A stretch of 58,925 bases of DNA from Actinomycetota bacterium (lineage in GTDB: Bacteria > Actinomycetota > Acidimicrobiia > Acidimicrobiales > Ilumatobacteraceae): assembly GCA_007279905.1 (NCBI GenBank), contig QYPH01000029.1, forward strand, positions 1 to 58,925. The letters are read 5' to 3'. Below, piece by piece: positions 1 to 58,925 of this stretch. The translations under genes were made by a program, and so were the position numbers. Under the pieces are notes generated by a model. That model searched no databases. It saw nothing but the letters and a program-made list of their open reading frames with translations, and was not told the origin of the DNA. The stretch's first letter is position 1, and each line of letters opens with the position of its first letter.

Positions 1-707
1 ACAAACAGCACCGTCATGCCGTCGTCGCGTAGACCACGAATGTGTTCGAGCAAACTTTGTTTAAGAGCTGGGTTAACACCTGCCATTGGTTCATCAAGCA
101 TCACCAACCGTGGGTTGGTCATCAGTGCACGTGCCATTTCAAGAAGCTTGCGCTGACCACCAGACAACGTTCCGGCATATTCACTGCGCATGTGGTCGAG
201 CTTGAATCGCTTCAGCAACTCATCAGCACGCTGCTCGATGATCTGCTCTTGCTTGCGCCAACGAAACGGCAGTAAGCCATTCCACCACTTTTCACCGACC
301 TGATGCGTTGCGCCCAGTTTCATGTTTTCAATTACTGACATCTTGGTCAGACTTTTTGTCAACTGAAATGTACGAATCATTCCCATTGCTGCTGTCTTGT
401 GCGCAACGATCTTCTCCATGCTTCGACCATCAAATCGCCATTCGCCTGTGTCAGGGGTGTCAAAACCAGTGAGCAGATTAAACAGCGTTGTCTTTCCGGC
501 TCCGTTAGGCCCAATCAACGCAGTGATTGACCCTCGTTGTACTTCAATGTGCTCGACGTCCACCGCAACGACACCACCGAAATGCTTTTGAATCTTGTCA
601 GCGAGCAAAATTGGGTCGGGTTTTGGCGCTCCCGGTGTTGGCGAAACGGTCGCTAATGCTGCAACGGCTCGTGCCTGTGCATCGGTGAGTGTGTTCTCAG
701 CGGGCAT
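1..707 (-). CDS. livG: Branched-chain amino acid-type ABC transporter ATP-binding protein (LivG-like), 3' end beyond window
   Basis: Reverse-strand ORF from ATG (complement of 705-707) running off the left edge. Translation includes ALIGPNGAGKTTLFNLLTG (Walker A), LSGGQRKLLEMARAL and LVMLDEPMAGVNP. Overlaps livM. Confidence 0.9.
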   Translation of the reverse strand, partial: MPAENTLTDAQARAVAALATVSPTPGAPKPDPILLADKIQKHFGGVVAVDVEHIEVQRGSITALIGPNGAGKTTLFNLLTGFDTPDTGEWRFDGRSMEKIVAHKTAAMGMIRTFQLTKSLTKMSVIENMKLGATHQVGEKWWNGLLPFRWRKQEQIIEQRADELLKRFKLDHMRSEYAGTLSGGQRKLLEMARALMTNPRLVMLDEPMAGVNPALKQSLLEHIRGLRDDGMTVLF

Positions 708-1701
708 CGAGTGCCATTTCTTTGCGGTTTCCAAAAATACCCTGCGGACGGAACGTCATTAACAGCATCAAACCAACACCGATCAACATGTAGTTGATTG
801 CTCCTACCTGGATCTTTTGCATCACTGTTACTCCAAATATCTTGAGTGGCTCATCCTTCGTCAATTCACGCAAGAAGTTGTCGCTGAACACGAAAATTCC
901 CCAGAAGAGCATTGATCCGACGATCGACCCAGAGACTTTCGCAACGCCGCCAAGCACAAGTGCGGTCAAGATATAGAACGTCACGTCACGGCTGTAGTTG
1001 TCTGGCTGCACGGACCCTCGGTCGAGTGCGAAAACGACACCGCTAAACATGCCGATGAGTCCACCGATCATCAGCGATTGCATTTTGTAGCTGTACACGC
1101 TTTTGCCAAGACTTCGTACGGCGTCTTCGTCTTCACGGATTGCTTTGATAACACGTCCCCAAGGGCTACGCATCAGCATGTATACGAGCGTTGCAAAGAT
1201 CGCCACAAGTACCCAACCAACTAACAGCGTCCACACTGTGTACCCGCTGTATTGAAGTGGCCAAAATCCGTACTGTGCGCCAGGATCAAACGGGCTGAGT
1301 TCACGAAACTGCAAGCTAAAACCATTGATGCCGTCGCTTCCTCCAAAATATTGTTTGAAGCGAACAGAGCGCACGATCAATCGCACCATTTCTGCCAAGG
1401 CGATCGTCACAATTGCCAAGTAGTCAGCACGCAATCTCAGGGTTGGAATACCAACCAGCAATGCCAACACGATGACGAAAGCCATTCCGATAGGTAATCC
1501 CCACCACATTCCAATCCCAAAATACTTGGATGTCATACCGACTCCATAGGCGCCGCACGCCATGAATGCAGCTTGTCCAAAGTTGAGCAAACCGGTGTAG
1601 CCAAACTGCACGTTGAGACCAATTGCTGCGAGTGCGAAATATGCAGCATCAACGCCAGTCAAAGCTTTGCACGTGTTTTGAATAATATTTATCCAATCCA
1701 T
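697..1701 (-). CDS. livM: Branched-chain amino acid-type ABC transporter permease (LivM)
   Basis: 334 aa ORF with multiple TM segments; GYTGLLNFGQAAFMACGAYG motif typical of LivM; adjacent to livH and livG. Confidence 0.9.
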   Translation of the reverse strand: MDWINIIQNTCKALTGVDAAYFALAAIGLNVQFGYTGLLNFGQAAFMACGAYGVGMTSKYFGIGMWWGLPIGMAFVIVLALLVGIPTLRLRADYLAIVTIALAEMVRLIVRSVRFKQYFGGSDGINGFSLQFRELSPFDPGAQYGFWPLQYSGYTVWTLLVGWVLVAIFATLVYMLMRSPWGRVIKAIREDEDAVRSLGKSVYSYKMQSLMIGGLIGMFSGVVFALDRGSVQPDNYSRDVTFYILTALVLGGVAKVSGSIVGSMLFWGIFVFSDNFLRELTKDEPLKIFGVTVMQKIQVGAINYMLIGVGLMLLMTFRPQGIFGNRKEMALDAR

Positions 1702-1704
1702 GCG

Positions 1705-3027
1705 TCAACCAACCCTCTGTTTGCGGCCAAGTATTCCCTGCGGCCTCGCTACCAACACGATGATCAGGATCAACAGCGCAGGTGCATTCTTCAATTCTGA
1801 TGGCACAACAAGTGAAGCCATCTCGACGAAAATTCCAACCAAAACACCGCCCACCAAGGCACCGAATGCCGAACCTAGACCGCCTAGCGTGATCGCAGCA
1901 AACATCAAAAACACCAGTCGCGAACCCATCTCGAAACCGACCTGCTCGTCGAGTCCACGGAATATTCCGCCAAGTGCCGCAAGTGCACCACCCGCAAACC
2001 AAACGATACGAATAATTCGCTGTGTATCAATGCCAGTCGAAGATGCCAAGGTTGGATTATCGGAGACAGCACGAATCGCTTTTCCTGTGCGGGATTTTTG
2101 AATGAACAGTGCAACTGCCACAAGCACCAGCAGGGAAAGAATTGCGGTGGTCAAGTCTCGTGGAGTGATCGAGGTTGGACCAAGACGCATTACCGTTTGC
2201 TGACTGTAGTCATTGAGCGGTTTCGTGCGACCTCCAAATTGATACAGGTACATGTTGCGCAAAACGATTGACAAGCCCACAGAGACGACCAATTGTGAAA
2301 TGAGACCAACGCCACGTCGTCGCAGCTTGCCAAAAATAAACACGTTCAACGCGAGCCCAAACAAACCGCCGAGCGCCACAACGATCGGAGCAGAGATCAA
2401 GAGCGGAATACCCATCGTTACGTTCAGCAAAAACGCCATCAACCCACCAAAGGTCACCATTTCTCCGTGCGCAAAGTTGGTCAGTCCGGTTGTGCCAAAA
2501 ATAAGCGAGAGACCAACGGCGCACATTGCAATGACCAAGCCAAGTCGAAGGCCGTCGGCACCACGTTGGATCATTCGGTTGAGCAGCGATTGCGTTGACG
2601 TATTCGACGAGCCCGTAAAGAATGTCGCGCGCTTTACTGAGGTCGTGAAATCTTCCTTACTGACGATCGAGACTGCTTTGGCCGAATCAATCATCGTGAA
2701 GCCATTGGGCAAGGTCGCAGTATCCAACGTCACGATGTAGTTGTCACGCGAAGGAACGGGAAACGAAATCAAACCTGCTTCATCGGTAACTCCTGTACCT
2801 ATCATGGCCCCGGCGGGGGTCGTTACCGTGATCGTGACACCTGCGACCGGCTGTTTCTGCGAGACGCCAGCATCAACAGTTTGGTTTTGCACAGACGCAA
2901 TGATCGACAAGCCCTCTTCTGCGGAAGCGGCGTTAGCCCCAGAGCCGAAAAGTACAAGAAATCCGGCGACTACGGCAAACGCTCGAACAAGGCGATATGT
3001 CCGCTTTCCGGCACTAGCAACTACCAC
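1705..3027 (-). CDS. livH: Branched-chain amino acid-type ABC transporter permease (LivH) with N-terminal signal/Ig-like (carboxypeptidase-regulatory-like) extension
   Basis: 440 aa. C-terminal ~300 aa is LivH (GLSLIFGTTGLTNFAHGEMVTFGGL, ARPQGILG). N-terminal ~140 aa has a signal-like segment and a beta-rich domain (VAGVTITVTTPAGAMIGTGVTDEAGLISFPVP). Confidence 0.88.
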   Translation of the reverse strand: MVVASAGKRTYRLVRAFAVVAGFLVLFGSGANAASAEEGLSIIASVQNQTVDAGVSQKQPVAGVTITVTTPAGAMIGTGVTDEAGLISFPVPSRDNYIVTLDTATLPNGFTMIDSAKAVSIVSKEDFTTSVKRATFFTGSSNTSTQSLLNRMIQRGADGLRLGLVIAMCAVGLSLIFGTTGLTNFAHGEMVTFGGLMAFLLNVTMGIPLLISAPIVVALGGLFGLALNVFIFGKLRRRGVGLISQLVVSVGLSIVLRNMYLYQFGGRTKPLNDYSQQTVMRLGPTSITPRDLTTAILSLLVLVAVALFIQKSRTGKAIRAVSDNPTLASSTGIDTQRIIRIVWFAGGALAALGGIFRGLDEQVGFEMGSRLVFLMFAAITLGGLGSAFGALVGGVLVGIFVEMASLVVPSELKNAPALLILIIVLVARPQGILGRKQRVG

Positions 3028-3088
3028 AAACGTTTCTCCCCCAGATCAAGTTCCTCAAGTCAATCACAAATGAGCCGCAAATGAGCAT

Positions 3089-3985
3089 TTACCGCCGTGT
3101 TGCAATCCACAGCCGAAGCACACTGATCCATACACCAACAGCGAATGCCACATGTACAGCGACCATTTGCGCAGGCACTCCTGAAAAGTATTGGAGGTAG
3201 CCCACACCCCCCTGCGCCACTGCAACAAACAGAAAAATCTCTAACTTCGCCCGCAGTTTCATCCATTCTGAAGCGTTTTTACGAATCTGGGCAATAAAGA
3301 ACAAGGTCGCGCCGACGCACAGCAAAACAGTTGCGCTATGCAGCCGAGTGATTGACCTCAAATCAAATGTCAGCCGAATTGCATGTTCATCTCCTGCATG
3401 GGGGCCAGTGCCAGTGACCAATGTTCCAAAGACAATTGCCATCCCACACAGCAAAACGATGAGACCTGCAAACCGTTGAGTAGTTTGACGAATCGGTGGC
3501 GATTGATTGCCTGATCCAGGGCGGCTGTCTTTGTCTGTTGCACCAGCATGTTCAACCAAGAACACAGCAGTAGTCACGAGGCCCAACGAAACCAAAAAAT
3601 GCGCCATATTCGACCACGGATTAAGGCCTGTCCAGACAACGATTGCTCCGAGGACGATCTGGGCAAGCACACCCACCACAAGACCACTCGATAGCCAAAC
3701 CAGTATTAACTTTCGAGGAAAGACAAGCAGTGACCCGAGAACTGCTGCGATCACAGCACCACTCACTACGCCCGTGAACAGTCTGTTGATCTGCTCGATC
3801 GCAGCGTGACCACTTGAAACATCGACGAATTTCGTACTGCTACACCCAGGCCAATCCACACATCCAAGACCTGATCCGGTGAGGCGTACCAAGGCACCAC
3901 TGACGATGATGATGCATAAGAACGCCAGAGCGACTCGTGAGATCACCAAAAAGGACTGTTGGGATAACTGTCTTGTTGGCACCAC
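3089..3985 (-). CDS. ctaA: COX15/CtaA family heme A synthase
   Basis: Multi-TM protein with SGALVRLTGSGLGCVDWPGC motif, conserved HH-containing segments and LGAIVVWTGLNPW. Confidence 0.88.
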   Translation of the reverse strand: MVPTRQLSQQSFLVISRVALAFLCIIIVSGALVRLTGSGLGCVDWPGCSSTKFVDVSSGHAAIEQINRLFTGVVSGAVIAAVLGSLLVFPRKLILVWLSSGLVVGVLAQIVLGAIVVWTGLNPWSNMAHFLVSLGLVTTAVFLVEHAGATDKDSRPGSGNQSPPIRQTTQRFAGLIVLLCGMAIVFGTLVTGTGPHAGDEHAIRLTFDLRSITRLHSATVLLCVGATLFFIAQIRKNASEWMKLRAKLEIFLFVAVAQGGVGYLQYFSGVPAQMVAVHVAFAVGVWISVLRLWIATRR

Positions 3986-4051
3986 TGAACATTATCCAGG
4001 GACCCACCTGACCCCAGAACCCACTATTGGTGATCTTCGACCCGTATTGCG

Positions 4052-4090
4052 AGAAAATAACCACCCATAGTGGTTATTCAGTTATTTTCT
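4052..4090. promoter_or_regulatory. Nested/alternative inverted repeats upstream of the M23 peptidase gene
   Basis: AGAAAATAAC (4052-4061) is the exact reverse complement of GTTATTTTCT (4081-4090). AATAACCAC (4056-4064) is the exact reverse complement of GTGGTTATT (4070-4078). The two stems share AATAAC, so they are mutually exclusive as full stems. Confidence 0.6.
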
Positions 4091-4172
4091 GTGGGTTTTT
4101 GTTCAAGTTTTCTCCGTTTTGACCGATCCCTATTGCGGAACTCACACCGCAAGCACGTCAAGGGAGCACGAC

Positions 4173-5726
4173 ATGAACGGATCACTTTTTCGCAAGGCAA
4201 TTGCCATCGGTGTGCTGTCGAGCACATTCGGCATCGTCAGCATCGCACTCAGCATCACTGCTGCCTCGGCATCGCCTGTTATCACCGCATCGCTCGTACA
4301 ACTTCCGAAATTTGGCGACAATGGTCCAGAAGTAGTGCGTCTACAGCAAGCGATCACCGCTCGCGGTTTCACTATCAAGGGTGGAGTTACCGGTACGTAC
4401 TCTGAGGCAACTCGCTCTGCATTGAAGTCATTGCAAAAAGTTGCAGGCTTTAAGGCAAGTGGCACGCTCGACGAAAAAACTGCAAAGTTCTTGGGTCTCG
4501 TTGATGTTGTTGCACTGAACACAACTTCGTTGCCTGCTGTTGGCGCAAGTGGTGACGCTGTTTGGTCGGTACAACAAGCACTCATCAATAGCGGATTTGT
4601 TGTCAAGGGTGGAGCCGATGGCAAATTTGGTCTCGCCACCAGCATTGCACTTGGCAAGTTTCAGGCTGCCAAGGGATTGTCGGTGACAAAAGTTGTTGAT
4701 GAAGCAACCGCAGTTGCGCTTGGCATGTTGCAGGCGCCAAAGCCAGTAGTTGTTGCGTCGGTAAAGACTGTCGTTGCCGCTCAGGCCCCTAGTTCTGCTT
4801 ATCCGAAACTCGGCGATCGTAGTGAAGTCGTCAAAGCTATTCAAACCGTGTTGATTCAGGATGTCATCGGACTTGTTGGTGGTGCAGACGGTCGCTTTGG
4901 CAAGGGAACCGCAGCCGCAATTGCTGAGTATCAGCGTCGACGCGGACTTGCCATCACAGGCTCGATGGACGATGCGACCAATGCAGCAATGTTTGCCGCT
5001 CCAGTTGTTCTCGCTCCTGTCGCACCAGTCGCACCAGCACCGACAAACTCGTCAATCACATTTGAGTCATTGCCAGCACGTGGACAATCGGGAGAAGCAG
5101 TTCGCTCGCTTCAGAATGCACTGCTTGCAAGTGGAACAGAAGTAAAGGGCGGCGCAGACGGCGTATTTGGTGTTGCAACAACTGTTGCGATCTCAAACTT
5201 TCAGGTAGCTCGTGGGCTCAATCAAACAAGTGTGCTCGATGTCAATACAGCCGTTGCTCTTGCACTGATCCCAAGCCTCGAATCACTCGGCTTGCCAACC
5301 TTGCAGGTTTTCCCAATGCAAGGTCGCTGTGGTTTCACTGACACTTGGGGTCAGGCACGTTCCGAAAGTCGCTCACATGAAGGTACCGACGTGATGGGTG
5401 CTCGCGGATTGGCTTTGTATGCCACGAATGACGGCGTCATCAGCAAGGTTTCAACCGGTGGTCGTTTGGGCGGCAATGCCATCTACGTAAAGATTCCAAA
5501 CGGCACATACTTTTACTACGCCCACCTCGACAGTTTTGCACCAGGCATGGCCGCAGGCGTTCCTGTTCGTGCTGGTCAGATCATTGGCTATGTCGGATCA
5601 ACTGGTACGACCACTCCACACTTGCACTTCGAAGTTCACCCTTTTGGTGGTGCAGCAGTCAATCCATATGCAATTCTCAAGGCAGCAGATGCTTGCAACG
5701 TTACGGACGTGCTCCCACAACCGTAA
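4173..5726 (+). CDS. Secreted M23 family metallopeptidase with four peptidoglycan-binding (PG_binding_1) repeats
   Basis: ORF 4119..5726; the ATG at 4173 has AGGGAG upstream and a signal peptide (MNGSLFRKAIAIGVLSSTFGIVSIALSITAASA). Four repeats with (G)GADGxFGxxT cores; C-terminal LytM motifs HEGTDVMG and HLHFEVHP. Confidence 0.9.
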   Translation: MNGSLFRKAIAIGVLSSTFGIVSIALSITAASASPVITASLVQLPKFGDNGPEVVRLQQAITARGFTIKGGVTGTYSEATRSALKSLQKVAGFKASGTLDEKTAKFLGLVDVVALNTTSLPAVGASGDAVWSVQQALINSGFVVKGGADGKFGLATSIALGKFQAAKGLSVTKVVDEATAVALGMLQAPKPVVVASVKTVVAAQAPSSAYPKLGDRSEVVKAIQTVLIQDVIGLVGGADGRFGKGTAAAIAEYQRRRGLAITGSMDDATNAAMFAAPVVLAPVAPVAPAPTNSSITFESLPARGQSGEAVRSLQNALLASGTEVKGGADGVFGVATTVAISNFQVARGLNQTSVLDVNTAVALALIPSLESLGLPTLQVFPMQGRCGFTDTWGQARSESRSHEGTDVMGARGLALYATNDGVISKVSTGGRLGGNAIYVKIPNGTYFYYAHLDSFAPGMAAGVPVRAGQIIGYVGSTGTTTPHLHFEVHPFGGAAVNPYAILKAADACNVTDVLPQP

Positions 5727-5759
5727 CGCGCAATGTACGCGGTCTTTGAAGGGTGAGGC

Positions 5760-5791
5760 GGTGACGATGTGAGAACCATCATCGTCTCACC
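5760..5791. terminator. Possible bidirectional terminator hairpin between convergent genes
   Basis: GGTGACGATG (5760-5769) pairs imperfectly (2-nt bulge) with CATCGTCTCACC (5780-5791), between the convergent M23 and phosphatase genes. Confidence 0.4.
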
Positions 5792-5812
5792 CAATTATTA
5801 TGTAGCTCTTCC

Positions 5813-6490
5813 CTATCTCGTGCGATCAGCCATCGGTAGATGCTCGAGGTCACTCAAATTTTCTAGACTGAAGGTGTACCCGTCGCCAAGCTTGATGGCT
5901 TTGATGGTTGTCATCGAAGCGTGACCAATGACGAAGCGTTCCCACTCCCAAGGAGTCGGAGCGAGGCCGAGTAGATGACAGATAATCACACTGTTGGTGC
6001 CAGCGTGAGCAACAAAGACGAAACTCGTTGAGGGATCATCGACGTCCCAAACAGGCAAAATTGAGTCTTGGCGCCGAACACCATTGCGAGCCAAGAAATC
6101 GGTGCAACCGGCTCTGATTCGTGCAACAAAATCGCTGACCGCTTCCCCACCAGTCAGTCCGTTCCAACGCTCAGTAGCACTGCTCTTCGATTCATCGTTG
6201 TACGCCTTAATAGTGACTTCGGCAGGTTGTCCATGCCATGCGGGCTCGCGAATCTCTTCTAGCCACGGCTCAACAACTTGGGGCCTGTCATGGTGCTTGA
6301 GCAATGGAGCAGCGGTTTGACATGCTCTGAGCAGTGGGCTGACAAACACATGATCGAAACGATCATCCTTGAGACGCTCACCAAGTACATCGGCTTGGCG
6401 AAAACCCAATGTTGAAAGAGGCGGATTGACAATGCTGAGGCCATCCTTCACCCATTCCGGTTGAGCATGTCTGATGAGAACGAATTCCAT
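5813..6490 (-). CDS. Histidine phosphatase family protein (phosphoglycerate mutase-like)
   Basis: N-terminal MEFVLIRHAQPEW (RHG-type motif), later VFVAHAGTNSVI. Confidence 0.85.
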   Translation of the reverse strand: MEFVLIRHAQPEWVKDGLSIVNPPLSTLGFRQADVLGERLKDDRFDHVFVSPLLRACQTAAPLLKHHDRPQVVEPWLEEIREPAWHGQPAEVTIKAYNDESKSSATERWNGLTGGEAVSDFVARIRAGCTDFLARNGVRRQDSILPVWDVDDPSTSFVFVAHAGTNSVIICHLLGLAPTPWEWERFVIGHASMTTIKAIKLGDGYTFSLENLSDLEHLPMADRTR

Positions 6491-6510
6491 AATTCACAAT
6501 CTAGTTGCTG

Positions 6511-7263
6511 TTACGGAATTGATGTGGTTACGACCCCAGTGTTTACATTGCATTTCTCAAACGTTGAGGTGACCAAAGCATCAAATGCCGCATCCGACAA
6601 CGTTCCTTCGCCAATAATTTTGTCCGAAAGAATCCTGCCAGCACACAAAGCTTGTTCTGGCGTCAGAGTGAGGCCAGCTTGCTCTGCAACGAAATATGCA
6701 TACGACCGCAACGCACTCTCTTCATTGTCAAAACCTGTATTGAGGTCTGGTTGCGGTTCAACATTCACAGATGGCGCCGGCAAGTTGACTGCGTCTCCAG
6801 GGGTTTTATTGACTCCGCGTTGCAATTCAACTTGGCACGAATCGGCAACAAACGAACGAACTTCACTGAGGGCATCAACATTGTCGTTGCGAGACAGATC
6901 ATCGATCGACGCCAACACCGCTGCATCACTTACGCCAATCGAGCCATCCCAATAGACATTTTGCAGTGCAATCGATACTTGGTGATATGCGCGCTCAACT
7001 TGAGAAAACTGATCCACTACGTCAACAGGTGCAACATCCCCAATTGCGTCTAGAGAAGACAACAAAACAGCAAACATGCTCTGTAGTTGTCGTGCCGAAA
7101 CATCTGACATCGAGGCAATCGCAACATCAACCGCAACCAACGAGCTTTCAAGTTCGGGAGCACGACTACACACGGCAGATGATTCATCGGTTTGCGAACA
7201 CGATGCCAACAGCACACAAACAGCCCCGCACCATGCAATCACGAGGCAACGAAACGGTTTCAC
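6511..7263 (-). CDS. Predicted lipoprotein of unknown function
   Basis: ORF 6511..7296; the GTG start at 7263 gives VKPFRCLVIAWCGAVCVLLASC with a lipobox (LASC). Starts 2 nt after the stop of the ABC exporter gene. Confidence 0.65.
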   Translation of the reverse strand: MKPFRCLVIAWCGAVCVLLASCSQTDESSAVCSRAPELESSLVAVDVAIASMSDVSARQLQSMFAVLLSSLDAIGDVAPVDVVDQFSQVERAYHQVSIALQNVYWDGSIGVSDAAVLASIDDLSRNDNVDALSEVRSFVADSCQVELQRGVNKTPGDAVNLPAPSVNVEPQPDLNTGFDNEESALRSYAYFVAEQAGLTLTPEQALCAGRILSDKIIGEGTLSDAAFDALVTSTFEKCNVNTGVVTTSIP

Positions 7264-7265
7264 CG

Positions 7266-9059
7266 TTAGATCGTACTTTGTGTACTTGACACCCAAGTTT
7301 GATACTGGTGTGCATAACGACCATTCTTGGCGATCAGTTGCTCATGCGAACCATCTTCAACAATTCGACCGTTTTCAAGGAGTATGACGCGCTCGGCACG
7401 AGCTGCTGTTGACAGTCGATGCGCAATTGAGACGGTTGTTCGCCCACTCGCCAGTTTTCGAAGTGCCCTCGAGATACGCACTTCGGTGGATGCATCCACC
7501 GACGAAGTTGCCTCATCCAAAATCAATACATCGGGTCGCACGACCGCTGCTCGCACGAGCGCGACTAACTGACGTTCGCCAGCCGACAGAGAGCCACCTC
7601 GCTGACCAACATGGGTATGAATTCCATTCGGCAACGATTCCAGCCAGTCATCTAGTTCGAGGTCCGAAAATGCTTTCTGCAGCGCAGCATCAGTTGCATC
7701 CGGTGATGCAAAACGCAGATTGTAAGCAATTGTGTCAGCAAACAAGAATGGCTCTTGAGGCACGACAATCAGTCGTCGTCTCAGATCCGTATTTTCTACG
7801 CGCGTCAACGAAACCCCGCCCAGCAAAACATTGCCGAGAGTTGGATCGGCCAATCTCGCAATCAGTCGCGCGATCGCCGTCTTTCCTGATCCAGATGGAC
7901 CCACTAGAGCGATGTGTTGTCCGCCTGGAACATGAAGGTTGATCGAGTTCAGTACTGGCGTTTCGTCGTCTTCTTCGTCTAGTCGCGAACTGTAAGCAAA
8001 GCTCACGGCAGCAAAATCAATAGCAAGTGCACCCGGAGGAAGCGTTATTGGACATGTCGGTTGAGGTGGCCCAATTGGACTGTCAAGAACACCAAGCACA
8101 CGGCGCAATCCAGCAACTGCACTCTGTACCTGGTCGATCACTTCCGTAAATTCGGCAATTGGTTCCAAAAATCGATATGTCAAAAATACGAATCCAACAA
8201 GTGCGCCAGCGGATAACCCACCTACCGGACCTATCAGTAGGCCAGTACCAACGACTGCCATCACTGTAAACACTGCAAAAACTTCACCTGAAGGAAATAA
8301 AAATGCGCCGATAATCCCCGCGCGAATATTGCTGTCTACTCGCTTATGAACATCTGTTGCAACAGAATCAACAACGAGATCGATCGCACCATAAGCCTTC
8401 AGGGTTTCGGCACCAGAAACCATCTCGCTAAACACACCAAGCAACTGTGCATTTCGCTCACGCGAAATGTTATAAGCAGACACCAATCTCGCCTGAACAA
8501 CTCGCAACACAAGAAGCAACGGAGCAGAAACACTAAAAGCAACTAGCGCCAATCTCCAGTCATACGCCAGCATCACGCTCGCTACCGCAATCATCTGGGA
8601 TCCATCGAGCAATAGGGACAGTCCTCCCCACGAAAAAAACATGGTCAGAGTCTCGATGTCGCTCGTTACGCGCGAGACAAGGGCTCCCCGCTTTTCCTCG
8701 TTGTGATCGGCAAGACTCAAACGATGTATGTGGTCGAACAATTGAATTCGAAGCGAAAACAACCCTTCTTCGGCTCGTGAGCCAAGCCGCTTTGTCGCAA
8801 TGCGCAAAGAAACAGTCGACAACACGACACTACAAGCACCAATTAGTCCAAGCATCGAAATGTACGAGACTCTCACCCGGTTTGGCTGCAAGCCATGGTC
8901 GATACTGAGTTGTAACAAGATAGGGATCACAAGACGTGCGCCAGTGCCAATGAACGCAAAACCAAAGGTCACACCAAGACCACTGTAAAGCGCAGGTGCA
9001 ACACGCATGCCTCGACCTATTGTTCGCGCAGATCCAAAACGAATAGCTGGTTCGCTCAT
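7266..9059 (-). CDS. ABC exporter half-transporter (fused TMD-NBD), canonical Walker B but variant signature
   Basis: 597 aa; Walker A GPSGSGKTAIARL, signature LSAGERQ, Walker B VLILDEATSSVD. Confidence 0.92.
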   Translation of the reverse strand: MSEPAIRFGSARTIGRGMRVAPALYSGLGVTFGFAFIGTGARLVIPILLQLSIDHGLQPNRVRVSYISMLGLIGACSVVLSTVSLRIATKRLGSRAEEGLFSLRIQLFDHIHRLSLADHNEEKRGALVSRVTSDIETLTMFFSWGGLSLLLDGSQMIAVASVMLAYDWRLALVAFSVSAPLLLVLRVVQARLVSAYNISRERNAQLLGVFSEMVSGAETLKAYGAIDLVVDSVATDVHKRVDSNIRAGIIGAFLFPSGEVFAVFTVMAVVGTGLLIGPVGGLSAGALVGFVFLTYRFLEPIAEFTEVIDQVQSAVAGLRRVLGVLDSPIGPPQPTCPITLPPGALAIDFAAVSFAYSSRLDEEDDETPVLNSINLHVPGGQHIALVGPSGSGKTAIARLIARLADPTLGNVLLGGVSLTRVENTDLRRRLIVVPQEPFLFADTIAYNLRFASPDATDAALQKAFSDLELDDWLESLPNGIHTHVGQRGGSLSAGERQLVALVRAAVVRPDVLILDEATSSVDASTEVRISRALRKLASGRTTVSIAHRLSTAARAERVILLENGRIVEDGSHEQLIAKNGRYAHQYQTWVSSTQSTI

Positions 9060-10837
9060 GAGTCACCCTCGTTGCGGTCGTGCTCAAAAGACTGCATCAG
9101 AGTGCGATAATTGTCATTAATCAACATCAGTGCGCTGTGCGCACCATGATCGGTGATTTTCCCATCTTCGATAAAGAGAACCTCATCGGCCAAAGCAATC
9201 GTCGATGGTCGAGACGCCACAACTACCGTTGTGACACTTTGTGAGGAGTTACGAAGACGTTCAATGACGACAGATTCGGTAACGGTGTCTAGCGCAGAAG
9301 TGGTGTCATCTAACAATAAGACGTGTGCGCCTTGGGCAATTGCCCGAGCAAGCGAGATCCGTTGCCGTTGACCCCCACTCAGACTAATTCCGCGCTCACC
9401 GATGATTGTCTGAGTGCCGTCTACAAGCTCGGCGACGAAACTGTCAGAAGCCGACAAGTACAGAGCCTCTGCTATCGCTTCTTCGGACAATTGTCGACCT
9501 AAACATATGTTGTATTCAATTGTTCCTGAGAACAAGAATGGTTCTTGAAACACAATCGATGCATGTTTTCCCTGCACTGCAACTCGGCCTGTTGACGGTT
9601 GCAGTAGGCCAGCCATGATTGCAAGCAATGTTGATTTTCCAGAACCAGTGGCTCCAACAATTACAACGGTTTTACCAGACCCGATACGACACGAAACTGA
9701 ATCAAGTACCCTCGCCGAACTCGTATCGAACGAAAACGAAACGTTCTCAAGTGCTATTCCCACGCCGTTCGGTGTATCAATGATCAGCAATGAAGGATCA
9801 GAAACAACTGGTTCATCCAAGATTTCTCGTACTCGCTTGTATCCACTCGCAGAATGCGGCACCGAACTCAGAACGTATCCGATTATTCGCAGCGGAAAAA
9901 TAAGCAACGTAAAAAGATAGATAAAACTCGTGAGCTCTCCAACCGTCATGTCTTTAGACTCGATGCGCATTGCGCCGACTACCAGAAGCAAAATATTGAC
10001 CAACGATGGAACGCCATCAAGTAATGCTTCAAAGGTGGAACGCGCTGTTACTGCTCGAACTCGCGCGTCTTTTAGTCGTGTCGAGATCAATGACAGACGC
10101 TGCGTCTCGCGGTCTTCGGCACCGAAAGCCTTGACGACCATCACGCCGTCGAAACTCTCGTGCACAGCAGATGACAATGCGCCCAATTCGTGTTGTGCGG
10201 TGTCATAGTGCTGATCGATTCTTCGCTGATAGCCAACATTGAGCAACAACAAAACTGGAATAACTGATATCGCAATCAAGCCAAGAGGTATATCGATAAC
10301 GATGAGCCAGCCACCAGTAAGAAACACGAGCAGAACAACTGACGTGCTAAATGGCAAAGGCCCCAGCACTTCTGCTGCTGCGTCAGAATCGACGCCCACT
10401 CGTGCAACCAAATCCCCTGTCATGCGCTTTTTGTGCCAAATCGAAGGTTGGCTCATAATTTGTCTGACAAGCAGCATTGTCAGTGACTCCACTGTTCTCC
10501 AATTACTTATTCCTGCAAAACTGCGTCTCACCACAACGCCAAACGCTCGCAACACGCCGATACCGATGACAATTATTGCTCCGGTGAGATATACACCCCC
10601 GTCAATGTGACCAGCTTCAAAACGCGGCAAAATAACTCTGTCAACCAAAAATGCAACACCGAAGCTAGATGCAACAGTGCACACTGCATACAACGATGCC
10701 CCGGCGACAGCAATCGCAAATAAACGCGGGTGAAACTTCAGTAAGTCGCGAACAAGACGTACTCCGGTACGTAGTCGACTTTGTTCTCGAGCTTCCTCAA
10801 CAACATCAGGTGCCTCCGTGTTCACACTCATGATCAA
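9056..10837 (-). CDS. ABC exporter half-transporter (fused TMD-NBD), degenerate Walker B (D for E)
   Basis: 593 aa; Walker A GATGSGKSTLLAI, signature LSGGQRQR, Walker B VLLLDDTTSALD; 4-bp ATGA overlap with the partner gene. Confidence 0.92.
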   Translation of the reverse strand: MIMSVNTEAPDVVEEAREQSRLRTGVRLVRDLLKFHPRLFAIAVAGASLYAVCTVASSFGVAFLVDRVILPRFEAGHIDGGVYLTGAIIVIGIGVLRAFGVVVRRSFAGISNWRTVESLTMLLVRQIMSQPSIWHKKRMTGDLVARVGVDSDAAAEVLGPLPFSTSVVLLVFLTGGWLIVIDIPLGLIAISVIPVLLLLNVGYQRRIDQHYDTAQHELGALSSAVHESFDGVMVVKAFGAEDRETQRLSLISTRLKDARVRAVTARSTFEALLDGVPSLVNILLLVVGAMRIESKDMTVGELTSFIYLFTLLIFPLRIIGYVLSSVPHSASGYKRVREILDEPVVSDPSLLIIDTPNGVGIALENVSFSFDTSSARVLDSVSCRIGSGKTVVIVGATGSGKSTLLAIMAGLLQPSTGRVAVQGKHASIVFQEPFLFSGTIEYNICLGRQLSEEAIAEALYLSASDSFVAELVDGTQTIIGERGISLSGGQRQRISLARAIAQGAHVLLLDDTTSALDTVTESVVIERLRNSSQSVTTVVVASRPSTIALADEVLFIEDGKITDHGAHSALMLINDNYRTLMQSFEHDRNEGDS

Positions 10838-10940
10838 ATAATGTTACAATTGTGACTCATCGCACAACGGTTTTATTGAGATAACAACACGACCCAGCCT
10901 CTACGCTCAGAGCACACTTTGACTACTCGAAAGAACCATC

Positions 10941-11456
10941 ATGAAACGATTTGCATTGACATCAACACTGCTGGTGCTGTTTGCCTTCATCGGCGCAATG
11001 TGGGTGTACGCATGGTTTTTCGCTTCTAAAGAAGTTGTCAACGAGATTGCCGATCGCGCGTGGACTGAGCGTGCAGAATTGATCTGCAAGGATGCCGCCA
11101 ACGAGAGAATCGCTCTGGCCGACTTTCGGCCACTCATTGATGCCGGTGCAGATGCATTGTTTGAGCGAGCCAGAATCGTCGACATTGCAACCGACACTCT
11201 TGACCACATGCTGATCAAGCTTGAGGCTACGAAGCCCACGGATGCAAAGGGTCAAGCGATCATCCCGCTGTGGATCAGCGACTATCGTGCATACATTGTT
11301 GACCGACGTACGTATGCAGACCAACTTCGACTCGGGACAAATGTTCCGTTTGGTGAGTCAATCGTGATGGGAATTCCATTGAGCGAGAAACTCTCTACAT
11401 TTGCTGCAGATAATTTTATGAAGTCGTGCAAGCCACCAATGGATTTGTCTATTTAG
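10941..11456 (+). CDS. Hypothetical membrane-anchored protein
   Basis: 171 aa ORF with N-terminal TM segment (FALTSTLLVLFAFIGAMWVYAWFF); free of competing ORFs with recognizable domains. Confidence 0.6.
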   Translation: MKRFALTSTLLVLFAFIGAMWVYAWFFASKEVVNEIADRAWTERAELICKDAANERIALADFRPLIDAGADALFERARIVDIATDTLDHMLIKLEATKPTDAKGQAIIPLWISDYRAYIVDRRTYADQLRLGTNVPFGESIVMGIPLSEKLSTFAADNFMKSCKPPMDLSI

Positions 11457-12078
11457 TCTGCCAGTAGCCCTCTGGCGAATATTGCTTGATCACTCGAGCG
11501 GGTGAACCAACCGCAACACAGAAATCTGGCAAATGACCAGTCACCACAGAGTTTGCACCAACAACAACGTGTTTACCAATTTGCGATCCCGGCAGCACTA
11601 CAACGCCAGCACCCAGCCAAGAACCATCGCCTATCGAAACCGGACGTTCAGCCTGAGTCTGTTGTGAAATCGGAATATTCACATTTTCGTATCCATGGTT
11701 TTGGTCAGTGATGTACACATGATGACCAGTCCAAACATCGTTACCAATGTCGATCGAAAGATGTCCAACGATGCCACTACCCCGTCCTATGAGGCAACGA
11801 TCGCCGATGCGAACCACAGGATCAGTCAGACACACTTGGCCTGGCACCATTCCCGCCGACAACGCCACATTCGAACCAATCATGGTTTCATTACCGATAT
11901 GGATGTATCGCTCGCCAAATATGGTGGTCTGTGGAAAACAAATAATGCTTCCGTTTCCAAACTTTCCGAACCGCTTACCTTTGTTCGTATCAGGGCCAAT
12001 CGCGCCGTACATGCCCATTACATCCCACAACCGAGTTGTGCCACTCTCGAGGAAGCGATGAATTAGTCGACCAAACAT
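11449..12078 (-). CDS. Left-handed beta-helix (hexapeptide repeat) acyltransferase
   Basis: 209 aa with hexapeptide repeats (IGNETMIGSNVALSAG, IGDRCLIGRGSGIVGH, LGAGVVVLPGSQIGKHVVVGANSVVTG). Confidence 0.85.
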   Translation of the reverse strand: MFGRLIHRFLESGTTRLWDVMGMYGAIGPDTNKGKRFGKFGNGSIICFPQTTIFGERYIHIGNETMIGSNVALSAGMVPGQVCLTDPVVRIGDRCLIGRGSGIVGHLSIDIGNDVWTGHHVYITDQNHGYENVNIPISQQTQAERPVSIGDGSWLGAGVVVLPGSQIGKHVVVGANSVVTGHLPDFCVAVGSPARVIKQYSPEGYWQTK

Positions 12079-12109
12079 GCCCTCAAAATCTAATCGCTAT
12101 CCTGATTCG

Positions 12110-13540
12110 ATGACACTGGTCAGCACCCCATGTGGAGAGATTCGCGGAACCAAATCAAGCGCAGGGGTTTGCGTGTATCAAGGCATTCGCTTTGCGTCAG
12201 CAGAAAGATTCAGAGCACCAACTGTTGTAACGAGCTGGACGGGCATCTACGAAGCGAACCTGATCGGGCCAGAGTGTCCTCAAACCGAGAGCCAATTGAG
12301 ATCTCTCCTCAATGCCGACAATTCGGGTCAGAACGAAGATTGCCTCTTTCTCAACATCACAGTTCCAAGTGCTTCTACCTCACTGAGTCCTGTTTACGTC
12401 TGGATTCACGGAGGCGGATTCACCAACATCACACCCCCACTGTCGTGGAATGATTCGCAACAACTCTCACTCGACGGCGACGCAATTGTTGTCACGATCA
12501 GTTACCGATTGGGTGCTTTTGGTTTTCTTGGCAATCTCAATCTAGGAATTCTCGATCAAATCGCTGCATTGCAATGGATTCAAAGCAACATTGAATCCTT
12601 CGGAGGAAACCCAAACAACGTAACAATCTTCGGTCAATCGGCTGGCGGTTGCAGTGTCATCGCCTTGATGTCCTCACCACTATCAACCAACCTCTTTGCG
12701 CATGCTTGGGCAATGAGCCCATCGCTCGGCCAATTGCGTACGAAGGAATTTGCGGCACAAGCGCTAGAGCTTTTTCTCAAAGCGGCAGATGTATCAGACA
12801 TCTCACATCTCGAGACATTCACAACACAAGAAATCCTTCAGGCACAAGACACGATGCTGCTCGACATAGCCAATTGGAACCAAGGTTTTTCGCCAACCGC
12901 AGATGGAACGATTTTGCCACTTGACATTGTGAGCGCTGCTGGCGCGAACCCTGTCGACCTCGTGATCGGTACCACTCGAGACGAGTCACGAATCTTTAAC
13001 TTGCTCAATCCAGCATTGAACAATCTTGATCAAGATCAAGCCATCGCAGTACTGCGAGCAAATCATCCGCTTCGTGCAGACGCGATATGGTCGCTATACA
13101 ACACGTGCTATCCCGCTTACACACCAACACAGATAGTTGCGGCTGTCGACACCGACACCCATTTCAAACTGCACATGTGGAAGATGCTCAAATCAAGGCC
13201 AGCGACACTCACCAACACATGGTCGTACATGTTTTCGTGGGCTTCACCGATTTTTGATGGAGCATTAGGGGCTAGCCACGGCATCGACATTCCCTTCATC
13301 TTAAATAACACATCGCTTCCACAAGTTCACGTGTACACCAGCAACGATCCGTCAAATGGTGTGCTGGGGACAGAGATGTCTAGAGATCTCTTGAATCTTG
13401 GATTGATGGGTGACCCAAGTTGGCAGCCGTACGATCAGTCCAAACGCGCCACTAAAATATTTGATATGCCGTGCACGATGTCTCATTCGCAAGTGCAGTC
13501 CCCCGACAATCTCGTCTATGACTTTTGGATGAACTCATGA
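12110..13540 (+). CDS. Type-B carboxylesterase/lipase family protein
   Basis: ORF 12077..13540; the internal ATG at 12110 is preferred. Motifs EDCLFLNITVP, WIHGGGF, FGQSAGGCSV. Confidence 0.88.
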   Translation: MTLVSTPCGEIRGTKSSAGVCVYQGIRFASAERFRAPTVVTSWTGIYEANLIGPECPQTESQLRSLLNADNSGQNEDCLFLNITVPSASTSLSPVYVWIHGGGFTNITPPLSWNDSQQLSLDGDAIVVTISYRLGAFGFLGNLNLGILDQIAALQWIQSNIESFGGNPNNVTIFGQSAGGCSVIALMSSPLSTNLFAHAWAMSPSLGQLRTKEFAAQALELFLKAADVSDISHLETFTTQEILQAQDTMLLDIANWNQGFSPTADGTILPLDIVSAAGANPVDLVIGTTRDESRIFNLLNPALNNLDQDQAIAVLRANHPLRADAIWSLYNTCYPAYTPTQIVAAVDTDTHFKLHMWKMLKSRPATLTNTWSYMFSWASPIFDGALGASHGIDIPFILNNTSLPQVHVYTSNDPSNGVLGTEMSRDLLNLGLMGDPSWQPYDQSKRATKIFDMPCTMSHSQVQSPDNLVYDFWMNS

Positions 13541-14370
13541 TCCGACAACGGGTGACGGTGCCATCGATCCTGGAACGCAAGTCGCTACACAACACAGCGC
13601 AACATGCAGCGCAGCGGATCACGATGATCACTGCTTACGATGCAACCTTTGCTTCAATTGTCGACGAGTCGGGAGTGGACATCATTCTCGTTGGTGATTC
13701 TGTTGGTTCGGTGGTGCAAGGTGTAGCCACCACAATCCCCGTGACACTCGAGGAAATGGAATACCACGTACGGCTCGTGTCTCGCGCAAACCCGCGGGCT
13801 CTATTAGTTGGTGACTTACCTTTTGGTTCGTACCAAGTCAATTCGGAGCAAGGCGTGCGCAGCGCCATTCGTCTGATCAAGGCTGGCGCTTCAGCCGTCA
13901 AGCTTGAGGGTGGCGTCAACATGTTTGACACCATCTCGGCAATCAGTCGCGTCGACATTCCTGTCATGGGACACATTGGCCTTACTCCACAGAGCTACCA
14001 CCGTATGGGTGGTCACCGCGTGCAAGGACGTGCCGACAATCGCGACGCCGGTGGTCGCGAGCGACTCTTCGAAGACGCACACTCTGTTGAGCAAGCCGGA
14101 GCGTTTGCAGTTGTGCTGGAAGGCATCCCCCGTCAGCTCGCTCAAGAGATCACGCAGAAGGTTTCGATACCAACCATCGGTATTGGTGCCGGACCTGATT
14201 GCGATGGACAAGTGTTGGTGCTGCACGACATTCTTGGGCTCACCACTCACGAACTAAAATTCACCAAGCAATTTGCAGACATTCGCACAGCCAGTATCGA
14301 TGCTTGCACGGCTTTTGTTCAAGAAGTCCGCAGTGGACAGTGGCCTGATGACGCTCATTCATTCCACTAG
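13537..14370 (+). CDS. panB: 3-methyl-2-oxobutanoate hydroxymethyltransferase
   Basis: Motifs ITMITAYDATFASIVDESGVDIILVGDSVG, GHIGLTPQSYHRMGGHRVQGR, IGIGAGPDCDGQVLVLHDILG. ATGA overlap with the esterase stop. Confidence 0.95.
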   Translation: MIRQRVTVPSILERKSLHNTAQHAAQRITMITAYDATFASIVDESGVDIILVGDSVGSVVQGVATTIPVTLEEMEYHVRLVSRANPRALLVGDLPFGSYQVNSEQGVRSAIRLIKAGASAVKLEGGVNMFDTISAISRVDIPVMGHIGLTPQSYHRMGGHRVQGRADNRDAGGRERLFEDAHSVEQAGAFAVVLEGIPRQLAQEITQKVSIPTIGIGAGPDCDGQVLVLHDILGLTTHELKFTKQFADIRTASIDACTAFVQEVRSGQWPDDAHSFH

Positions 14371-15181
14371 CGAGTTCGATGCTTGGCGAAAGAACGTTGC
14401 CAATCAAACTGTTGCATTTGTTCCCACAATGGGTGCACTGCATAGAGGGCATCATTCACTGATCGCTCAAGCCGCAAAAGAATGCGACCTGGTAGTCGTA
14501 TCAATTTTTGTTAATGCCCTTCAGTTTGGCGATGCGAACGACTACATCAAGTATCCGCGCGACGAGCAGTCCGACTACCAAGCCAGTGTTTCCACCGGAG
14601 CAAACATCGTTTTTGCGCCTCAGCAGCAGGACGTATTTCCAGCCGACTTTGATTGCTACTTAACACCGTCATCTCTAGCAAACGACTTCGAAGGCAAGCA
14701 CAGACCGGGTCATTTTGCAGGCGTGGTAACCGTTGTTCATCGTCTTTTCGAAATCGTGCAACCCGATGTTGCGATTTTCGGAACAAAGGATTACCAGCAA
14801 GTTGCAGTCATTCGAGACATGTGCGGTGAGTTGCATCCAACTATTCGCATTGTTTCTTTTGAAACTGTTCGCGACTCGGATGGTCTCGCGCTCTCTAGTC
14901 GTAACGCGCGATTGAACACAGCCTCAAGACTTCAAGCCCAGATCATCCCGCGCGCACTGCAAGCAATTGCCAATTTGCATGCACAAGGCCAGAATCACTC
15001 ACACGTGCTCATAAATGAAGCTCTCAAGATTCTTGGCTCAGAACCGAGCATGCACGTGGAGTACTTGGAGATTGTGCAGAAAGACACGCTCGAACCTGTA
15101 GATGAAGCCCGAAACGCGGTGCTGCTCTTTGCGGGCGTGCTCGATGGCGTACGACTTATCGACAACCTTTTCCTGCAATAG
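14348..15181 (+). CDS. panC: Pantoate--beta-alanine ligase
   Basis: VAFVPTMGALHRGHHSLI, VFAPQQQDVFP, RPGHFAGVVTVVHRLFEIVQPDVAIFGTKDYQQ; start chosen at ATG 14348 (MTLIHSTSEF), overlapping panB. Confidence 0.95.
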   Translation: MTLIHSTSEFDAWRKNVANQTVAFVPTMGALHRGHHSLIAQAAKECDLVVVSIFVNALQFGDANDYIKYPRDEQSDYQASVSTGANIVFAPQQQDVFPADFDCYLTPSSLANDFEGKHRPGHFAGVVTVVHRLFEIVQPDVAIFGTKDYQQVAVIRDMCGELHPTIRIVSFETVRDSDGLALSSRNARLNTASRLQAQIIPRALQAIANLHAQGQNHSHVLINEALKILGSEPSMHVEYLEIVQKDTLEPVDEARNAVLLFAGVLDGVRLIDNLFLQ

Positions 15182-15212
15182 TTCGAGCGATCAAGCGATC
15201 AAGCGATCTTGG

Positions 15213-16658
15213 CTAACGATGCAGATCGGCATCGCGCTGCAACGCTCGATATCGCACGCTAAACACCGAGTCTCCTGACAAAATGCCACCGCGACCGAAC
15301 GTTCGACCGTTCTGCCAGTTAGACAGACCCAATTCAGGTTTGTTCAGAGCAAATTGCCCGTCCACCCAGCGCGTCATTCCGTTGCTCACAAATGGTGCGT
15401 TGGTTTTGCGCCAGACCATTTCTAACTCGGATTCGTTGTCTGAAATGATGGAAACAATAAAGTTCGGTGCATGCTGATTGAATAGCACAATTGCTTCGTC
15501 AACATCGTCCACAATGACCAAAGAGCACTCTGGCGTATTCTCCCACTCCCATTCAGTAGCAAGTTCATCTACCGAAAGATTGCGCACCTTCACTAGTTCG
15601 CTCTGATCGGCCATCAATTCTTGGGATGCTAAATCTGCATGAATAACCGCCTGTGCGTTTCGCAGCACTGCGGCTTGCATCATGGCGTCAACAAAGAGCG
15701 GCACCAACTCAACTGCTCGTGAGCGCACAAGGCAACACACATTGAGCGTGTTACAAACCTTGCGATCCAGCGAGTTCAATACAACTTTTGCAAACCATTG
15801 AGCATCGGCATGCTCTCCAGCAATCATCCATGCCCCGCCTGTGCCATGGAGGCTGACCGCGATACCGAATTGGCGAGCAACAGCACCCAGTTGCGATACT
15901 GCCTCGCCACTTCCCCGCGCAATGGCTAGTGAAACACGCTTGTCAGAAAAGAGAGCCCAGCCACTTGCGTGAGATCTTGACTCAACAAGACTTATGGCAC
16001 CAAGTGGCAGACCACACGATTCGAGCGCTGGCACTACTGCGAGATTCATGATGGCCTGTGCAGTGCCAAGAGCATCGCTACCGATGCGAAACACACACGT
16101 GTTGCCAGACCTCAACACTCCTGTCGCATCTGCAAACACATTTGGCCGTCCTTCAAAAACAAACGCAACAACGCCCAATGAAGATTTAGTCGCCGAGACC
16201 GACCAGCCTTGGTGATCAATCGATTCCATCTCTGATCCGTCGACATGAGGAGTACCGCCCCATGTATGAAGCGCCGAGATCATGTCACTGCGCATTGCAT
16301 CGGTCAGTATCAAGCGCGTGGTTGAGCGACTGCGCTGCATCGCAGATGCAACATCGTCTTCATTGCAAGATTTGATTTTGGCAAAGATTGCATCGTCTTC
16401 GAGTTTGTGTGCGAATGTATGAAAAAACTGAGAGATTTGCTCGCTCGAAACGCTCTTCAAGAGATCAAAAGCTAAAACACTCTGAGAGACAGCCTGAGTT
16501 GCCACGAGCAGATCGGCTTGTGGAACATGCAAGAGATGGCCTCCACTGAGGCCGATGATCAGGTCTCCTTCTCGATACTGATCAGCGATCCTTAAACCAA
16601 CCGGATGCGGTACACCATCAATGAGAATGATGTCCGTTGCTTGAAGCGTGTGGTTCAT
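15213..16658 (-). CDS. ProA-like aldehyde dehydrogenase (glutamate-5-semialdehyde dehydrogenase family), divergent
   Basis: 481 aa; VAFVFEGRPNVFADATGVLRSGNTCVFRIG and candidate catalytic Cys in DRKVCNTLNVCCLV; N-terminal extension relative to typical ProA. Confidence 0.75.
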   Translation of the reverse strand: MNHTLQATDIILIDGVPHPVGLRIADQYREGDLIIGLSGGHLLHVPQADLLVATQAVSQSVLAFDLLKSVSSEQISQFFHTFAHKLEDDAIFAKIKSCNEDDVASAMQRSRSTTRLILTDAMRSDMISALHTWGGTPHVDGSEMESIDHQGWSVSATKSSLGVVAFVFEGRPNVFADATGVLRSGNTCVFRIGSDALGTAQAIMNLAVVPALESCGLPLGAISLVESRSHASGWALFSDKRVSLAIARGSGEAVSQLGAVARQFGIAVSLHGTGGAWMIAGEHADAQWFAKVVLNSLDRKVCNTLNVCCLVRSRAVELVPLFVDAMMQAAVLRNAQAVIHADLASQELMADQSELVKVRNLSVDELATEWEWENTPECSLVIVDDVDEAIVLFNQHAPNFIVSIISDNESELEMVWRKTNAPFVSNGMTRWVDGQFALNKPELGLSNWQNGRTFGRGGILSGDSVFSVRYRALQRDADLHR

Positions 16659-17752
16659 TCGAGCACCTCTGAGATCAAAACGAGTCGACTTTGTTCGATA
16701 GACAAATGAGCAGCCTGTCCAATTGCAACCGAGATCAAACCTTCACGCAGCCCAACTTCGGCTTTTTGCCTATTACGAATTGCAGCCTGCATGAAGCGAT
16801 GTTCCTTGAATGACGCACCGTGATGAAATCCTTGCACCACATCCTCTTCCAATTCGATTGGAAAATCTTGAAACGTCCCGTAACCGTTCTTTCGTTTGCC
16901 GATTCTGACAATTGATTCGGAAATCATCGCTTCAATCTTTCCCTTGTCGCCAACAACACAGATCTCTTGCTCGTTCTTTGAGGCTTCAGCAAACATGCAA
17001 AGATCCAGCATGCCGCGCACTCCATTTTCAAAATTGACAATGACATAAGCGTTATCTAAAATGTCTGGAGTACGGCCACCGTAATTTTCGGACAGATGAT
17101 TGACATCTTGTGATCCGCTAGCCATCACCGACACTGGCGAGCTGTTGGCCAAAATGCACATCAGGTCAAAAAAGTGACAGCACTTCTCCACCAACGTGCC
17201 GCCCGTATTTGCATTGAAACGATTCCAGTCATCCACCTTTTCTAAGAATGGGTAGCGATGCTCCCTGATAGAAACCATTTGTACGTTTCCAATAGTGCCT
17301 TTGTCGATCTCTTGTTTTACGCGCGCCGTCGGTGCCATATATCGATACTCGAGGCCTACCCAAACGACCCGATCTTCAACTGTGGTAGCAGCCTCTATTT
17401 GTTCCAATTCCAGACACTCGGCGACGGTGATGCACAGAGGTTTCTCAATCAAGATGTGTTTTCCACTCTTCAGAACATCCTTCGCAATGTGAAAATGCGT
17501 GTGATTTGGTGTTGCGATCACCACCACATCGGCCTGACAGTGATTGAGCATCTCGACGTGATTTGCAAAATACCGAACACCTTCCATGCGATTTAATGCA
17601 CGCCGTGCCTTTTCGAGGCTTGGGGTATGCGGATCACACACCGCAACGATCTGTACTTCTGGCATCTCTACCAAGTTACGGATGTGCTCTAAGCCCATCA
17701 TTCCGCTACCGATGATTGCGTACTTCAATACTCGAGCATCTGCAATCGGCAT
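16655..17752 (-). CDS. Gfo/Idh/MocA family NAD(P)-dependent oxidoreductase
   Basis: Rossmann GSGMMGLEHIRN; VVIATPNHTHFHIAKDVLKSGKHILIEKPLC (EKP motif); ATGA overlap with the ProA-like gene. Confidence 0.92.
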   Translation of the reverse strand: MPIADARVLKYAIIGSGMMGLEHIRNLVEMPEVQIVAVCDPHTPSLEKARRALNRMEGVRYFANHVEMLNHCQADVVVIATPNHTHFHIAKDVLKSGKHILIEKPLCITVAECLELEQIEAATTVEDRVVWVGLEYRYMAPTARVKQEIDKGTIGNVQMVSIREHRYPFLEKVDDWNRFNANTGGTLVEKCCHFFDLMCILANSSPVSVMASGSQDVNHLSENYGGRTPDILDNAYVIVNFENGVRGMLDLCMFAEASKNEQEICVVGDKGKIEAMISESIVRIGKRKNGYGTFQDFPIELEEDVVQGFHHGASFKEHRFMQAAIRNRQKAEVGLREGLISVAIGQAAHLSIEQSRLVLISEVLE

Positions 17753-17784
17753 GCATGTAATCGTAGAACGCTAATCTTGCAAAT

Positions 17785-18519
17785 ATGTCTATAGCCCCAA
17801 TTTCCAATCCCGATTCAGATCAGATCTACTTCAAGCAACTACTCTCAGGCCGAGATTTCGCAACAGACAACCAACTTGCACAGCAAATGGTCAATTTTGT
17901 CTACCTCATTGGCGACAAATCGACCCGCGAGTGCATGATTGTCGACCCCGCGTATGCGGTTGAGGAGTTGCTGAGTGTTGCCGAGAAAGACGACATGAAC
18001 GTCGTTGGAGCGCTCGCTACCCATTACCACCCAGATCATGTGGGTGGATCGATGATGGGTGCAAACATCGATGGCATTGCAACACTGCTCGACAAACTAG
18101 ACATCCCTATCCATGTGCAGGAACTTGAAGCGCAATGGATCATGCGCACTACTGGTGTGTCAGCAAGTCACTTGCATCAGCATCAGCCGGGAGACACTGT
18201 CAAAGTAGGTGAGATTGAAATTTGTTTGGTGCATACACCTGGTCATACGCCCGGTAGCCAGTGCTTCTTGGTAGATAACCGACTCATTGCAGGAGACACA
18301 CTGTTTCTTGAAGGTTGCGGACGAACTGACTTGCCTGGATCAGACCCAAGCCAAATGTTTGACAGTCTGCAAACGTTGGCCGCACTTCCAGATCAGACAG
18401 TCGTCTATCCAGGACACCGGTATTCGGATCCTTCTTCGCGGGCTCTTCCTGAAGTTCGCCAAACCAACTATGTTTTTAAGCCAAAAACCAAAGCCGATTG
18501 GCTGCAGTGGTTTAGCTAG
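17785..18519 (+). CDS. MBL-fold metallo-hydrolase (glyoxalase II-like)
   Basis: THYHPDHVGGS (HxHxDH), VHTPGHTPGSQCF, IAGDTLF, VVYPGHRYSDPSSRALPE. Confidence 0.9.
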   Translation: MSIAPISNPDSDQIYFKQLLSGRDFATDNQLAQQMVNFVYLIGDKSTRECMIVDPAYAVEELLSVAEKDDMNVVGALATHYHPDHVGGSMMGANIDGIATLLDKLDIPIHVQELEAQWIMRTTGVSASHLHQHQPGDTVKVGEIEICLVHTPGHTPGSQCFLVDNRLIAGDTLFLEGCGRTDLPGSDPSQMFDSLQTLAALPDQTVVYPGHRYSDPSSRALPEVRQTNYVFKPKTKADWLQWFS

Positions 18520-19247
18520 CCAACAAATGCCGAGACAAGACTGCTCACACCACCAAGAGTTAAGAGCACCAACACCATCCTTTTAAAACGGACTGCGTCA
18601 ATATATACACGCGCTCTCGTTCCAATAAACACGCCGAGCAACATCAGCGGAGTTGTGAGTAACGCAACACGCAGCTCATCGAGATGAATCTTGCCCGCCA
18701 CAGCAAAAATAATGACGCTCGAAATGCCTGTCACCGAAAAAATGAGATTGAGAGTTGCACGTTGCACTTCCGGCATAAGTCTGCGCGCCTGCAACGTAAA
18801 TACGATCGGCGGCCCATTGGTCGATGTCGCCATCAGCAATACTCCACTGAGCCACCCCATTGTCCAATCCAGCGATTTGTGGGCATGCTGAAGATCGCGA
18901 CCCCGAGCAAGCATCCACACGCCAAAGAGCACCGCACATCCCAATAGCACCTTCATTACATCCTGATTTCCATATCGAAAAAGAGCGAGTCCGAAAGGAG
19001 CACCAAGACACGATGCGATGATAAATATCTTGGCGATCTCACGGTCGTGATGATGGCGCAATTGCCATGCCTGTCCAAAATTGCTGACAGTTCCTAGCAA
19101 GGTTGCGATAATCACGGCCTGATGTAAATCGATGAACAACACCATGACCGGCACAGCCAGGAGCGCAAACCCAAACCCTGCAGCAGCCTGGATCACCGAG
19201 GTGACCAAAATGATCACGGCAATGATCAACAAATGTTCTTGCGACAT
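18516..19247 (-). CDS. TauE/SafE family sulfite/anion exporter-like membrane protein
   Basis: 243 aa; ILVTSVIQAAAGFGFALLAVPVM (N-terminal GxGFG motif), multiple TM, FIGTRARVYIDAVRFKRMVLVLLTLGGVSSL. Confidence 0.85.
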   Translation of the reverse strand: MSQEHLLIIAVIILVTSVIQAAAGFGFALLAVPVMVLFIDLHQAVIIATLLGTVSNFGQAWQLRHHHDREIAKIFIIASCLGAPFGLALFRYGNQDVMKVLLGCAVLFGVWMLARGRDLQHAHKSLDWTMGWLSGVLLMATSTNGPPIVFTLQARRLMPEVQRATLNLIFSVTGISSVIIFAVAGKIHLDELRVALLTTPLMLLGVFIGTRARVYIDAVRFKRMVLVLLTLGGVSSLVSAFVG

Positions 19248-19270
19248 ACAGTGCTTGATCCAATCAGTAT

Positions 19271-20641
19271 CTAGGCAGTGACAATTGCGTCAAGGGCTAG
19301 CGCAAAGACCGCAGTGTGTTTGTCAACATCGGCCGCGCTATGAAATGGCGACATCAGAGCCATATTGTGAAATGGCGCGAGCAACACACCACGATTGAGA
19401 CAAAAGAGATGCAAGAACGACTCCAGCATCGGATCAACTGCTGCTGCAGCCTGAGCGCCATCAACCGGAGGTGTGCAAAACCAGTACTCCGCGCGACAGC
19501 CCAACTGCTGTACATGCCAATCAAGATTTCGCTCGCTACAAACCTGTTCAACACCTTGCGTCCATCTTGTTGCCAACGGAATTGTTTGATCAAAATCCGC
19601 TTGGGTGAGTGCATGAGACAAGGTCGCCCTCATCGCACTCATTGCAAGAGCGCTTCCACTCAATGTTCCGCCAACTCCTGAAACATCCACATCGTGACCC
19701 GTCATAGCCGCCTCTAAGCGCGACGCAATGTCGCTGGTCATGCCATAGGCACCAACCGGAATGCCACCACCGATCGTCTTTCCGATGACCACAAAATCCG
19801 GGTCAATATTCCACAACTTGGTGCATCCGCCCGGTCCGGCACAGATTGTATGTGTCTCGTCAATCACAAGAAGCACATCAAATTTTCGAGTGAGGTTACG
19901 CACACCTTGTATGTAGCCATCTTGGGGAAGCACGATACCGATGTTTGTGAGTGCTGGCTCGATCAACACACATGCAACGTCACCGATTGCCAACACTCGC
20001 TCGAGTTCAGCCAAGTCATTAAATGGCACAACTCGCGTCGTGAGTGCAGGATCAACTTGCGGACCAATTGCTCCCGGTCGGCTGATCGTGTTGCCATCTG
20101 CGTTCCTAATCACGAGCGTCTCATCAACCGAACCGTGATAGCACCAGTCGTGCACAACAATTTTGGGGCGGCCTGTCAACATGCGAGCAAATCGGAGCAC
20201 AAACCTATTTGCATCGGTGGCACTGATTGCAAATTGCCACTTTGCAACACCAAACCTTTGGGCAAGGTTTTGAGCAACCCACTGCGCATCGCTAGTTGGC
20301 AACATCGTTGTCAAACCAAGTTGTGCTTGTTGCGTCACTGCTTGGGCAACAGCATCTAATGCGTGACCTGTCATTGCGCCTGTATCGCCCAGACAAAAAT
20401 CAACATATTCAATATCGTCCACGTCAACAAAACGAGCGCCGTGTGCTCTTTGTACGTGCAAAGGAAAACTTCCGGGCCAACGAGTCATCCACGGCATTGG
20501 CACCCCAGACAACAATGCTGTCTTGGCAGATTGGGCAAGGAGCATCGATTTCGGGTGAATGTCACAGAACAGTTGCTCTTCAGACTTCAGTGCGGCTGCA
20601 AGTTTGAGTCGATCAATCACACTGGCATTCTTACACGCCAC
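19271..20641 (-). CDS. Class III aminotransferase (glutamate-1-semialdehyde aminotransferase-like)
   Basis: PLP-lysine region VVIGKTIGGGIPVGAYG, LLVIDETHTICAGPGG, YHGSVDETL; start uncertain. Confidence 0.88.
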   Translation of the reverse strand: MACKNASVIDRLKLAAALKSEEQLFCDIHPKSMLLAQSAKTALLSGVPMPWMTRWPGSFPLHVQRAHGARFVDVDDIEYVDFCLGDTGAMTGHALDAVAQAVTQQAQLGLTTMLPTSDAQWVAQNLAQRFGVAKWQFAISATDANRFVLRFARMLTGRPKIVVHDWCYHGSVDETLVIRNADGNTISRPGAIGPQVDPALTTRVVPFNDLAELERVLAIGDVACVLIEPALTNIGIVLPQDGYIQGVRNLTRKFDVLLVIDETHTICAGPGGCTKLWNIDPDFVVIGKTIGGGIPVGAYGMTSDIASRLEAAMTGHDVDVSGVGGTLSGSALAMSAMRATLSHALTQADFDQTIPLATRWTQGVEQVCSERNLDWHVQQLGCRAEYWFCTPPVDGAQAAAAVDPMLESFLHLFCLNRGVLLAPFHNMALMSPFHSAADVDKHTAVFALALDAIVTA

Positions 20642-20687
20642 AAACGTGAAACGGATTGTTTATGACGAAATCTCTACACTGAGAGAA

Positions 20688-21953
20688 GTGAATACGAACA
20701 ACCCAATTGCTAGTGATTTTGATGACCTGCGCATCGACTCTGCACGATTGATGGACCGAATCATGAGCCTTGCCGAGGTCTCGCCTATCGCTGGTGGCGG
20801 CAACTGTCGACTCGCACTCACCGACGAAGATCGTGACGGACGTGATTTAGTGGTGTCGTGGATGCGAGACCTCAACATGGATGTCTCTATTGACGCAGTC
20901 GGAAACATCATTGCCTACTGGAATGTTGGTTCAGGCGCACCAGTAATGACAGGTAGCCATATCGACACTGTGCGCACAGGCGGCAAGTTCGATGGCAACT
21001 ACGGCGTACTTGCTGGTCTGGAAGTTGTCGAAACCTGCCAACGCAATGGATACATTCCGTCTCGCCCATTAGCCGTTGGGATTTTCACCGACGAAGAAGG
21101 TGCGCGTTTCGCCCCCGACATGCTCGGGTCGCTCGTCTATGTCGGCGGCATGACCACCGAAGAGGCCCTCGACATCACTGCAATTGACGGACCACGCTTA
21201 GGCGATGAACTCGTTCGTATTGGTTACGCAGGATCAGCTCCATGCCCCGGCGTTGTTCCCCACAGTTTCGTTGAGTTACACATTGAGCAAGGCCCATTGC
21301 TCGAGGCAAACAATGTTCGCATCGGGGTGGTAACTGGCGTTCAGGGCATCTCATGGCAAGAAGTCACTGTTGTTGGACAGTCAAATCATGCAGGCACTAC
21401 GCCAATGTCGTTGCGTCATGACCCCACCTATGTTGCAGCAGAAATCGCTGTCTTCTTGCGGCAGTTGAGCGCGCGTTTCGGTGGGCACCAAGTATGCACG
21501 GTCGGCAAAGTTGATGTTTTTCCAAACCTCATCAACGTTGTCGCTGCTCGTGTCACCCTCACTCTCGACGTGCGCAACACCGACGAAAAACTATTGCAAC
21601 AAGCCGAACACGAAATTTCCGAATTCTTGACCCAAATTGCAAGAGCAGAGGGCGTCCAGATCACCACAAAGAAACTCGCCCGTTTTGAACCAGTTGATTT
21701 TGACCCACGCGTGATCGACATCGTTGAGTCAATTGCCAAACAACAAGGCAACACCACAAGACGCATGCCGTCAGGCGCTGGTCACGATGCCCAGATGCTT
21801 GCGCGGGTCTGCCCAACAGCGATGATTTTTGTGCCGAGCGTCAATGGCATCAGTCATAATCCTGCCGAACACACCGACACAGATGATTTAGTGGCAGGAG
21901 CAAATATTCTTTTACATACCATGCTGACCCTGTGCGCAACAGATCTCCAATGA
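20688..21953 (+). CDS. Zn-dependent hydrolase, N-carbamoyl-L-amino acid hydrolase/allantoate amidohydrolase family (M20)
   Basis: VMTGSHIDTVRTGGKFDGNYGVLAGLEV, FTDEEGARFAPDMLGS, FVELHIEQGPLLE, MPSGAGHDAQ. GTG at 20688 (VNTNNPIASDF) chosen; the longer ORF (20559) overlaps the divergent gene. Confidence 0.9.
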   Translation: MNTNNPIASDFDDLRIDSARLMDRIMSLAEVSPIAGGGNCRLALTDEDRDGRDLVVSWMRDLNMDVSIDAVGNIIAYWNVGSGAPVMTGSHIDTVRTGGKFDGNYGVLAGLEVVETCQRNGYIPSRPLAVGIFTDEEGARFAPDMLGSLVYVGGMTTEEALDITAIDGPRLGDELVRIGYAGSAPCPGVVPHSFVELHIEQGPLLEANNVRIGVVTGVQGISWQEVTVVGQSNHAGTTPMSLRHDPTYVAAEIAVFLRQLSARFGGHQVCTVGKVDVFPNLINVVAARVTLTLDVRNTDEKLLQQAEHEISEFLTQIARAEGVQITTKKLARFEPVDFDPRVIDIVESIAKQQGNTTRRMPSGAGHDAQMLARVCPTAMIFVPSVNGISHNPAEHTDTDDLVAGANILLHTMLTLCATDLQ

Positions 21954-21990
21954 AGCGGCTGAAGCGGATGAATATGAAAGTATTGAGCGC

Positions 21991-22914
21991 ATGACGAGAC
22001 TTCTTCATGTTGGTGCAGCACAACTTGGGCCAATTCAGCAATCAGATGACAGGGCTTCTGTCGTCATCCGTTTGATCGAACTTTTGCGCCAAGCCAAAGC
22101 AGCGAAGTGCGAACTTGTTGTGTTTCCAGAACTTGCACTCACAACGTTTTTCCCACGATGGTTCGTCGACGATATTGCTACAACAGATCATTGGTATGAA
22201 ACCGAGATGCCTTCGGCTGTGACGCTGCCACTCTTCCTAGAGGCTAAACGACTCGAAATTGGTTTTTGTCTCGGCTATGCAGAACTCACACCACAGGGTG
22301 AACGATTTAATACTCAAATCTTGGTCGAGCGCGACGGTTCGGTCGTCGCCAAATATCGCAAAGTGCATATTCCTGGACACGAGACGAACGAGCCAGACCG
22401 ACCATTTCAACATGCCGAGCGCTACTACTTCACACCCAGCGCCGAAGGGTTTGGTGTTTGGAAAGCATTTGGTGGGCGTATGGGCATGATGATCTGCAAT
22501 GACCGGCGTTGGCCAGAGTCGTATCGAGTGATGGGATTACAGGGAGTCGAAATGATTCTCTGTGGCTACAACACCCCAATGCACTATGTACCAGATCCGA
22601 CACAGGATGTGTTGCAAGGCTTTCACAATGCTCTCGTTATGCAAAGTGGCGCCTACCAAAACGGAACATTTGTAGTTGGTGTCGCCAAAGGTGGTGTGGA
22701 AGAAGGAGTCTTGGGCCTCTGCGACTCGAGCATCATCGCCCCATCGGGAGAAATTCTTGCCAAGACTGTCACTACTGGCGACGAGTTGGTCTCGGCTGTT
22801 TGTGATCTGGATTGGTGCAAACAGTACAAAGAAACCTTGTTTGACTTCGATAAATATCGTCGACCCGAGGTCTATGGCCGAATAACTGCACAACGGGGTG
22901 CGGTTCTCGATTGA
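21991..22914 (+). CDS. Nitrilase-superfamily N-carbamoyl-D-amino acid hydrolase-like protein
   Basis: VVFPELALTTFFPRWF, KYRKVHIPGHE, MMICNDRRWPESYRVMGLQGVEMILCGYNTPMH. These blocks closely match N-carbamoyl-D-amino acid amidohydrolase as I recall it; Glu-Lys-Cys triad residues present. Confidence 0.88.
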   Translation: MTRLLHVGAAQLGPIQQSDDRASVVIRLIELLRQAKAAKCELVVFPELALTTFFPRWFVDDIATTDHWYETEMPSAVTLPLFLEAKRLEIGFCLGYAELTPQGERFNTQILVERDGSVVAKYRKVHIPGHETNEPDRPFQHAERYYFTPSAEGFGVWKAFGGRMGMMICNDRRWPESYRVMGLQGVEMILCGYNTPMHYVPDPTQDVLQGFHNALVMQSGAYQNGTFVVGVAKGGVEEGVLGLCDSSIIAPSGEILAKTVTTGDELVSAVCDLDWCKQYKETLFDFDKYRRPEVYGRITAQRGAVLD

Positions 22915-22930
22915 TCCAGATCGCCACCCA

Positions 22931-22953
22931 TTGCTTAACATTTTGTAAAGCAA
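22931..22953. promoter_or_regulatory. Operator-like palindrome upstream of the molybdenum-hydroxylase operon
   Basis: TTGCTTAACA-TTT-TGTAAAGCAA: 9/10 matched arms around a 3-nt centre, 20-29 bp upstream of the candidate starts (22973 or 22982). Confidence 0.55.
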
Positions 22954-22972
22954 ATGCTGTAGCGTAAAACCC

Positions 22973-25594
22973 GTGACTGCTATGGACTTGGGCTCCCCAA
23001 ACGACCTCCGTATCGCTTTCACTGTCAACGAAACTCCGGTGAGCGTGCGGGCAAACCACCCCCATCTATTGGCAGCACTGCGCGAAGAACTCGACATCAC
23101 CTCGCCAAAGGATGGTTGTTCTCCGTCAGGCCAATGCGGGTGTTGCACTGTTTTGGTGAATGGCAAGGCAGTGGTCAGTTGTCAAACACCTCTGTCCAAA
23201 GTTGCGGGTGGAACAGTTACGACCCTTGAAGGCGTCGACGAAGAAGAACGCAGCCGCTACTCGCAAGCATTTGCTGCATGTGGCGGATTGCAGTGTGGTT
23301 TTTGTATTCCAGGCATTGTTGTGCGCGCCAAGGCTCAAGTTGACAAAAAGGGTGCTGCGCTGCAACGCAGCGATATGGCAAAGCATCTCGGCGCACATCT
23401 GTGTCGTTGCACTGGATACGTCAAAATTCTTGATGCGGTCTTGATGGTCGCGCGAGGTGAAGTGCCCGTTTTAGTACAACCAGGTGGTGTTGGTACTCGT
23501 ACGGTCAAGTACGAAGCCCAAGCTCTTGCACTAGGCGATCGTGGCTACATCGACGACATCCGTATTCCTGGCATGCTGCATGCAGCACTTGTATTCACTC
23601 AACACACTCGCGCCGACGTCACTGCAATCGATGCAACTACTGCCCTACAGATGCCAGGTGTTCGTGCCGTGTTTACTGCAGCCGATATTCCGGGCGAACT
23701 CATGGTTGGCATCATCTATAAAGACTGGCCAGTGATAATTCCAGTTGGCGGTCGCACATCATATGCAGGCGACGTACTCGCCATCGTCGTTGCCGAAACC
23801 CGAGACGAGGCTCGAGCCGCGACTCAATTTGTCGACGTGCAGTACACCGTGCACACTCCACTCACCGATCCGGTTGCTGCAATGTCCAGTAGCGAGATTG
23901 CAGTCTGGAAAACTGACAACAACATCTTGAGCACGAGTCGATATAAACGAGGCGACACACAAATCGCTCTCAGTACGAGCGTGCATGTTGTTGAAGAAAC
24001 TTTTGTGACGCAACGAATCGAACATGCTTTTTTAGAGCCAGAAAGCACCGTTGCAGTACCTTCCGATGACGGCAAATCATTGCACGTGTATTCGGGCGGC
24101 CAAGGTATTTGGGACGACCGAAATGACATTGCATCAGTGCTCAACCTCGACAATGCCCAAGTCACCGTCGAGTTGGTAACAAACGGCGGCGCGTTTGGTG
24201 GCAAAGAAGACATGAGCAATCAGGCCCATGCAGCCTTAAGCGCATGGCTGTTGCAACAACCAGTCAAGTGCACACTCTCGCGAGAGGAAAGTCTGTTGAT
24301 GCATGCCAAGCGGCATCCCATCACCATGCAGTACAAAGCCTCGTGTGATGCAACCGGCAAACTCACCGCGCTACACGTGCGAGCGATTGGTGACTCTGGC
24401 GCGTACGCCAGTGTTGGAATGAAGGTTCTCGAGCGCATGGCTGGCCATGCAAGTGGTCCGTATGAAGTTCCTAATATCGATGTTGAAGCAATTGCCGTGC
24501 GCACCAACAACCCGGTGTGCGGTGCATTTCGCGGCTTCGGTGCAAACCAAGCGCAATTTGCAATGGAAGGAGTGATGGATCGACTGGCTGCAAAAGTTGG
24601 CATCGATGGGTGGACAATGCGTCAACGAAACGTCATCATGCCAGGACGGGTGTGGGGCCCAGGACAAATCATGGACGAAGGTTGCCTCGGTGCATCCGAG
24701 TGTCTCACAGCGATTAAGCCCGCATACGACGAAGCCCGAGCAGCAGGCAAAGCAATCGGCCTCGGACTTGGTCTCAAAAATAGTGGCCTCGGCAATGGGT
24801 TCAAAGAGATCAACCGAGCGGTTATCCGATTTAGAGAAGACGGACGCGTTGAAGTTCGTCACGGCTGGACAGAGATGGGCCAAGGTATCAACACCGTTGC
24901 ATTGCAAGTTGCGGTGCACGAACTTGGCATAGATGGCAACCTCATCGATGTCATCGTTGACACCACTCGCGAACTCGGGCTTGGGCAAACAACCGGTTCA
25001 CGCGGAACACTCATGGGTGCGGGCGCCGTCAAAGACGCATGCGATGTAGCCAAAGCCGCACATTGTGCTGTCGGTGTCGATCACGTTGGCGAATATCGCG
25101 TTGATTGGACAAACAAGCTCGGCGAACCAGGTGTCACAAATCCGATCATCCACTCCACCTTTGGCTATGCGGCGCAACTCGTCGTCATCGATCGTGAGAC
25201 CAGCAAGATCGAGCTCGTTGTTGCTGCCCACGATGTTGGCAAGGCAGTCAACCCGCAACTCTGTGAAGGACAAATTCAGGGCAGCGTGCACATGGGTCTT
25301 GGCTACGCGCTCTCCGAAGACTTCCCAAGCGATCCCGAAACTGGCTTCCCCTTGAACAAAACGCTTCGGTCGCTCAAGATCTTGCGCGCTAAAGACATCC
25401 CGACAATCGAAGTTATTCTTGTCGAGTCACCACAGCCAAACTCTCCATACGGGATCAAGGGTGTTGGAGAAATCGGACTCGTGCCTACTGCGGGTGCTGT
25501 TGCTGCAGCCTTTTACGACCTCGACGGCACATGGCATACAACACTTCCGATGCTCAAATCAACAAGCGATTCAAACACCGACTCCGAGGATTAG
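22973..25594 (+). CDS. Molybdenum hydroxylase, fused 2Fe-2S + molybdopterin subunits (XdhD/Se-dependent-XDH-like architecture)
   Basis: N-terminal 2x[2Fe-2S] motifs CSPSGQCGCCTVLVNGKAVVSC and CGGLQCGFCIPG...HLCRCTGY fused to a Mo-binding domain (NGGAFGGKEDMS, CGAFRGFGANQAQFAME, GIKGVGEIGL catalytic Glu). Start 22973 (GTG) or 22982 (ATG). Confidence 0.92.
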   Translation: MTAMDLGSPNDLRIAFTVNETPVSVRANHPHLLAALREELDITSPKDGCSPSGQCGCCTVLVNGKAVVSCQTPLSKVAGGTVTTLEGVDEEERSRYSQAFAACGGLQCGFCIPGIVVRAKAQVDKKGAALQRSDMAKHLGAHLCRCTGYVKILDAVLMVARGEVPVLVQPGGVGTRTVKYEAQALALGDRGYIDDIRIPGMLHAALVFTQHTRADVTAIDATTALQMPGVRAVFTAADIPGELMVGIIYKDWPVIIPVGGRTSYAGDVLAIVVAETRDEARAATQFVDVQYTVHTPLTDPVAAMSSSEIAVWKTDNNILSTSRYKRGDTQIALSTSVHVVEETFVTQRIEHAFLEPESTVAVPSDDGKSLHVYSGGQGIWDDRNDIASVLNLDNAQVTVELVTNGGAFGGKEDMSNQAHAALSAWLLQQPVKCTLSREESLLMHAKRHPITMQYKASCDATGKLTALHVRAIGDSGAYASVGMKVLERMAGHASGPYEVPNIDVEAIAVRTNNPVCGAFRGFGANQAQFAMEGVMDRLAAKVGIDGWTMRQRNVIMPGRVWGPGQIMDEGCLGASECLTAIKPAYDEARAAGKAIGLGLGLKNSGLGNGFKEINRAVIRFREDGRVEVRHGWTEMGQGINTVALQVAVHELGIDGNLIDVIVDTTRELGLGQTTGSRGTLMGAGAVKDACDVAKAAHCAVGVDHVGEYRVDWTNKLGEPGVTNPIIHSTFGYAAQLVVIDRETSKIELVVAAHDVGKAVNPQLCEGQIQGSVHMGLGYALSEDFPSDPETGFPLNKTLRSLKILRAKDIPTIEVILVESPQPNSPYGIKGVGEIGLVPTAGAVAAAFYDLDGTWHTTLPMLKSTSDSNTDSED

Positions 25595-25600
25595 ATCTTC

Positions 25601-26668
25601 GTGCCAAACACCACTCGCGGGCTCGTGTGCGCGCACCACCACTTGTATTCATCATTGGCGCGCGGAATGCCGGCTCCGAAGCAAACTCCAACAGGTTTCA
25701 TCGAAATACTTCAGCAAGTTTGGTGGAGACTCGATGCCGCATTGGATGCAGACATGATCTATTGGTCGGCCGCGCTCGGTGCTGTTGAGGCATTAATGAA
25801 TGGCACTACCGCAATTGTTGACCATCACGAATCGCCAAACGCAATTGAGGGTTCGTTGTCGATTATCGCTCAAGCATGTGGTGATGTGGGTGTCCGCGTC
25901 AACACGTGTTACGGCATTTCCGATCGCTGGGACGATGTCGGCAATCTACATTCCAAGATCTCGCCATTGTCTCCGATGTCGAGTGCTGCAAAGCGCGGCC
26001 TTGCTGAGTGTGAGCGCTTTATAGCTGAAGGTGGAAACGGAATGGTGGGTGTGCACGCTGCATTTACGTGTGGCGATGAAACACTGAGCGCCGCGGCGCA
26101 ACTCGCAGACAAATTGAATGTTGGAGTCCACATCCACGTTGCAGAGGGAGTAGATGATTCGCATGCCGGATCACGCCTCGCGCACTTGGCCAAAAGCAAC
26201 TGGCTCTTAGTGCATGGAGTTCATCTCAATGAGCCCCTCAAAGGTCGCCTCGTGCACAACCCACGATCCAACATGAACAACCATGTTGGCTACGCCAAAC
26301 CAACTACACAATCAAATACCATTCTGTTGGGCACAGACGGCATTGGAGCAGACATGCTTGAAGAAGCACGACTGGCTTATGCACGACTTCGTGAATTTGA
26401 TATAGCTGAAACACCCGACACAGTTGCTCAGTGGCTGAGCAATGGATATCAACTTTTTCCAGAAGCGGCAAACGATACGGTGACGTGGAATTACGATCAT
26501 GTTGAGAGCCCTTGGCATGTTGCATTTACTCCAGGAACTCGTGTTACCGATGTTGTGATTGATGACCAAGCAGTAATCCGCAACGGGTTGCCAACACGTG
26601 TCGACATCCAAGAGATCCGCGCCAAGGCACAAGAACAATCTGTACGACTATTTGAAAGGCTCAACTGA
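25601..26668 (+). CDS. SsnA-like amidohydrolase, N-terminally truncated
   Basis: [20 protein letters not shown] metal motif at the very N-terminus, [41 protein letters not shown]: SsnA-type blocks. Begins 6 bp after the preceding stop. Confidence 0.85.
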
Positions 26669-27726
26669 TGTCTCAACCATCACATGCAATTAATCCACAA
26701 GCAATCAATCCGCTTACTGGTAAAGCACGAGTTGCCATCTACCTGCAGGATGCTCATCGCATTCGCGAGGGCATGGAATATGCGCAATACGCAGAGTCCA
26801 AAGGCTTCGAAGCAGTGTGGCAAGCAGAGAGTCGGCTCGTGCGCGAAGCAACGGTTCCCATGGCCGCATTTGCATCGGTGACCAAAACCATCAAGGTCGG
26901 TTCGGGTGTTGTTGACTGTTGGAGCCGCAACCCTGCCCGACTTGCAGCAACATTTTCAACTTTGGATGATCTCGCTCCTGGTCGCGTGATACTCGGTATC
27001 GGCGCATGGTGGGATCCATTGGCACAAAAAGTAGGCATCTCGCGCGCCAAGCCTTTGCGTGCAATGCGCGAGATCGTGCTCAATGTGCGAGCACTACTCA
27101 ACAACGAAAATGTGACCTTCAATGGCGAGTTCGTCAAGTTTGATGGAATCGAATTGGATTATGTCTATCAAGATCGCCGTGCCAAAGATGTGCCAATTTA
27201 TATTGGGGCAACCGGCATGCAAATGATGGAACTCACCGGAGAAATTGCGGATGGTGTTGTGCTCAACTATCTCGTCTCCCCCGATTACAACAGACAAGCA
27301 ATCGAGGCGCTTACTGTTGGCGCCGACAAGGCTGGTCGCAAGATTGCCGACATTGACAGGCCTCAGTTGGTTGTGTGCAGCGTGCACGAAGACAGAAAGA
27401 CCGCACTCAACATGGCACGCGAAATGGTGACGCAATACTTGGGTCAACAACCACACATCATGAAAGCATCTGGAGTGCCACAAAGCTTGCTCGACAAGGT
27501 TGGCGAAGTTCTGACATGGCCGGCCACACACGAGCAAGTAACTGCTGCTTCCAAGTTGGTGCCCGACGAGATCGTTCAGATGCTCACTGCAAGCGGCACA
27601 CCTGCAGAAGCGCGTGCAAGTGTCAAGCACTACATCGACAACGGTGCAACATGCCCGATTTTGTATCCACTGGGTGACGTCAAAGCAATGATCGACACAT
27701 TTGCAGATTGGGACGGCGTGAAGTGA
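26668..27726 (+). CDS. LLM-class flavin-dependent oxidoreductase (Mer/F420-dependent-like)
   Basis: 352 aa; [67 protein letters not shown] overlap with the upstream gene. Confidence 0.88.
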
Positions 27727-28571
27727 CCGTTGCTGTACCGCTGTCGCTTGCTGAGGCATTTGATGAACTCTCGCGCACACCAGATGCACGACTCATTCAA
27801 GGCGGCACCGACCTCATGGTTGAGATCAACTTCAATCATGTCAAACCCGCAAACGTGATTGCACTGCGGCGCATCAAAGAATTGCGCACATGGCACGTCA
27901 ATAGCAACAACACCATCACTATTGGGTCCGGTGTTCCCTATCAAGAAATGGAAACGGGACAACTCAAAGAACTACTGCCGGCTCTCGCAGAAGCAGCACG
28001 CACAGTTGGCTCACCACAGATCCGTGCCGCAGGAACGCTTGGTGGAAATCTGGGTACCTGTTCACCAGCAGGCGACGGACTTCCCGTACTTTTTGCGCTC
28101 GACGCAATCGTGCACCTGCAAAGCCTCGAGTCATCGCGAGATCTCTCTATTCACGACTTCATGCTCGGCGTAAAGCGCAATGCCCGTACTGCAAACGAGA
28201 TCATCACAGGGGTGACGGTGCCAGTCCTTGATGGTTGGCAGGGTTACGCAAAAGTTGGTGTACGAAACGCAATGGTGATATCCGTTGCTTCAGCTTGTCT
28301 TGCTGTTGACAAGAAAAGCAATTCTGTTCGCATCGCTCTCGGTGCTGTTGGCCCAACGATCATTCGCTGTCGAGATGCAGAATCTTGGCTTGTGCAGCAA
28401 TTCGATCTCAGCATTGCGACAAGCATCGACCCAGCAATTGCTCTCGAATTTGGAAGACGAGTGGCCCTCGAATCAAAGCCCATCGATGATCATCGCTCCA
28501 CTGCCGACTACCGTCGCCATGCCGTAGGGGTTCTTGCCAAACGACTCATCACGAGGGCATACCCTTCATGA
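27723..28571 (+). CDS. Molybdenum hydroxylase FAD-binding subunit (XdhB/CoxM-like)
   Basis: [60 protein letters not shown] overlap with the upstream stop. Confidence 0.92.
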
Positions 28572-29098
28572 ACAACTCAATTGGAAATGAAATGTACACA
28601 CTTCACATCAATGGCCAAGACCGCCCTGTCAAAGATGCATGGGTTGGCGAGAGTCTGCTCTACGTGTTGCGCGAACGTCTTGAGTTGCCCGGCGCCAAAG
28701 GAGCGTGCGAGCAGGGTGAATGTGGAAGTTGCACGGTAATAATGGACGGCGATGCTGTGTGTTCGTGTCTTGTGATGGCGGCGACTGCGGTAGGTGCCGA
28801 CATCGTGACCGTTGAGGGTCTGATCGAGAACGATCCATCGATGGCAGTAACTGCCCAAACAATTACCAGTCAAATAACTGATGTGCAACAGGCATTCATC
28901 GAAGAAGGTGGCGTGCAATGCGGATTTTGCACACCTGGCCTCATCGTTGCAGTGCATCATTTACTCGAAAAGAATCCTGAACCAACGGAATTACAAGTCA
29001 AAGAATCAATCTCTGGCAACATCTGCCGTTGTACTGGATATGGTCGCATTTTTGCAGCTGTTGAAGCAGTCGTTCAAGTGCGTAAGGCGTCCCGATGA
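28568..29098 (+). CDS. Molybdenum hydroxylase 2Fe-2S subunit (XdhC/CoxS-like)
   Basis: CEQGECGSCTVIMDGDAVCSCL and VQCGFCTPGLIV...GNICRCTGYGRI; ATGA overlap. Confidence 0.94.
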   Translation: MNNSIGNEMYTLHINGQDRPVKDAWVGESLLYVLRERLELPGAKGACEQGECGSCTVIMDGDAVCSCLVMAATAVGADIVTVEGLIENDPSMAVTAQTITSQITDVQQAFIEEGGVQCGFCTPGLIVAVHHLLEKNPEPTELQVKESISGNICRCTGYGRIFAAVEAVVQVRKASR

Positions 29099-31365
29099 GC
29101 ACAGTCAAACAAGACACGCGTCATCGCGACATACTTGGCACGAGCGCCCTTCGCCCAGACGGTGTAGCCAAAGTGACGGGCGCCTTTTCATTCTCATCCG
29201 ACATGTGGGCAGAAAACATGCTGTGGGGTGCGACGCTACGTTCGCCTCATCCCTACGCACGCATTATTTCTATTGACACGACCGCGGCGCTGCTCATCAG
29301 TGGAGTCTCAGCAGTCATTACCGCCCAAGACGTTCCGGGCAAAGCAACATATGGTTTGATCTCTGCAGATCAGCCTGTGTTTGCATCCGACTTCGTTCGC
29401 TACATGGGCGAACCAATCGCCGCTGTTGCAGCCGACCATCCAGAGACCTGTCGTCGAGCTCTCGCGGCAATCATCGTCAACTACGAAGTACTCACGCCAG
29501 TTGTAGATCCAGAATTGGCAATGCTTGCAACAACCGAACAGATCCATCCCGACGGCAATCTCATTCGCCATCAACACATTCTCCACGGTGAAGCACACAT
29601 CACAAGCGACATCACGGTTGAAGGCAACTACACGATCGGCATGCAAGACCAAGCTTTCCTGGGGCTCGAAGCCGCAATGGCATTCCCCGATTCGGGTGGC
29701 AATGGCGTCGAGTTGCACATTGCAACACAGTGGTTACACGAAGACCGTGGCCAAATAGCTGCGTGCCTCAACCTGCCAGAAGACAGTGTTCGTGTAGTAC
29801 TTGGCGGCGTTGGTGGAGCCTTCGGGGCACGCGAAGACATCAGTTTGCAAGTGCACTGCTGTTTACTCGCGTTGCGCACTGGCAGACCAATCAAGATGCA
29901 GTACAGCCGCGAAGAAAGCTTTTTCGGACACGTGCATCGTCATCCCGCCAAAATCTGGATGAAACATCACGCAACAAAAGAAGGCAAGATCGTCAAGGTT
30001 GAATCGAGAATGGTATTTGACGGCGGTGCGTACACCAGCACATCACCTGCTGTGTTGATCAATGGCATCACCCATACCCAAGGGCCATACCAATGCGACA
30101 ACGCTGTGGTCGATGGATATGCAGTACGCACCAACAATCCACCATGTGGTGCAATGCGTGGCTTTGGAGTTGTACAAGCCTGCTTCGCTCACGAAAGCCA
30201 GATGGACAAACTGGCCCACGCATGTGGACTCTCGCCCGTCGAAGTGCGACTCATCAACGCAATGCACACCGGCGACAAATTGATTACTGGTCAGGTCATG
30301 GAAAGCGTTGCACCCGTCGAGCGTTGCATCCGCGAGACTGATTTAATCCCACTACCTGCTCCCCTTGCACTCGATGCCAATGTGCTTGAGTTTCCTGGTG
30401 GCAGCGGTCGCACAGCAGACAGACACAATATTGTCCGTGGCATCGGTTGGGGTGTGTCAATGAAAAACCTTATGTACTCCGAGGGCTTCGACGACTATGC
30501 GACGGCACGGTGCACGTTGTCAAATGGCATTGCTTCACTCAAGTTTGCAACATCAGAAGTAGGCCAAGGTTTCGTTACTCTTGCTCCTCAGATCGCACGC
30601 AGTGTGCTGGGTGTCGATGATGTCGTGCTCGAAACTTCCGACACCCAAATAGGTTCCGCTGGCTCAACCTCGGCATCTCGACAAACATGGATGAGCGGTG
30701 GCGCTGTTGACGGAGCGTGCAGGTTGGTGCGCGAACGCCTCTTTGAACATGTTGGCAGGCTGCACAACATCGATCCAATCCGACTCATGATCGAACATAC
30801 CGACGTGATCGACACCATCGGCACATTTCGCATCAGTGTTACTCAAGCAACTCAAGGCATCACGTTGTCCGAAACTTTTGAGCATCACCACCGCAAAACA
30901 GAAGACTTAGATGAAAACGGTCAGGGCAACTGCCACGTTGCTTTTGCCTTTGTCGCCCACCGTGCAGTTGTCGACGTGGATATTGAGCTCGGTCTCGTCA
31001 AAGTGGTACAAGTCGCTACCGCTCAAGACGTTGGTCGAGTGCTCAATCCACTCTCGGCACTTGGACAGCTTGAGGGTGGTATTGCCCAAGGCCTCGGCCT
31101 TGCCGTGATGGAGGAAATCATTCTGGATAACGGACGAGTCAAGAACCCAAGCTTCACCGACTATCTGTTGCCTACCGCGCTTGATGCTCCACACGTCGTT
31201 GCGATCATGATCGAAGAACCAGAACCCCAAGCGCCATTGGGCGCCAAAGGCATCGGCGAACCACCATGCATTTCAGTTACTCCCGCAATCGTCGCAGCTA
31301 TTCGTGCTGCAACGGGTAAAGCACTTTCACGAGTGCCAGTACGTCCTCAAGATATCTGTTTGTAA
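29095..31365 (+). CDS. Molybdenum hydroxylase large molybdopterin-binding subunit (XdhA/CoxL-like)
   Basis: 756 aa; GGVGGAFGAREDIS, CGAMRGFGVVQACFAHES, TSDTQIGSAGSTSASRQTWMSGGAV, GAKGIGEPPCISVTPAI. Confidence 0.94.
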   Translation: MSTVKQDTRHRDILGTSALRPDGVAKVTGAFSFSSDMWAENMLWGATLRSPHPYARIISIDTTAALLISGVSAVITAQDVPGKATYGLISADQPVFASDFVRYMGEPIAAVAADHPETCRRALAAIIVNYEVLTPVVDPELAMLATTEQIHPDGNLIRHQHILHGEAHITSDITVEGNYTIGMQDQAFLGLEAAMAFPDSGGNGVELHIATQWLHEDRGQIAACLNLPEDSVRVVLGGVGGAFGAREDISLQVHCCLLALRTGRPIKMQYSREESFFGHVHRHPAKIWMKHHATKEGKIVKVESRMVFDGGAYTSTSPAVLINGITHTQGPYQCDNAVVDGYAVRTNNPPCGAMRGFGVVQACFAHESQMDKLAHACGLSPVEVRLINAMHTGDKLITGQVMESVAPVERCIRETDLIPLPAPLALDANVLEFPGGSGRTADRHNIVRGIGWGVSMKNLMYSEGFDDYATARCTLSNGIASLKFATSEVGQGFVTLAPQIARSVLGVDDVVLETSDTQIGSAGSTSASRQTWMSGGAVDGACRLVRERLFEHVGRLHNIDPIRLMIEHTDVIDTIGTFRISVTQATQGITLSETFEHHHRKTEDLDENGQGNCHVAFAFVAHRAVVDVDIELGLVKVVQVATAQDVGRVLNPLSALGQLEGGIAQGLGLAVMEEIILDNGRVKNPSFTDYLLPTALDAPHVVAIMIEEPEPQAPLGAKGIGEPPCISVTPAIVAAIRAATGKALSRVPVRPQDICL

Positions 31366-31366
31366 C

Positions 31367-32566
31367 CTATTTGGATTGAGGGCCTGCACCGATGAGTGCG
31401 AGAGTATGAACTGTGCCGATGGAGCCCGGTCGTGGAGACTGAGCTGGCACTGATGTGTCGACGAACTGAGGATCAACGAACACAACATCGAACGGCATGT
31501 TCTTTGTCAACTGTGTTGTTGACCTGCGAATCGACTTGTCTACAAACGAAATGACTACACCCTTTTCGCCAGCTCGGCCCGTACGGCCCGAACGGTGAAT
31601 GTAGTCCTTCGGATCTTCTGGCAAGTCGAAGTGAACGACGACTGGTACGGCATCGATGTGAATTCCGCGGGCAGCGACATCGGTAGCTACCATCACCGTT
31701 GCTTTGCCACGACGAAATTGTTCGAGCGCACGTTCGCGTTGAGCCTGGCTGCGATTGCCGTGAATAACACATGTCTCGACACCCAATGACTCGAGATTGC
31801 CTGCCAAGCGATCTGAGCCATGCTTGGTGCGACAAAATACGATGGCGCGTTCGTAATGATTGGCGATTTCGGAAACCATGCGAGTGCGCTCGTCACGGTT
31901 GACGTTCCAAAACAAATGCTCGATCTCGCCACCATTTTCGGCAGCAGCAACTTGATGCTTTTTAGGATCACGCTGAAACTCGCGGATCAGGTTGTCGACA
32001 TCGCCATCAAGAGTTGCCGAAAACAACAGTGTCTGACGCCCGCCTGGGATGGTGCGCATAATGCGTTTAACAGCTGGCATAAAGCCCATGTCGGCCATGC
32101 GGTCTGCTTCGTCGATCACCACGAGAGCAACAGCGCCCAAGTCAAGATCGCGACGCTTCATGAGGTCTTCCAAACGACCTGGCGTTGCAACGACGATGCT
32201 TGCTGCACGAGCAGCCTTTACTTGTGGTCCATAACCAGCACCACCATAAACAGCGGCAACTGTAATGCCGCCACCTGCGCACAACATCGCGACTTCTTTT
32301 GCTACCTGGGCAGCAAGCTCACGTGTTGGTACAAGTACCAAACCGTGAGGACGACCTGGCTTGGACTTCACAACTTTGACGGCCAACGCGATGCCAAATG
32401 CAAGCGTTTTGCCGGATCCAGTTGGTGCCTTGCCACAAATGTCTAGACCCATCAATGATTCTGGGATTGTTGCAGCCTGCACAGGAAATGGCTCTGCGAT
32501 ACCACGTTTTAATAGTCCTGCAACGATTCTCTCGGGTACGCCGAGCGCGGTCCAGCTCTTAGTCAT
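31367..32566 (-). CDS. DEAD-box RNA helicase (RhlE-like)
   Basis: GKAPTGSGKTLAFGIAL, VLVPTRELAAQV, VVIDEADRMADMGF, LLFSATLDG, HRSGRTGRAG. Confidence 0.95.
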   Translation of the reverse strand: MTKSWTALGVPERIVAGLLKRGIAEPFPVQAATIPESLMGLDICGKAPTGSGKTLAFGIALAVKVVKSKPGRPHGLVLVPTRELAAQVAKEVAMLCAGGGITVAAVYGGAGYGPQVKAARAASIVVATPGRLEDLMKRRDLDLGAVALVVIDEADRMADMGFMPAVKRIMRTIPGGRQTLLFSATLDGDVDNLIREFQRDPKKHQVAAAENGGEIEHLFWNVNRDERTRMVSEIANHYERAIVFCRTKHGSDRLAGNLESLGVETCVIHGNRSQAQRERALEQFRRGKATVMVATDVAARGIHIDAVPVVVHFDLPEDPKDYIHRSGRTGRAGEKGVVISFVDKSIRRSTTQLTKNMPFDVVFVDPQFVDTSVPAQSPRPGSIGTVHTLALIGAGPQSK

Positions 32567-32613
32567 GAAATTCTCCTCAAATACCTAGGGGGTTTATTTA
32601 CGGTTGAGGCGAA

Positions 32614-33903
32614 CTAGCGACCCAACACACGACGCAAATAGTCGTTTGTGAACACACCCTCGGGATCGAGACGGTTCCGAACTTCGATATAACGCTTCCA
32701 TTCAGGATACAGGCGCTCAAGCTCAACTGCTGACTTGAAATGAATCTTTCCCCAGTGAGGTCGACCGTCGTAATCACTCATGATTGCTTCGACTTCTCGG
32801 AAATATAACTCATATTTCATACCCTTAAACACGTGTACCGCTATGTACGCATTGTCTCTACCACTGCCAGTTGAGAGTGGAATATCGTCGCCGGCCGTGA
32901 AGCGAACTTCTACTGGAAAGTTGAGCAACAACCCCTTTTCGTCCACCATTTTGCGCACACGGTTGAGCGCCTCTACTACTGCATCTCGCCTAATTGAGTA
33001 CTCCATCTCATAAAAGCGCACAATGCGCTTGCTTGCAAATATTTGATGGCTTGCATTGACATATTCCGTTCTGCCAGTACTTGGTAGTGCCTTCGACAGA
33101 CGAGGGATGAGATGTGGAAACAACCTGCCCACGTAGCAAAGAGCTCCAAATGCAATATTCTCCATAAACATCTTGTTGAACCAAGTCTTGAAATTCGAAG
33201 GTGGATCAGCAGGTAGTTGCGTAACATTGTTTCGCTTAGTGAGTGCCCACCCCGTATGCGGAATCCAGAAGAACTCGAAAAAATCATTTTCAGCGACATG
33301 CCGATCGAGATCTGCAAGCAACGCGTCTATACGCATTGGTTCTTCAACTGCCTGCAAGCGAAATGCCGGCACAATACGCAGAGTGATCGTGCTCAATATC
33401 CCAAGTGCGCCAAGACCAACTCTTCCACAGTGAAAAATCTCTGAGTTCTCTGTTGGACTACAGCTCAATACATCGCCATTTGCGACAACAATTCGAAATG
33501 CAGCGATCTGTGCTGCGAGTCCGGTTCGCAAAGCACCAGTTCCATGAGTCGATGTTGACAAGGCACCAGAAATAGTTTGGTAGGTCACATCTCCAAGGTT
33601 TGGCATGGCATAACCAGCATTAGCCAAAAATTTGTTGAGATCGCTGATCACGATCCCCGACTCGACCGTCACTTCTAACTTGTCGACATCAATTGAAAGC
33701 GCCTTGTTGTAGCGGGTCATCTTGACTAAATGATCTGGCGCAACAGCAATCGCGGTAAAGCTGTGCCCTGATCCAACCACCTTCACTCGTTGTCGCAGTG
33801 CATTTGCGTAACCAACGACTGCAACGATGTCTGTCTCGCACTCTGGTTCATGGACCTTGATCGGAAATGCGCGCTCATTGCCCGCCCAGTTTTTCCACAT
33901 CAT
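32614..33903 (-). CDS. FAD-linked oxidase, D-arabinono-1,4-lactone/L-gulonolactone oxidase family
   Basis: VVGSGHSFTAIAVAPDHLVKM, VESGIVISDLNKFLANAGYAMPNLGDVTYQTISGALSTSTHGTG; C-terminal RPHWGKIHF motif. Confidence 0.9.
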   Translation of the reverse strand: MMWKNWAGNERAFPIKVHEPECETDIVAVVGYANALRQRVKVVGSGHSFTAIAVAPDHLVKMTRYNKALSIDVDKLEVTVESGIVISDLNKFLANAGYAMPNLGDVTYQTISGALSTSTHGTGALRTGLAAQIAAFRIVVANGDVLSCSPTENSEIFHCGRVGLGALGILSTITLRIVPAFRLQAVEEPMRIDALLADLDRHVAENDFFEFFWIPHTGWALTKRNNVTQLPADPPSNFKTWFNKMFMENIAFGALCYVGRLFPHLIPRLSKALPSTGRTEYVNASHQIFASKRIVRFYEMEYSIRRDAVVEALNRVRKMVDEKGLLLNFPVEVRFTAGDDIPLSTGSGRDNAYIAVHVFKGMKYELYFREVEAIMSDYDGRPHWGKIHFKSAVELERLYPEWKRYIEVRNRLDPEGVFTNDYLRRVLGR

Positions 33904-35117
33904 GATGCACCAACCGACTCACTAGACATGCTGGATTTTCTCAACATCACAACCACCAACAGCATCCCTGCAAGCACAGTTCCGATGTTGGACAACACGT
34001 GATAACCGACCGCTTTGCGAATAAATCCACTCGAAAAACCCGCGAGACCTCCACAAAAGCTCATCGTCAAATCTGCGGCCCCTTGCACCCGTACGCGAAT
34101 TTTCTCGTCGATTGAATCAATCAGCAAACTAGAGCCTCCAATCAAACCGAAACTCCAGCCGACACCGAGCATCCACAATGCAGGAAACAATAGAACTGGT
34201 GAATCACCTGCGAGCGACGAAAGTACCGTTGCCCCCATCAGTACTAAAGCGCCAACCTGAATTGTCGTCATCCGTCCTTGTCGGTCGGCAAATCTTCCAA
34301 CAAGTGGACTGAATGCATACATGCCAGCAATATGCAAAGAAATAATATAAGCGCTCACTGTTTCGTGATCGTGAATTTTGAGGTGTACTGGCGTCATCGT
34401 CATCACGGCAACCATTGCCATCTGAGAAATCACCATTGCGATCACTGCGATCTGCGCATCGCCAGACATTCGTATCGCCTTGATTGCGTCCGAAAAGAGC
34501 CGCGATGACGCTCCAACTTCAGTTTGTCGATTCAGTCTTCCTGCAACTTCGAGCGGATCAGGTCGCAAACGCAGTGTCGTATTGATCAAAGATGTCAGAA
34601 AGAATGCACCAGCAAAAATCCACGGACCGGTGTACTGGCCCCAGCCAAACCAATGCATACCCGCCTGCTCGGCCGGTCTGATCAGCAATGGGCCAAACAC
34701 CGCACCAAACGTTGAGGCGAACAAAATGCGACTCATCGCTCGACCGCGTTCATTTGGCGTAGCCAAATCGGCTGCGGCGTAACGAGAAAGTAAATTTGAA
34801 GCTTGACCGTTTCCGAAGATGAATAGCCCGAACAAAAATATCCAGAGCGTTTTTGTCTCAGCGCCGTATCCCGCAATAAACCCACCAAAAATCGCGAGCA
34901 GATATCCAACCTGTAAACCGTTTCGCCTGCCACGAACATTCATCAAACGCGCAAGCATCTGCGACATAAAGGCCGTACCCATCGTCACCGTTGCCGATGC
35001 AACACCACCCCACGCTGTTGTCTGACCAAGGATGTCTTGAATGACGAACGCGCCAACCGTTACCGCAGCAGCAAGTGCGGCAGAGCCGGCAATCTGGCTC
35101 ACAACCAAAACACGCAA
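33900..35117 (-). CDS. MFS transporter
   Basis: 405 aa with ~12 TM segments; ATGA overlap with the lactone oxidase gene. Confidence 0.85.
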   Translation of the reverse strand: MRVLVVSQIAGSAALAAAVTVGAFVIQDILGQTTAWGGVASATVTMGTAFMSQMLARLMNVRGRRNGLQVGYLLAIFGGFIAGYGAETKTLWIFLFGLFIFGNGQASNLLSRYAAADLATPNERGRAMSRILFASTFGAVFGPLLIRPAEQAGMHWFGWGQYTGPWIFAGAFFLTSLINTTLRLRPDPLEVAGRLNRQTEVGASSRLFSDAIKAIRMSGDAQIAVIAMVISQMAMVAVMTMTPVHLKIHDHETVSAYIISLHIAGMYAFSPLVGRFADRQGRMTTIQVGALVLMGATVLSSLAGDSPVLLFPALWMLGVGWSFGLIGGSSLLIDSIDEKIRVRVQGAADLTMSFCGGLAGFSSGFIRKAVGYHVLSNIGTVLAGMLLVVVMLRKSSMSSESVGAS

Positions 35118-35216
35118 TGTTCGCCGCTGAATTGCCGCGATCTCGTGAGGTGTGTAGAGCGTAACTATCTCAAGATCGTAGGTGATAGTGCACCACAGAC
35201 CGCAACCAAACTCTTG

Positions 35217-35299
35217 TGTCGAAGAGGGGACTTGAACCCCTACGCCCTTTCGAGCGCCAGCCCCTCAAGCTGGTGCGTCTGCCATTTCGCCACTCCGAC
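35217..35299 (-). tRNA. tRNA-Leu (anticodon GAG)
   Basis: Reverse complement GTCGGAGTGGCGAAATGGCAGACGC-ACCAGCTTGAGGGGCTGG-CGCTCGAAAGGGCG-TAGGGGTTCAAGTCCCCTCTTCGACA. The acceptor, D, anticodon (loop TTGAGGG), long variable and T arms all fold. Confidence 0.93.
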
Positions 35300-35319
35300 G
35301 TGGTACTACCTAAAAACAA

Positions 35320-35556
35320 CTATGCGAGAAGCAAACCCAATGCCACAACCGTAAACACCCACACGAGTGCGAACACCGTGGTGATGCGGTTGAGGTTGCG
35401 CTCTGCTGCAGCACTTCCCAATGCAGCAGAACCCCCACCACCAAACATGTCGCTGAGCCCGCCGCCGCGACCGCTGTGGAGCAACACTCCGACGATCATG
35501 GCGAGCATGGAAACCACGTTGACAACGATGGTGATGACTTTGATGAACTCTCTCAC
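35320..35556 (-). CDS. secG: Preprotein translocase subunit SecG
   Basis: 78 aa; two TM segments with LLHSGRGGGLSDMFGGGG loop typical of SecG. Confidence 0.9.
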   Translation of the reverse strand: MREFIKVITIVVNVVSMLAMIVGVLLHSGRGGGLSDMFGGGGSAALGSAAAERNLNRITTVFALVWVFTVVALGLLLA

Positions 35557-35575
35557 GGGCTAAATCCTACCGTTA

Positions 35576-36547
35576 TTACTCTGGAAAATGGCAGGCCGAA
35601 AGTTGTCCTGTCGGGCGCACGACCAATTGTGGCTCAGAACTTGCGCACAATTCGGTCGCCTTCCAACAACGCGTTCTAAAACGACACCCAGTAGGTGGAT
35701 TGACCGGCGAAGGAACATCTCCCTCCAACATGATTCGTGAACGCGATCGTTCGGTAGTTGGATTTGGAATAGGAACCGCAGAAAGCAATGCCTTCGTATA
35801 GGGATGCGTTGGGTGTTCGTAAATCGACTTCTTGTCGCCTATCTCCACGATCTTGCCGAGGTACATCACTGCCACGCGGTGAGCAATGTGGCGCACGACC
35901 GACAAATCGTGGGCAATAAATACATACGACATGCCAAGTCGCTTCTGCAAGTCGCCAAACAAATTGACAACACCTGCTTGAATACTCACATCGAGCGCTG
36001 AAACTGGCTCGTCAAGAACAATCAAAGCAGGGTCAAGTGCCAATGCACGAGCAATACCAACGCGCTGGCGTTGACCACCCGAAAATTCGTGGGGGAATCT
36101 TTTGGCGTGATCGGCAGCCAAACCCACTAACTCGAGGAGGCTTGCAACTTTGTCTTCGTGATTGCCTTCAATGCCTTGGACCACGAGTGGCTCGGCAATT
36201 GATGAACCAACAGTCATCTTGGGGTCGAGCGATGCGAATGGGTCTTGAAAGACGATCTGCATCTTTCGACGCACCTGACGCATCTCCTCAAAACTCAAAC
36301 CATCGAGCGTTTGTCCTTGAAAGGAAATTGTTCCAGAGGTGATGTCGAGCAACTGCAGCACGCAACGACCAACGGTTGTCTTGCCAGAACCAGATTCGCC
36401 AACAATTCCAAGCGTTTGACCTTCGTCGACAGTGAAAGATACGTCAGACACCGCCTGCACGATGCGCTTGGTTTTGCGTATTCCGGTATTTGAGCGCAAC
36501 TCAAAGTTCTTGACGAGATTGTCTACTTGCAAGAGAGGCTGATTCAT
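35576..36547 (-). CDS. Oligopeptide/dipeptide ABC transporter ATP-binding protein (DppF/OppF)
   Basis: GESGSGKTTVGRCVLQL, FSGGQRQRVGIARALALDPALIVLDEPVSALDVSIQAGVVNLF; C-terminal GCRFRTRCWKA. Confidence 0.94.
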   Translation of the reverse strand: MNQPLLQVDNLVKNFELRSNTGIRKTKRIVQAVSDVSFTVDEGQTLGIVGESGSGKTTVGRCVLQLLDITSGTISFQGQTLDGLSFEEMRQVRRKMQIVFQDPFASLDPKMTVGSSIAEPLVVQGIEGNHEDKVASLLELVGLAADHAKRFPHEFSGGQRQRVGIARALALDPALIVLDEPVSALDVSIQAGVVNLFGDLQKRLGMSYVFIAHDLSVVRHIAHRVAVMYLGKIVEIGDKKSIYEHPTHPYTKALLSAVPIPNPTTERSRSRIMLEGDVPSPVNPPTGCRFRTRCWKATELCASSEPQLVVRPTGQLSACHFPE

Positions 36548-37530
36548 GATAATCCCGTTCTCACAACAAGTTCTTCAGCACAGATACATGCTGTTTCCAG
36601 ATCGGCAAAAGCTCGCAATGATGGCAAGGAAGCACGACATGCATCTATCGCGTGAGAGCAGCGTGGCGCAAAACCACAACCTGGCGGCGGCATCAACATG
36701 TTGGGAGGGAAACCTGTGATAGGTGTTAGTCGCTCTATGCCTTCATGCGGCAGTGATGCAAGCAAACCTCGCGTATACGGGTGGCTTGGGTGGTCAAACA
36801 GCGAATCGACACTGCCTTTTTCAACGTTACGCCCCGCATACATCACGTTTACCCTGTCAGCAACTCGTGCAATGACTCCAAGATCATGCGTGATCAAAAC
36901 AACTGCGGTGCCAAACGCTTTCTGCACACGCTCAATTACTTCCAAGATTTGGGCTTGAACAGTCACATCCAAAGCTGTTGTTGGTTCGTCTGCGATCAAA
37001 ACTTTTGGATGATTGGCAATTGCAATTGCAATGACAACGCGTTGTCGCATCCCACCCGAGAATTCGTGCGGATACTGGTGGGCTCGCTCTGCAGCCTGCG
37101 GAATACCAACTACGTCAAGTAGTTCGACTGCACGTAGAGCCGCTTGCTTGTCGCTCAAATTTCCTGAATGGGCTTTCAACATCTCGACAATTTGGTCACC
37201 AACGCGATGCACAGGATTGAGCGCCGACAACGGGTCTTGAAAGATCATCGACATCAGACCACCGCGCATGTTGCGCAACACTTTCGACGATGCACCAATC
37301 ATTTCTTGGCCATTGAGCATCACTGAGCCACTTACTTTGGCTTGATGCGGCAACAAGCCCATCGCAGCAAGAAATGTCACCGACTTGCCCGAACCACTCT
37401 CGCCCACTACACCCATCATTTCACCGGCATGAACATCTAGGTCGACGCCACGAACTGCTTCTAGTGGGCCGAGCGGCGTGTTGAATGTGACGCGTAGATC
37501 GCGGATAGAAAGAACGAGTTCACTCATCAT
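36544..37530 (-). CDS. Oligopeptide/dipeptide ABC transporter ATP-binding protein (DppD/OppD)
   Basis: GESGSGKSVTFLAAMGLLP, FSGGMRQRVVIAIAIANHPKVLIADEPTTALDVTVQAQIL, CGFAPRCSHA. Confidence 0.94.
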   Translation of the reverse strand: MMSELVLSIRDLRVTFNTPLGPLEAVRGVDLDVHAGEMMGVVGESGSGKSVTFLAAMGLLPHQAKVSGSVMLNGQEMIGASSKVLRNMRGGLMSMIFQDPLSALNPVHRVGDQIVEMLKAHSGNLSDKQAALRAVELLDVVGIPQAAERAHQYPHEFSGGMRQRVVIAIAIANHPKVLIADEPTTALDVTVQAQILEVIERVQKAFGTAVVLITHDLGVIARVADRVNVMYAGRNVEKGSVDSLFDHPSHPYTRGLLASLPHEGIERLTPITGFPPNMLMPPPGCGFAPRCSHAIDACRASLPSLRAFADLETACICAEELVVRTGLS

Positions 37531-38441
37531 TCCCCCCTGTCAAGTCGAGGGTCGGTTGCATCGCGCAGCGCATCGCCAATGAAGTTGATGGCGAGCGAGA
37601 TCAGCACCAATGCAAAACATGGAAACACCGCAATCCACCAATACCCGGTCTGAACCGCACCTTTTGCCGCACCGACCAAAATTCCAAGCGACGTCGCTCC
37701 GTCACCCGCTTGAGGACCATATCCAAAGAATGCCAAGGTCGATTCTGCGGTGATGGCGCCAACAACAGCAAACGACAGTGCAACCATGATTGGACCAATT
37801 GAGTTTGGCAAAAGATGTCGACGCACGATGTAGCGGCGTGTTGCGCCTACTGCCCGAGCAGCCTCAATAAATTCGCGTTCCTTGAGTGCCAATACTTGAC
37901 CTCGCACAATTCGAGCTACACCCATCCATCCAAAAAACGAGAGCAAAAATACGATAAAACGAGCAGAGGATTTGTCGCCGATGATTGCCGTCAGCCACCC
38001 AATAGAACCAATCGTGTTTCTAATCACTAACAGCGCGACCAAAAACGGAAACGCGAGAAACAAATCGGTCACTCGCATCACGACGTCATCAAAGCGTCCG
38101 CCACGAAAACCAGCGACTGCGCCAACTACACAACCGACCAGCGTAGAAATAAGTGCACTAAACAATCCAATAATCAACGACACGCGGATGCCGTAGATCA
38201 ATCGGCTGTACAAGTCACGACCAATATCATCGGTGCCAAACCACGCCAACTTTTGAGGGTGCAGAAACGTGTTGGGCGGCTTGCGCACCGATTCGTTGAC
38301 ACCATAGCGAGCGCTGATTGGAGCGAGTATGACGGCCAAAACCATAATTGCTAGCAATACACAACTACCAACGGCAGCCTTGTGCGACAAAAAGCGACGC
38401 ATTGCCATGCGTTTAGGAGAGATTGTTGCAAACTCAGTCAA
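37527..38441 (-). CDS. Dipeptide/oligopeptide ABC transporter permease (DppC/OppC)
   Basis: FGTDDIGRDLYSRLIYGIRVSLIIG, EFIEAARAVGATRRYIVRRHLLPNSIGPIMV. Confidence 0.94.
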   Translation of the reverse strand: MTEFATISPKRMAMRRFLSHKAAVGSCVLLAIMVLAVILAPISARYGVNESVRKPPNTFLHPQKLAWFGTDDIGRDLYSRLIYGIRVSLIIGLFSALISTLVGCVVGAVAGFRGGRFDDVVMRVTDLFLAFPFLVALLVIRNTIGSIGWLTAIIGDKSSARFIVFLLSFFGWMGVARIVRGQVLALKEREFIEAARAVGATRRYIVRRHLLPNSIGPIMVALSFAVVGAITAESTLAFFGYGPQAGDGATSLGILVGAAKGAVQTGYWWIAVFPCFALVLISLAINFIGDALRDATDPRLDRGE

Positions 38442-39408
38442 GACGGATCCTTGGATCTAGAAATGCATATGAAACATCAGCAACCAAGTTAAACATCAAC
38501 GTAGATGCGACAACCAACACCATCCATGGCATCAGCAACGGAAAGTCACCATTGTTAAATGAATCCAAAAAGTAGAGACCCATGCCTGGGTAGGCAAAAA
38601 TATTCTCGGAGATGATCAGTCCTCCAATGATTCCGCCTACGTCGAGAGCGGCAATCGTGACAACAGGTATGAGCGCATTACGCACGCCATGCCTTAACAG
38701 GACTTGTCGCTCGCTAATACCTTTAGAGCGTGCCGTGCGCATGTAATCCGAATTCAAGACATCCAACAACGACGAGCGCATGTAACGGCTATAGGTTGCA
38801 ACCACCTGAATTGCAACAACCATCATTGGAAGCGCCATGTGCTTGAGCATGAGCACCAGATCAAACCCGGAATGCCCTGGTGGATATACGCCAGACGTCG
38901 GGAACAACGTCTTGCCAAACCACCGCGACCAGTACACAGCAAAAACCAACTGAAACAACACGGCAGTGATGTAGGGAGGGATAGATACACCGAGGAACGC
39001 ACCCGTATTGACAGCGACGTCTCGTCGACTGCCAGGTTTGAGTGCAGCGAACATGCCCACAAATAATCCGATCGACACGCCAATCACTGTCGCAAAAGTT
39101 CCTAAGCGAATGGTATTTGCCATGGCGTCCTTGAGTGCTGGCCACACTTCGCGACTTCCCTTAATACTTCTGGGCCAATTAAATGTCACGAAGTTCTTCA
39201 ACCATTGGAAATATCCAAATACATAGTTTGATGACAATCCGTTTACAGACTTGTATTGCGCAATCTTTACTTTTGTGGCACGAGGATTGGTGCGAAGATA
39301 ACTCTGGAGCGGGTCTGTGCCCAAGCGAAGAGCTATGTAGACGAGGAATGTCACAAGCAGCAATGTGGGTAGGGCCCATGCCAACCGTCTCAGGATAAAT
39401 CGCAACAA
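38434..39408 (-). CDS. Dipeptide/oligopeptide ABC transporter permease (DppB/OppB)
   Basis: YSRYMRSSLLDVLNSDYMRTARSKGISERQVLLRHGVRNALIPVVT, ENIFAYPGMGLYFLD. Confidence 0.94.
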   Translation of the reverse strand: MLRFILRRLAWALPTLLLVTFLVYIALRLGTDPLQSYLRTNPRATKVKIAQYKSVNGLSSNYVFGYFQWLKNFVTFNWPRSIKGSREVWPALKDAMANTIRLGTFATVIGVSIGLFVGMFAALKPGSRRDVAVNTGAFLGVSIPPYITAVLFQLVFAVYWSRWFGKTLFPTSGVYPPGHSGFDLVLMLKHMALPMMVVAIQVVATYSRYMRSSLLDVLNSDYMRTARSKGISERQVLLRHGVRNALIPVVTIAALDVGGIIGGLIISENIFAYPGMGLYFLDSFNNGDFPLLMPWMVLVVASTLMFNLVADVSYAFLDPRIRLD

Positions 39409-39450
39409 GCTCTCACCCCCTCGTCAATACCGATAATGATTCCAGAACGC

Positions 39451-39493
39451 AAAAGGTGCGCAGACCAAATCTAACCGATCTGGTCTGCGCACC
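39451..39493 (-). terminator. Rho-independent-type terminator/attenuator downstream of the substrate-binding protein gene and upstream of dppB
   Basis: Perfect 13-bp stem GGTGCGCAGACCA (39455-39467) / TGGTCTGCGCACC (39481-39493). On the minus strand it is followed by TTTT (complement of aaaa 39451-39454). Confidence 0.75.
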
Positions 39494-39523
39494 CTAAATG
39501 CACTTTTCAATAATTTGCTGAAA

Positions 39524-41254
39524 CTACAGCACCTCTACGGTTGCTTCGCCTGCAAGCAGGTTGGTAACTACATATTGACCATCATTGGTCGTTGTGTAGG
39601 CACCTGGGCTCACTGGGAATGCTGTGGTCCACACCATCCATGAAGAGTTTGCACACTCCGTGATTGGGTTCAAGCACTCTGGCCATTGCTCGGCACCGAT
39701 AACGATTTGTCCATCGCCATCAACATCGGTCCACTGGTCGAAGTTCTTGAATGCCATGTAGTTATTCAAATCGCCTTCAATTGGTCCGCCCACCTTGTCG
39801 GTGCGCCAGAAGCCAGCCTTAGGGAATTGGAACAACGGCAACAAGATGTGGTCAGCAGCCATCAATTTGAGTGCCGACTTAATCATGTCTGCTCGCAAGG
39901 TTGCATCAACTTCAATATCTGCTGCGTGCAGCAAATCTGAAGCTTCTGCGTTGCACCATCCCGTACCGTTTTGACCGATGTTGCTATTGGCCTCAGTCGG
40001 AATGAAGTCACATGCAAACGAACTTGTTACGTATGCAGGGTCTGGTGGTGCAGTGGAGATGTACATTGCCATGTCGTAATCGAGTGCTGGCAATCGCTTC
40101 TGGAAGTAACAGGCTGCATCGCAGTTGTCTGCTCGCACATTGAATCCTGCTGCTTGTAGCAACGGAATCAAATAGGCCTGTGTGCTCTCGCGACGGGTGT
40201 TGCCCGTGTTGATGATCCAGCGGATTTTTGGAGCAGTCTTTCCTGCTTCTGCCCAGAAGCCATCGGCATCTTTCGCCCAACCGGCACCTTCAAGAAGCGC
40301 GACAGCACCTTCAGCATCGAAACTTCCTACAAACTCATCGCCGTTGCAATATGGTCCAGGAACAATCGGACCACACTGAAGAAGCGTTGCGCTATCAGAA
40401 ATTGGAATGTAGATCTGTTCAAACAATGCATCACGATCGATTGACATCGAGAATGCTGTACGGAATGTTGGGTTAGCGAATGGTCCACACTTCATTTGGA
40501 AGTAGAACGCTTCGTAGTCTCCACCGTATTGCACTGATGTAGCAATGTTGTCTTGCTTCATCGCGTCAGCGAGTCCACCGAAATATTGTGGGAATACGAA
40601 GTCAACTTCGCCAGCCTTGATCGACGCAATTTCTGTGTCGCTGTCGGCCTTTGGAACCATGACAACTTTTGGTGTCGCGGCCTTGTCGGCACCCCAGTAG
40701 TTTTCGTTAGGAACATAAACGATTTGATCTTTGCTCCATGACTGCATCTTGTATGGACGACCAGAGTATGGCAACATGTCAGCAAAATCGCCAGAGATGT
40801 CAGCAGTGTTCTTCACTGCTGCAGCCTTGATCAATCCACTGAACAAACCACGCCATGGGGCGTACACAGACTTCAATGTGACGACAACTTGCTTGTCGCT
40901 CGTGCCAGCCTCAACCGTCGTGATCTGGTCGTAACCAGAAGTCGAGATTGATCCAGGTGTGTTCAGTGATGCATCAAACGTTGCCTGGAAATCGGCAACA
41001 GTGATTGGTGAACCATCTTCCCACACTGCTTCAGGAGCAATGTCGTACGTAACTTTCATGCCATTGCCAGTCGCAGCTGGTGCGGCGTAGTCGTATGACA
41101 CGTCCGCACAATCTTCGATACCTGGATATGACACTGCGTCTGCGGCAGGTGCCTCAGACGAATCACTTGATGAACTACCGCCGCATGCTGCCACTACAAG
41201 TGACAACGTTGCGAAACCGGCAGCCAGCAAGCTGAGCTTGTTGGTTTTCTTCAC
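39524..41254 (-). CDS. ABC transporter substrate-binding protein, family 5 (lipoprotein)
   Basis: ORF 39524..41305. GTG at 41254 has a strong GGGGAGG RBS; lipobox LSLVVAACGG. VTYDIAPEAVWEDGSPITVADFQATFDA typical of SBP_bac_5. Confidence 0.92.
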   Translation of the reverse strand: MKKTNKLSLLAAGFATLSLVVAACGGSSSSDSSEAPAADAVSYPGIEDCADVSYDYAAPAATGNGMKVTYDIAPEAVWEDGSPITVADFQATFDASLNTPGSISTSGYDQITTVEAGTSDKQVVVTLKSVYAPWRGLFSGLIKAAAVKNTADISGDFADMLPYSGRPYKMQSWSKDQIVYVPNENYWGADKAATPKVVMVPKADSDTEIASIKAGEVDFVFPQYFGGLADAMKQDNIATSVQYGGDYEAFYFQMKCGPFANPTFRTAFSMSIDRDALFEQIYIPISDSATLLQCGPIVPGPYCNGDEFVGSFDAEGAVALLEGAGWAKDADGFWAEAGKTAPKIRWIINTGNTRRESTQAYLIPLLQAAGFNVRADNCDAACYFQKRLPALDYDMAMYISTAPPDPAYVTSSFACDFIPTEANSNIGQNGTGWCNAEASDLLHAADIEVDATLRADMIKSALKLMAADHILLPLFQFPKAGFWRTDKVGGPIEGDLNNYMAFKNFDQWTDVDGDGQIVIGAEQWPECLNPITECANSSWMVWTTAFPVSPGAYTTTNDGQYVVTNLLAGEATVEVL

Positions 41255-41338
41255 TATCGACCTCCCCGTCGAATTAGGTGGGTTCCCCCATTGGTGTAAG
41301 GGCAAGTCGCCCCCACGAATGAGACAAGGGTAACACCG

Positions 41339-42133
41339 CTACGGGGTTCGATGCAGACGGAATTGCACGATTCGGGCAAATTCGGCCGAATCGAGGCTTG
41401 CCCCACCGACTAATGCCCCGTCAATATCGGGCTGGGCCATCAATTCGGCAATATTGGCTGCCTTCACACTGCCCCCATATTGCAAGCGAACCGATTGAGC
41501 TGCCTTGACACCACTCATTTCCAGCACTTGGGCCCGAATAGCGCCAATGACCGCTTGGGCATCCGATGAGGTGGCTGTGCGACCAGTGCCTATCGCCCAA
41601 ATGGGTTCATACGCAATCACCATTGACTCAATCTGCTCCGACGACCTGCCGTCGAGCGCCGAGCGCACTTGGCCCATCACCTTCTGAGTAGTGAGACCTG
41701 CTTCGCGTTCGGCAAGTGTCTCGCCTACACAAACAATTGGTGTCATCTTGTATTTCTGAATCGCGGAAATCTTTTTCGCAACATCAGCATCTGTTTCACC
41801 AAAGAGTTCGCGCCGTTCACTATGCCCACAAATCACGTATTGGACATTCAACTTGCTTAAAAATGCTGGACTCACTTCGCCAGTGAATGCGCCCTTGTCG
41901 TCCCAATGGCAATGCTGTGCGCCAAGAGAGACTTTCAGCTCATCTGCATCGATCAATGTTTGAACGCTACGAATATCGGTGAATGGTGGGTGCACACTGA
42001 CATCACAAGCCGCAAAATCTTCCTTAGTGAGTAAGTACGCAAGCTTTTGCAAGTACTGAATCGATTCGAAATGATTATGGTGCATTTTCCAATTGCCGCT
42101 CATCAACGGTTTACGAACTACATCATTTGACAC
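41339..42133 (-). CDS. tpiA: Triosephosphate isomerase
   Basis: MSGNWKMHHNHFES, YVICGHSERRELFGETDADV, VIAYEPIWAIGTGRTA, YGGSVKAANIAELM. GTG start 42133 with GAGGAG upstream preferred over ORF start 42157. Confidence 0.96.
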   Translation of the reverse strand: MSNDVVRKPLMSGNWKMHHNHFESIQYLQKLAYLLTKEDFAACDVSVHPPFTDIRSVQTLIDADELKVSLGAQHCHWDDKGAFTGEVSPAFLSKLNVQYVICGHSERRELFGETDADVAKKISAIQKYKMTPIVCVGETLAEREAGLTTQKVMGQVRSALDGRSSEQIESMVIAYEPIWAIGTGRTATSSDAQAVIGAIRAQVLEMSGVKAAQSVRLQYGGSVKAANIAELMAQPDIDGALVGGASLDSAEFARIVQFRLHRTP

Positions 42134-43241
42134 GTGGTGCTCCTCGCAACGCTTCAAGACCAGGAAGGTCGCCTAACTCTAGATATTCGAGCGATGCGCC
42201 GCCACCTGTTGACACGTGATCTACTTCATCGTCGAGCTTGAACTGTGCAAGTGCTGCAGCAGAGTCTCCGCCGCCCACAACAGTAAACGCTTTAGTGTCA
42301 GCCATGGCTTGAGCGACTGTTCGTGTGCCGTTGGCAAACCTCGGATCTTCAAACATTCCCATTGGCCCATTCCAAAACACAGAGCGTGCTTCCATAATGA
42401 TGTCGGTAAATGCTGCAGCAGAACCTGGCCCGATGTCGAGGCCCTTTGCACCGTTTGGCAAACGAATGCCATACGTCGCATACACACCATCAGCGTCGAG
42501 TCCCACAATGTCTTCGGGCAAATGAATCGGAACATTTCCGGCCAAAAGCTTTTTGCACACGTCAATGAGTTCTGGTTGACAGATTGAATCGCCGACCGAG
42601 TAACCCTGCGCAGCGAGAAATGTGAAACACATTCCGCCACCAATAACAAAGGCATCGACTCGTTCTTGCAACGCTTCAATCACACCAATCTTGTCGCTCA
42701 CTTTTGCACCGCCCAACACGGCAACAAAGGGTCGCTTTGGTTTCTCGCGCAAGGTGCCAAGCACTTCGATCTCTCGCTGCAACAGTCGTCCAGCGGCCGA
42801 TGGCAATGTTTTTGGTGGCCCGACTATTGATGCATGCGCACGATGTGTCGCCCCAAAAGCATCGTCAACATACAGATCAAATCCGGCAACCAACTGAGCA
42901 ACAAAAGTTTCATCATTTGCTTCTTCGCCAGGATTGAAACGAAGGTTTTCCAAGAGCTCTACGCCTGGTGCGATCTCGGAAAGTCGCTGTCGTATGGGCG
43001 CCATCGAATATTTTGCCGATACAGCACCCTTTGGTCTCCCGAGATGACTCGCACAAACGACTGTTGCGCCACGCTCTGTTAAATAGTTAAGGGTCGGCAA
43101 TGCTGATGTGATCCGAAAATCGTCAACGATGACTCGGGCATCATCGGGGCCAGACATTGGAACATTGAAGTCGGTACGAACAAGCACGCGCTTGCCACGT
43201 ACGTCTCCTAAATCCTCCAAACGAGGCAACATTGACATCAT
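42123..43241 (-). CDS. pgk: Phosphoglycerate kinase
   Basis: GKRVLVRTDFNVPM, LASHLGRPKG-type segment (CASHLGRPKGAVS), AVLGGAKVSDKIGVIEAL, GGGDSAAALAQF. Confidence 0.97.
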   Translation of the reverse strand: MMSMLPRLEDLGDVRGKRVLVRTDFNVPMSGPDDARVIVDDFRITSALPTLNYLTERGATVVCASHLGRPKGAVSAKYSMAPIRQRLSEIAPGVELLENLRFNPGEEANDETFVAQLVAGFDLYVDDAFGATHRAHASIVGPPKTLPSAAGRLLQREIEVLGTLREKPKRPFVAVLGGAKVSDKIGVIEALQERVDAFVIGGGMCFTFLAAQGYSVGDSICQPELIDVCKKLLAGNVPIHLPEDIVGLDADGVYATYGIRLPNGAKGLDIGPGSAAAFTDIIMEARSVFWNGPMGMFEDPRFANGTRTVAQAMADTKAFTVVGGGDSAAALAQFKLDDEVDHVSTGGGASLEYLELGDLPGLEALRGAPRVK

Positions 43242-43267
43242 TACGAACGCTTCGGTTCTAGTACAAA

Positions 43268-44281
43268 TTACTTTGCAGAACCGACGTGGATCGTCAAGTC
43301 AACCAAACGATTTGAGTAACCCCATTCATTGTCATACCAACCAAGCACCTTGACAAGGGTTCCCATGCTCATCGTCAAGTCGCTATCGAACACGCAACTG
43401 TGTGGGTTGGTCACCACATCACTCGAAACGATCGGTGCATCTGTGTATTCGAGCACGCCCTTCAGTTCTCCATATGCTGCTTTCTTAAACGCAGCATTGA
43501 TTTCGTCTTTCGTTGCAGTCTTCTTCAGCACCGCAACAAAGTCGGTGATCGAGCCGGTGGGTACAGGAACGCGTAACGATGTGCCATCCAATTTGCCCTT
43601 CATCGATTCGAGCACCAGTGCAGTAGCTCGTGCTGCACCCGTACCTGTAGGCGTAATGTTGATCGCTGCACCACGCGCTCTTCGCAGATCGCTGTGTGGA
43701 CCATCAACTAGCTGCTGATCCCCCGTGTAGGCATGAACAGTTGTCATCAAACCCTGCTCAATACCAAAAGCGTCGTCGAGTACCTTGACCATCGGTACAA
43801 AACAATTGGTTGTACAACTGGCATTTGAAATGATCTTGTGTTTGGTGCGATCGAAATCTAGGTGATTCACTCCATAAACAAACGTTGCGTCTGCACCGTT
43901 CGATGGCGCAGAAACGATGACCAACGGAGCACCAGCATCTAGATGGGCAGCAGCCTTATCTCGGTCGGTGAAAAAACCTGTCGACTCGATGACTACGTCT
44001 ACGCCGAGTGCCTTCCATGGAAGATCTTTAGGGTCACGAAACTGCAATACCTTCAAAACTTTGCCATCTACAGAAATGCCGTCTTCGACTGGAACAATCT
44101 CATTCGGAAGTATCCCGAGCACCGAGTCGTATTTCAGCAAATGCGCCATCGTCTTTATCGATCCGAGATCATTTACCGCAACGATCTCGATTGGTGCGCC
44201 CGCCGCATTCACTGCACGGAAAAAGTTGCGACCAATTCGTCCAAAACCATTAATGCCAACTCGTATAGGTGTCTGTTCCAT
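43268..44281 (-). CDS. gap: Glyceraldehyde-3-phosphate dehydrogenase, type I
   Basis: ORF 43268..44422; start MEQTPIRVGINGFGRIGRNF at 44281. ISNASCTTNCFVPMVKVL, WYDNEWGYSNRLVDL. Confidence 0.97.
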   Translation of the reverse strand: MEQTPIRVGINGFGRIGRNFFRAVNAAGAPIEIVAVNDLGSIKTMAHLLKYDSVLGILPNEIVPVEDGISVDGKVLKVLQFRDPKDLPWKALGVDVVIESTGFFTDRDKAAAHLDAGAPLVIVSAPSNGADATFVYGVNHLDFDRTKHKIISNASCTTNCFVPMVKVLDDAFGIEQGLMTTVHAYTGDQQLVDGPHSDLRRARGAAINITPTGTGAARATALVLESMKGKLDGTSLRVPVPTGSITDFVAVLKKTATKDEINAAFKKAAYGELKGVLEYTDAPIVSSDVVTNPHSCVFDSDLTMSMGTLVKVLGWYDNEWGYSNRLVDLTIHVGSAK

Positions 44282-44313
44282 AGCCACAGACTTTAGCCTG
44301 TGACGCGCCCGCC

Positions 44314-45162
44314 CTACCTGAACATGTCGCGGTGAGTTACCCGCGGACGTTGTCCCTGTAATGTCATCCAAGCACCAATGGCCTCTGTCACAGCGACAGA
44401 ACGGTGACGTCCACCTGTGCATCCAATAGCAATAGTCAAGTAGCTCTTTCCTTCTGCTTGGTATGCGGGCAAGAGAAACTCGAGCAAACCCTGCACTTTC
44501 GACAAAAACTCCTGGGCTAAAGGTTGATCGACGGTAAACGCTTTTACTGCTTCGTCAAGTCCAGAGAGTTCTCGTAGTTGATCTTCCCAATGTGGGTTGG
44601 GCAAGAAGCGCACATCAAACACCAGGTCAACGTCGAGCGGTATGCCGTGCTTAAAACCAAACGAAACGATCGACAATTGCATCACGTCCCTATCGCCTGT
44701 TGGCGCGAAGAGCTCGACAATTTGCGTTTTCAATTGATGAATATTGAGGCCCGAAGTGTCGATTACCAAATCGGCAGCACCTTTAACAGTTTCAAGCAAC
44801 GAACGCTCTTCATGAATAGCTTCTTCAACGCTCGAAAATCGGCTGGCCAACGGATGTTTGCGCTTGGTTGCACCGTACCTTCGCACCAGTTCTGGCGTTG
44901 ATGCGTCAAGAAACAAAACACGAACACGATGTCCCGCATCTCGGAGTCGATGAACGATGACTACCGCATCAGTTTGATGAGTAGCAGAGCCAACGACCAA
45001 GGCAAGTTGAGATTGTTCACCTGTTGCGGCAAGCTCGACGACCTTGTCAATGAGAGCAATGGGCATGTTGTCGACAACGAACCATCCAAGGTCTTCGAGG
45101 TCATCAGCGGCCTGAGAACGACCAGCACCAGAGAGACCTGCAATTAAGAGGATGTCAGCCAC
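44314..45162 (-). CDS. rapZ: RNase adapter protein RapZ / nucleotide-binding protein
   Basis: GLSGAGRSQAADDLEDLGWFVVDNMP, RRYGATKRKHPL, SFGFKHGIPLDVDLVFDVRFLPNPHW, IGCTGGRHRSVAVTE. Confidence 0.95.
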   Translation of the reverse strand: MADILLIAGLSGAGRSQAADDLEDLGWFVVDNMPIALIDKVVELAATGEQSQLALVVGSATHQTDAVVIVHRLRDAGHRVRVLFLDASTPELVRRYGATKRKHPLASRFSSVEEAIHEERSLLETVKGAADLVIDTSGLNIHQLKTQIVELFAPTGDRDVMQLSIVSFGFKHGIPLDVDLVFDVRFLPNPHWEDQLRELSGLDEAVKAFTVDQPLAQEFLSKVQGLLEFLLPAYQAEGKSYLTIAIGCTGGRHRSVAVTEAIGAWMTLQGQRPRVTHRDMFR

Positions 45163-45193
45163 TGATAATCAGGCTACCGAAAGCGGGGCCAGT

Positions 45194-45229
45194 TCAAGAT
45201 TGATGCAAGGCTCAAGATTGATGCAAGGC
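45194..45229. repeat. Perfect 18-bp tandem duplication spanning the uvrC stop codon
   Basis: TCAAGATTGATGCAAGGC at 45194-45211 and 45212-45229. On the minus strand each copy reads GCC TTG CAT CAA TCT TGA (ALHQS-stop). Confidence 0.9.
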
Positions 45230-47074
45230 ATCGAATACTGCCTGCACCACCACCTCTGGAAGTCCTGATTGTGACCTCAATTCCTCGATACTCACCTTCT
45301 GCAACGACTGAACACTGCCAAATACTTGCATGAGTTTTTCTTTACGCGCCGCACCAAGTCCGGCAATGCCGTCAAGTCCACTGACCTTCATTCGCTTGCC
45401 TCGCAATTGACGGTGAAACGAGTTGGCAAACCGATGAGCCTCATCGCGAATCACCTGCAACATGAAGAGCGCTTCGCTACCCCGAGGCACATCTATCGGA
45501 TTGCTTAAGCCAGGAATAAACACTTCTTCAAGCCGCTTAGCAAGCGATGCAACAGGAATCTCATGCTCAAGTCCCAACTCGCGAACAACATCAACTGCAA
45601 CTCCAAGTTGCCCCTTGCCTCCGTCGACCAATAGAAGTTGCGGCGGATACGCAAATTTCCCAGGCGTCCTGCCTCGCTCCGACACCGGCAAGTCACGATC
45701 CTTTTTGTACGCGCTTAGCCTGCGCATCAACACTTCGCGCATTGCTGCGTAATCGTCATTTCCGGGAACGTCTTTAATTTTAAAACGCCTGTATTCCGAC
45801 TTTGCCGGCAAGCCATCTTCGAGCACAACCATTGAGCCCACATAATCAGTTCCGTGCAGGTGGGCCATGTCATAACACTCGATCCTGAGCGGAAATTGCG
45901 ACAGTTGTAAGAGGCGTTGCAAATCGTTGAGTGCCAGTGTGCGACTGTGCTGGTCGGCAGACCTCTTGAGTCTGTGGCGTCCAAGTTCGCGGGTGGCATT
46001 GAGAGTAACGGTCTCTTGCAGCTCCTTTTTATCTCCACGCATTGGTACGCGCACGCTGACTTGAGTACCTCGTGTATCACTCAACCATTTCTCAATCGCA
46101 CCAACACTCTCAGGCAACACTGGAACGAGCACGTGTTTGGGAATACCAAGTGCTGGTTCATCGCCATAGATGTTTTCGAGAATTCTATCCAACAGCAATT
46201 CTTGACTGGCATCTTCAACTTTGTCTAATACAAAACCATTACGACCGATTACTCGCCCTTTACGAACAAAAAAGATCTGCACTGACGCTGTGATCTCATC
46301 TTGGGAAATACCGATGACATCCATATCGTCTTCTTGCACTCCAACCATCTGTTGATTTTCGAGCACTTGATGTATTGCGGTGAGTCTGTCGCGAATTTTT
46401 GCTGCGCGTTCAAAATCAGTTGCCTGAGAGGCTTCAATCATCTCGTGTTCCATCTTGCGCACAATTTCCGAATTATCGCCATCTAAGAACTTCATGAGTC
46501 CGTCAACATGACGCTTGTATTGTTCTTGAGAGACTTCACCAACACACGGCCCGCAACATTTTTCGATGTGAAAAAGTAGACAAGGTCGTCCAAGTCGTTC
46601 ATGTTGTTTAAACTTTGAAGTGGCGCAGGTTCGTACCGGAAACGTGCGCAGCAATAGCTCGAGTGTGTCTCTTATAGCGCCAGGGTGAACGTACGGACCA
46701 AAATAGCGAACGCCTTTGCGTCTTTTACCCCTAAACATCATCGCTCGAGGCCACTCTTCATCGGTGGTTATCGCCATAAACGGAAAACTCTTATCGTCTT
46801 GCAGGCGAATGTTGAATCTTGGCTTGTGTTCTTTGATCAATGCGTATTCGAGTAGCAATGCTTCAACTTCGTTGCGTACTTCGATCCACTCCAATTTGTC
46901 GGCAAAACTCATCATGCTCGCGGTGCGCGGGTGGAGTGTTGTGGGATCTGCAAAATAACTTGAAACTCGCGACCGCAAATTATTTGCTTTGCCTACGTAG
47001 ATGACTCTTCCTTGCGCGTCACGAAACTGATACGAGCCTGGCGTGTCGGGGATTATTCCGCTCGGTCGTTGCAT
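45212..47074 (-). CDS. uvrC: Excinuclease ABC subunit C
   Basis: IPDTPGSYQFRDAQGRVIYVGKANNLRSRVSSYF (GIY-YIG), UVR domain, LLLVDGGKGQLGVAVDVVRELG, C-terminal HhH. Confidence 0.97.
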   Translation of the reverse strand: MQRPSGIIPDTPGSYQFRDAQGRVIYVGKANNLRSRVSSYFADPTTLHPRTASMMSFADKLEWIEVRNEVEALLLEYALIKEHKPRFNIRLQDDKSFPFMAITTDEEWPRAMMFRGKRRKGVRYFGPYVHPGAIRDTLELLLRTFPVRTCATSKFKQHERLGRPCLLFHIEKCCGPCVGEVSQEQYKRHVDGLMKFLDGDNSEIVRKMEHEMIEASQATDFERAAKIRDRLTAIHQVLENQQMVGVQEDDMDVIGISQDEITASVQIFFVRKGRVIGRNGFVLDKVEDASQELLLDRILENIYGDEPALGIPKHVLVPVLPESVGAIEKWLSDTRGTQVSVRVPMRGDKKELQETVTLNATRELGRHRLKRSADQHSRTLALNDLQRLLQLSQFPLRIECYDMAHLHGTDYVGSMVVLEDGLPAKSEYRRFKIKDVPGNDDYAAMREVLMRRLSAYKKDRDLPVSERGRTPGKFAYPPQLLLVDGGKGQLGVAVDVVRELGLEHEIPVASLAKRLEEVFIPGLSNPIDVPRGSEALFMLQVIRDEAHRFANSFHRQLRGKRMKVSGLDGIAGLGAARKEKLMQVFGSVQSLQKVSIEELRSQSGLPEVVVQAVFDALHQS

Positions 47075-47092
47075 ACTACGTAACCGCTCTGG

Positions 47093-49984
47093 CTACTTCG
47101 CCGACGCTTTTGCTACTGGCTTTTTTGTAGGTGTACGACTCAACAAAGGCGCCAAAAACTTGCCGGTATAACTGCCCTTCACTTTGGCAACCGTCTCTGG
47201 TGTACCTTCTGCGACAAGTTGTCCACCACCGTCTCCACCCTCTGGGCCCAAGTCGATCAACCAATCTGCAGTCTTGATGACATCCAAGTTGTGTTCGATC
47301 ACCAAAACGGTATTGCCCTGATCAACCAAGCGAGCCAATACGGTGAGCAAGCGTCGCACGTCTTCAAAGTGCAAACCAGTAGTGGGCTCGTCCAACAGAT
47401 AGATCGTGTGTCCTGTACTTCTCTTTGCCAATTCGGCTGCCAACTTGACGCGTTGAGCCTCACCGCCCGAAAGTGTTGGAGCCGATTGACCCAAGCGCAC
47501 ATAGCCAAGACCAACGTCAACAAGTGTTTCCATGTGCCGCGAAATGCGAGGTTGCTTAGCAAAAAACTCAACGGCCTCAGAAATAGGCATGTTCAACACA
47601 TCCGAAATATTCTTTCCTTTAAACGTGATGTCGAGAGTGTCGCGGTTGTAGCGGGCACCTTTACATACTTCACACGGCACATACACATCGGGTAAAAAGT
47701 GCATCTCTATCTTGATGGTTCCATCACCCGCACATGCTTCGCATCGGCCACCAGGCACATTGAAACTAAAACGTCCTGGCATGTAGCCGCGCACCTTTGC
47801 TTCGGGTGTCGTGCTAAATAATTTGCGAATGTCGTCGAAGACGCCTGTATATGTTGCGGGGTTCGAACGTGGTGTTCTACCAATGGGTGATTGATCCATG
47901 TCGATCACTTTGTCAAGGTGCTGCACGCCGTCGACAGCCGTATGTTTGCCAGGCGCATCCTTTGATTTGTAAATCTTCTGCATCAACGACGGCAGCAAAA
48001 TGTCGCGAATCAGACTGCTCTTACCGCTGCCCGACACTCCGGTTACAGCAACAAAACATCCGAGCGGAATTTTGACACTCAAATTTTTCAGATTGTGTTG
48101 ACGGGCGCCCCGTATGGTCAACCATTCTTTGTTGGGTGCACGACGCTCGAGTGGTACCGCGATCGAACGTTTGCCACTCAGGTACTGACCGGTTATCGAC
48201 GCCTTGACAGAATTGACGCCTGCGACTGGCCCGCTGTACACCACTTGACCACCATGTTCACCAGCACCAGGCCCAATGTCAACAAGCCAATCGCTTGCCT
48301 TAATGGTGTCTTCGTCATGCTCTACAACAATGACGGTGTTACCAAGATCGCGCAAACGCATCAAGGTCTCAATCAATTTGTGGTTATCGCGTTGGTGTAG
48401 CCCGATGGATGGTTCGTCCAATACATACAGTGTTCCTACGAGGCCAGAACCAATTTGGCTCGCCAATCGAATTCGCTGAGCCTCACCACCGGCAAGAGTG
48501 CCTGCAGCCCGCGAAAGCGTCAAGTAGTCAAGACCTACATCGAGCAAGAAACTGAGTCGCGCGTTGATCTCTTTGGTCACACGCTCTGCAATCATCTTGT
48601 CTCGCTCACCTAGTACGAGCTTTGATAAAAACAAAGCAGACTTGGCGATCGACATGTCGCACACTGCACTGATGTGCTCGCCATTTACTAAGACTGCCAA
48701 CGATTGGGGCTTGAGTCGCGCACCCTTGCATGCCTTGCATGGCACTTCACGCATGTAGCTTTCAAACTGTTCGCGTTGGTTGTCGCTTTCGGCAGACTCA
48801 TGACGGCGCTTGATCCACGGCACGACACCTTCATATGCAGTTGAGTATTCGCGAACACGGCCATATCGATTTTTATACTTCACCATCAGTGCATCACCTG
48901 CACCATTCATCACAATCGCTTTTTGTTTGTCAGTCAATTTTGACCACTTGCGATTCATGTCAATACCAAATTCGTCGGCGACAGCCTCAAGCATGCGGGT
49001 GAAGTACTGCGTATGAGCCGATCTCCACGGAGCAATTGCACCCTGATTGATTGCCAACTCTGCATCGGGCACGACCAACTCGGGGTCGACTTCATATCGA
49101 GTGCCAAGCCCAAGGCAGGTTTCGCATGCACCGAATGGTGAGTTGAACGAAAAGTTGCGTGGTGCTAGCTCTTCGTAGCTGTCTCCACACTTCGGGCAAC
49201 CCAGGTGCTGACTAAACGTGATGACCTCTCCATCAATATCAATTTCAGCGACTCCGTCGGCAAGCCGTAAAGCCGTCTCGAGACTGTCGGTAAGTCGTCG
49301 TGCAATTCCTGCCTTGCGCACAAGTCGGTCAACCACGATCTCGATCGTGTGATTCTCGTAACGCCCGAGCTTTTGGTCAGACTTTAAGAATTCGGCGATC
49401 TCTACAACTTCGCCGTCTATGCGTGCGCGAGAAAAACCCTGCGAAGACAAATCCGACAACAGCGATTCATACTCACCCTTTCGACCTCGAATGACTGGTG
49501 CCAGAATTTGAAAGCGAGTTCCCTCAGGTAGTTCCAAAATACGATCGACAATCTGTTGCGGGGTTTGGCGCTGCAACTTGGTGCCGTCATTTGCACAATG
49601 CTGCACACCTATGCGTGCCCATAAGAGTCTCAAATAGTCGTATACCTCGGTGATGGTTCCGACTGTCGAACGCGGGTTTCGTGAAGCCGACTTCTGATCG
49701 ATGGAAATCGCAGGAGACAATCCTTCGATGATGTCAACATCTGGCTTATCCATCTGACCAAGAAACTGGCGTGCGTATGAACTCAAACTTTCTACATAAC
49801 GACGCTGACCCTCGGCATAAATTGTGTCAAATGCAAGGCTCGACTTTCCAGACCCGGAAAGACCGGTAAACACCACAAGTTGATCACGTGGCAAATCGAC
49901 GCTCACGTTTTTGAGGTTGTGCTCACGAGCACCCCTCACCGAAATATGACCAGCGTTATGGACGGCTTTTTTGCGAGTAGACAT
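47093..49984 (-). CDS. uvrA: Excinuclease ABC subunit A
   Basis: 963 aa; [40 protein letters not shown], two ABC signatures [12 protein letters not shown] and [12 protein letters not shown], zinc-finger motifs. Confidence 0.98.
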
Positions 49985-50006
49985 CGTAGAGCAGACTACA
50001 AGTCAG

Positions 50007-52061
50007 CTACTTTGCGTCGCGCAGTTCGCGCTTCAATTCTTTAACTTCATCTCGTAGACGAGCGGCATATTCAAATTTCATCTCGGAAGCAGCGAGTGAC
50101 ATCTCTTCCTCTAGGGTCAAAATAAGCGCTTCAAGTTCCTGCTGCGGCAACGACTTGAGTTCATTGAGAACCTTGTCACGCTCACGATTCTTTCGGTCTC
50201 CGAGCTTTGGAACCTTGTTGGCCTCGTTGGGTCTGAGAACCGACAGAATATCTCCCACTGCTTTGCGGATGGTTTGCGGGTCAATTCCATGTTCCAAGTT
50301 GTAGGCAATCTGCTTTTCGCGACGACGACTCGTCTCGTCGATTGCTTTGTCCATGGCAGCAGTTCGATTATCGGCATACATAACAACTTGGCCATTGACG
50401 TTTCTTGCGGCGCGTCCAATCATTTGAATGAGCGAAGTTTGACTGCGCAAAAAACCTGCTTTGTCAGCATCCAAAATCGCAACGAGCGACACTTCAGGCA
50501 AGTCGAGACCTTCGCGGAGCAGATTGATCCCTACCAATACATCAAACTCGCCAAGGCGCAGAGCGCGCAAAATCTCGATTCGTTGCACAGTGTCGATATT
50601 GGAATGCAAGTAGCGAACTTTGAGACCTTGTTCGATCAAGTACTCACTTAAGTCTTCGGCCATCTTCTTGGTCAGAGTCGTGATCAAGACTCGGTCTCCA
50701 TTGGCTACTCGTCCATTGACCATCTCGATGATGTCGTCGATTTGACCCTTCGTCGGTCGCACAATGACTTCAGGATCGATCAAACCTGTCGGTCGCACAA
50801 TCTGTTCAACAATCTGGCTGCTGATGCCCAACTCAAATGGCGCAGGTGTCGCAGACAGAAAAACACACTGATTAATACGCTCCATGGTTTCTTCAAAACG
50901 AAGAGGCCTGTTGTCTGCTGCAGATGGCAACCTAAAACCGTGCTCGATGAGCGTTGCCTTGCGATTTTGATCCCCCGCATACTGTCCGTGCAATTGCGGA
51001 ATCGAAACATGACTCTCGTCCATCACCATCAGAAAATCATCGGGAAAATAATCGAGCAGCGTAAACGGTGGTTCTCCGTGAACCCTGCCATCTATATGCA
51101 TCGAATAGTTTTCGATGCCATTGCAATACCCAACTTCCGCCATCATCTCTAGGTCGTATTGCGTGCGTTGTCGCAGACGTTGGGCTTCCAACAATTTGCC
51201 TTCGTTCTCAAATTGCTTGAGTCGTGGCTGCAACTCTGATTCAATCTGAAGCATTGCGCGCTGCATTCGCTCGTGGCCTGCTACATAGTGAGTTGCAGGA
51301 AAAACCATTGTCTGCTTGAGGTCTTGTAATGTCTCGCCTGTCACTGGGTCGACGATCGTAATTCGTTCTACCGTGTCACCAAACATTTCAAACCGCGTGA
51401 CCGTTTCGTCATATGCAGGATGCACTTCAATGGTGTCTCCGCGTACGCGGAAATTGCCCCGGCCAAGTGTGAGATCGTTGCGGTCGTATTGCAAGTCGAC
51501 AAGACGCTTCAAAATGCTGCGCTGGTCGTAGTCGACCCCCACATGCAACTCCAACAAGTTTCCCCGATATTCGTCAGGGTCTCCCATTCCATAAATACAA
51601 CTCACAGAGGCAACAACAATTGTGTCCCGACGAGTCAACAGCGCTGCTGTTGCCGAGTGACGCAGGCGATCGATTTCGTCATTGATCGCAGAATCCTTCT
51701 CGATAAATGTGTCGCTCGACGGAATGTACGCCTCGGGTTGGTAATAGTCGTAGTAACTCACGAAATACTCAACACGATTCTTTGGGAAAAACTCCTTCAT
51801 CTCTTGGGCCAACTGCGCAGCAAGGCTCTTGTTTGGCGCCAAAATCAATGTCGGTTTTTGCACTGCCTCAATCGTCCACGCCATTGTTGCCGACTTGCCC
51901 GAGCCGGTAATGCCAAGGAGTGTTTGAAAACGGTCGCCTCGATGGATGCCCTTGGCCAACGCTGCGATGGCGGCAGGCTGATCTCCGGCAGGCTTGAAAT
52001 CCGACACAACTTCAAACCGATGAGCAACATTCTCGTCCAGAACGTCGACATTTTTTGTCAC
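50007..52061 (-). CDS. uvrB: Excinuclease ABC subunit B
   Basis: [87 protein letters not shown] start 52061 overlaps the coaE stop (GTGA). Confidence 0.97.
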
Positions 52062-52678
52062 GCAGTTTCCCCCGCATCGACTCCTGCTTGAGGCAGCGAT
52101 GCGAACCACTCCCAGGCTGCATCAACTTGTCGAACCAAATCCTCCAGCGATCCCGAATTGTCAATTACAAAGTCGGCAATGGCGAGTCGATCTTCCCGTG
52201 ATGCTTGTTTGTCAATGCGGGCCTGCACATCGCTTGCCTTCATGCCTCGGTCACGCACGACGCGCTCAACTGCAAGCTGTGTGTCTACATCAACAACGAT
52301 CACGCCGGACAAGCCCTTACGCGGCGATTCGGCGAGCAATGGAAAATCAAGAATTGCAATCGCATCCGTGTTTTTCAGTTCGTTAATGCGTCGCAACATC
52401 TCTACACCGATCGCAGGGTGCACGATCTTATTGAGATCTGTAAGTGCTTGTGCGTCGGAAAAAACAAGCGTTGCAATCTTTGCGCGATCGAGTTCGCCAT
52501 CTGCCCCAACCACATCGCCGAAACGCTCGACCATCGCCGCAAAGACCGCAGTGCCAGCGCGTTGCAATGCGCGCGCAATGGCGTCACCGTCAATAATGAT
52601 TGCGCCACGATCGGCCAACATCAAAGAGACCGTTGACTTACCAGAGCCAATGCCACCGGTAAGACCAACAAGAATCAT
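52058..52678 (-). CDS. coaE: Dephospho-CoA kinase
   Basis: [55 protein letters not shown]. Confidence 0.95.
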
Positions 52679-52727
52679 GAACTACACGCTGTCAGGTGTG
52701 GGGCCAAAGATGTGGCACCACTGTGGA

Positions 52728-54080
52728 TTAAACGGCTGGAGTCTCACCTGCAGGGGCTTCTTCGGCTGGTGCAGCTGCCTCTGTTGCTAATACATCTGCG
52801 ACTGGTGCATCAGCAACTGGTGCACTGGCATCGAAGTATTCAGACCATGCAGCTTCGCGAGTTGAGTCATCGCCGCCGACCCAGTTGCCTTGGTCATCGA
52901 CTTGGAACTGACCGCGATACTCTTCGGCCAACTCGCCACCTTCAGCGGCTTGCTTGATCGAAAGGCTGATCCGTCGACGAGCGAGATCGAGATCAATGAT
53001 CTTGACCCACAACTCTTCGCCCGGAGTTACCACTTGCTCAGGTGCCTCGACATGGTGAGTTGACATTTCCGAGATGTGCACGAGACCTTCGATGCCATCG
53101 CCAACTTGCACGAATCCACCGAATGGCACGAGTTTCGTTACGCGACCATAGACGAGCTGACCAACTTGGTGACCGCCGGCAAATTCTTGCCATGGATCTT
53201 GTTGTGTGGCCTTGAGCGAAAGACTGATGCGCTCGCGATCCATGTCGACTTCGAGAACCTTGACAGTGACTTCGTCACCAATCGTGACGACTGCACTTGG
53301 ATTGTCAACATGCTTCCATGACAATTCGGAAACGTGAATGAGTCCGTCCATGCCACCCAAGTCAACGAATGCACCGAATGCAACAACACTCGAGATGCGA
53401 CCCTTGCGGATCTCGCCGACCTTGAGGTTGCCCAAGAAATCGTCGCGCTCTCCGCGCTGGTTTGCTTCGAGCAATGTGCGGCGTGAAAGCACGACGTTGT
53501 TGCGCGTGCGGTCTAGCTCGAGAATCTTTGCAGTGATGCGCTGACCGATGTAAGGAGCGAGGTCACGAACACGACGCATCTCAACAAGTGATGCTGGCAA
53601 GAAGCCACGCAAACCGATGTCGACAATGAGGCCGCCCTTGACGACTTCGATGACAAGACCCTCAACGGTTCCGTCAACTTCTTTGACTTTCTCGATGTCG
53701 CCCCATGCACGCTCGTACTGTGCGCGCTTCTTCGACAACAACAAACGACCTTCTTTGTCTTCGAGCGTGATGACAAGTGTTTCGATCTTTTCGCCCAACT
53801 TGACGATGGTGTTTGGATCTACGTCTGCGCGCATTGAAAGCTCGCGACCGAGGATCACACCTTCTGTTTTGTAACCAATCTCAACAAGAACTTCATCACG
53901 CGTAATACGCACGACTGTTCCGGTGACGAGTTGCCCGTCTTTGAGTTCTACCAGTGTGCCGTTGATTGCATCGGCAAACGACTGTGAGAGATCGCGCTCA
54001 GTAATTTGGCGCGGGGTGTAATTTCCTTCTGCGTCGAAGGTGCCCATTGGAGGACTTTGCATTAACTGAAGATCAGACAT
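52728..54080 (-). CDS. rpsA: 30S ribosomal protein S1
   Basis: 450 aa with four S1 domains (GFLPASLVEMRRVRDL, GAFVDLGGMDGLIHVSELSW, GGFVQVGDGIEGLVHISEMS) and an Ala/Pro/Glu-rich C-terminal tail. Confidence 0.97.
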   Translation of the reverse strand: MSDLQLMQSPPMGTFDAEGNYTPRQITERDLSQSFADAINGTLVELKDGQLVTGTVVRITRDEVLVEIGYKTEGVILGRELSMRADVDPNTIVKLGEKIETLVITLEDKEGRLLLSKKRAQYERAWGDIEKVKEVDGTVEGLVIEVVKGGLIVDIGLRGFLPASLVEMRRVRDLAPYIGQRITAKILELDRTRNNVVLSRRTLLEANQRGERDDFLGNLKVGEIRKGRISSVVAFGAFVDLGGMDGLIHVSELSWKHVDNPSAVVTIGDEVTVKVLEVDMDRERISLSLKATQQDPWQEFAGGHQVGQLVYGRVTKLVPFGGFVQVGDGIEGLVHISEMSTHHVEAPEQVVTPGEELWVKIIDLDLARRRISLSIKQAAEGGELAEEYRGQFQVDDQGNWVGGDDSTREAAWSEYFDASAPVADAPVADVLATEAAAPAEEAPAGETPAV

Positions 54081-54190
54081 GATGACGTACTTTCGGTGGA
54101 TGGGATCGGGTGCACCTCTTTCAAGGCGGCCCTACCTGCGGTAAGGCAGGATCACGCTACCAGTCAGATTCAGCAGATCAGCCTGTGTTT

Positions 54191-56869
54191 CTAACCCTTG
54201 GCACTGGCCCACGAAGTGCCCCACGCACTGTGCACCTCGAGTGGCACCTTGAGACTTGCTGCTTGCTTCATCTGTGTGAGCACGATGTCTTCCACGACAG
54301 ATTTTTCGCTCACCACCGCCTCAATAATCACCTCATCATGCACTTGCAAGATCACACGGCTTTTCAGATGAGCCGTTTCAAACGCAGCAACGATCCGTAC
54401 GAGCGCGATCTTGAAAATATCGGCTGCCAAACCTTGGATACCGGCATTCATTGCTTGACGCTCACCTGCTTGACGAATGCGAAAATTGCTGCTGTTGAGT
54501 TCGGGGATTGGGCGACGTCTGCCAAACAACGTTTCGGTGTAACCGCGCTTGCGAGCCTCTTCAACCGTGCTGTCCATGTAGTTCTTAACATTTGGAAAGG
54601 CAACAAAATACGCATCCAAAATCTGTGCTGCCTCACCAACACCAACGTTCAAGCGTTGGCTCAAGCCGTAGGCCTCCATGCCGTACGCCAAACCGTACGA
54701 GACCATCTTTGATTGTGAACGCTGCTCGCTCGACACCTCTGATTCATTGACACCAAAAAGTCGCGATGCCGTTGCGCTGTGCACATCGATGCCGCGAGTA
54801 AATGCATCGATAAGACCCGGATCATTTGCGAGATGCGCAATGCAGCGCAACTCAATCTGGTTGTAGTCGGCGACCAAAAATTCGCATCCTGCGGAAGGAA
54901 CAAATGCCGTACGGAAAACTTTGCCTTGTTCGGAACGAACGGGAATGTTGTGCAAATTTGGTTGATCGCTCGACAGACGACCTGTGCGCGCAACGGTCTG
55001 ATTAAACGTTGCATGAATCCGGCCATCGGCACCGACGGCGTCGAGCAAACCTTGACCGTATGTCGAGCGCAACTTTTCAAACTCGCGATACTCCAGCAGT
55101 GGATCAATAAATTCTGGCCATTGATCGCGAATCTTTTCTAATGTCGCGGCATCTGTACTAAAACCAGTCTTTGTTTTCTTTCCAGGTGCGAGATTTTTTT
55201 CATCAAACAAGATTTCGCGCAATTGCGTTGGAGAGTTGATGTTAAACGTGCGACCTGCAAGTTTGTGCAACAGTGCCGTCAATCGCTCAACGTGCGATTT
55301 GAGGTTGTCATTGATAGTTGTCAACTGCTCTACGTCAACCGCTACTCCGTCCTTCTCCATCTGTGCCAAGACCCGCACAAGCGGCATCTCAACGTCGGCA
55401 AAAAGTTTTGCTACTCCCTGAGTGTCAAGTGCATGAAGAATCGGGTTGGCAAGTAGACCCACAGCAAGCGCCTCGGCGCACGATCTACTGGATTGATCAA
55501 GGCCAACCGATCCGAAGTCGAGTTGCCCAGATTCTTCTGCTTGACCAACATCAAGCGAACGATTGGTATATCGGCTCAGCACTTGTTGAATCTCGAACTT
55601 GTTGTCACTTGGGTCGAGCAAGTACGCCGCAATTGCGGTGTCAACAACAACCGAGCGCAGATCGACTCCATGCTCTATCAACCATCGCAACAGCGGTTTG
55701 GCATTATGAGCACGAATGTTTACAAGATCTGCAACATCGCTCAGCACGGTTGGTTCTTGCAAAACACTGGTAGCAATCCACGCAACTTTGGAGGCAACAG
55801 CGTCGATCACAATCGCAATTCCGTCAAGAGCACTTCGCCCCGGCTCTCCTGCCCAACCGACACCGATATCAACAGACTTGAGTTTGGAAATCTTGGCAAT
55901 TGTGTCGCGAGCCGACTTGACTGTGTCACACACCGCTACCGACGCAACGATGCGTTCCATTTCGGGTTGATTGACTGGCAGATCGTTTTGCGAATCGATA
56001 CCAGCACCAAAAATCGTTTTGGCTCGTGCAAACATCGATTTGAATTCGAGCGTTTCAAACATCGCTTTGAGTTCGTTCATTCGCGGACGTGGCGCAGTCT
56101 GAGTGATGTCGATCGCAACCGGTGCATCTCGTCGAAGCACCATCAGTTGAGCGTTGCGCAACACACGCTCCCTCGCCTCTAACAGACCTTGCTTCAACTT
56201 CGGCGTCTGTTCTTCGGCGGCATCAAAAACCGAAACTATGTTGAGATATTTCGTCATCAACTTGGCCGCAGTTTTTTCGCCAACACCCGGAACGCCATCT
56301 AGGTTGTCGCTCGGATCTCCGCGCAGCGCCGCATATTGTGCATACTGCGCAGGTGTCACTCCTGTGCGTTCCATAATTCCGGCTTCGTCGTACAAGGCAT
56401 ACTCACTGACGCCGCGCTTGTTGTACAACACACGAATATGTGGGTCACGCACCAGTTGATACGTATCTCTGTCGCCCGTCACAATCAGCAAGTCTTCGCC
56501 TGCTTGCTCTGCTTTTTCCGCAATCGTGGCAATCAGGTCGTCGCCTTCAAAACCCGCAGCATCAATCGCTGCAATCCCCATCACCTCGAGCATCTGCTTA
56601 ATAATGTCCATCTGTTGATACAAGATGTCGGGCTGCGCTTCACGCTGAGCCTTGTATTCGGGTGCGGCCACATGCCTAAACGTCGGTTCCTTGCGATCGA
56701 AGACCACAATTACGCCATCTGGCTTGTGATCCTTGATCAGCGTCAACAGCATTGAGCAAAACCCATATACCGAGTTCGTCACTTGCCCACTGGCTGTCTT
56801 CATATCGGTTGGCAATGCAAAGAACGCGCGATAAGCCAATGAGTTGCCGTCGAGCACCATCAGTTGCAT
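54191..56869 (-). CDS. polA: DNA polymerase I
   Basis: 892 aa; 5'-3' exonuclease LDGNSLAYRAFFALP, DNLDGVPGVGEKTAAKL; polymerase motifs DYNQIELRCIAHL, QSKMVSYGLAYGMEAYGLSQRL, LQVHDEVIIEA. Confidence 0.98.
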   Translation of the reverse strand: MQLMVLDGNSLAYRAFFALPTDMKTASGQVTNSVYGFCSMLLTLIKDHKPDGVIVVFDRKEPTFRHVAAPEYKAQREAQPDILYQQMDIIKQMLEVMGIAAIDAAGFEGDDLIATIAEKAEQAGEDLLIVTGDRDTYQLVRDPHIRVLYNKRGVSEYALYDEAGIMERTGVTPAQYAQYAALRGDPSDNLDGVPGVGEKTAAKLMTKYLNIVSVFDAAEEQTPKLKQGLLEARERVLRNAQLMVLRRDAPVAIDITQTAPRPRMNELKAMFETLEFKSMFARAKTIFGAGIDSQNDLPVNQPEMERIVASVAVCDTVKSARDTIAKISKLKSVDIGVGWAGEPGRSALDGIAIVIDAVASKVAWIATSVLQEPTVLSDVADLVNIRAHNAKPLLRWLIEHGVDLRSVVVDTAIAAYLLDPSDNKFEIQQVLSRYTNRSLDVGQAEESGQLDFGSVGLDQSSRSCAEALAVGLLANPILHALDTQGVAKLFADVEMPLVRVLAQMEKDGVAVDVEQLTTINDNLKSHVERLTALLHKLAGRTFNINSPTQLREILFDEKNLAPGKKTKTGFSTDAATLEKIRDQWPEFIDPLLEYREFEKLRSTYGQGLLDAVGADGRIHATFNQTVARTGRLSSDQPNLHNIPVRSEQGKVFRTAFVPSAGCEFLVADYNQIELRCIAHLANDPGLIDAFTRGIDVHSATASRLFGVNESEVSSEQRSQSKMVSYGLAYGMEAYGLSQRLNVGVGEAAQILDAYFVAFPNVKNYMDSTVEEARKRGYTETLFGRRRPIPELNSSNFRIRQAGERQAMNAGIQGLAADIFKIALVRIVAAFETAHLKSRVILQVHDEVIIEAVVSEKSVVEDIVLTQMKQAASLKVPLEVHSAWGTSWASAKG

Positions 56870-56909
56870 GAGATGCTTACCTTGTTCATGTCACGAGAAT
56901 AACCGACAA

Positions 56910-57500
56910 CTATGGAGTGATGTGTCCGCTCAGGATCTGGTTTGCAACATCAACCATTTTGGAACGCGTCGACATTGCACTCTTCTGAATGAAATCAAAT
57001 GCGCCATGCTCGGTCATTGAGTACTTGTCAATCAGTAGTCCCTTTGCGCGATCTAACAGTTTGCGCAACTCCAACTGCTCACCGAGGGCATCACGCTCGC
57101 CACTCAACGTTTTCATTTCCAAAAAACGACCGATCGCCAACTCGATAGCCGGAACAAGGTCGGTTTTCTGAAATGGCTTGACCAAATACGCAAGGGCTCC
57201 AGCATCGCGAGCCTGCTCAATTACTTCGCGTTGACTGAAAGCGGTCAACATCACGACGGGACACAATTTTTCAGCGCTTACTACACGAGCGGCATCGAGG
57301 CCATCAAGCCCAGGCATCTTGATATCGAAAATTGCAACATCAGGTAAATGCTGTCGCACGAGTTCGATCGCGGTGTCGCCACGACCAGTGTCGGCTACCA
57401 CTTCGTAACCCTCTTCTTCTAATGTCTCTCGCAGATCGAGCCGAATAATCGCTTCGTCTTCGGCAATCACGATTCGGGTACTCGGTCGTGTCGTATTCAC
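56910..57500 (-). CDS. ANTAR-domain response regulator (PdtaR-like)
   Basis: Receiver domain RIVIAEDEAIIRLDLRETLEEEGYEVV, IFDIKMPGLDGLDAA, LVKPF; C-terminal ANTAR LLDRAKGLLIDKYSMTEHGAFDFIQKSAM. Confidence 0.94.
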   Translation of the reverse strand: MNTTRPSTRIVIAEDEAIIRLDLRETLEEEGYEVVADTGRGDTAIELVRQHLPDVAIFDIKMPGLDGLDAARVVSAEKLCPVVMLTAFSQREVIEQARDAGALAYLVKPFQKTDLVPAIELAIGRFLEMKTLSGERDALGEQLELRKLLDRAKGLLIDKYSMTEHGAFDFIQKSAMSTRSKMVDVANQILSGHITP

Positions 57501-57512
57501 AGTGTTCGCGAT

Positions 57513-57836
57513 CTATCGACCAAGTTTGTCGAGTAATTGATCTTGCTGTTTTTCCAAGTCGGCAATTGACGCTCGCAAATGATCGCGCTGCTTATTCATA
57601 GCCTGCAGGTGGCGCAATGCTTCACGAGATTCGGCATCGGCGAGCGGGGTTTCAGAAACCAATGCACGAACCTGTAAATCATGTGCTTCATCAGAAAAGT
57701 GTTGCAACTGTTCGTCAACAACGCTGAGGTCGTTGCGCAATGTCGCCAATGTTTGTGTGCCACGACGCAAACGCCGCTCAGTCAACCGGCTGTTCATACC
57801 TTTGTTCGGCACGTCGTTGAGTGTATGTGTGTCCAT
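57513..57836 (-). CDS. Small coiled-coil hypothetical protein
   Basis: ORF 57513..57869; start MDTHTLNDVP at 57836 avoids overlap with the tRNA; heptad-rich C-terminus. Confidence 0.6.
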   Translation of the reverse strand: MDTHTLNDVPNKGMNSRLTERRLRRGTQTLATLRNDLSVVDEQLQHFSDEAHDLQVRALVSETPLADAESREALRHLQAMNKQRDHLRASIADLEKQQDQLLDKLGR

Positions 57837-57844
57837 GATGTTGG

Positions 57845-57927
57845 TGCCCGAGGTGGGAGTCGAACCCACACGCCCTTTCAGACAACGGATTTTGAGTCCG
57901 TCGCGTCTGCCATTCCGCCACTCGGGC
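57845..57927 (-). tRNA. tRNA-Leu (anticodon CAA)
   Basis: Reverse complement GCCCGAGTGGCGGAATGGCAGACGC-GACGGACTCAAAATCCGTTG-TCTGAAAGGGCG-TGTGGGTTCGACTCCCACCTCGGGCA; anticodon loop CTCAAAA, long variable arm. Confidence 0.93.
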
Positions 57928-58043
57928 CCGAGTGAAGACTTTGTGTACTTGGCTTACTGCGAGGAAACATCGTACCGACCCATGACAAGTTCTACGCTGT
58001 ACGGATTGTGTTCTTTTGCAAGTTAGTAAAGTAAACGGGGTCC

Positions 58044-58925
58044 ATGCTCGCATTCACATTTCCAGGTCAAGGATCTCAGCGCCCCGGCATGGGTGCGCCT
58101 TGGGTCGACCACGAAAGTTGGGAGCTTGTAGGCGAAGCGTCAGACGTCGTCGGTCGTGATGTTGCAGCACTTCTTTTAGAAGCCGATGCCGAATCGTTGA
58201 AAGATACTCGTAATGCACAGCTCACCACGTTTGTCATGTCGCTCATGGTGCTCGATGCAGTCGAGCGTCTTGGCATCGAGCCGAGTTTTTGCGCTGGGCA
58301 CAGCCTTGGCGAATACACGGCTCTTGTGGCCACTGGCGCACTTCGATTTGACGACGGCTTAAAGCTCGTCGCCGAGCGTTCGGCGGCAATGCATGAAGCT
58401 GGCATCTCTCAACCAGGCACCATGGCTGCAGTGCTCGGACTCGACGACGAACAGGTTGAGGTTGCGTGTCGGTTAGCAGATGCCGATGTGTGGGTTGCCA
58501 ATTTCAATGCACCTGGCCAAGTTGTTATTGCCGGATCCCTTGAAGGCGTTGCCAAGGCAACTGAGCAAGCAAAAGCACTCGGAGCAAAAAGAGTGATGTC
58601 GCTTCCGGTGTCAGGCGCATTTCATACTCCCTATATGTCAAGTGCGCGCAACAGGCTTCGCGATGCAATCGCATCTGCCCAACCTCGCGATACTGAGGTT
58701 CCAGTCATCTCCAACGTTGATGCGCTCGCCCACGACCACGGCTCCGAATGGGCATCATTGTTGTCCGCTCAATTGTCTTCTCCAGTGCGCTGGAAACATT
58801 GTTTGCTTGCTTTGAGTGAACAGGGTGTTCGCGGCTTTATCGAACTCGGTCCAGGTGGCGTGCTTACCGGTATGGCCAAGCGAACGCTTGAAGATGCCAG
58901 GACGATCAGCGTTGCAACTCCGGAC
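58044..58925 (+). CDS. fabD: Malonyl CoA-acyl carrier protein transacylase, 3' end beyond window
   Basis: MLAFTFPGQGSQRPGMG, FCAGHSLGEYTALVATGAL, VSGAFHTPYM, FIELGPGGVLTGMAKR; ORF open to the window end. Confidence 0.93.
   Translation, partial: MLAFTFPGQGSQRPGMGAPWVDHESWELVGEASDVVGRDVAALLLEADAESLKDTRNAQLTTFVMSLMVLDAVERLGIEPSFCAGHSLGEYTALVATGALRFDDGLKLVAERSAAMHEAGISQPGTMAAVLGLDDEQVEVACRLADADVWVANFNAPGQVVIAGSLEGVAKATEQAKALGAKRVMSLPVSGAFHTPYMSSARNRLRDAIASAQPRDTEVPVISNVDALAHDHGSEWASLLSAQLSSPVRWKHCLLALSEQGVRGFIELGPGGVLTGMAKRTLEDARTISVATPD

Follow-up and report, generated by a model that had tools for sequence, protein, structure and literature searches.

A candidate F420-dependent variant of the reductive uric-acid pathway in Ilumatobacteraceae

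What might an aquatic actinobacterium do with two molybdenum hydroxylases, an SsnA-like amidohydrolase, two carbamoylase-type hydrolases, an LLM-class enzyme and an aminotransferase encoded side by side? We addressed this question for a window of 58,925 nucleotides, the whole stretch of Ilumatobacteraceae DNA that was analysed, in which these genes occupy positions 19271–31365. The preliminary description had read them as an N-heterocycle or purine cluster related to ygfK-ssnA-xdhD, which is conserved and right in outline, and as an oxidative route, a reading that found no support. All nine ORFs listed there were recovered at the same coordinates, all of them open and in an operon-like arrangement, and profile searches (Pfam/NCBIfam) confirmed the families named for them:

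19271..20641, minus strand: class III (GSA-aminomutase-like) aminotransferase (PRK07046, PDB 5ykr)
20688..21953, plus strand: M20 hydantoinase/carbamoylase-family hydrolase (TIGR01879, PDB 5thw, 8c46)
21991..22914, plus strand: N-carbamoyl-D-amino acid hydrolase, nitrilase fold (NIT; PDB 8i99/6lcg)
22973..25594, plus strand: fused Fe-S/Mo xanthine-dehydrogenase-family enzyme (XDH), in the XdhD/XdhAC role (TIGR03311)
25601..26668, plus strand: one-domain SsnA-like amidohydrolase (similarity to E. coli SsnA)
26668..27726, plus strand: LLM-class, MER-like enzyme (MER 1z69, Foldseek)
27708..28571, plus strand: FAD subunit of Mo hydroxylase, XdhB-like (PF00941, PF03450)
28568..29098, plus strand: 2Fe-2S subunit, PucE/XdhC-like (PF00111, PF01799)
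29095..31365, plus strand: Mo-binding subunit, PucD-like (TIGR03196 pucD)

The eight plus-strand genes are closely packed, with gaps of 37 bp (M20 to NIT), 58 bp (NIT to XDH) and 6 bp (XDH to SsnA, a pairing conserved in relatives), and the remaining neighbours overlap by 1–19 bp. The M20 ORF is open from 20559, within the divergent aminotransferase gene; its homology starts at residues 38–57, and an in-frame GTG at 20688 is the likely start. An Rfam search found only two tRNAs in the whole window.

Conservation was assessed in 100 related genomes, 68 with SsnA (SsnA+) and 32 without (SsnA−), and in 136 loci; these genomes are mutually related and not independent samples, so that Fisher p values drawn from the counts overstate independence. 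Genes of the relatives were called with a GC3 filter, because longest-ORF calls gave shadow ORFs in GC-rich relatives. The preliminary description had named a lack of joint conservation as evidence against itself, but neighbourhood comparison found the cluster conserved across Ilumatobacteraceae, in actinobacteria of both fresh and marine waters, with freshwater 'acIV' MAGs among the named relatives. Gene order and the flanking tauE, mbl, gfo and aldh genes are retained in the genus and nearby genera, and the arrangement is therefore not a matter of chance. No inverted repeats were found at the cluster ends.

A reductive uric-acid (yanthine) pathway was characterised in 2025 in E. coli and Clostridium, with the gene cluster xdhD-ygfM-ssnA-ygfK-hyuA-ygeW-ygeY-ygeX in E. 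coli and with UacX and UacY in C. difficile (PMC12507026). Judging from sequence comparison, we consider it probable that the cluster described here encodes an F420-dependent variant of this pathway. The FAD/Fe-S/Mo enzyme (27708–31365) would oxidise (hypo)xanthine to urate (step 1), which the fused XDH-family enzyme would reduce to 2,8-dioxopurine, or yanthine (step 2). In YgfK's place, the LLM enzyme would dearomatise yanthine with F420H2 (step 3), and the one-domain SsnA would open the pyrimidine ring to yield ureidomethyl-hydantoin (UMH; step 4). HyuA, encoded elsewhere in the genome (G000:C53), would convert the hydantoin to (R)-2,3-diureidopropionate (DUPA; step 5), whose 2-ureido group would be hydrolysed by the D-carbamoylase, substituting for YgeW or UacY, to give D-albizziin (step 6). 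The M20 enzyme, in the YgeY role, would then remove the 3-ureido group to leave 2,3-diaminopropionate (step 7), and a PLP enzyme would end the route, a PALP-family protein or YgeX in relatives and perhaps the aminotransferase here (step 8). Steps 2, 4, 5, 7 and 8 draw on reactions proven for E. coli or Clostridium enzymes, and steps 1, 3 and 6 on homology and gene exchange. The original picture of a pair of Mo hydroxylases, an amidohydrolase that opens the ring and late steps catalysed by two carbamoylases is supported in this respect.

The best-supported claim of the whole proposal is that the LLM enzyme replaces YgfK. Among SsnA+ genomes, 60 encode LLM only and 8 the N-terminal half of YgfK only, with none encoding both and none neither; counted by genus, 30 have LLM only and 5 YgfK only, and 2 genera contain different species of each kind. 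The two occur together in 0 of the 136 loci. This mutual exclusivity and joint completeness in SsnA+ genomes point to LLM as a stand-in for YgfK. At E ≤ 1e-60, YgfK (TIGR03315) had no matches in the host genome or its 22 genus relatives; an 'unknown' ORF (c19) among the relatives proved to be YgfK without the FAD domain. Bridging loci have the compositions M20-NIT-XDH-SsnA-LLM-YgeX in one operon (L208), YgeX-LLM-XDH-NIT-M20 (L210), NIT-XDH-SsnA-YgeX-YgfK (L211), YgeX-XDH-HyuA-SsnA-LLM-YgeW (L201) and PALP-YgeY-XDH-SsnA-LLM...YgeW (L207). We propose from these patterns that LLM could act as an F420H2-dependent yanthine reductase in place of YgfK/UacX. The comparison does not support an 'oxidative route': LLM would take over the reductase function of YgfK, and the steps held in common belong to the reductive breakdown of urate.

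Roles for the two Mo hydroxylases can be suggested from their active-site positions and family scores. The fused XDH scored 818.1 bits against TIGR03311 (Se-dependent xanthine dehydrogenase), just below the cutoff of 830.45. XDH Glu802 and Arg880 correspond to its E412 and R488, and the catalytic Glu to E833; E. coli XdhD differs from it at both the 802 and 880 positions, and the proposed specificity residue of XdhD, E606, falls in a loop that does not align. Given the full XDH-type Glu802/Arg880 pair, xanthine oxidation, not urate reduction, could be its activity; by analogy with the characterised pathway, we propose that it is the urate-to-yanthine reductase. The separate Mo subunit scored 817.1 bits against TIGR03196 pucD, above the cutoff of 783.65, and has Glu at the 802 position and Asn at 880, while the FAD subunit reached 180 bits against the XdhB_XDHase model (below cutoff) and the 2Fe-2S subunit 154 bits against the pucE model. 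We propose that together they form a putative (hypo)xanthine-to-urate XDH feeding the route; because the Mo subunit is missing from many relatives' clusters, it appears to be accessory. The FAD subunit may also serve the fused XDH, as YgfM does. We rejected CO or aldehyde dehydrogenase as an identity for the Mo subunits (CoxL, 196 bits against a cutoff of 991; PucD and TIGR03311 were the best models).

The nitrilase had been called D-carbamoylase-like; by its sequence, it is a D-carbamoylase. Its best PDB matches are 8i99/6lcg (380–382 bits), with the next family at 66 bits, and the catalytic residues E47-K124-C169 and R172-R173 are present. The likeness to N-carbamoyl-D-amino acid hydrolases (PDB 8i99, 6lcg, 1fo6) extends over the full length and includes the E-K-C residues and the Arg pair, but unlike the enzymes of hydantoin users, it is not confined to the company of a hydantoinase but occurs with SsnA and XDH, and this suggests that it has a natural substrate. 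It occurs in 63 of 68 SsnA+ but 2 of 32 SsnA− genomes, and never in one locus with YgeW; YgeW itself was not found in the genus, and a distant copy lies elsewhere in 3 of the 100 relatives. From this identity and the separation from YgeW, its probable task is to cleave (R)-2,3-diureidopropionate at the 2-ureido group, replacing YgeW/UacY. The M20 enzyme scored 405 bits against TIGR01879 (cutoff 204), with PDB matches to 5thw (353 bits) and the N-carbamoyl-beta-alanine amidohydrolase 8c46 (278 bits), and is proposed by analogy to cleave the 3-ureido group. Ergothioneine degradation was discarded as a role (M20 against ErtE, 352 bits, cutoff 520), as it would leave SsnA, LLM and the fused XDH without a function. 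HyuA was found in 58 of 68 SsnA+ and 4 of 32 SsnA− genomes; a HyuA-type D-hydantoinase above the TIGR02033 cutoff is encoded in the host genome, outside the cluster, and in 60 of the 100 relatives. The genus HyuA sits in an operon resembling pyrimidine catabolism, so its role in the route would be borrowed.

These hydrolases could also be accommodated in oxidative purine catabolism, with the Mo hydroxylases making urate, a non-PF01014 oxidase producing allantoin, LLM as a side enzyme, M20 as an allantoate amidohydrolase and products of the ureidoglycine type as substrates of the carbamoylase. The M20 scores on two 'allantoate amidohydrolase' models (426.7 bits against a cutoff of 399 for one subfamily; just below the other, 449 against 452) and the PucD match of the Mo subunit agree with such a route, yet we consider it unlikely. 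PF01014 uricase, the one urate oxidase family searched, was detected in 0 of 100 genomes, whereas the B. subtilis and H. volcanii controls were positive. Moreover, the conserved core (SsnA-XDH-NIT plus LLM or YgfK) consists of reductive markers, a D-carbamoylase and a D-hydantoinase would be unexpected in that setting, and YgeX, YgeW and YgeY are found in relatives' versions of these loci.

The SsnA-like ORF (355 aa) is 35% identical to E. coli SsnA and keeps the HxH/H/H/D metal residues, but it is shorter at the N-terminus by ~55 residues. Its best families are PRK07203 (245 bits) and TIGR03314 (232 bits, cutoff 455.5), both below family cutoffs, and with the latter score the IPR017700-based network of PMC12507026 probably missed it. 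A pseudogene was ruled out: the short form is conserved in relatives, and therefore no frameshift, and is predicted to fold confidently (AlphaFold pLDDT 92.4), with isocytosine deaminase as the best PDB match and the Sargasso Sea amidohydrolase 3hpa as another fold neighbour. By analogy, the one-domain SsnA is proposed to open the ring of dihydro-yanthine. XDH-family enzymes are promiscuous, and this, together with the two fold neighbours, would accord with the same enzyme classes acting on a different heterocycle, be it pterin/isoxanthopterin, a ring of the isocytosine type or a hydantoin. We find this improbable, however, in view of the sequence similarity to SsnA itself, the YgfK, YgeX, YgeW and YgeY genes in relatives' loci, which fit 2,8-dioxopurine chemistry, and the 8-oxoguanine deaminase, which yields urate, in relatives' loci as well.

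The proposed cofactor of the yanthine reductase follows from the relatives of LLM. Its closest PDB relative is the F420-dependent methylene-H4MPT reductase (MER) 1z69 (136 bits), F420-MER also tops the Foldseek search, and all top sequence and fold matches are F420-dependent (MER, ADF, FGD). LLM appears to share F420-dependent reductase character with MER (PDB 1z69/8qpl), its closest solved relative, but is only ~25–28% identical to it and, at 168 bits against the TIGR03555 cutoff of 348.7, is not MER itself. The F420 biosynthesis gene cofD is present in 90 of 100 genomes, including the host's. The predicted LLM model has modest confidence (pLDDT 68.7), and we therefore draw no active-site claim from it. 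The earlier suggestion that LLM might open the ring in an oxidative route conflicts with its exchange for the reductase YgfK and with these relatives; an FMN-dependent, RutA-like monooxygenase opening the ring oxidatively, although of the same superfamily and represented by RutA (5wan) at rank 43 of the fold search, is highly improbable beside the F420-dependent top matches, the one-for-one exchange and the presence of the F420 pathway.

Transamination had been envisaged as the last step. The aminotransferase (623 bits against the PRK07046 subfamily, cutoff 425; best PDB match 5ykr, 420 bits) is encoded in 37 of 68 SsnA+ genomes and adjoins the cluster in the genus and nearby genera, only in small-genome lineages, whereas YgeX and PALP track SsnA far better; rather than a fixed last step, it is probably accessory or lineage-specific. 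Of the 100 relatives, 8 encode YgeX diaminopropionate ammonia-lyase; each of these genomes is SsnA+, the gene mostly adjoins LLM, and none was found in the genus. The PALP family (PLP lyase), present in 57 of 68 SsnA+ and 4 of 32 SsnA− genomes, is a candidate YgeX-replacing lyase; it was not found in the host genome, which is 69% complete.

The likeness to the E. coli and C. difficile pathway thus lies in the XDH-family and SsnA core, HyuA in the genome, the apparent D-type 2-ureido and separate 3-ureido hydrolysis, and relatives' loci with YgfK, YgeX, YgeW, YgeY and HyuA. In contrast to that pathway, LLM is found here for YgfK/UacX, a D-carbamoylase for YgeW/UacY and an M20 hydantoinase-type enzyme for YgeY, HyuA lies outside the cluster, the genus is without YgeX, SsnA has one domain, and the hosts are aquatic plankton rather than gut anaerobes. 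An F420 luciferase-family (PF00296) enzyme beside SsnA, as LLM is here, was proposed as yanthine reductase in Chloroflexota (PMC12507026); the LLM swap itself is therefore not new, and the system, once thought to differ from those known, is better seen as a variant of the 2025 pathway. That proposal came without a complementarity test and without Acidimicrobiia, and named no carbamoylase or nitrilase. What appears to be new here is the complementarity test, the predicted D-carbamoylase step, the one-domain SsnA, a lyase that is a candidate substitute for YgeX, and the finding of such clusters in aquatic plankton.

In summary, we think on balance that aquatic, presumably aerobic actinobacteria may degrade urate reductively with F420H2, with a MER-like LLM enzyme as yanthine reductase and a D-carbamoylase removing the 2-ureido group. 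The R/D stereochemistry of the route is open in the literature (PMC12507026, PMC12990295); if our reading is true, it would be fixed as R (D), with a genetic argument for the configuration. The D-carbamoylase, an industrial enzyme, would gain a candidate natural physiological role, and F420 enzymes a new function. The pathway, hitherto seen as restricted to anaerobes of the gut, would extend to lakes and the sea, and purine recycling by a reductive route would become an environmental process in the Acidimicrobiia of lakes and oceans.

The cluster at window positions 19271-31365 is real and conserved. All nine genes claimed in the preliminary description are present, with their families as stated; eight lie in one direction, -19 to +58 bp apart, and the gene for the aminotransferase diverges from them. 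The window is contig C19 of the host genome (G000), which is 1.54 Mb and 69% complete. The named relatives nearest to it are MAGs from Ilumatobacteraceae and elsewhere in Acidimicrobiia, with freshwater 'acIV' bins and the marine MedAcidi-G1 and MED-G01 among them. The order (aldh)-(gfo)-mbl-tauE-AT3-M20-NIT-XDHf-SsnA-LLM-FAD-FeS-Mo (AT3, aminotransferase; NIT, nitrilase; XDHf, fused Fe-S/Mo enzyme) is common to the genus and nearby genera, and farther relatives retain a core of NIT, XDHf, SsnA and LLM, often with M20, the remaining genes being lost or relocated. Upstream in the window lie:

15213-19247: ProA-like aldehyde-dehydrogenase-fold protein (130 bits vs cutoff 289), Gfo/Idh/MocA oxidoreductase, MBL hydrolase, TauE exporter
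13525-15181: panB and panC (pantothenate synthesis), directly upstream

The first set is conserved in the genus and nearby genera, and panB/panC synteny is also seen in several relatives.

In E. coli and Clostridium, urate is degraded reductively: XdhD forms yanthine (2,8-dioxopurine), which YgfK (or UacX) then reduces, SsnA and HyuA open the rings, the two ureido groups are taken off by YgeW (or UacY) and YgeY, and pyruvate is formed by YgeX (PMC12507026, PMC12990295). The cluster here probably encodes an F420-linked variant of this pathway. When each pathway part was searched across 100 related genomes, short-form SsnA was found in 68; an LLM orthologue, at least 66% identical, is present in 60 of these and the N-terminal (flavin) half of YgfK in 8, with none holding both or neither. 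The genomes are not independent of one another, being related, so genera are the fairer unit: 30 have LLM, 5 have YgfK, 2 are mixed between species and 0 have neither. The two mixed genera each hold one species of either kind, and the swap therefore happened more than once. LLM and YgfK shared none of 136 loci. Comparison across the genomes places LLM in the YgfK position. Such a swap was already anticipated for Chloroflexota clusters, which lack YgfK/UacX and contain a luciferase-family, putatively F420-dependent protein, noted there without test (PMC12507026); the exclusivity evidence is added here.

The nearest relative of LLM by sequence and fold is the F420-dependent MER, with a score far under the MER cutoff. 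The F420 biosynthesis gene cofD occurs in 90 of the 100 genomes, including the host and the nearly complete relative G003 (contig C66), and F420H2 would be the electron donor for the LLM step. Like C. difficile UacX, YgfK of these relatives has no FAD/NAD(P)H domain; the ~600-aa forms (loci L063, L064, L066, L069, L202, L211) join the flavin half to a C-terminal ferredoxin domain without the FAD/NAD(P)H middle, which suggests a non-NADH electron donor. Three genomes (G031, G035, G053) carry, on other contigs, a paralogue of the YgfK C-terminal half and a distant YgeW-like carbamoyltransferase, possibly of the ureidoglycine carbamoyltransferase type.

In relatives, loci that bridge the two systems put LLM beside genes for reactions already proven in other organisms, which is stronger than any single-gene annotation:

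L208 (G077), one strand: M20-NIT-XDHf-SsnA-LLM-YgeX
L210 (G090): YgeX-LLM-XDHf-NIT-M20
L211 (G083): NIT-XDHf-SsnA-YgeX-YgfK, YgfK substituting for LLM in an otherwise identical set
L201 (G183), a different class: YgeX-XDHf-HyuA-SsnA-LLM-YgeW
L207 (G160): PALP-YgeY-XDHf-SsnA-LLM-FAD-FeS-8-oxoguanine deaminase-Mo-YgeW

The richest single locus for guessing the substrate is L057 (G085):

11835-19159: past the SsnA-LLM operon, amidase, MATE transporter, 8-oxoguanine deaminase (over cutoff), creatininase-like protein, D-hydantoinase (over cutoff)

XDHf is of the TIGR03311 type (818 bits, below the cutoff of 830), and XDH residues Glu802, Arg880 and Phe914 and the catalytic Glu are kept in all 11 of the orthologues compared. 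The separate Mo subunit scores above the PucD cutoff, yet has Asn at position 880. XDHf appears the better candidate for reducing urate, because it is a core member, the FAD/FeS/Mo enzyme being PucD-like and optional. Given the full XDH residue set of XDHf, the reverse assignment may hold instead. SsnA has 35% identity to E. coli SsnA, with metal residues kept and the N-terminal ~55 residues missing, and its predicted fold is a confident single barrel near isocytosine deaminase.

The nitrilase matches PDB 8i99 at 382 bits, the next nitrilase type reaching only 66, and has all of E47-K124-C169 and R172-R173; by these sequence criteria it is a D-carbamoylase. This gene is found in 63/68 genomes with SsnA vs 2/32 without, and with YgeW in none of 136 loci; by comparison, it accompanies SsnA and shares no locus with YgeW. 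Its proposed target is the 2-ureido group of (R)-2,3-diureidopropionate; this agrees both with the R configuration proposed in PMC12990295 and with the D specificity of UacY/HyuA (PMC12507026). M20, a hydantoinase/carbamoylase family member, would take the 3-ureido group, and PALP or the aminotransferase would perform the last step.

PALP (503 aa, PLP-fold, weak PF00291; a different family from YgeX) occurs in 57/68 SsnA-positive vs 4/32 SsnA-negative genomes:

L068:5133-6644: PALP
G003:C60:6466-7929: orthologue

YgeX is confined to SsnA-positive genomes (n=8). The two are largely complementary, YgeX occurring in 6 of the 11 PALP-less SsnA-positive genomes and both in only 2 genomes. PALP may be a new 2,3-diaminopropionate lyase. 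A second PALP gene adjoins it in L205 and L207.

Absences in the incomplete host genome alone mean little, and G003 served as the check. PF01014 uricase was found in 0 of the 100 genomes, with working positive controls. HyuA is present in 58/68 SsnA-positive vs 4/32 SsnA-negative genomes, and in G003 lies on contig C1. The HyuA operon of the genus comprises HyuA, methylmalonate/malonate-semialdehyde dehydrogenase (TIGR01722, over cutoff), an LLM protein (TIGR03842, 599 bits vs cutoff 295) and an ABC transporter with an NMT1/THI5 protein:

L215 (G003:C1): 582-8229
L214 (G000:C53, the host)
L216: 8477-15000

In L216, a nitrilase resembling N-carbamoylputrescine amidase precedes the operon. The operon resembles one for reductive pyrimidine catabolism in which an F420 LLM enzyme takes the place of PydA and could be an F420-dependent uracil reductase, and HyuA of the genus may serve both the pyrimidine and urate routes.

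The papers covered by the literature search contained no earlier description of this route in Acidimicrobiia. The hosts are probably aerobic, given their surface-water origin. What appears new here is the evidence of exclusivity, together with a D-carbamoylase step, a one-domain SsnA, an alternative lyase and planktonic hosts.
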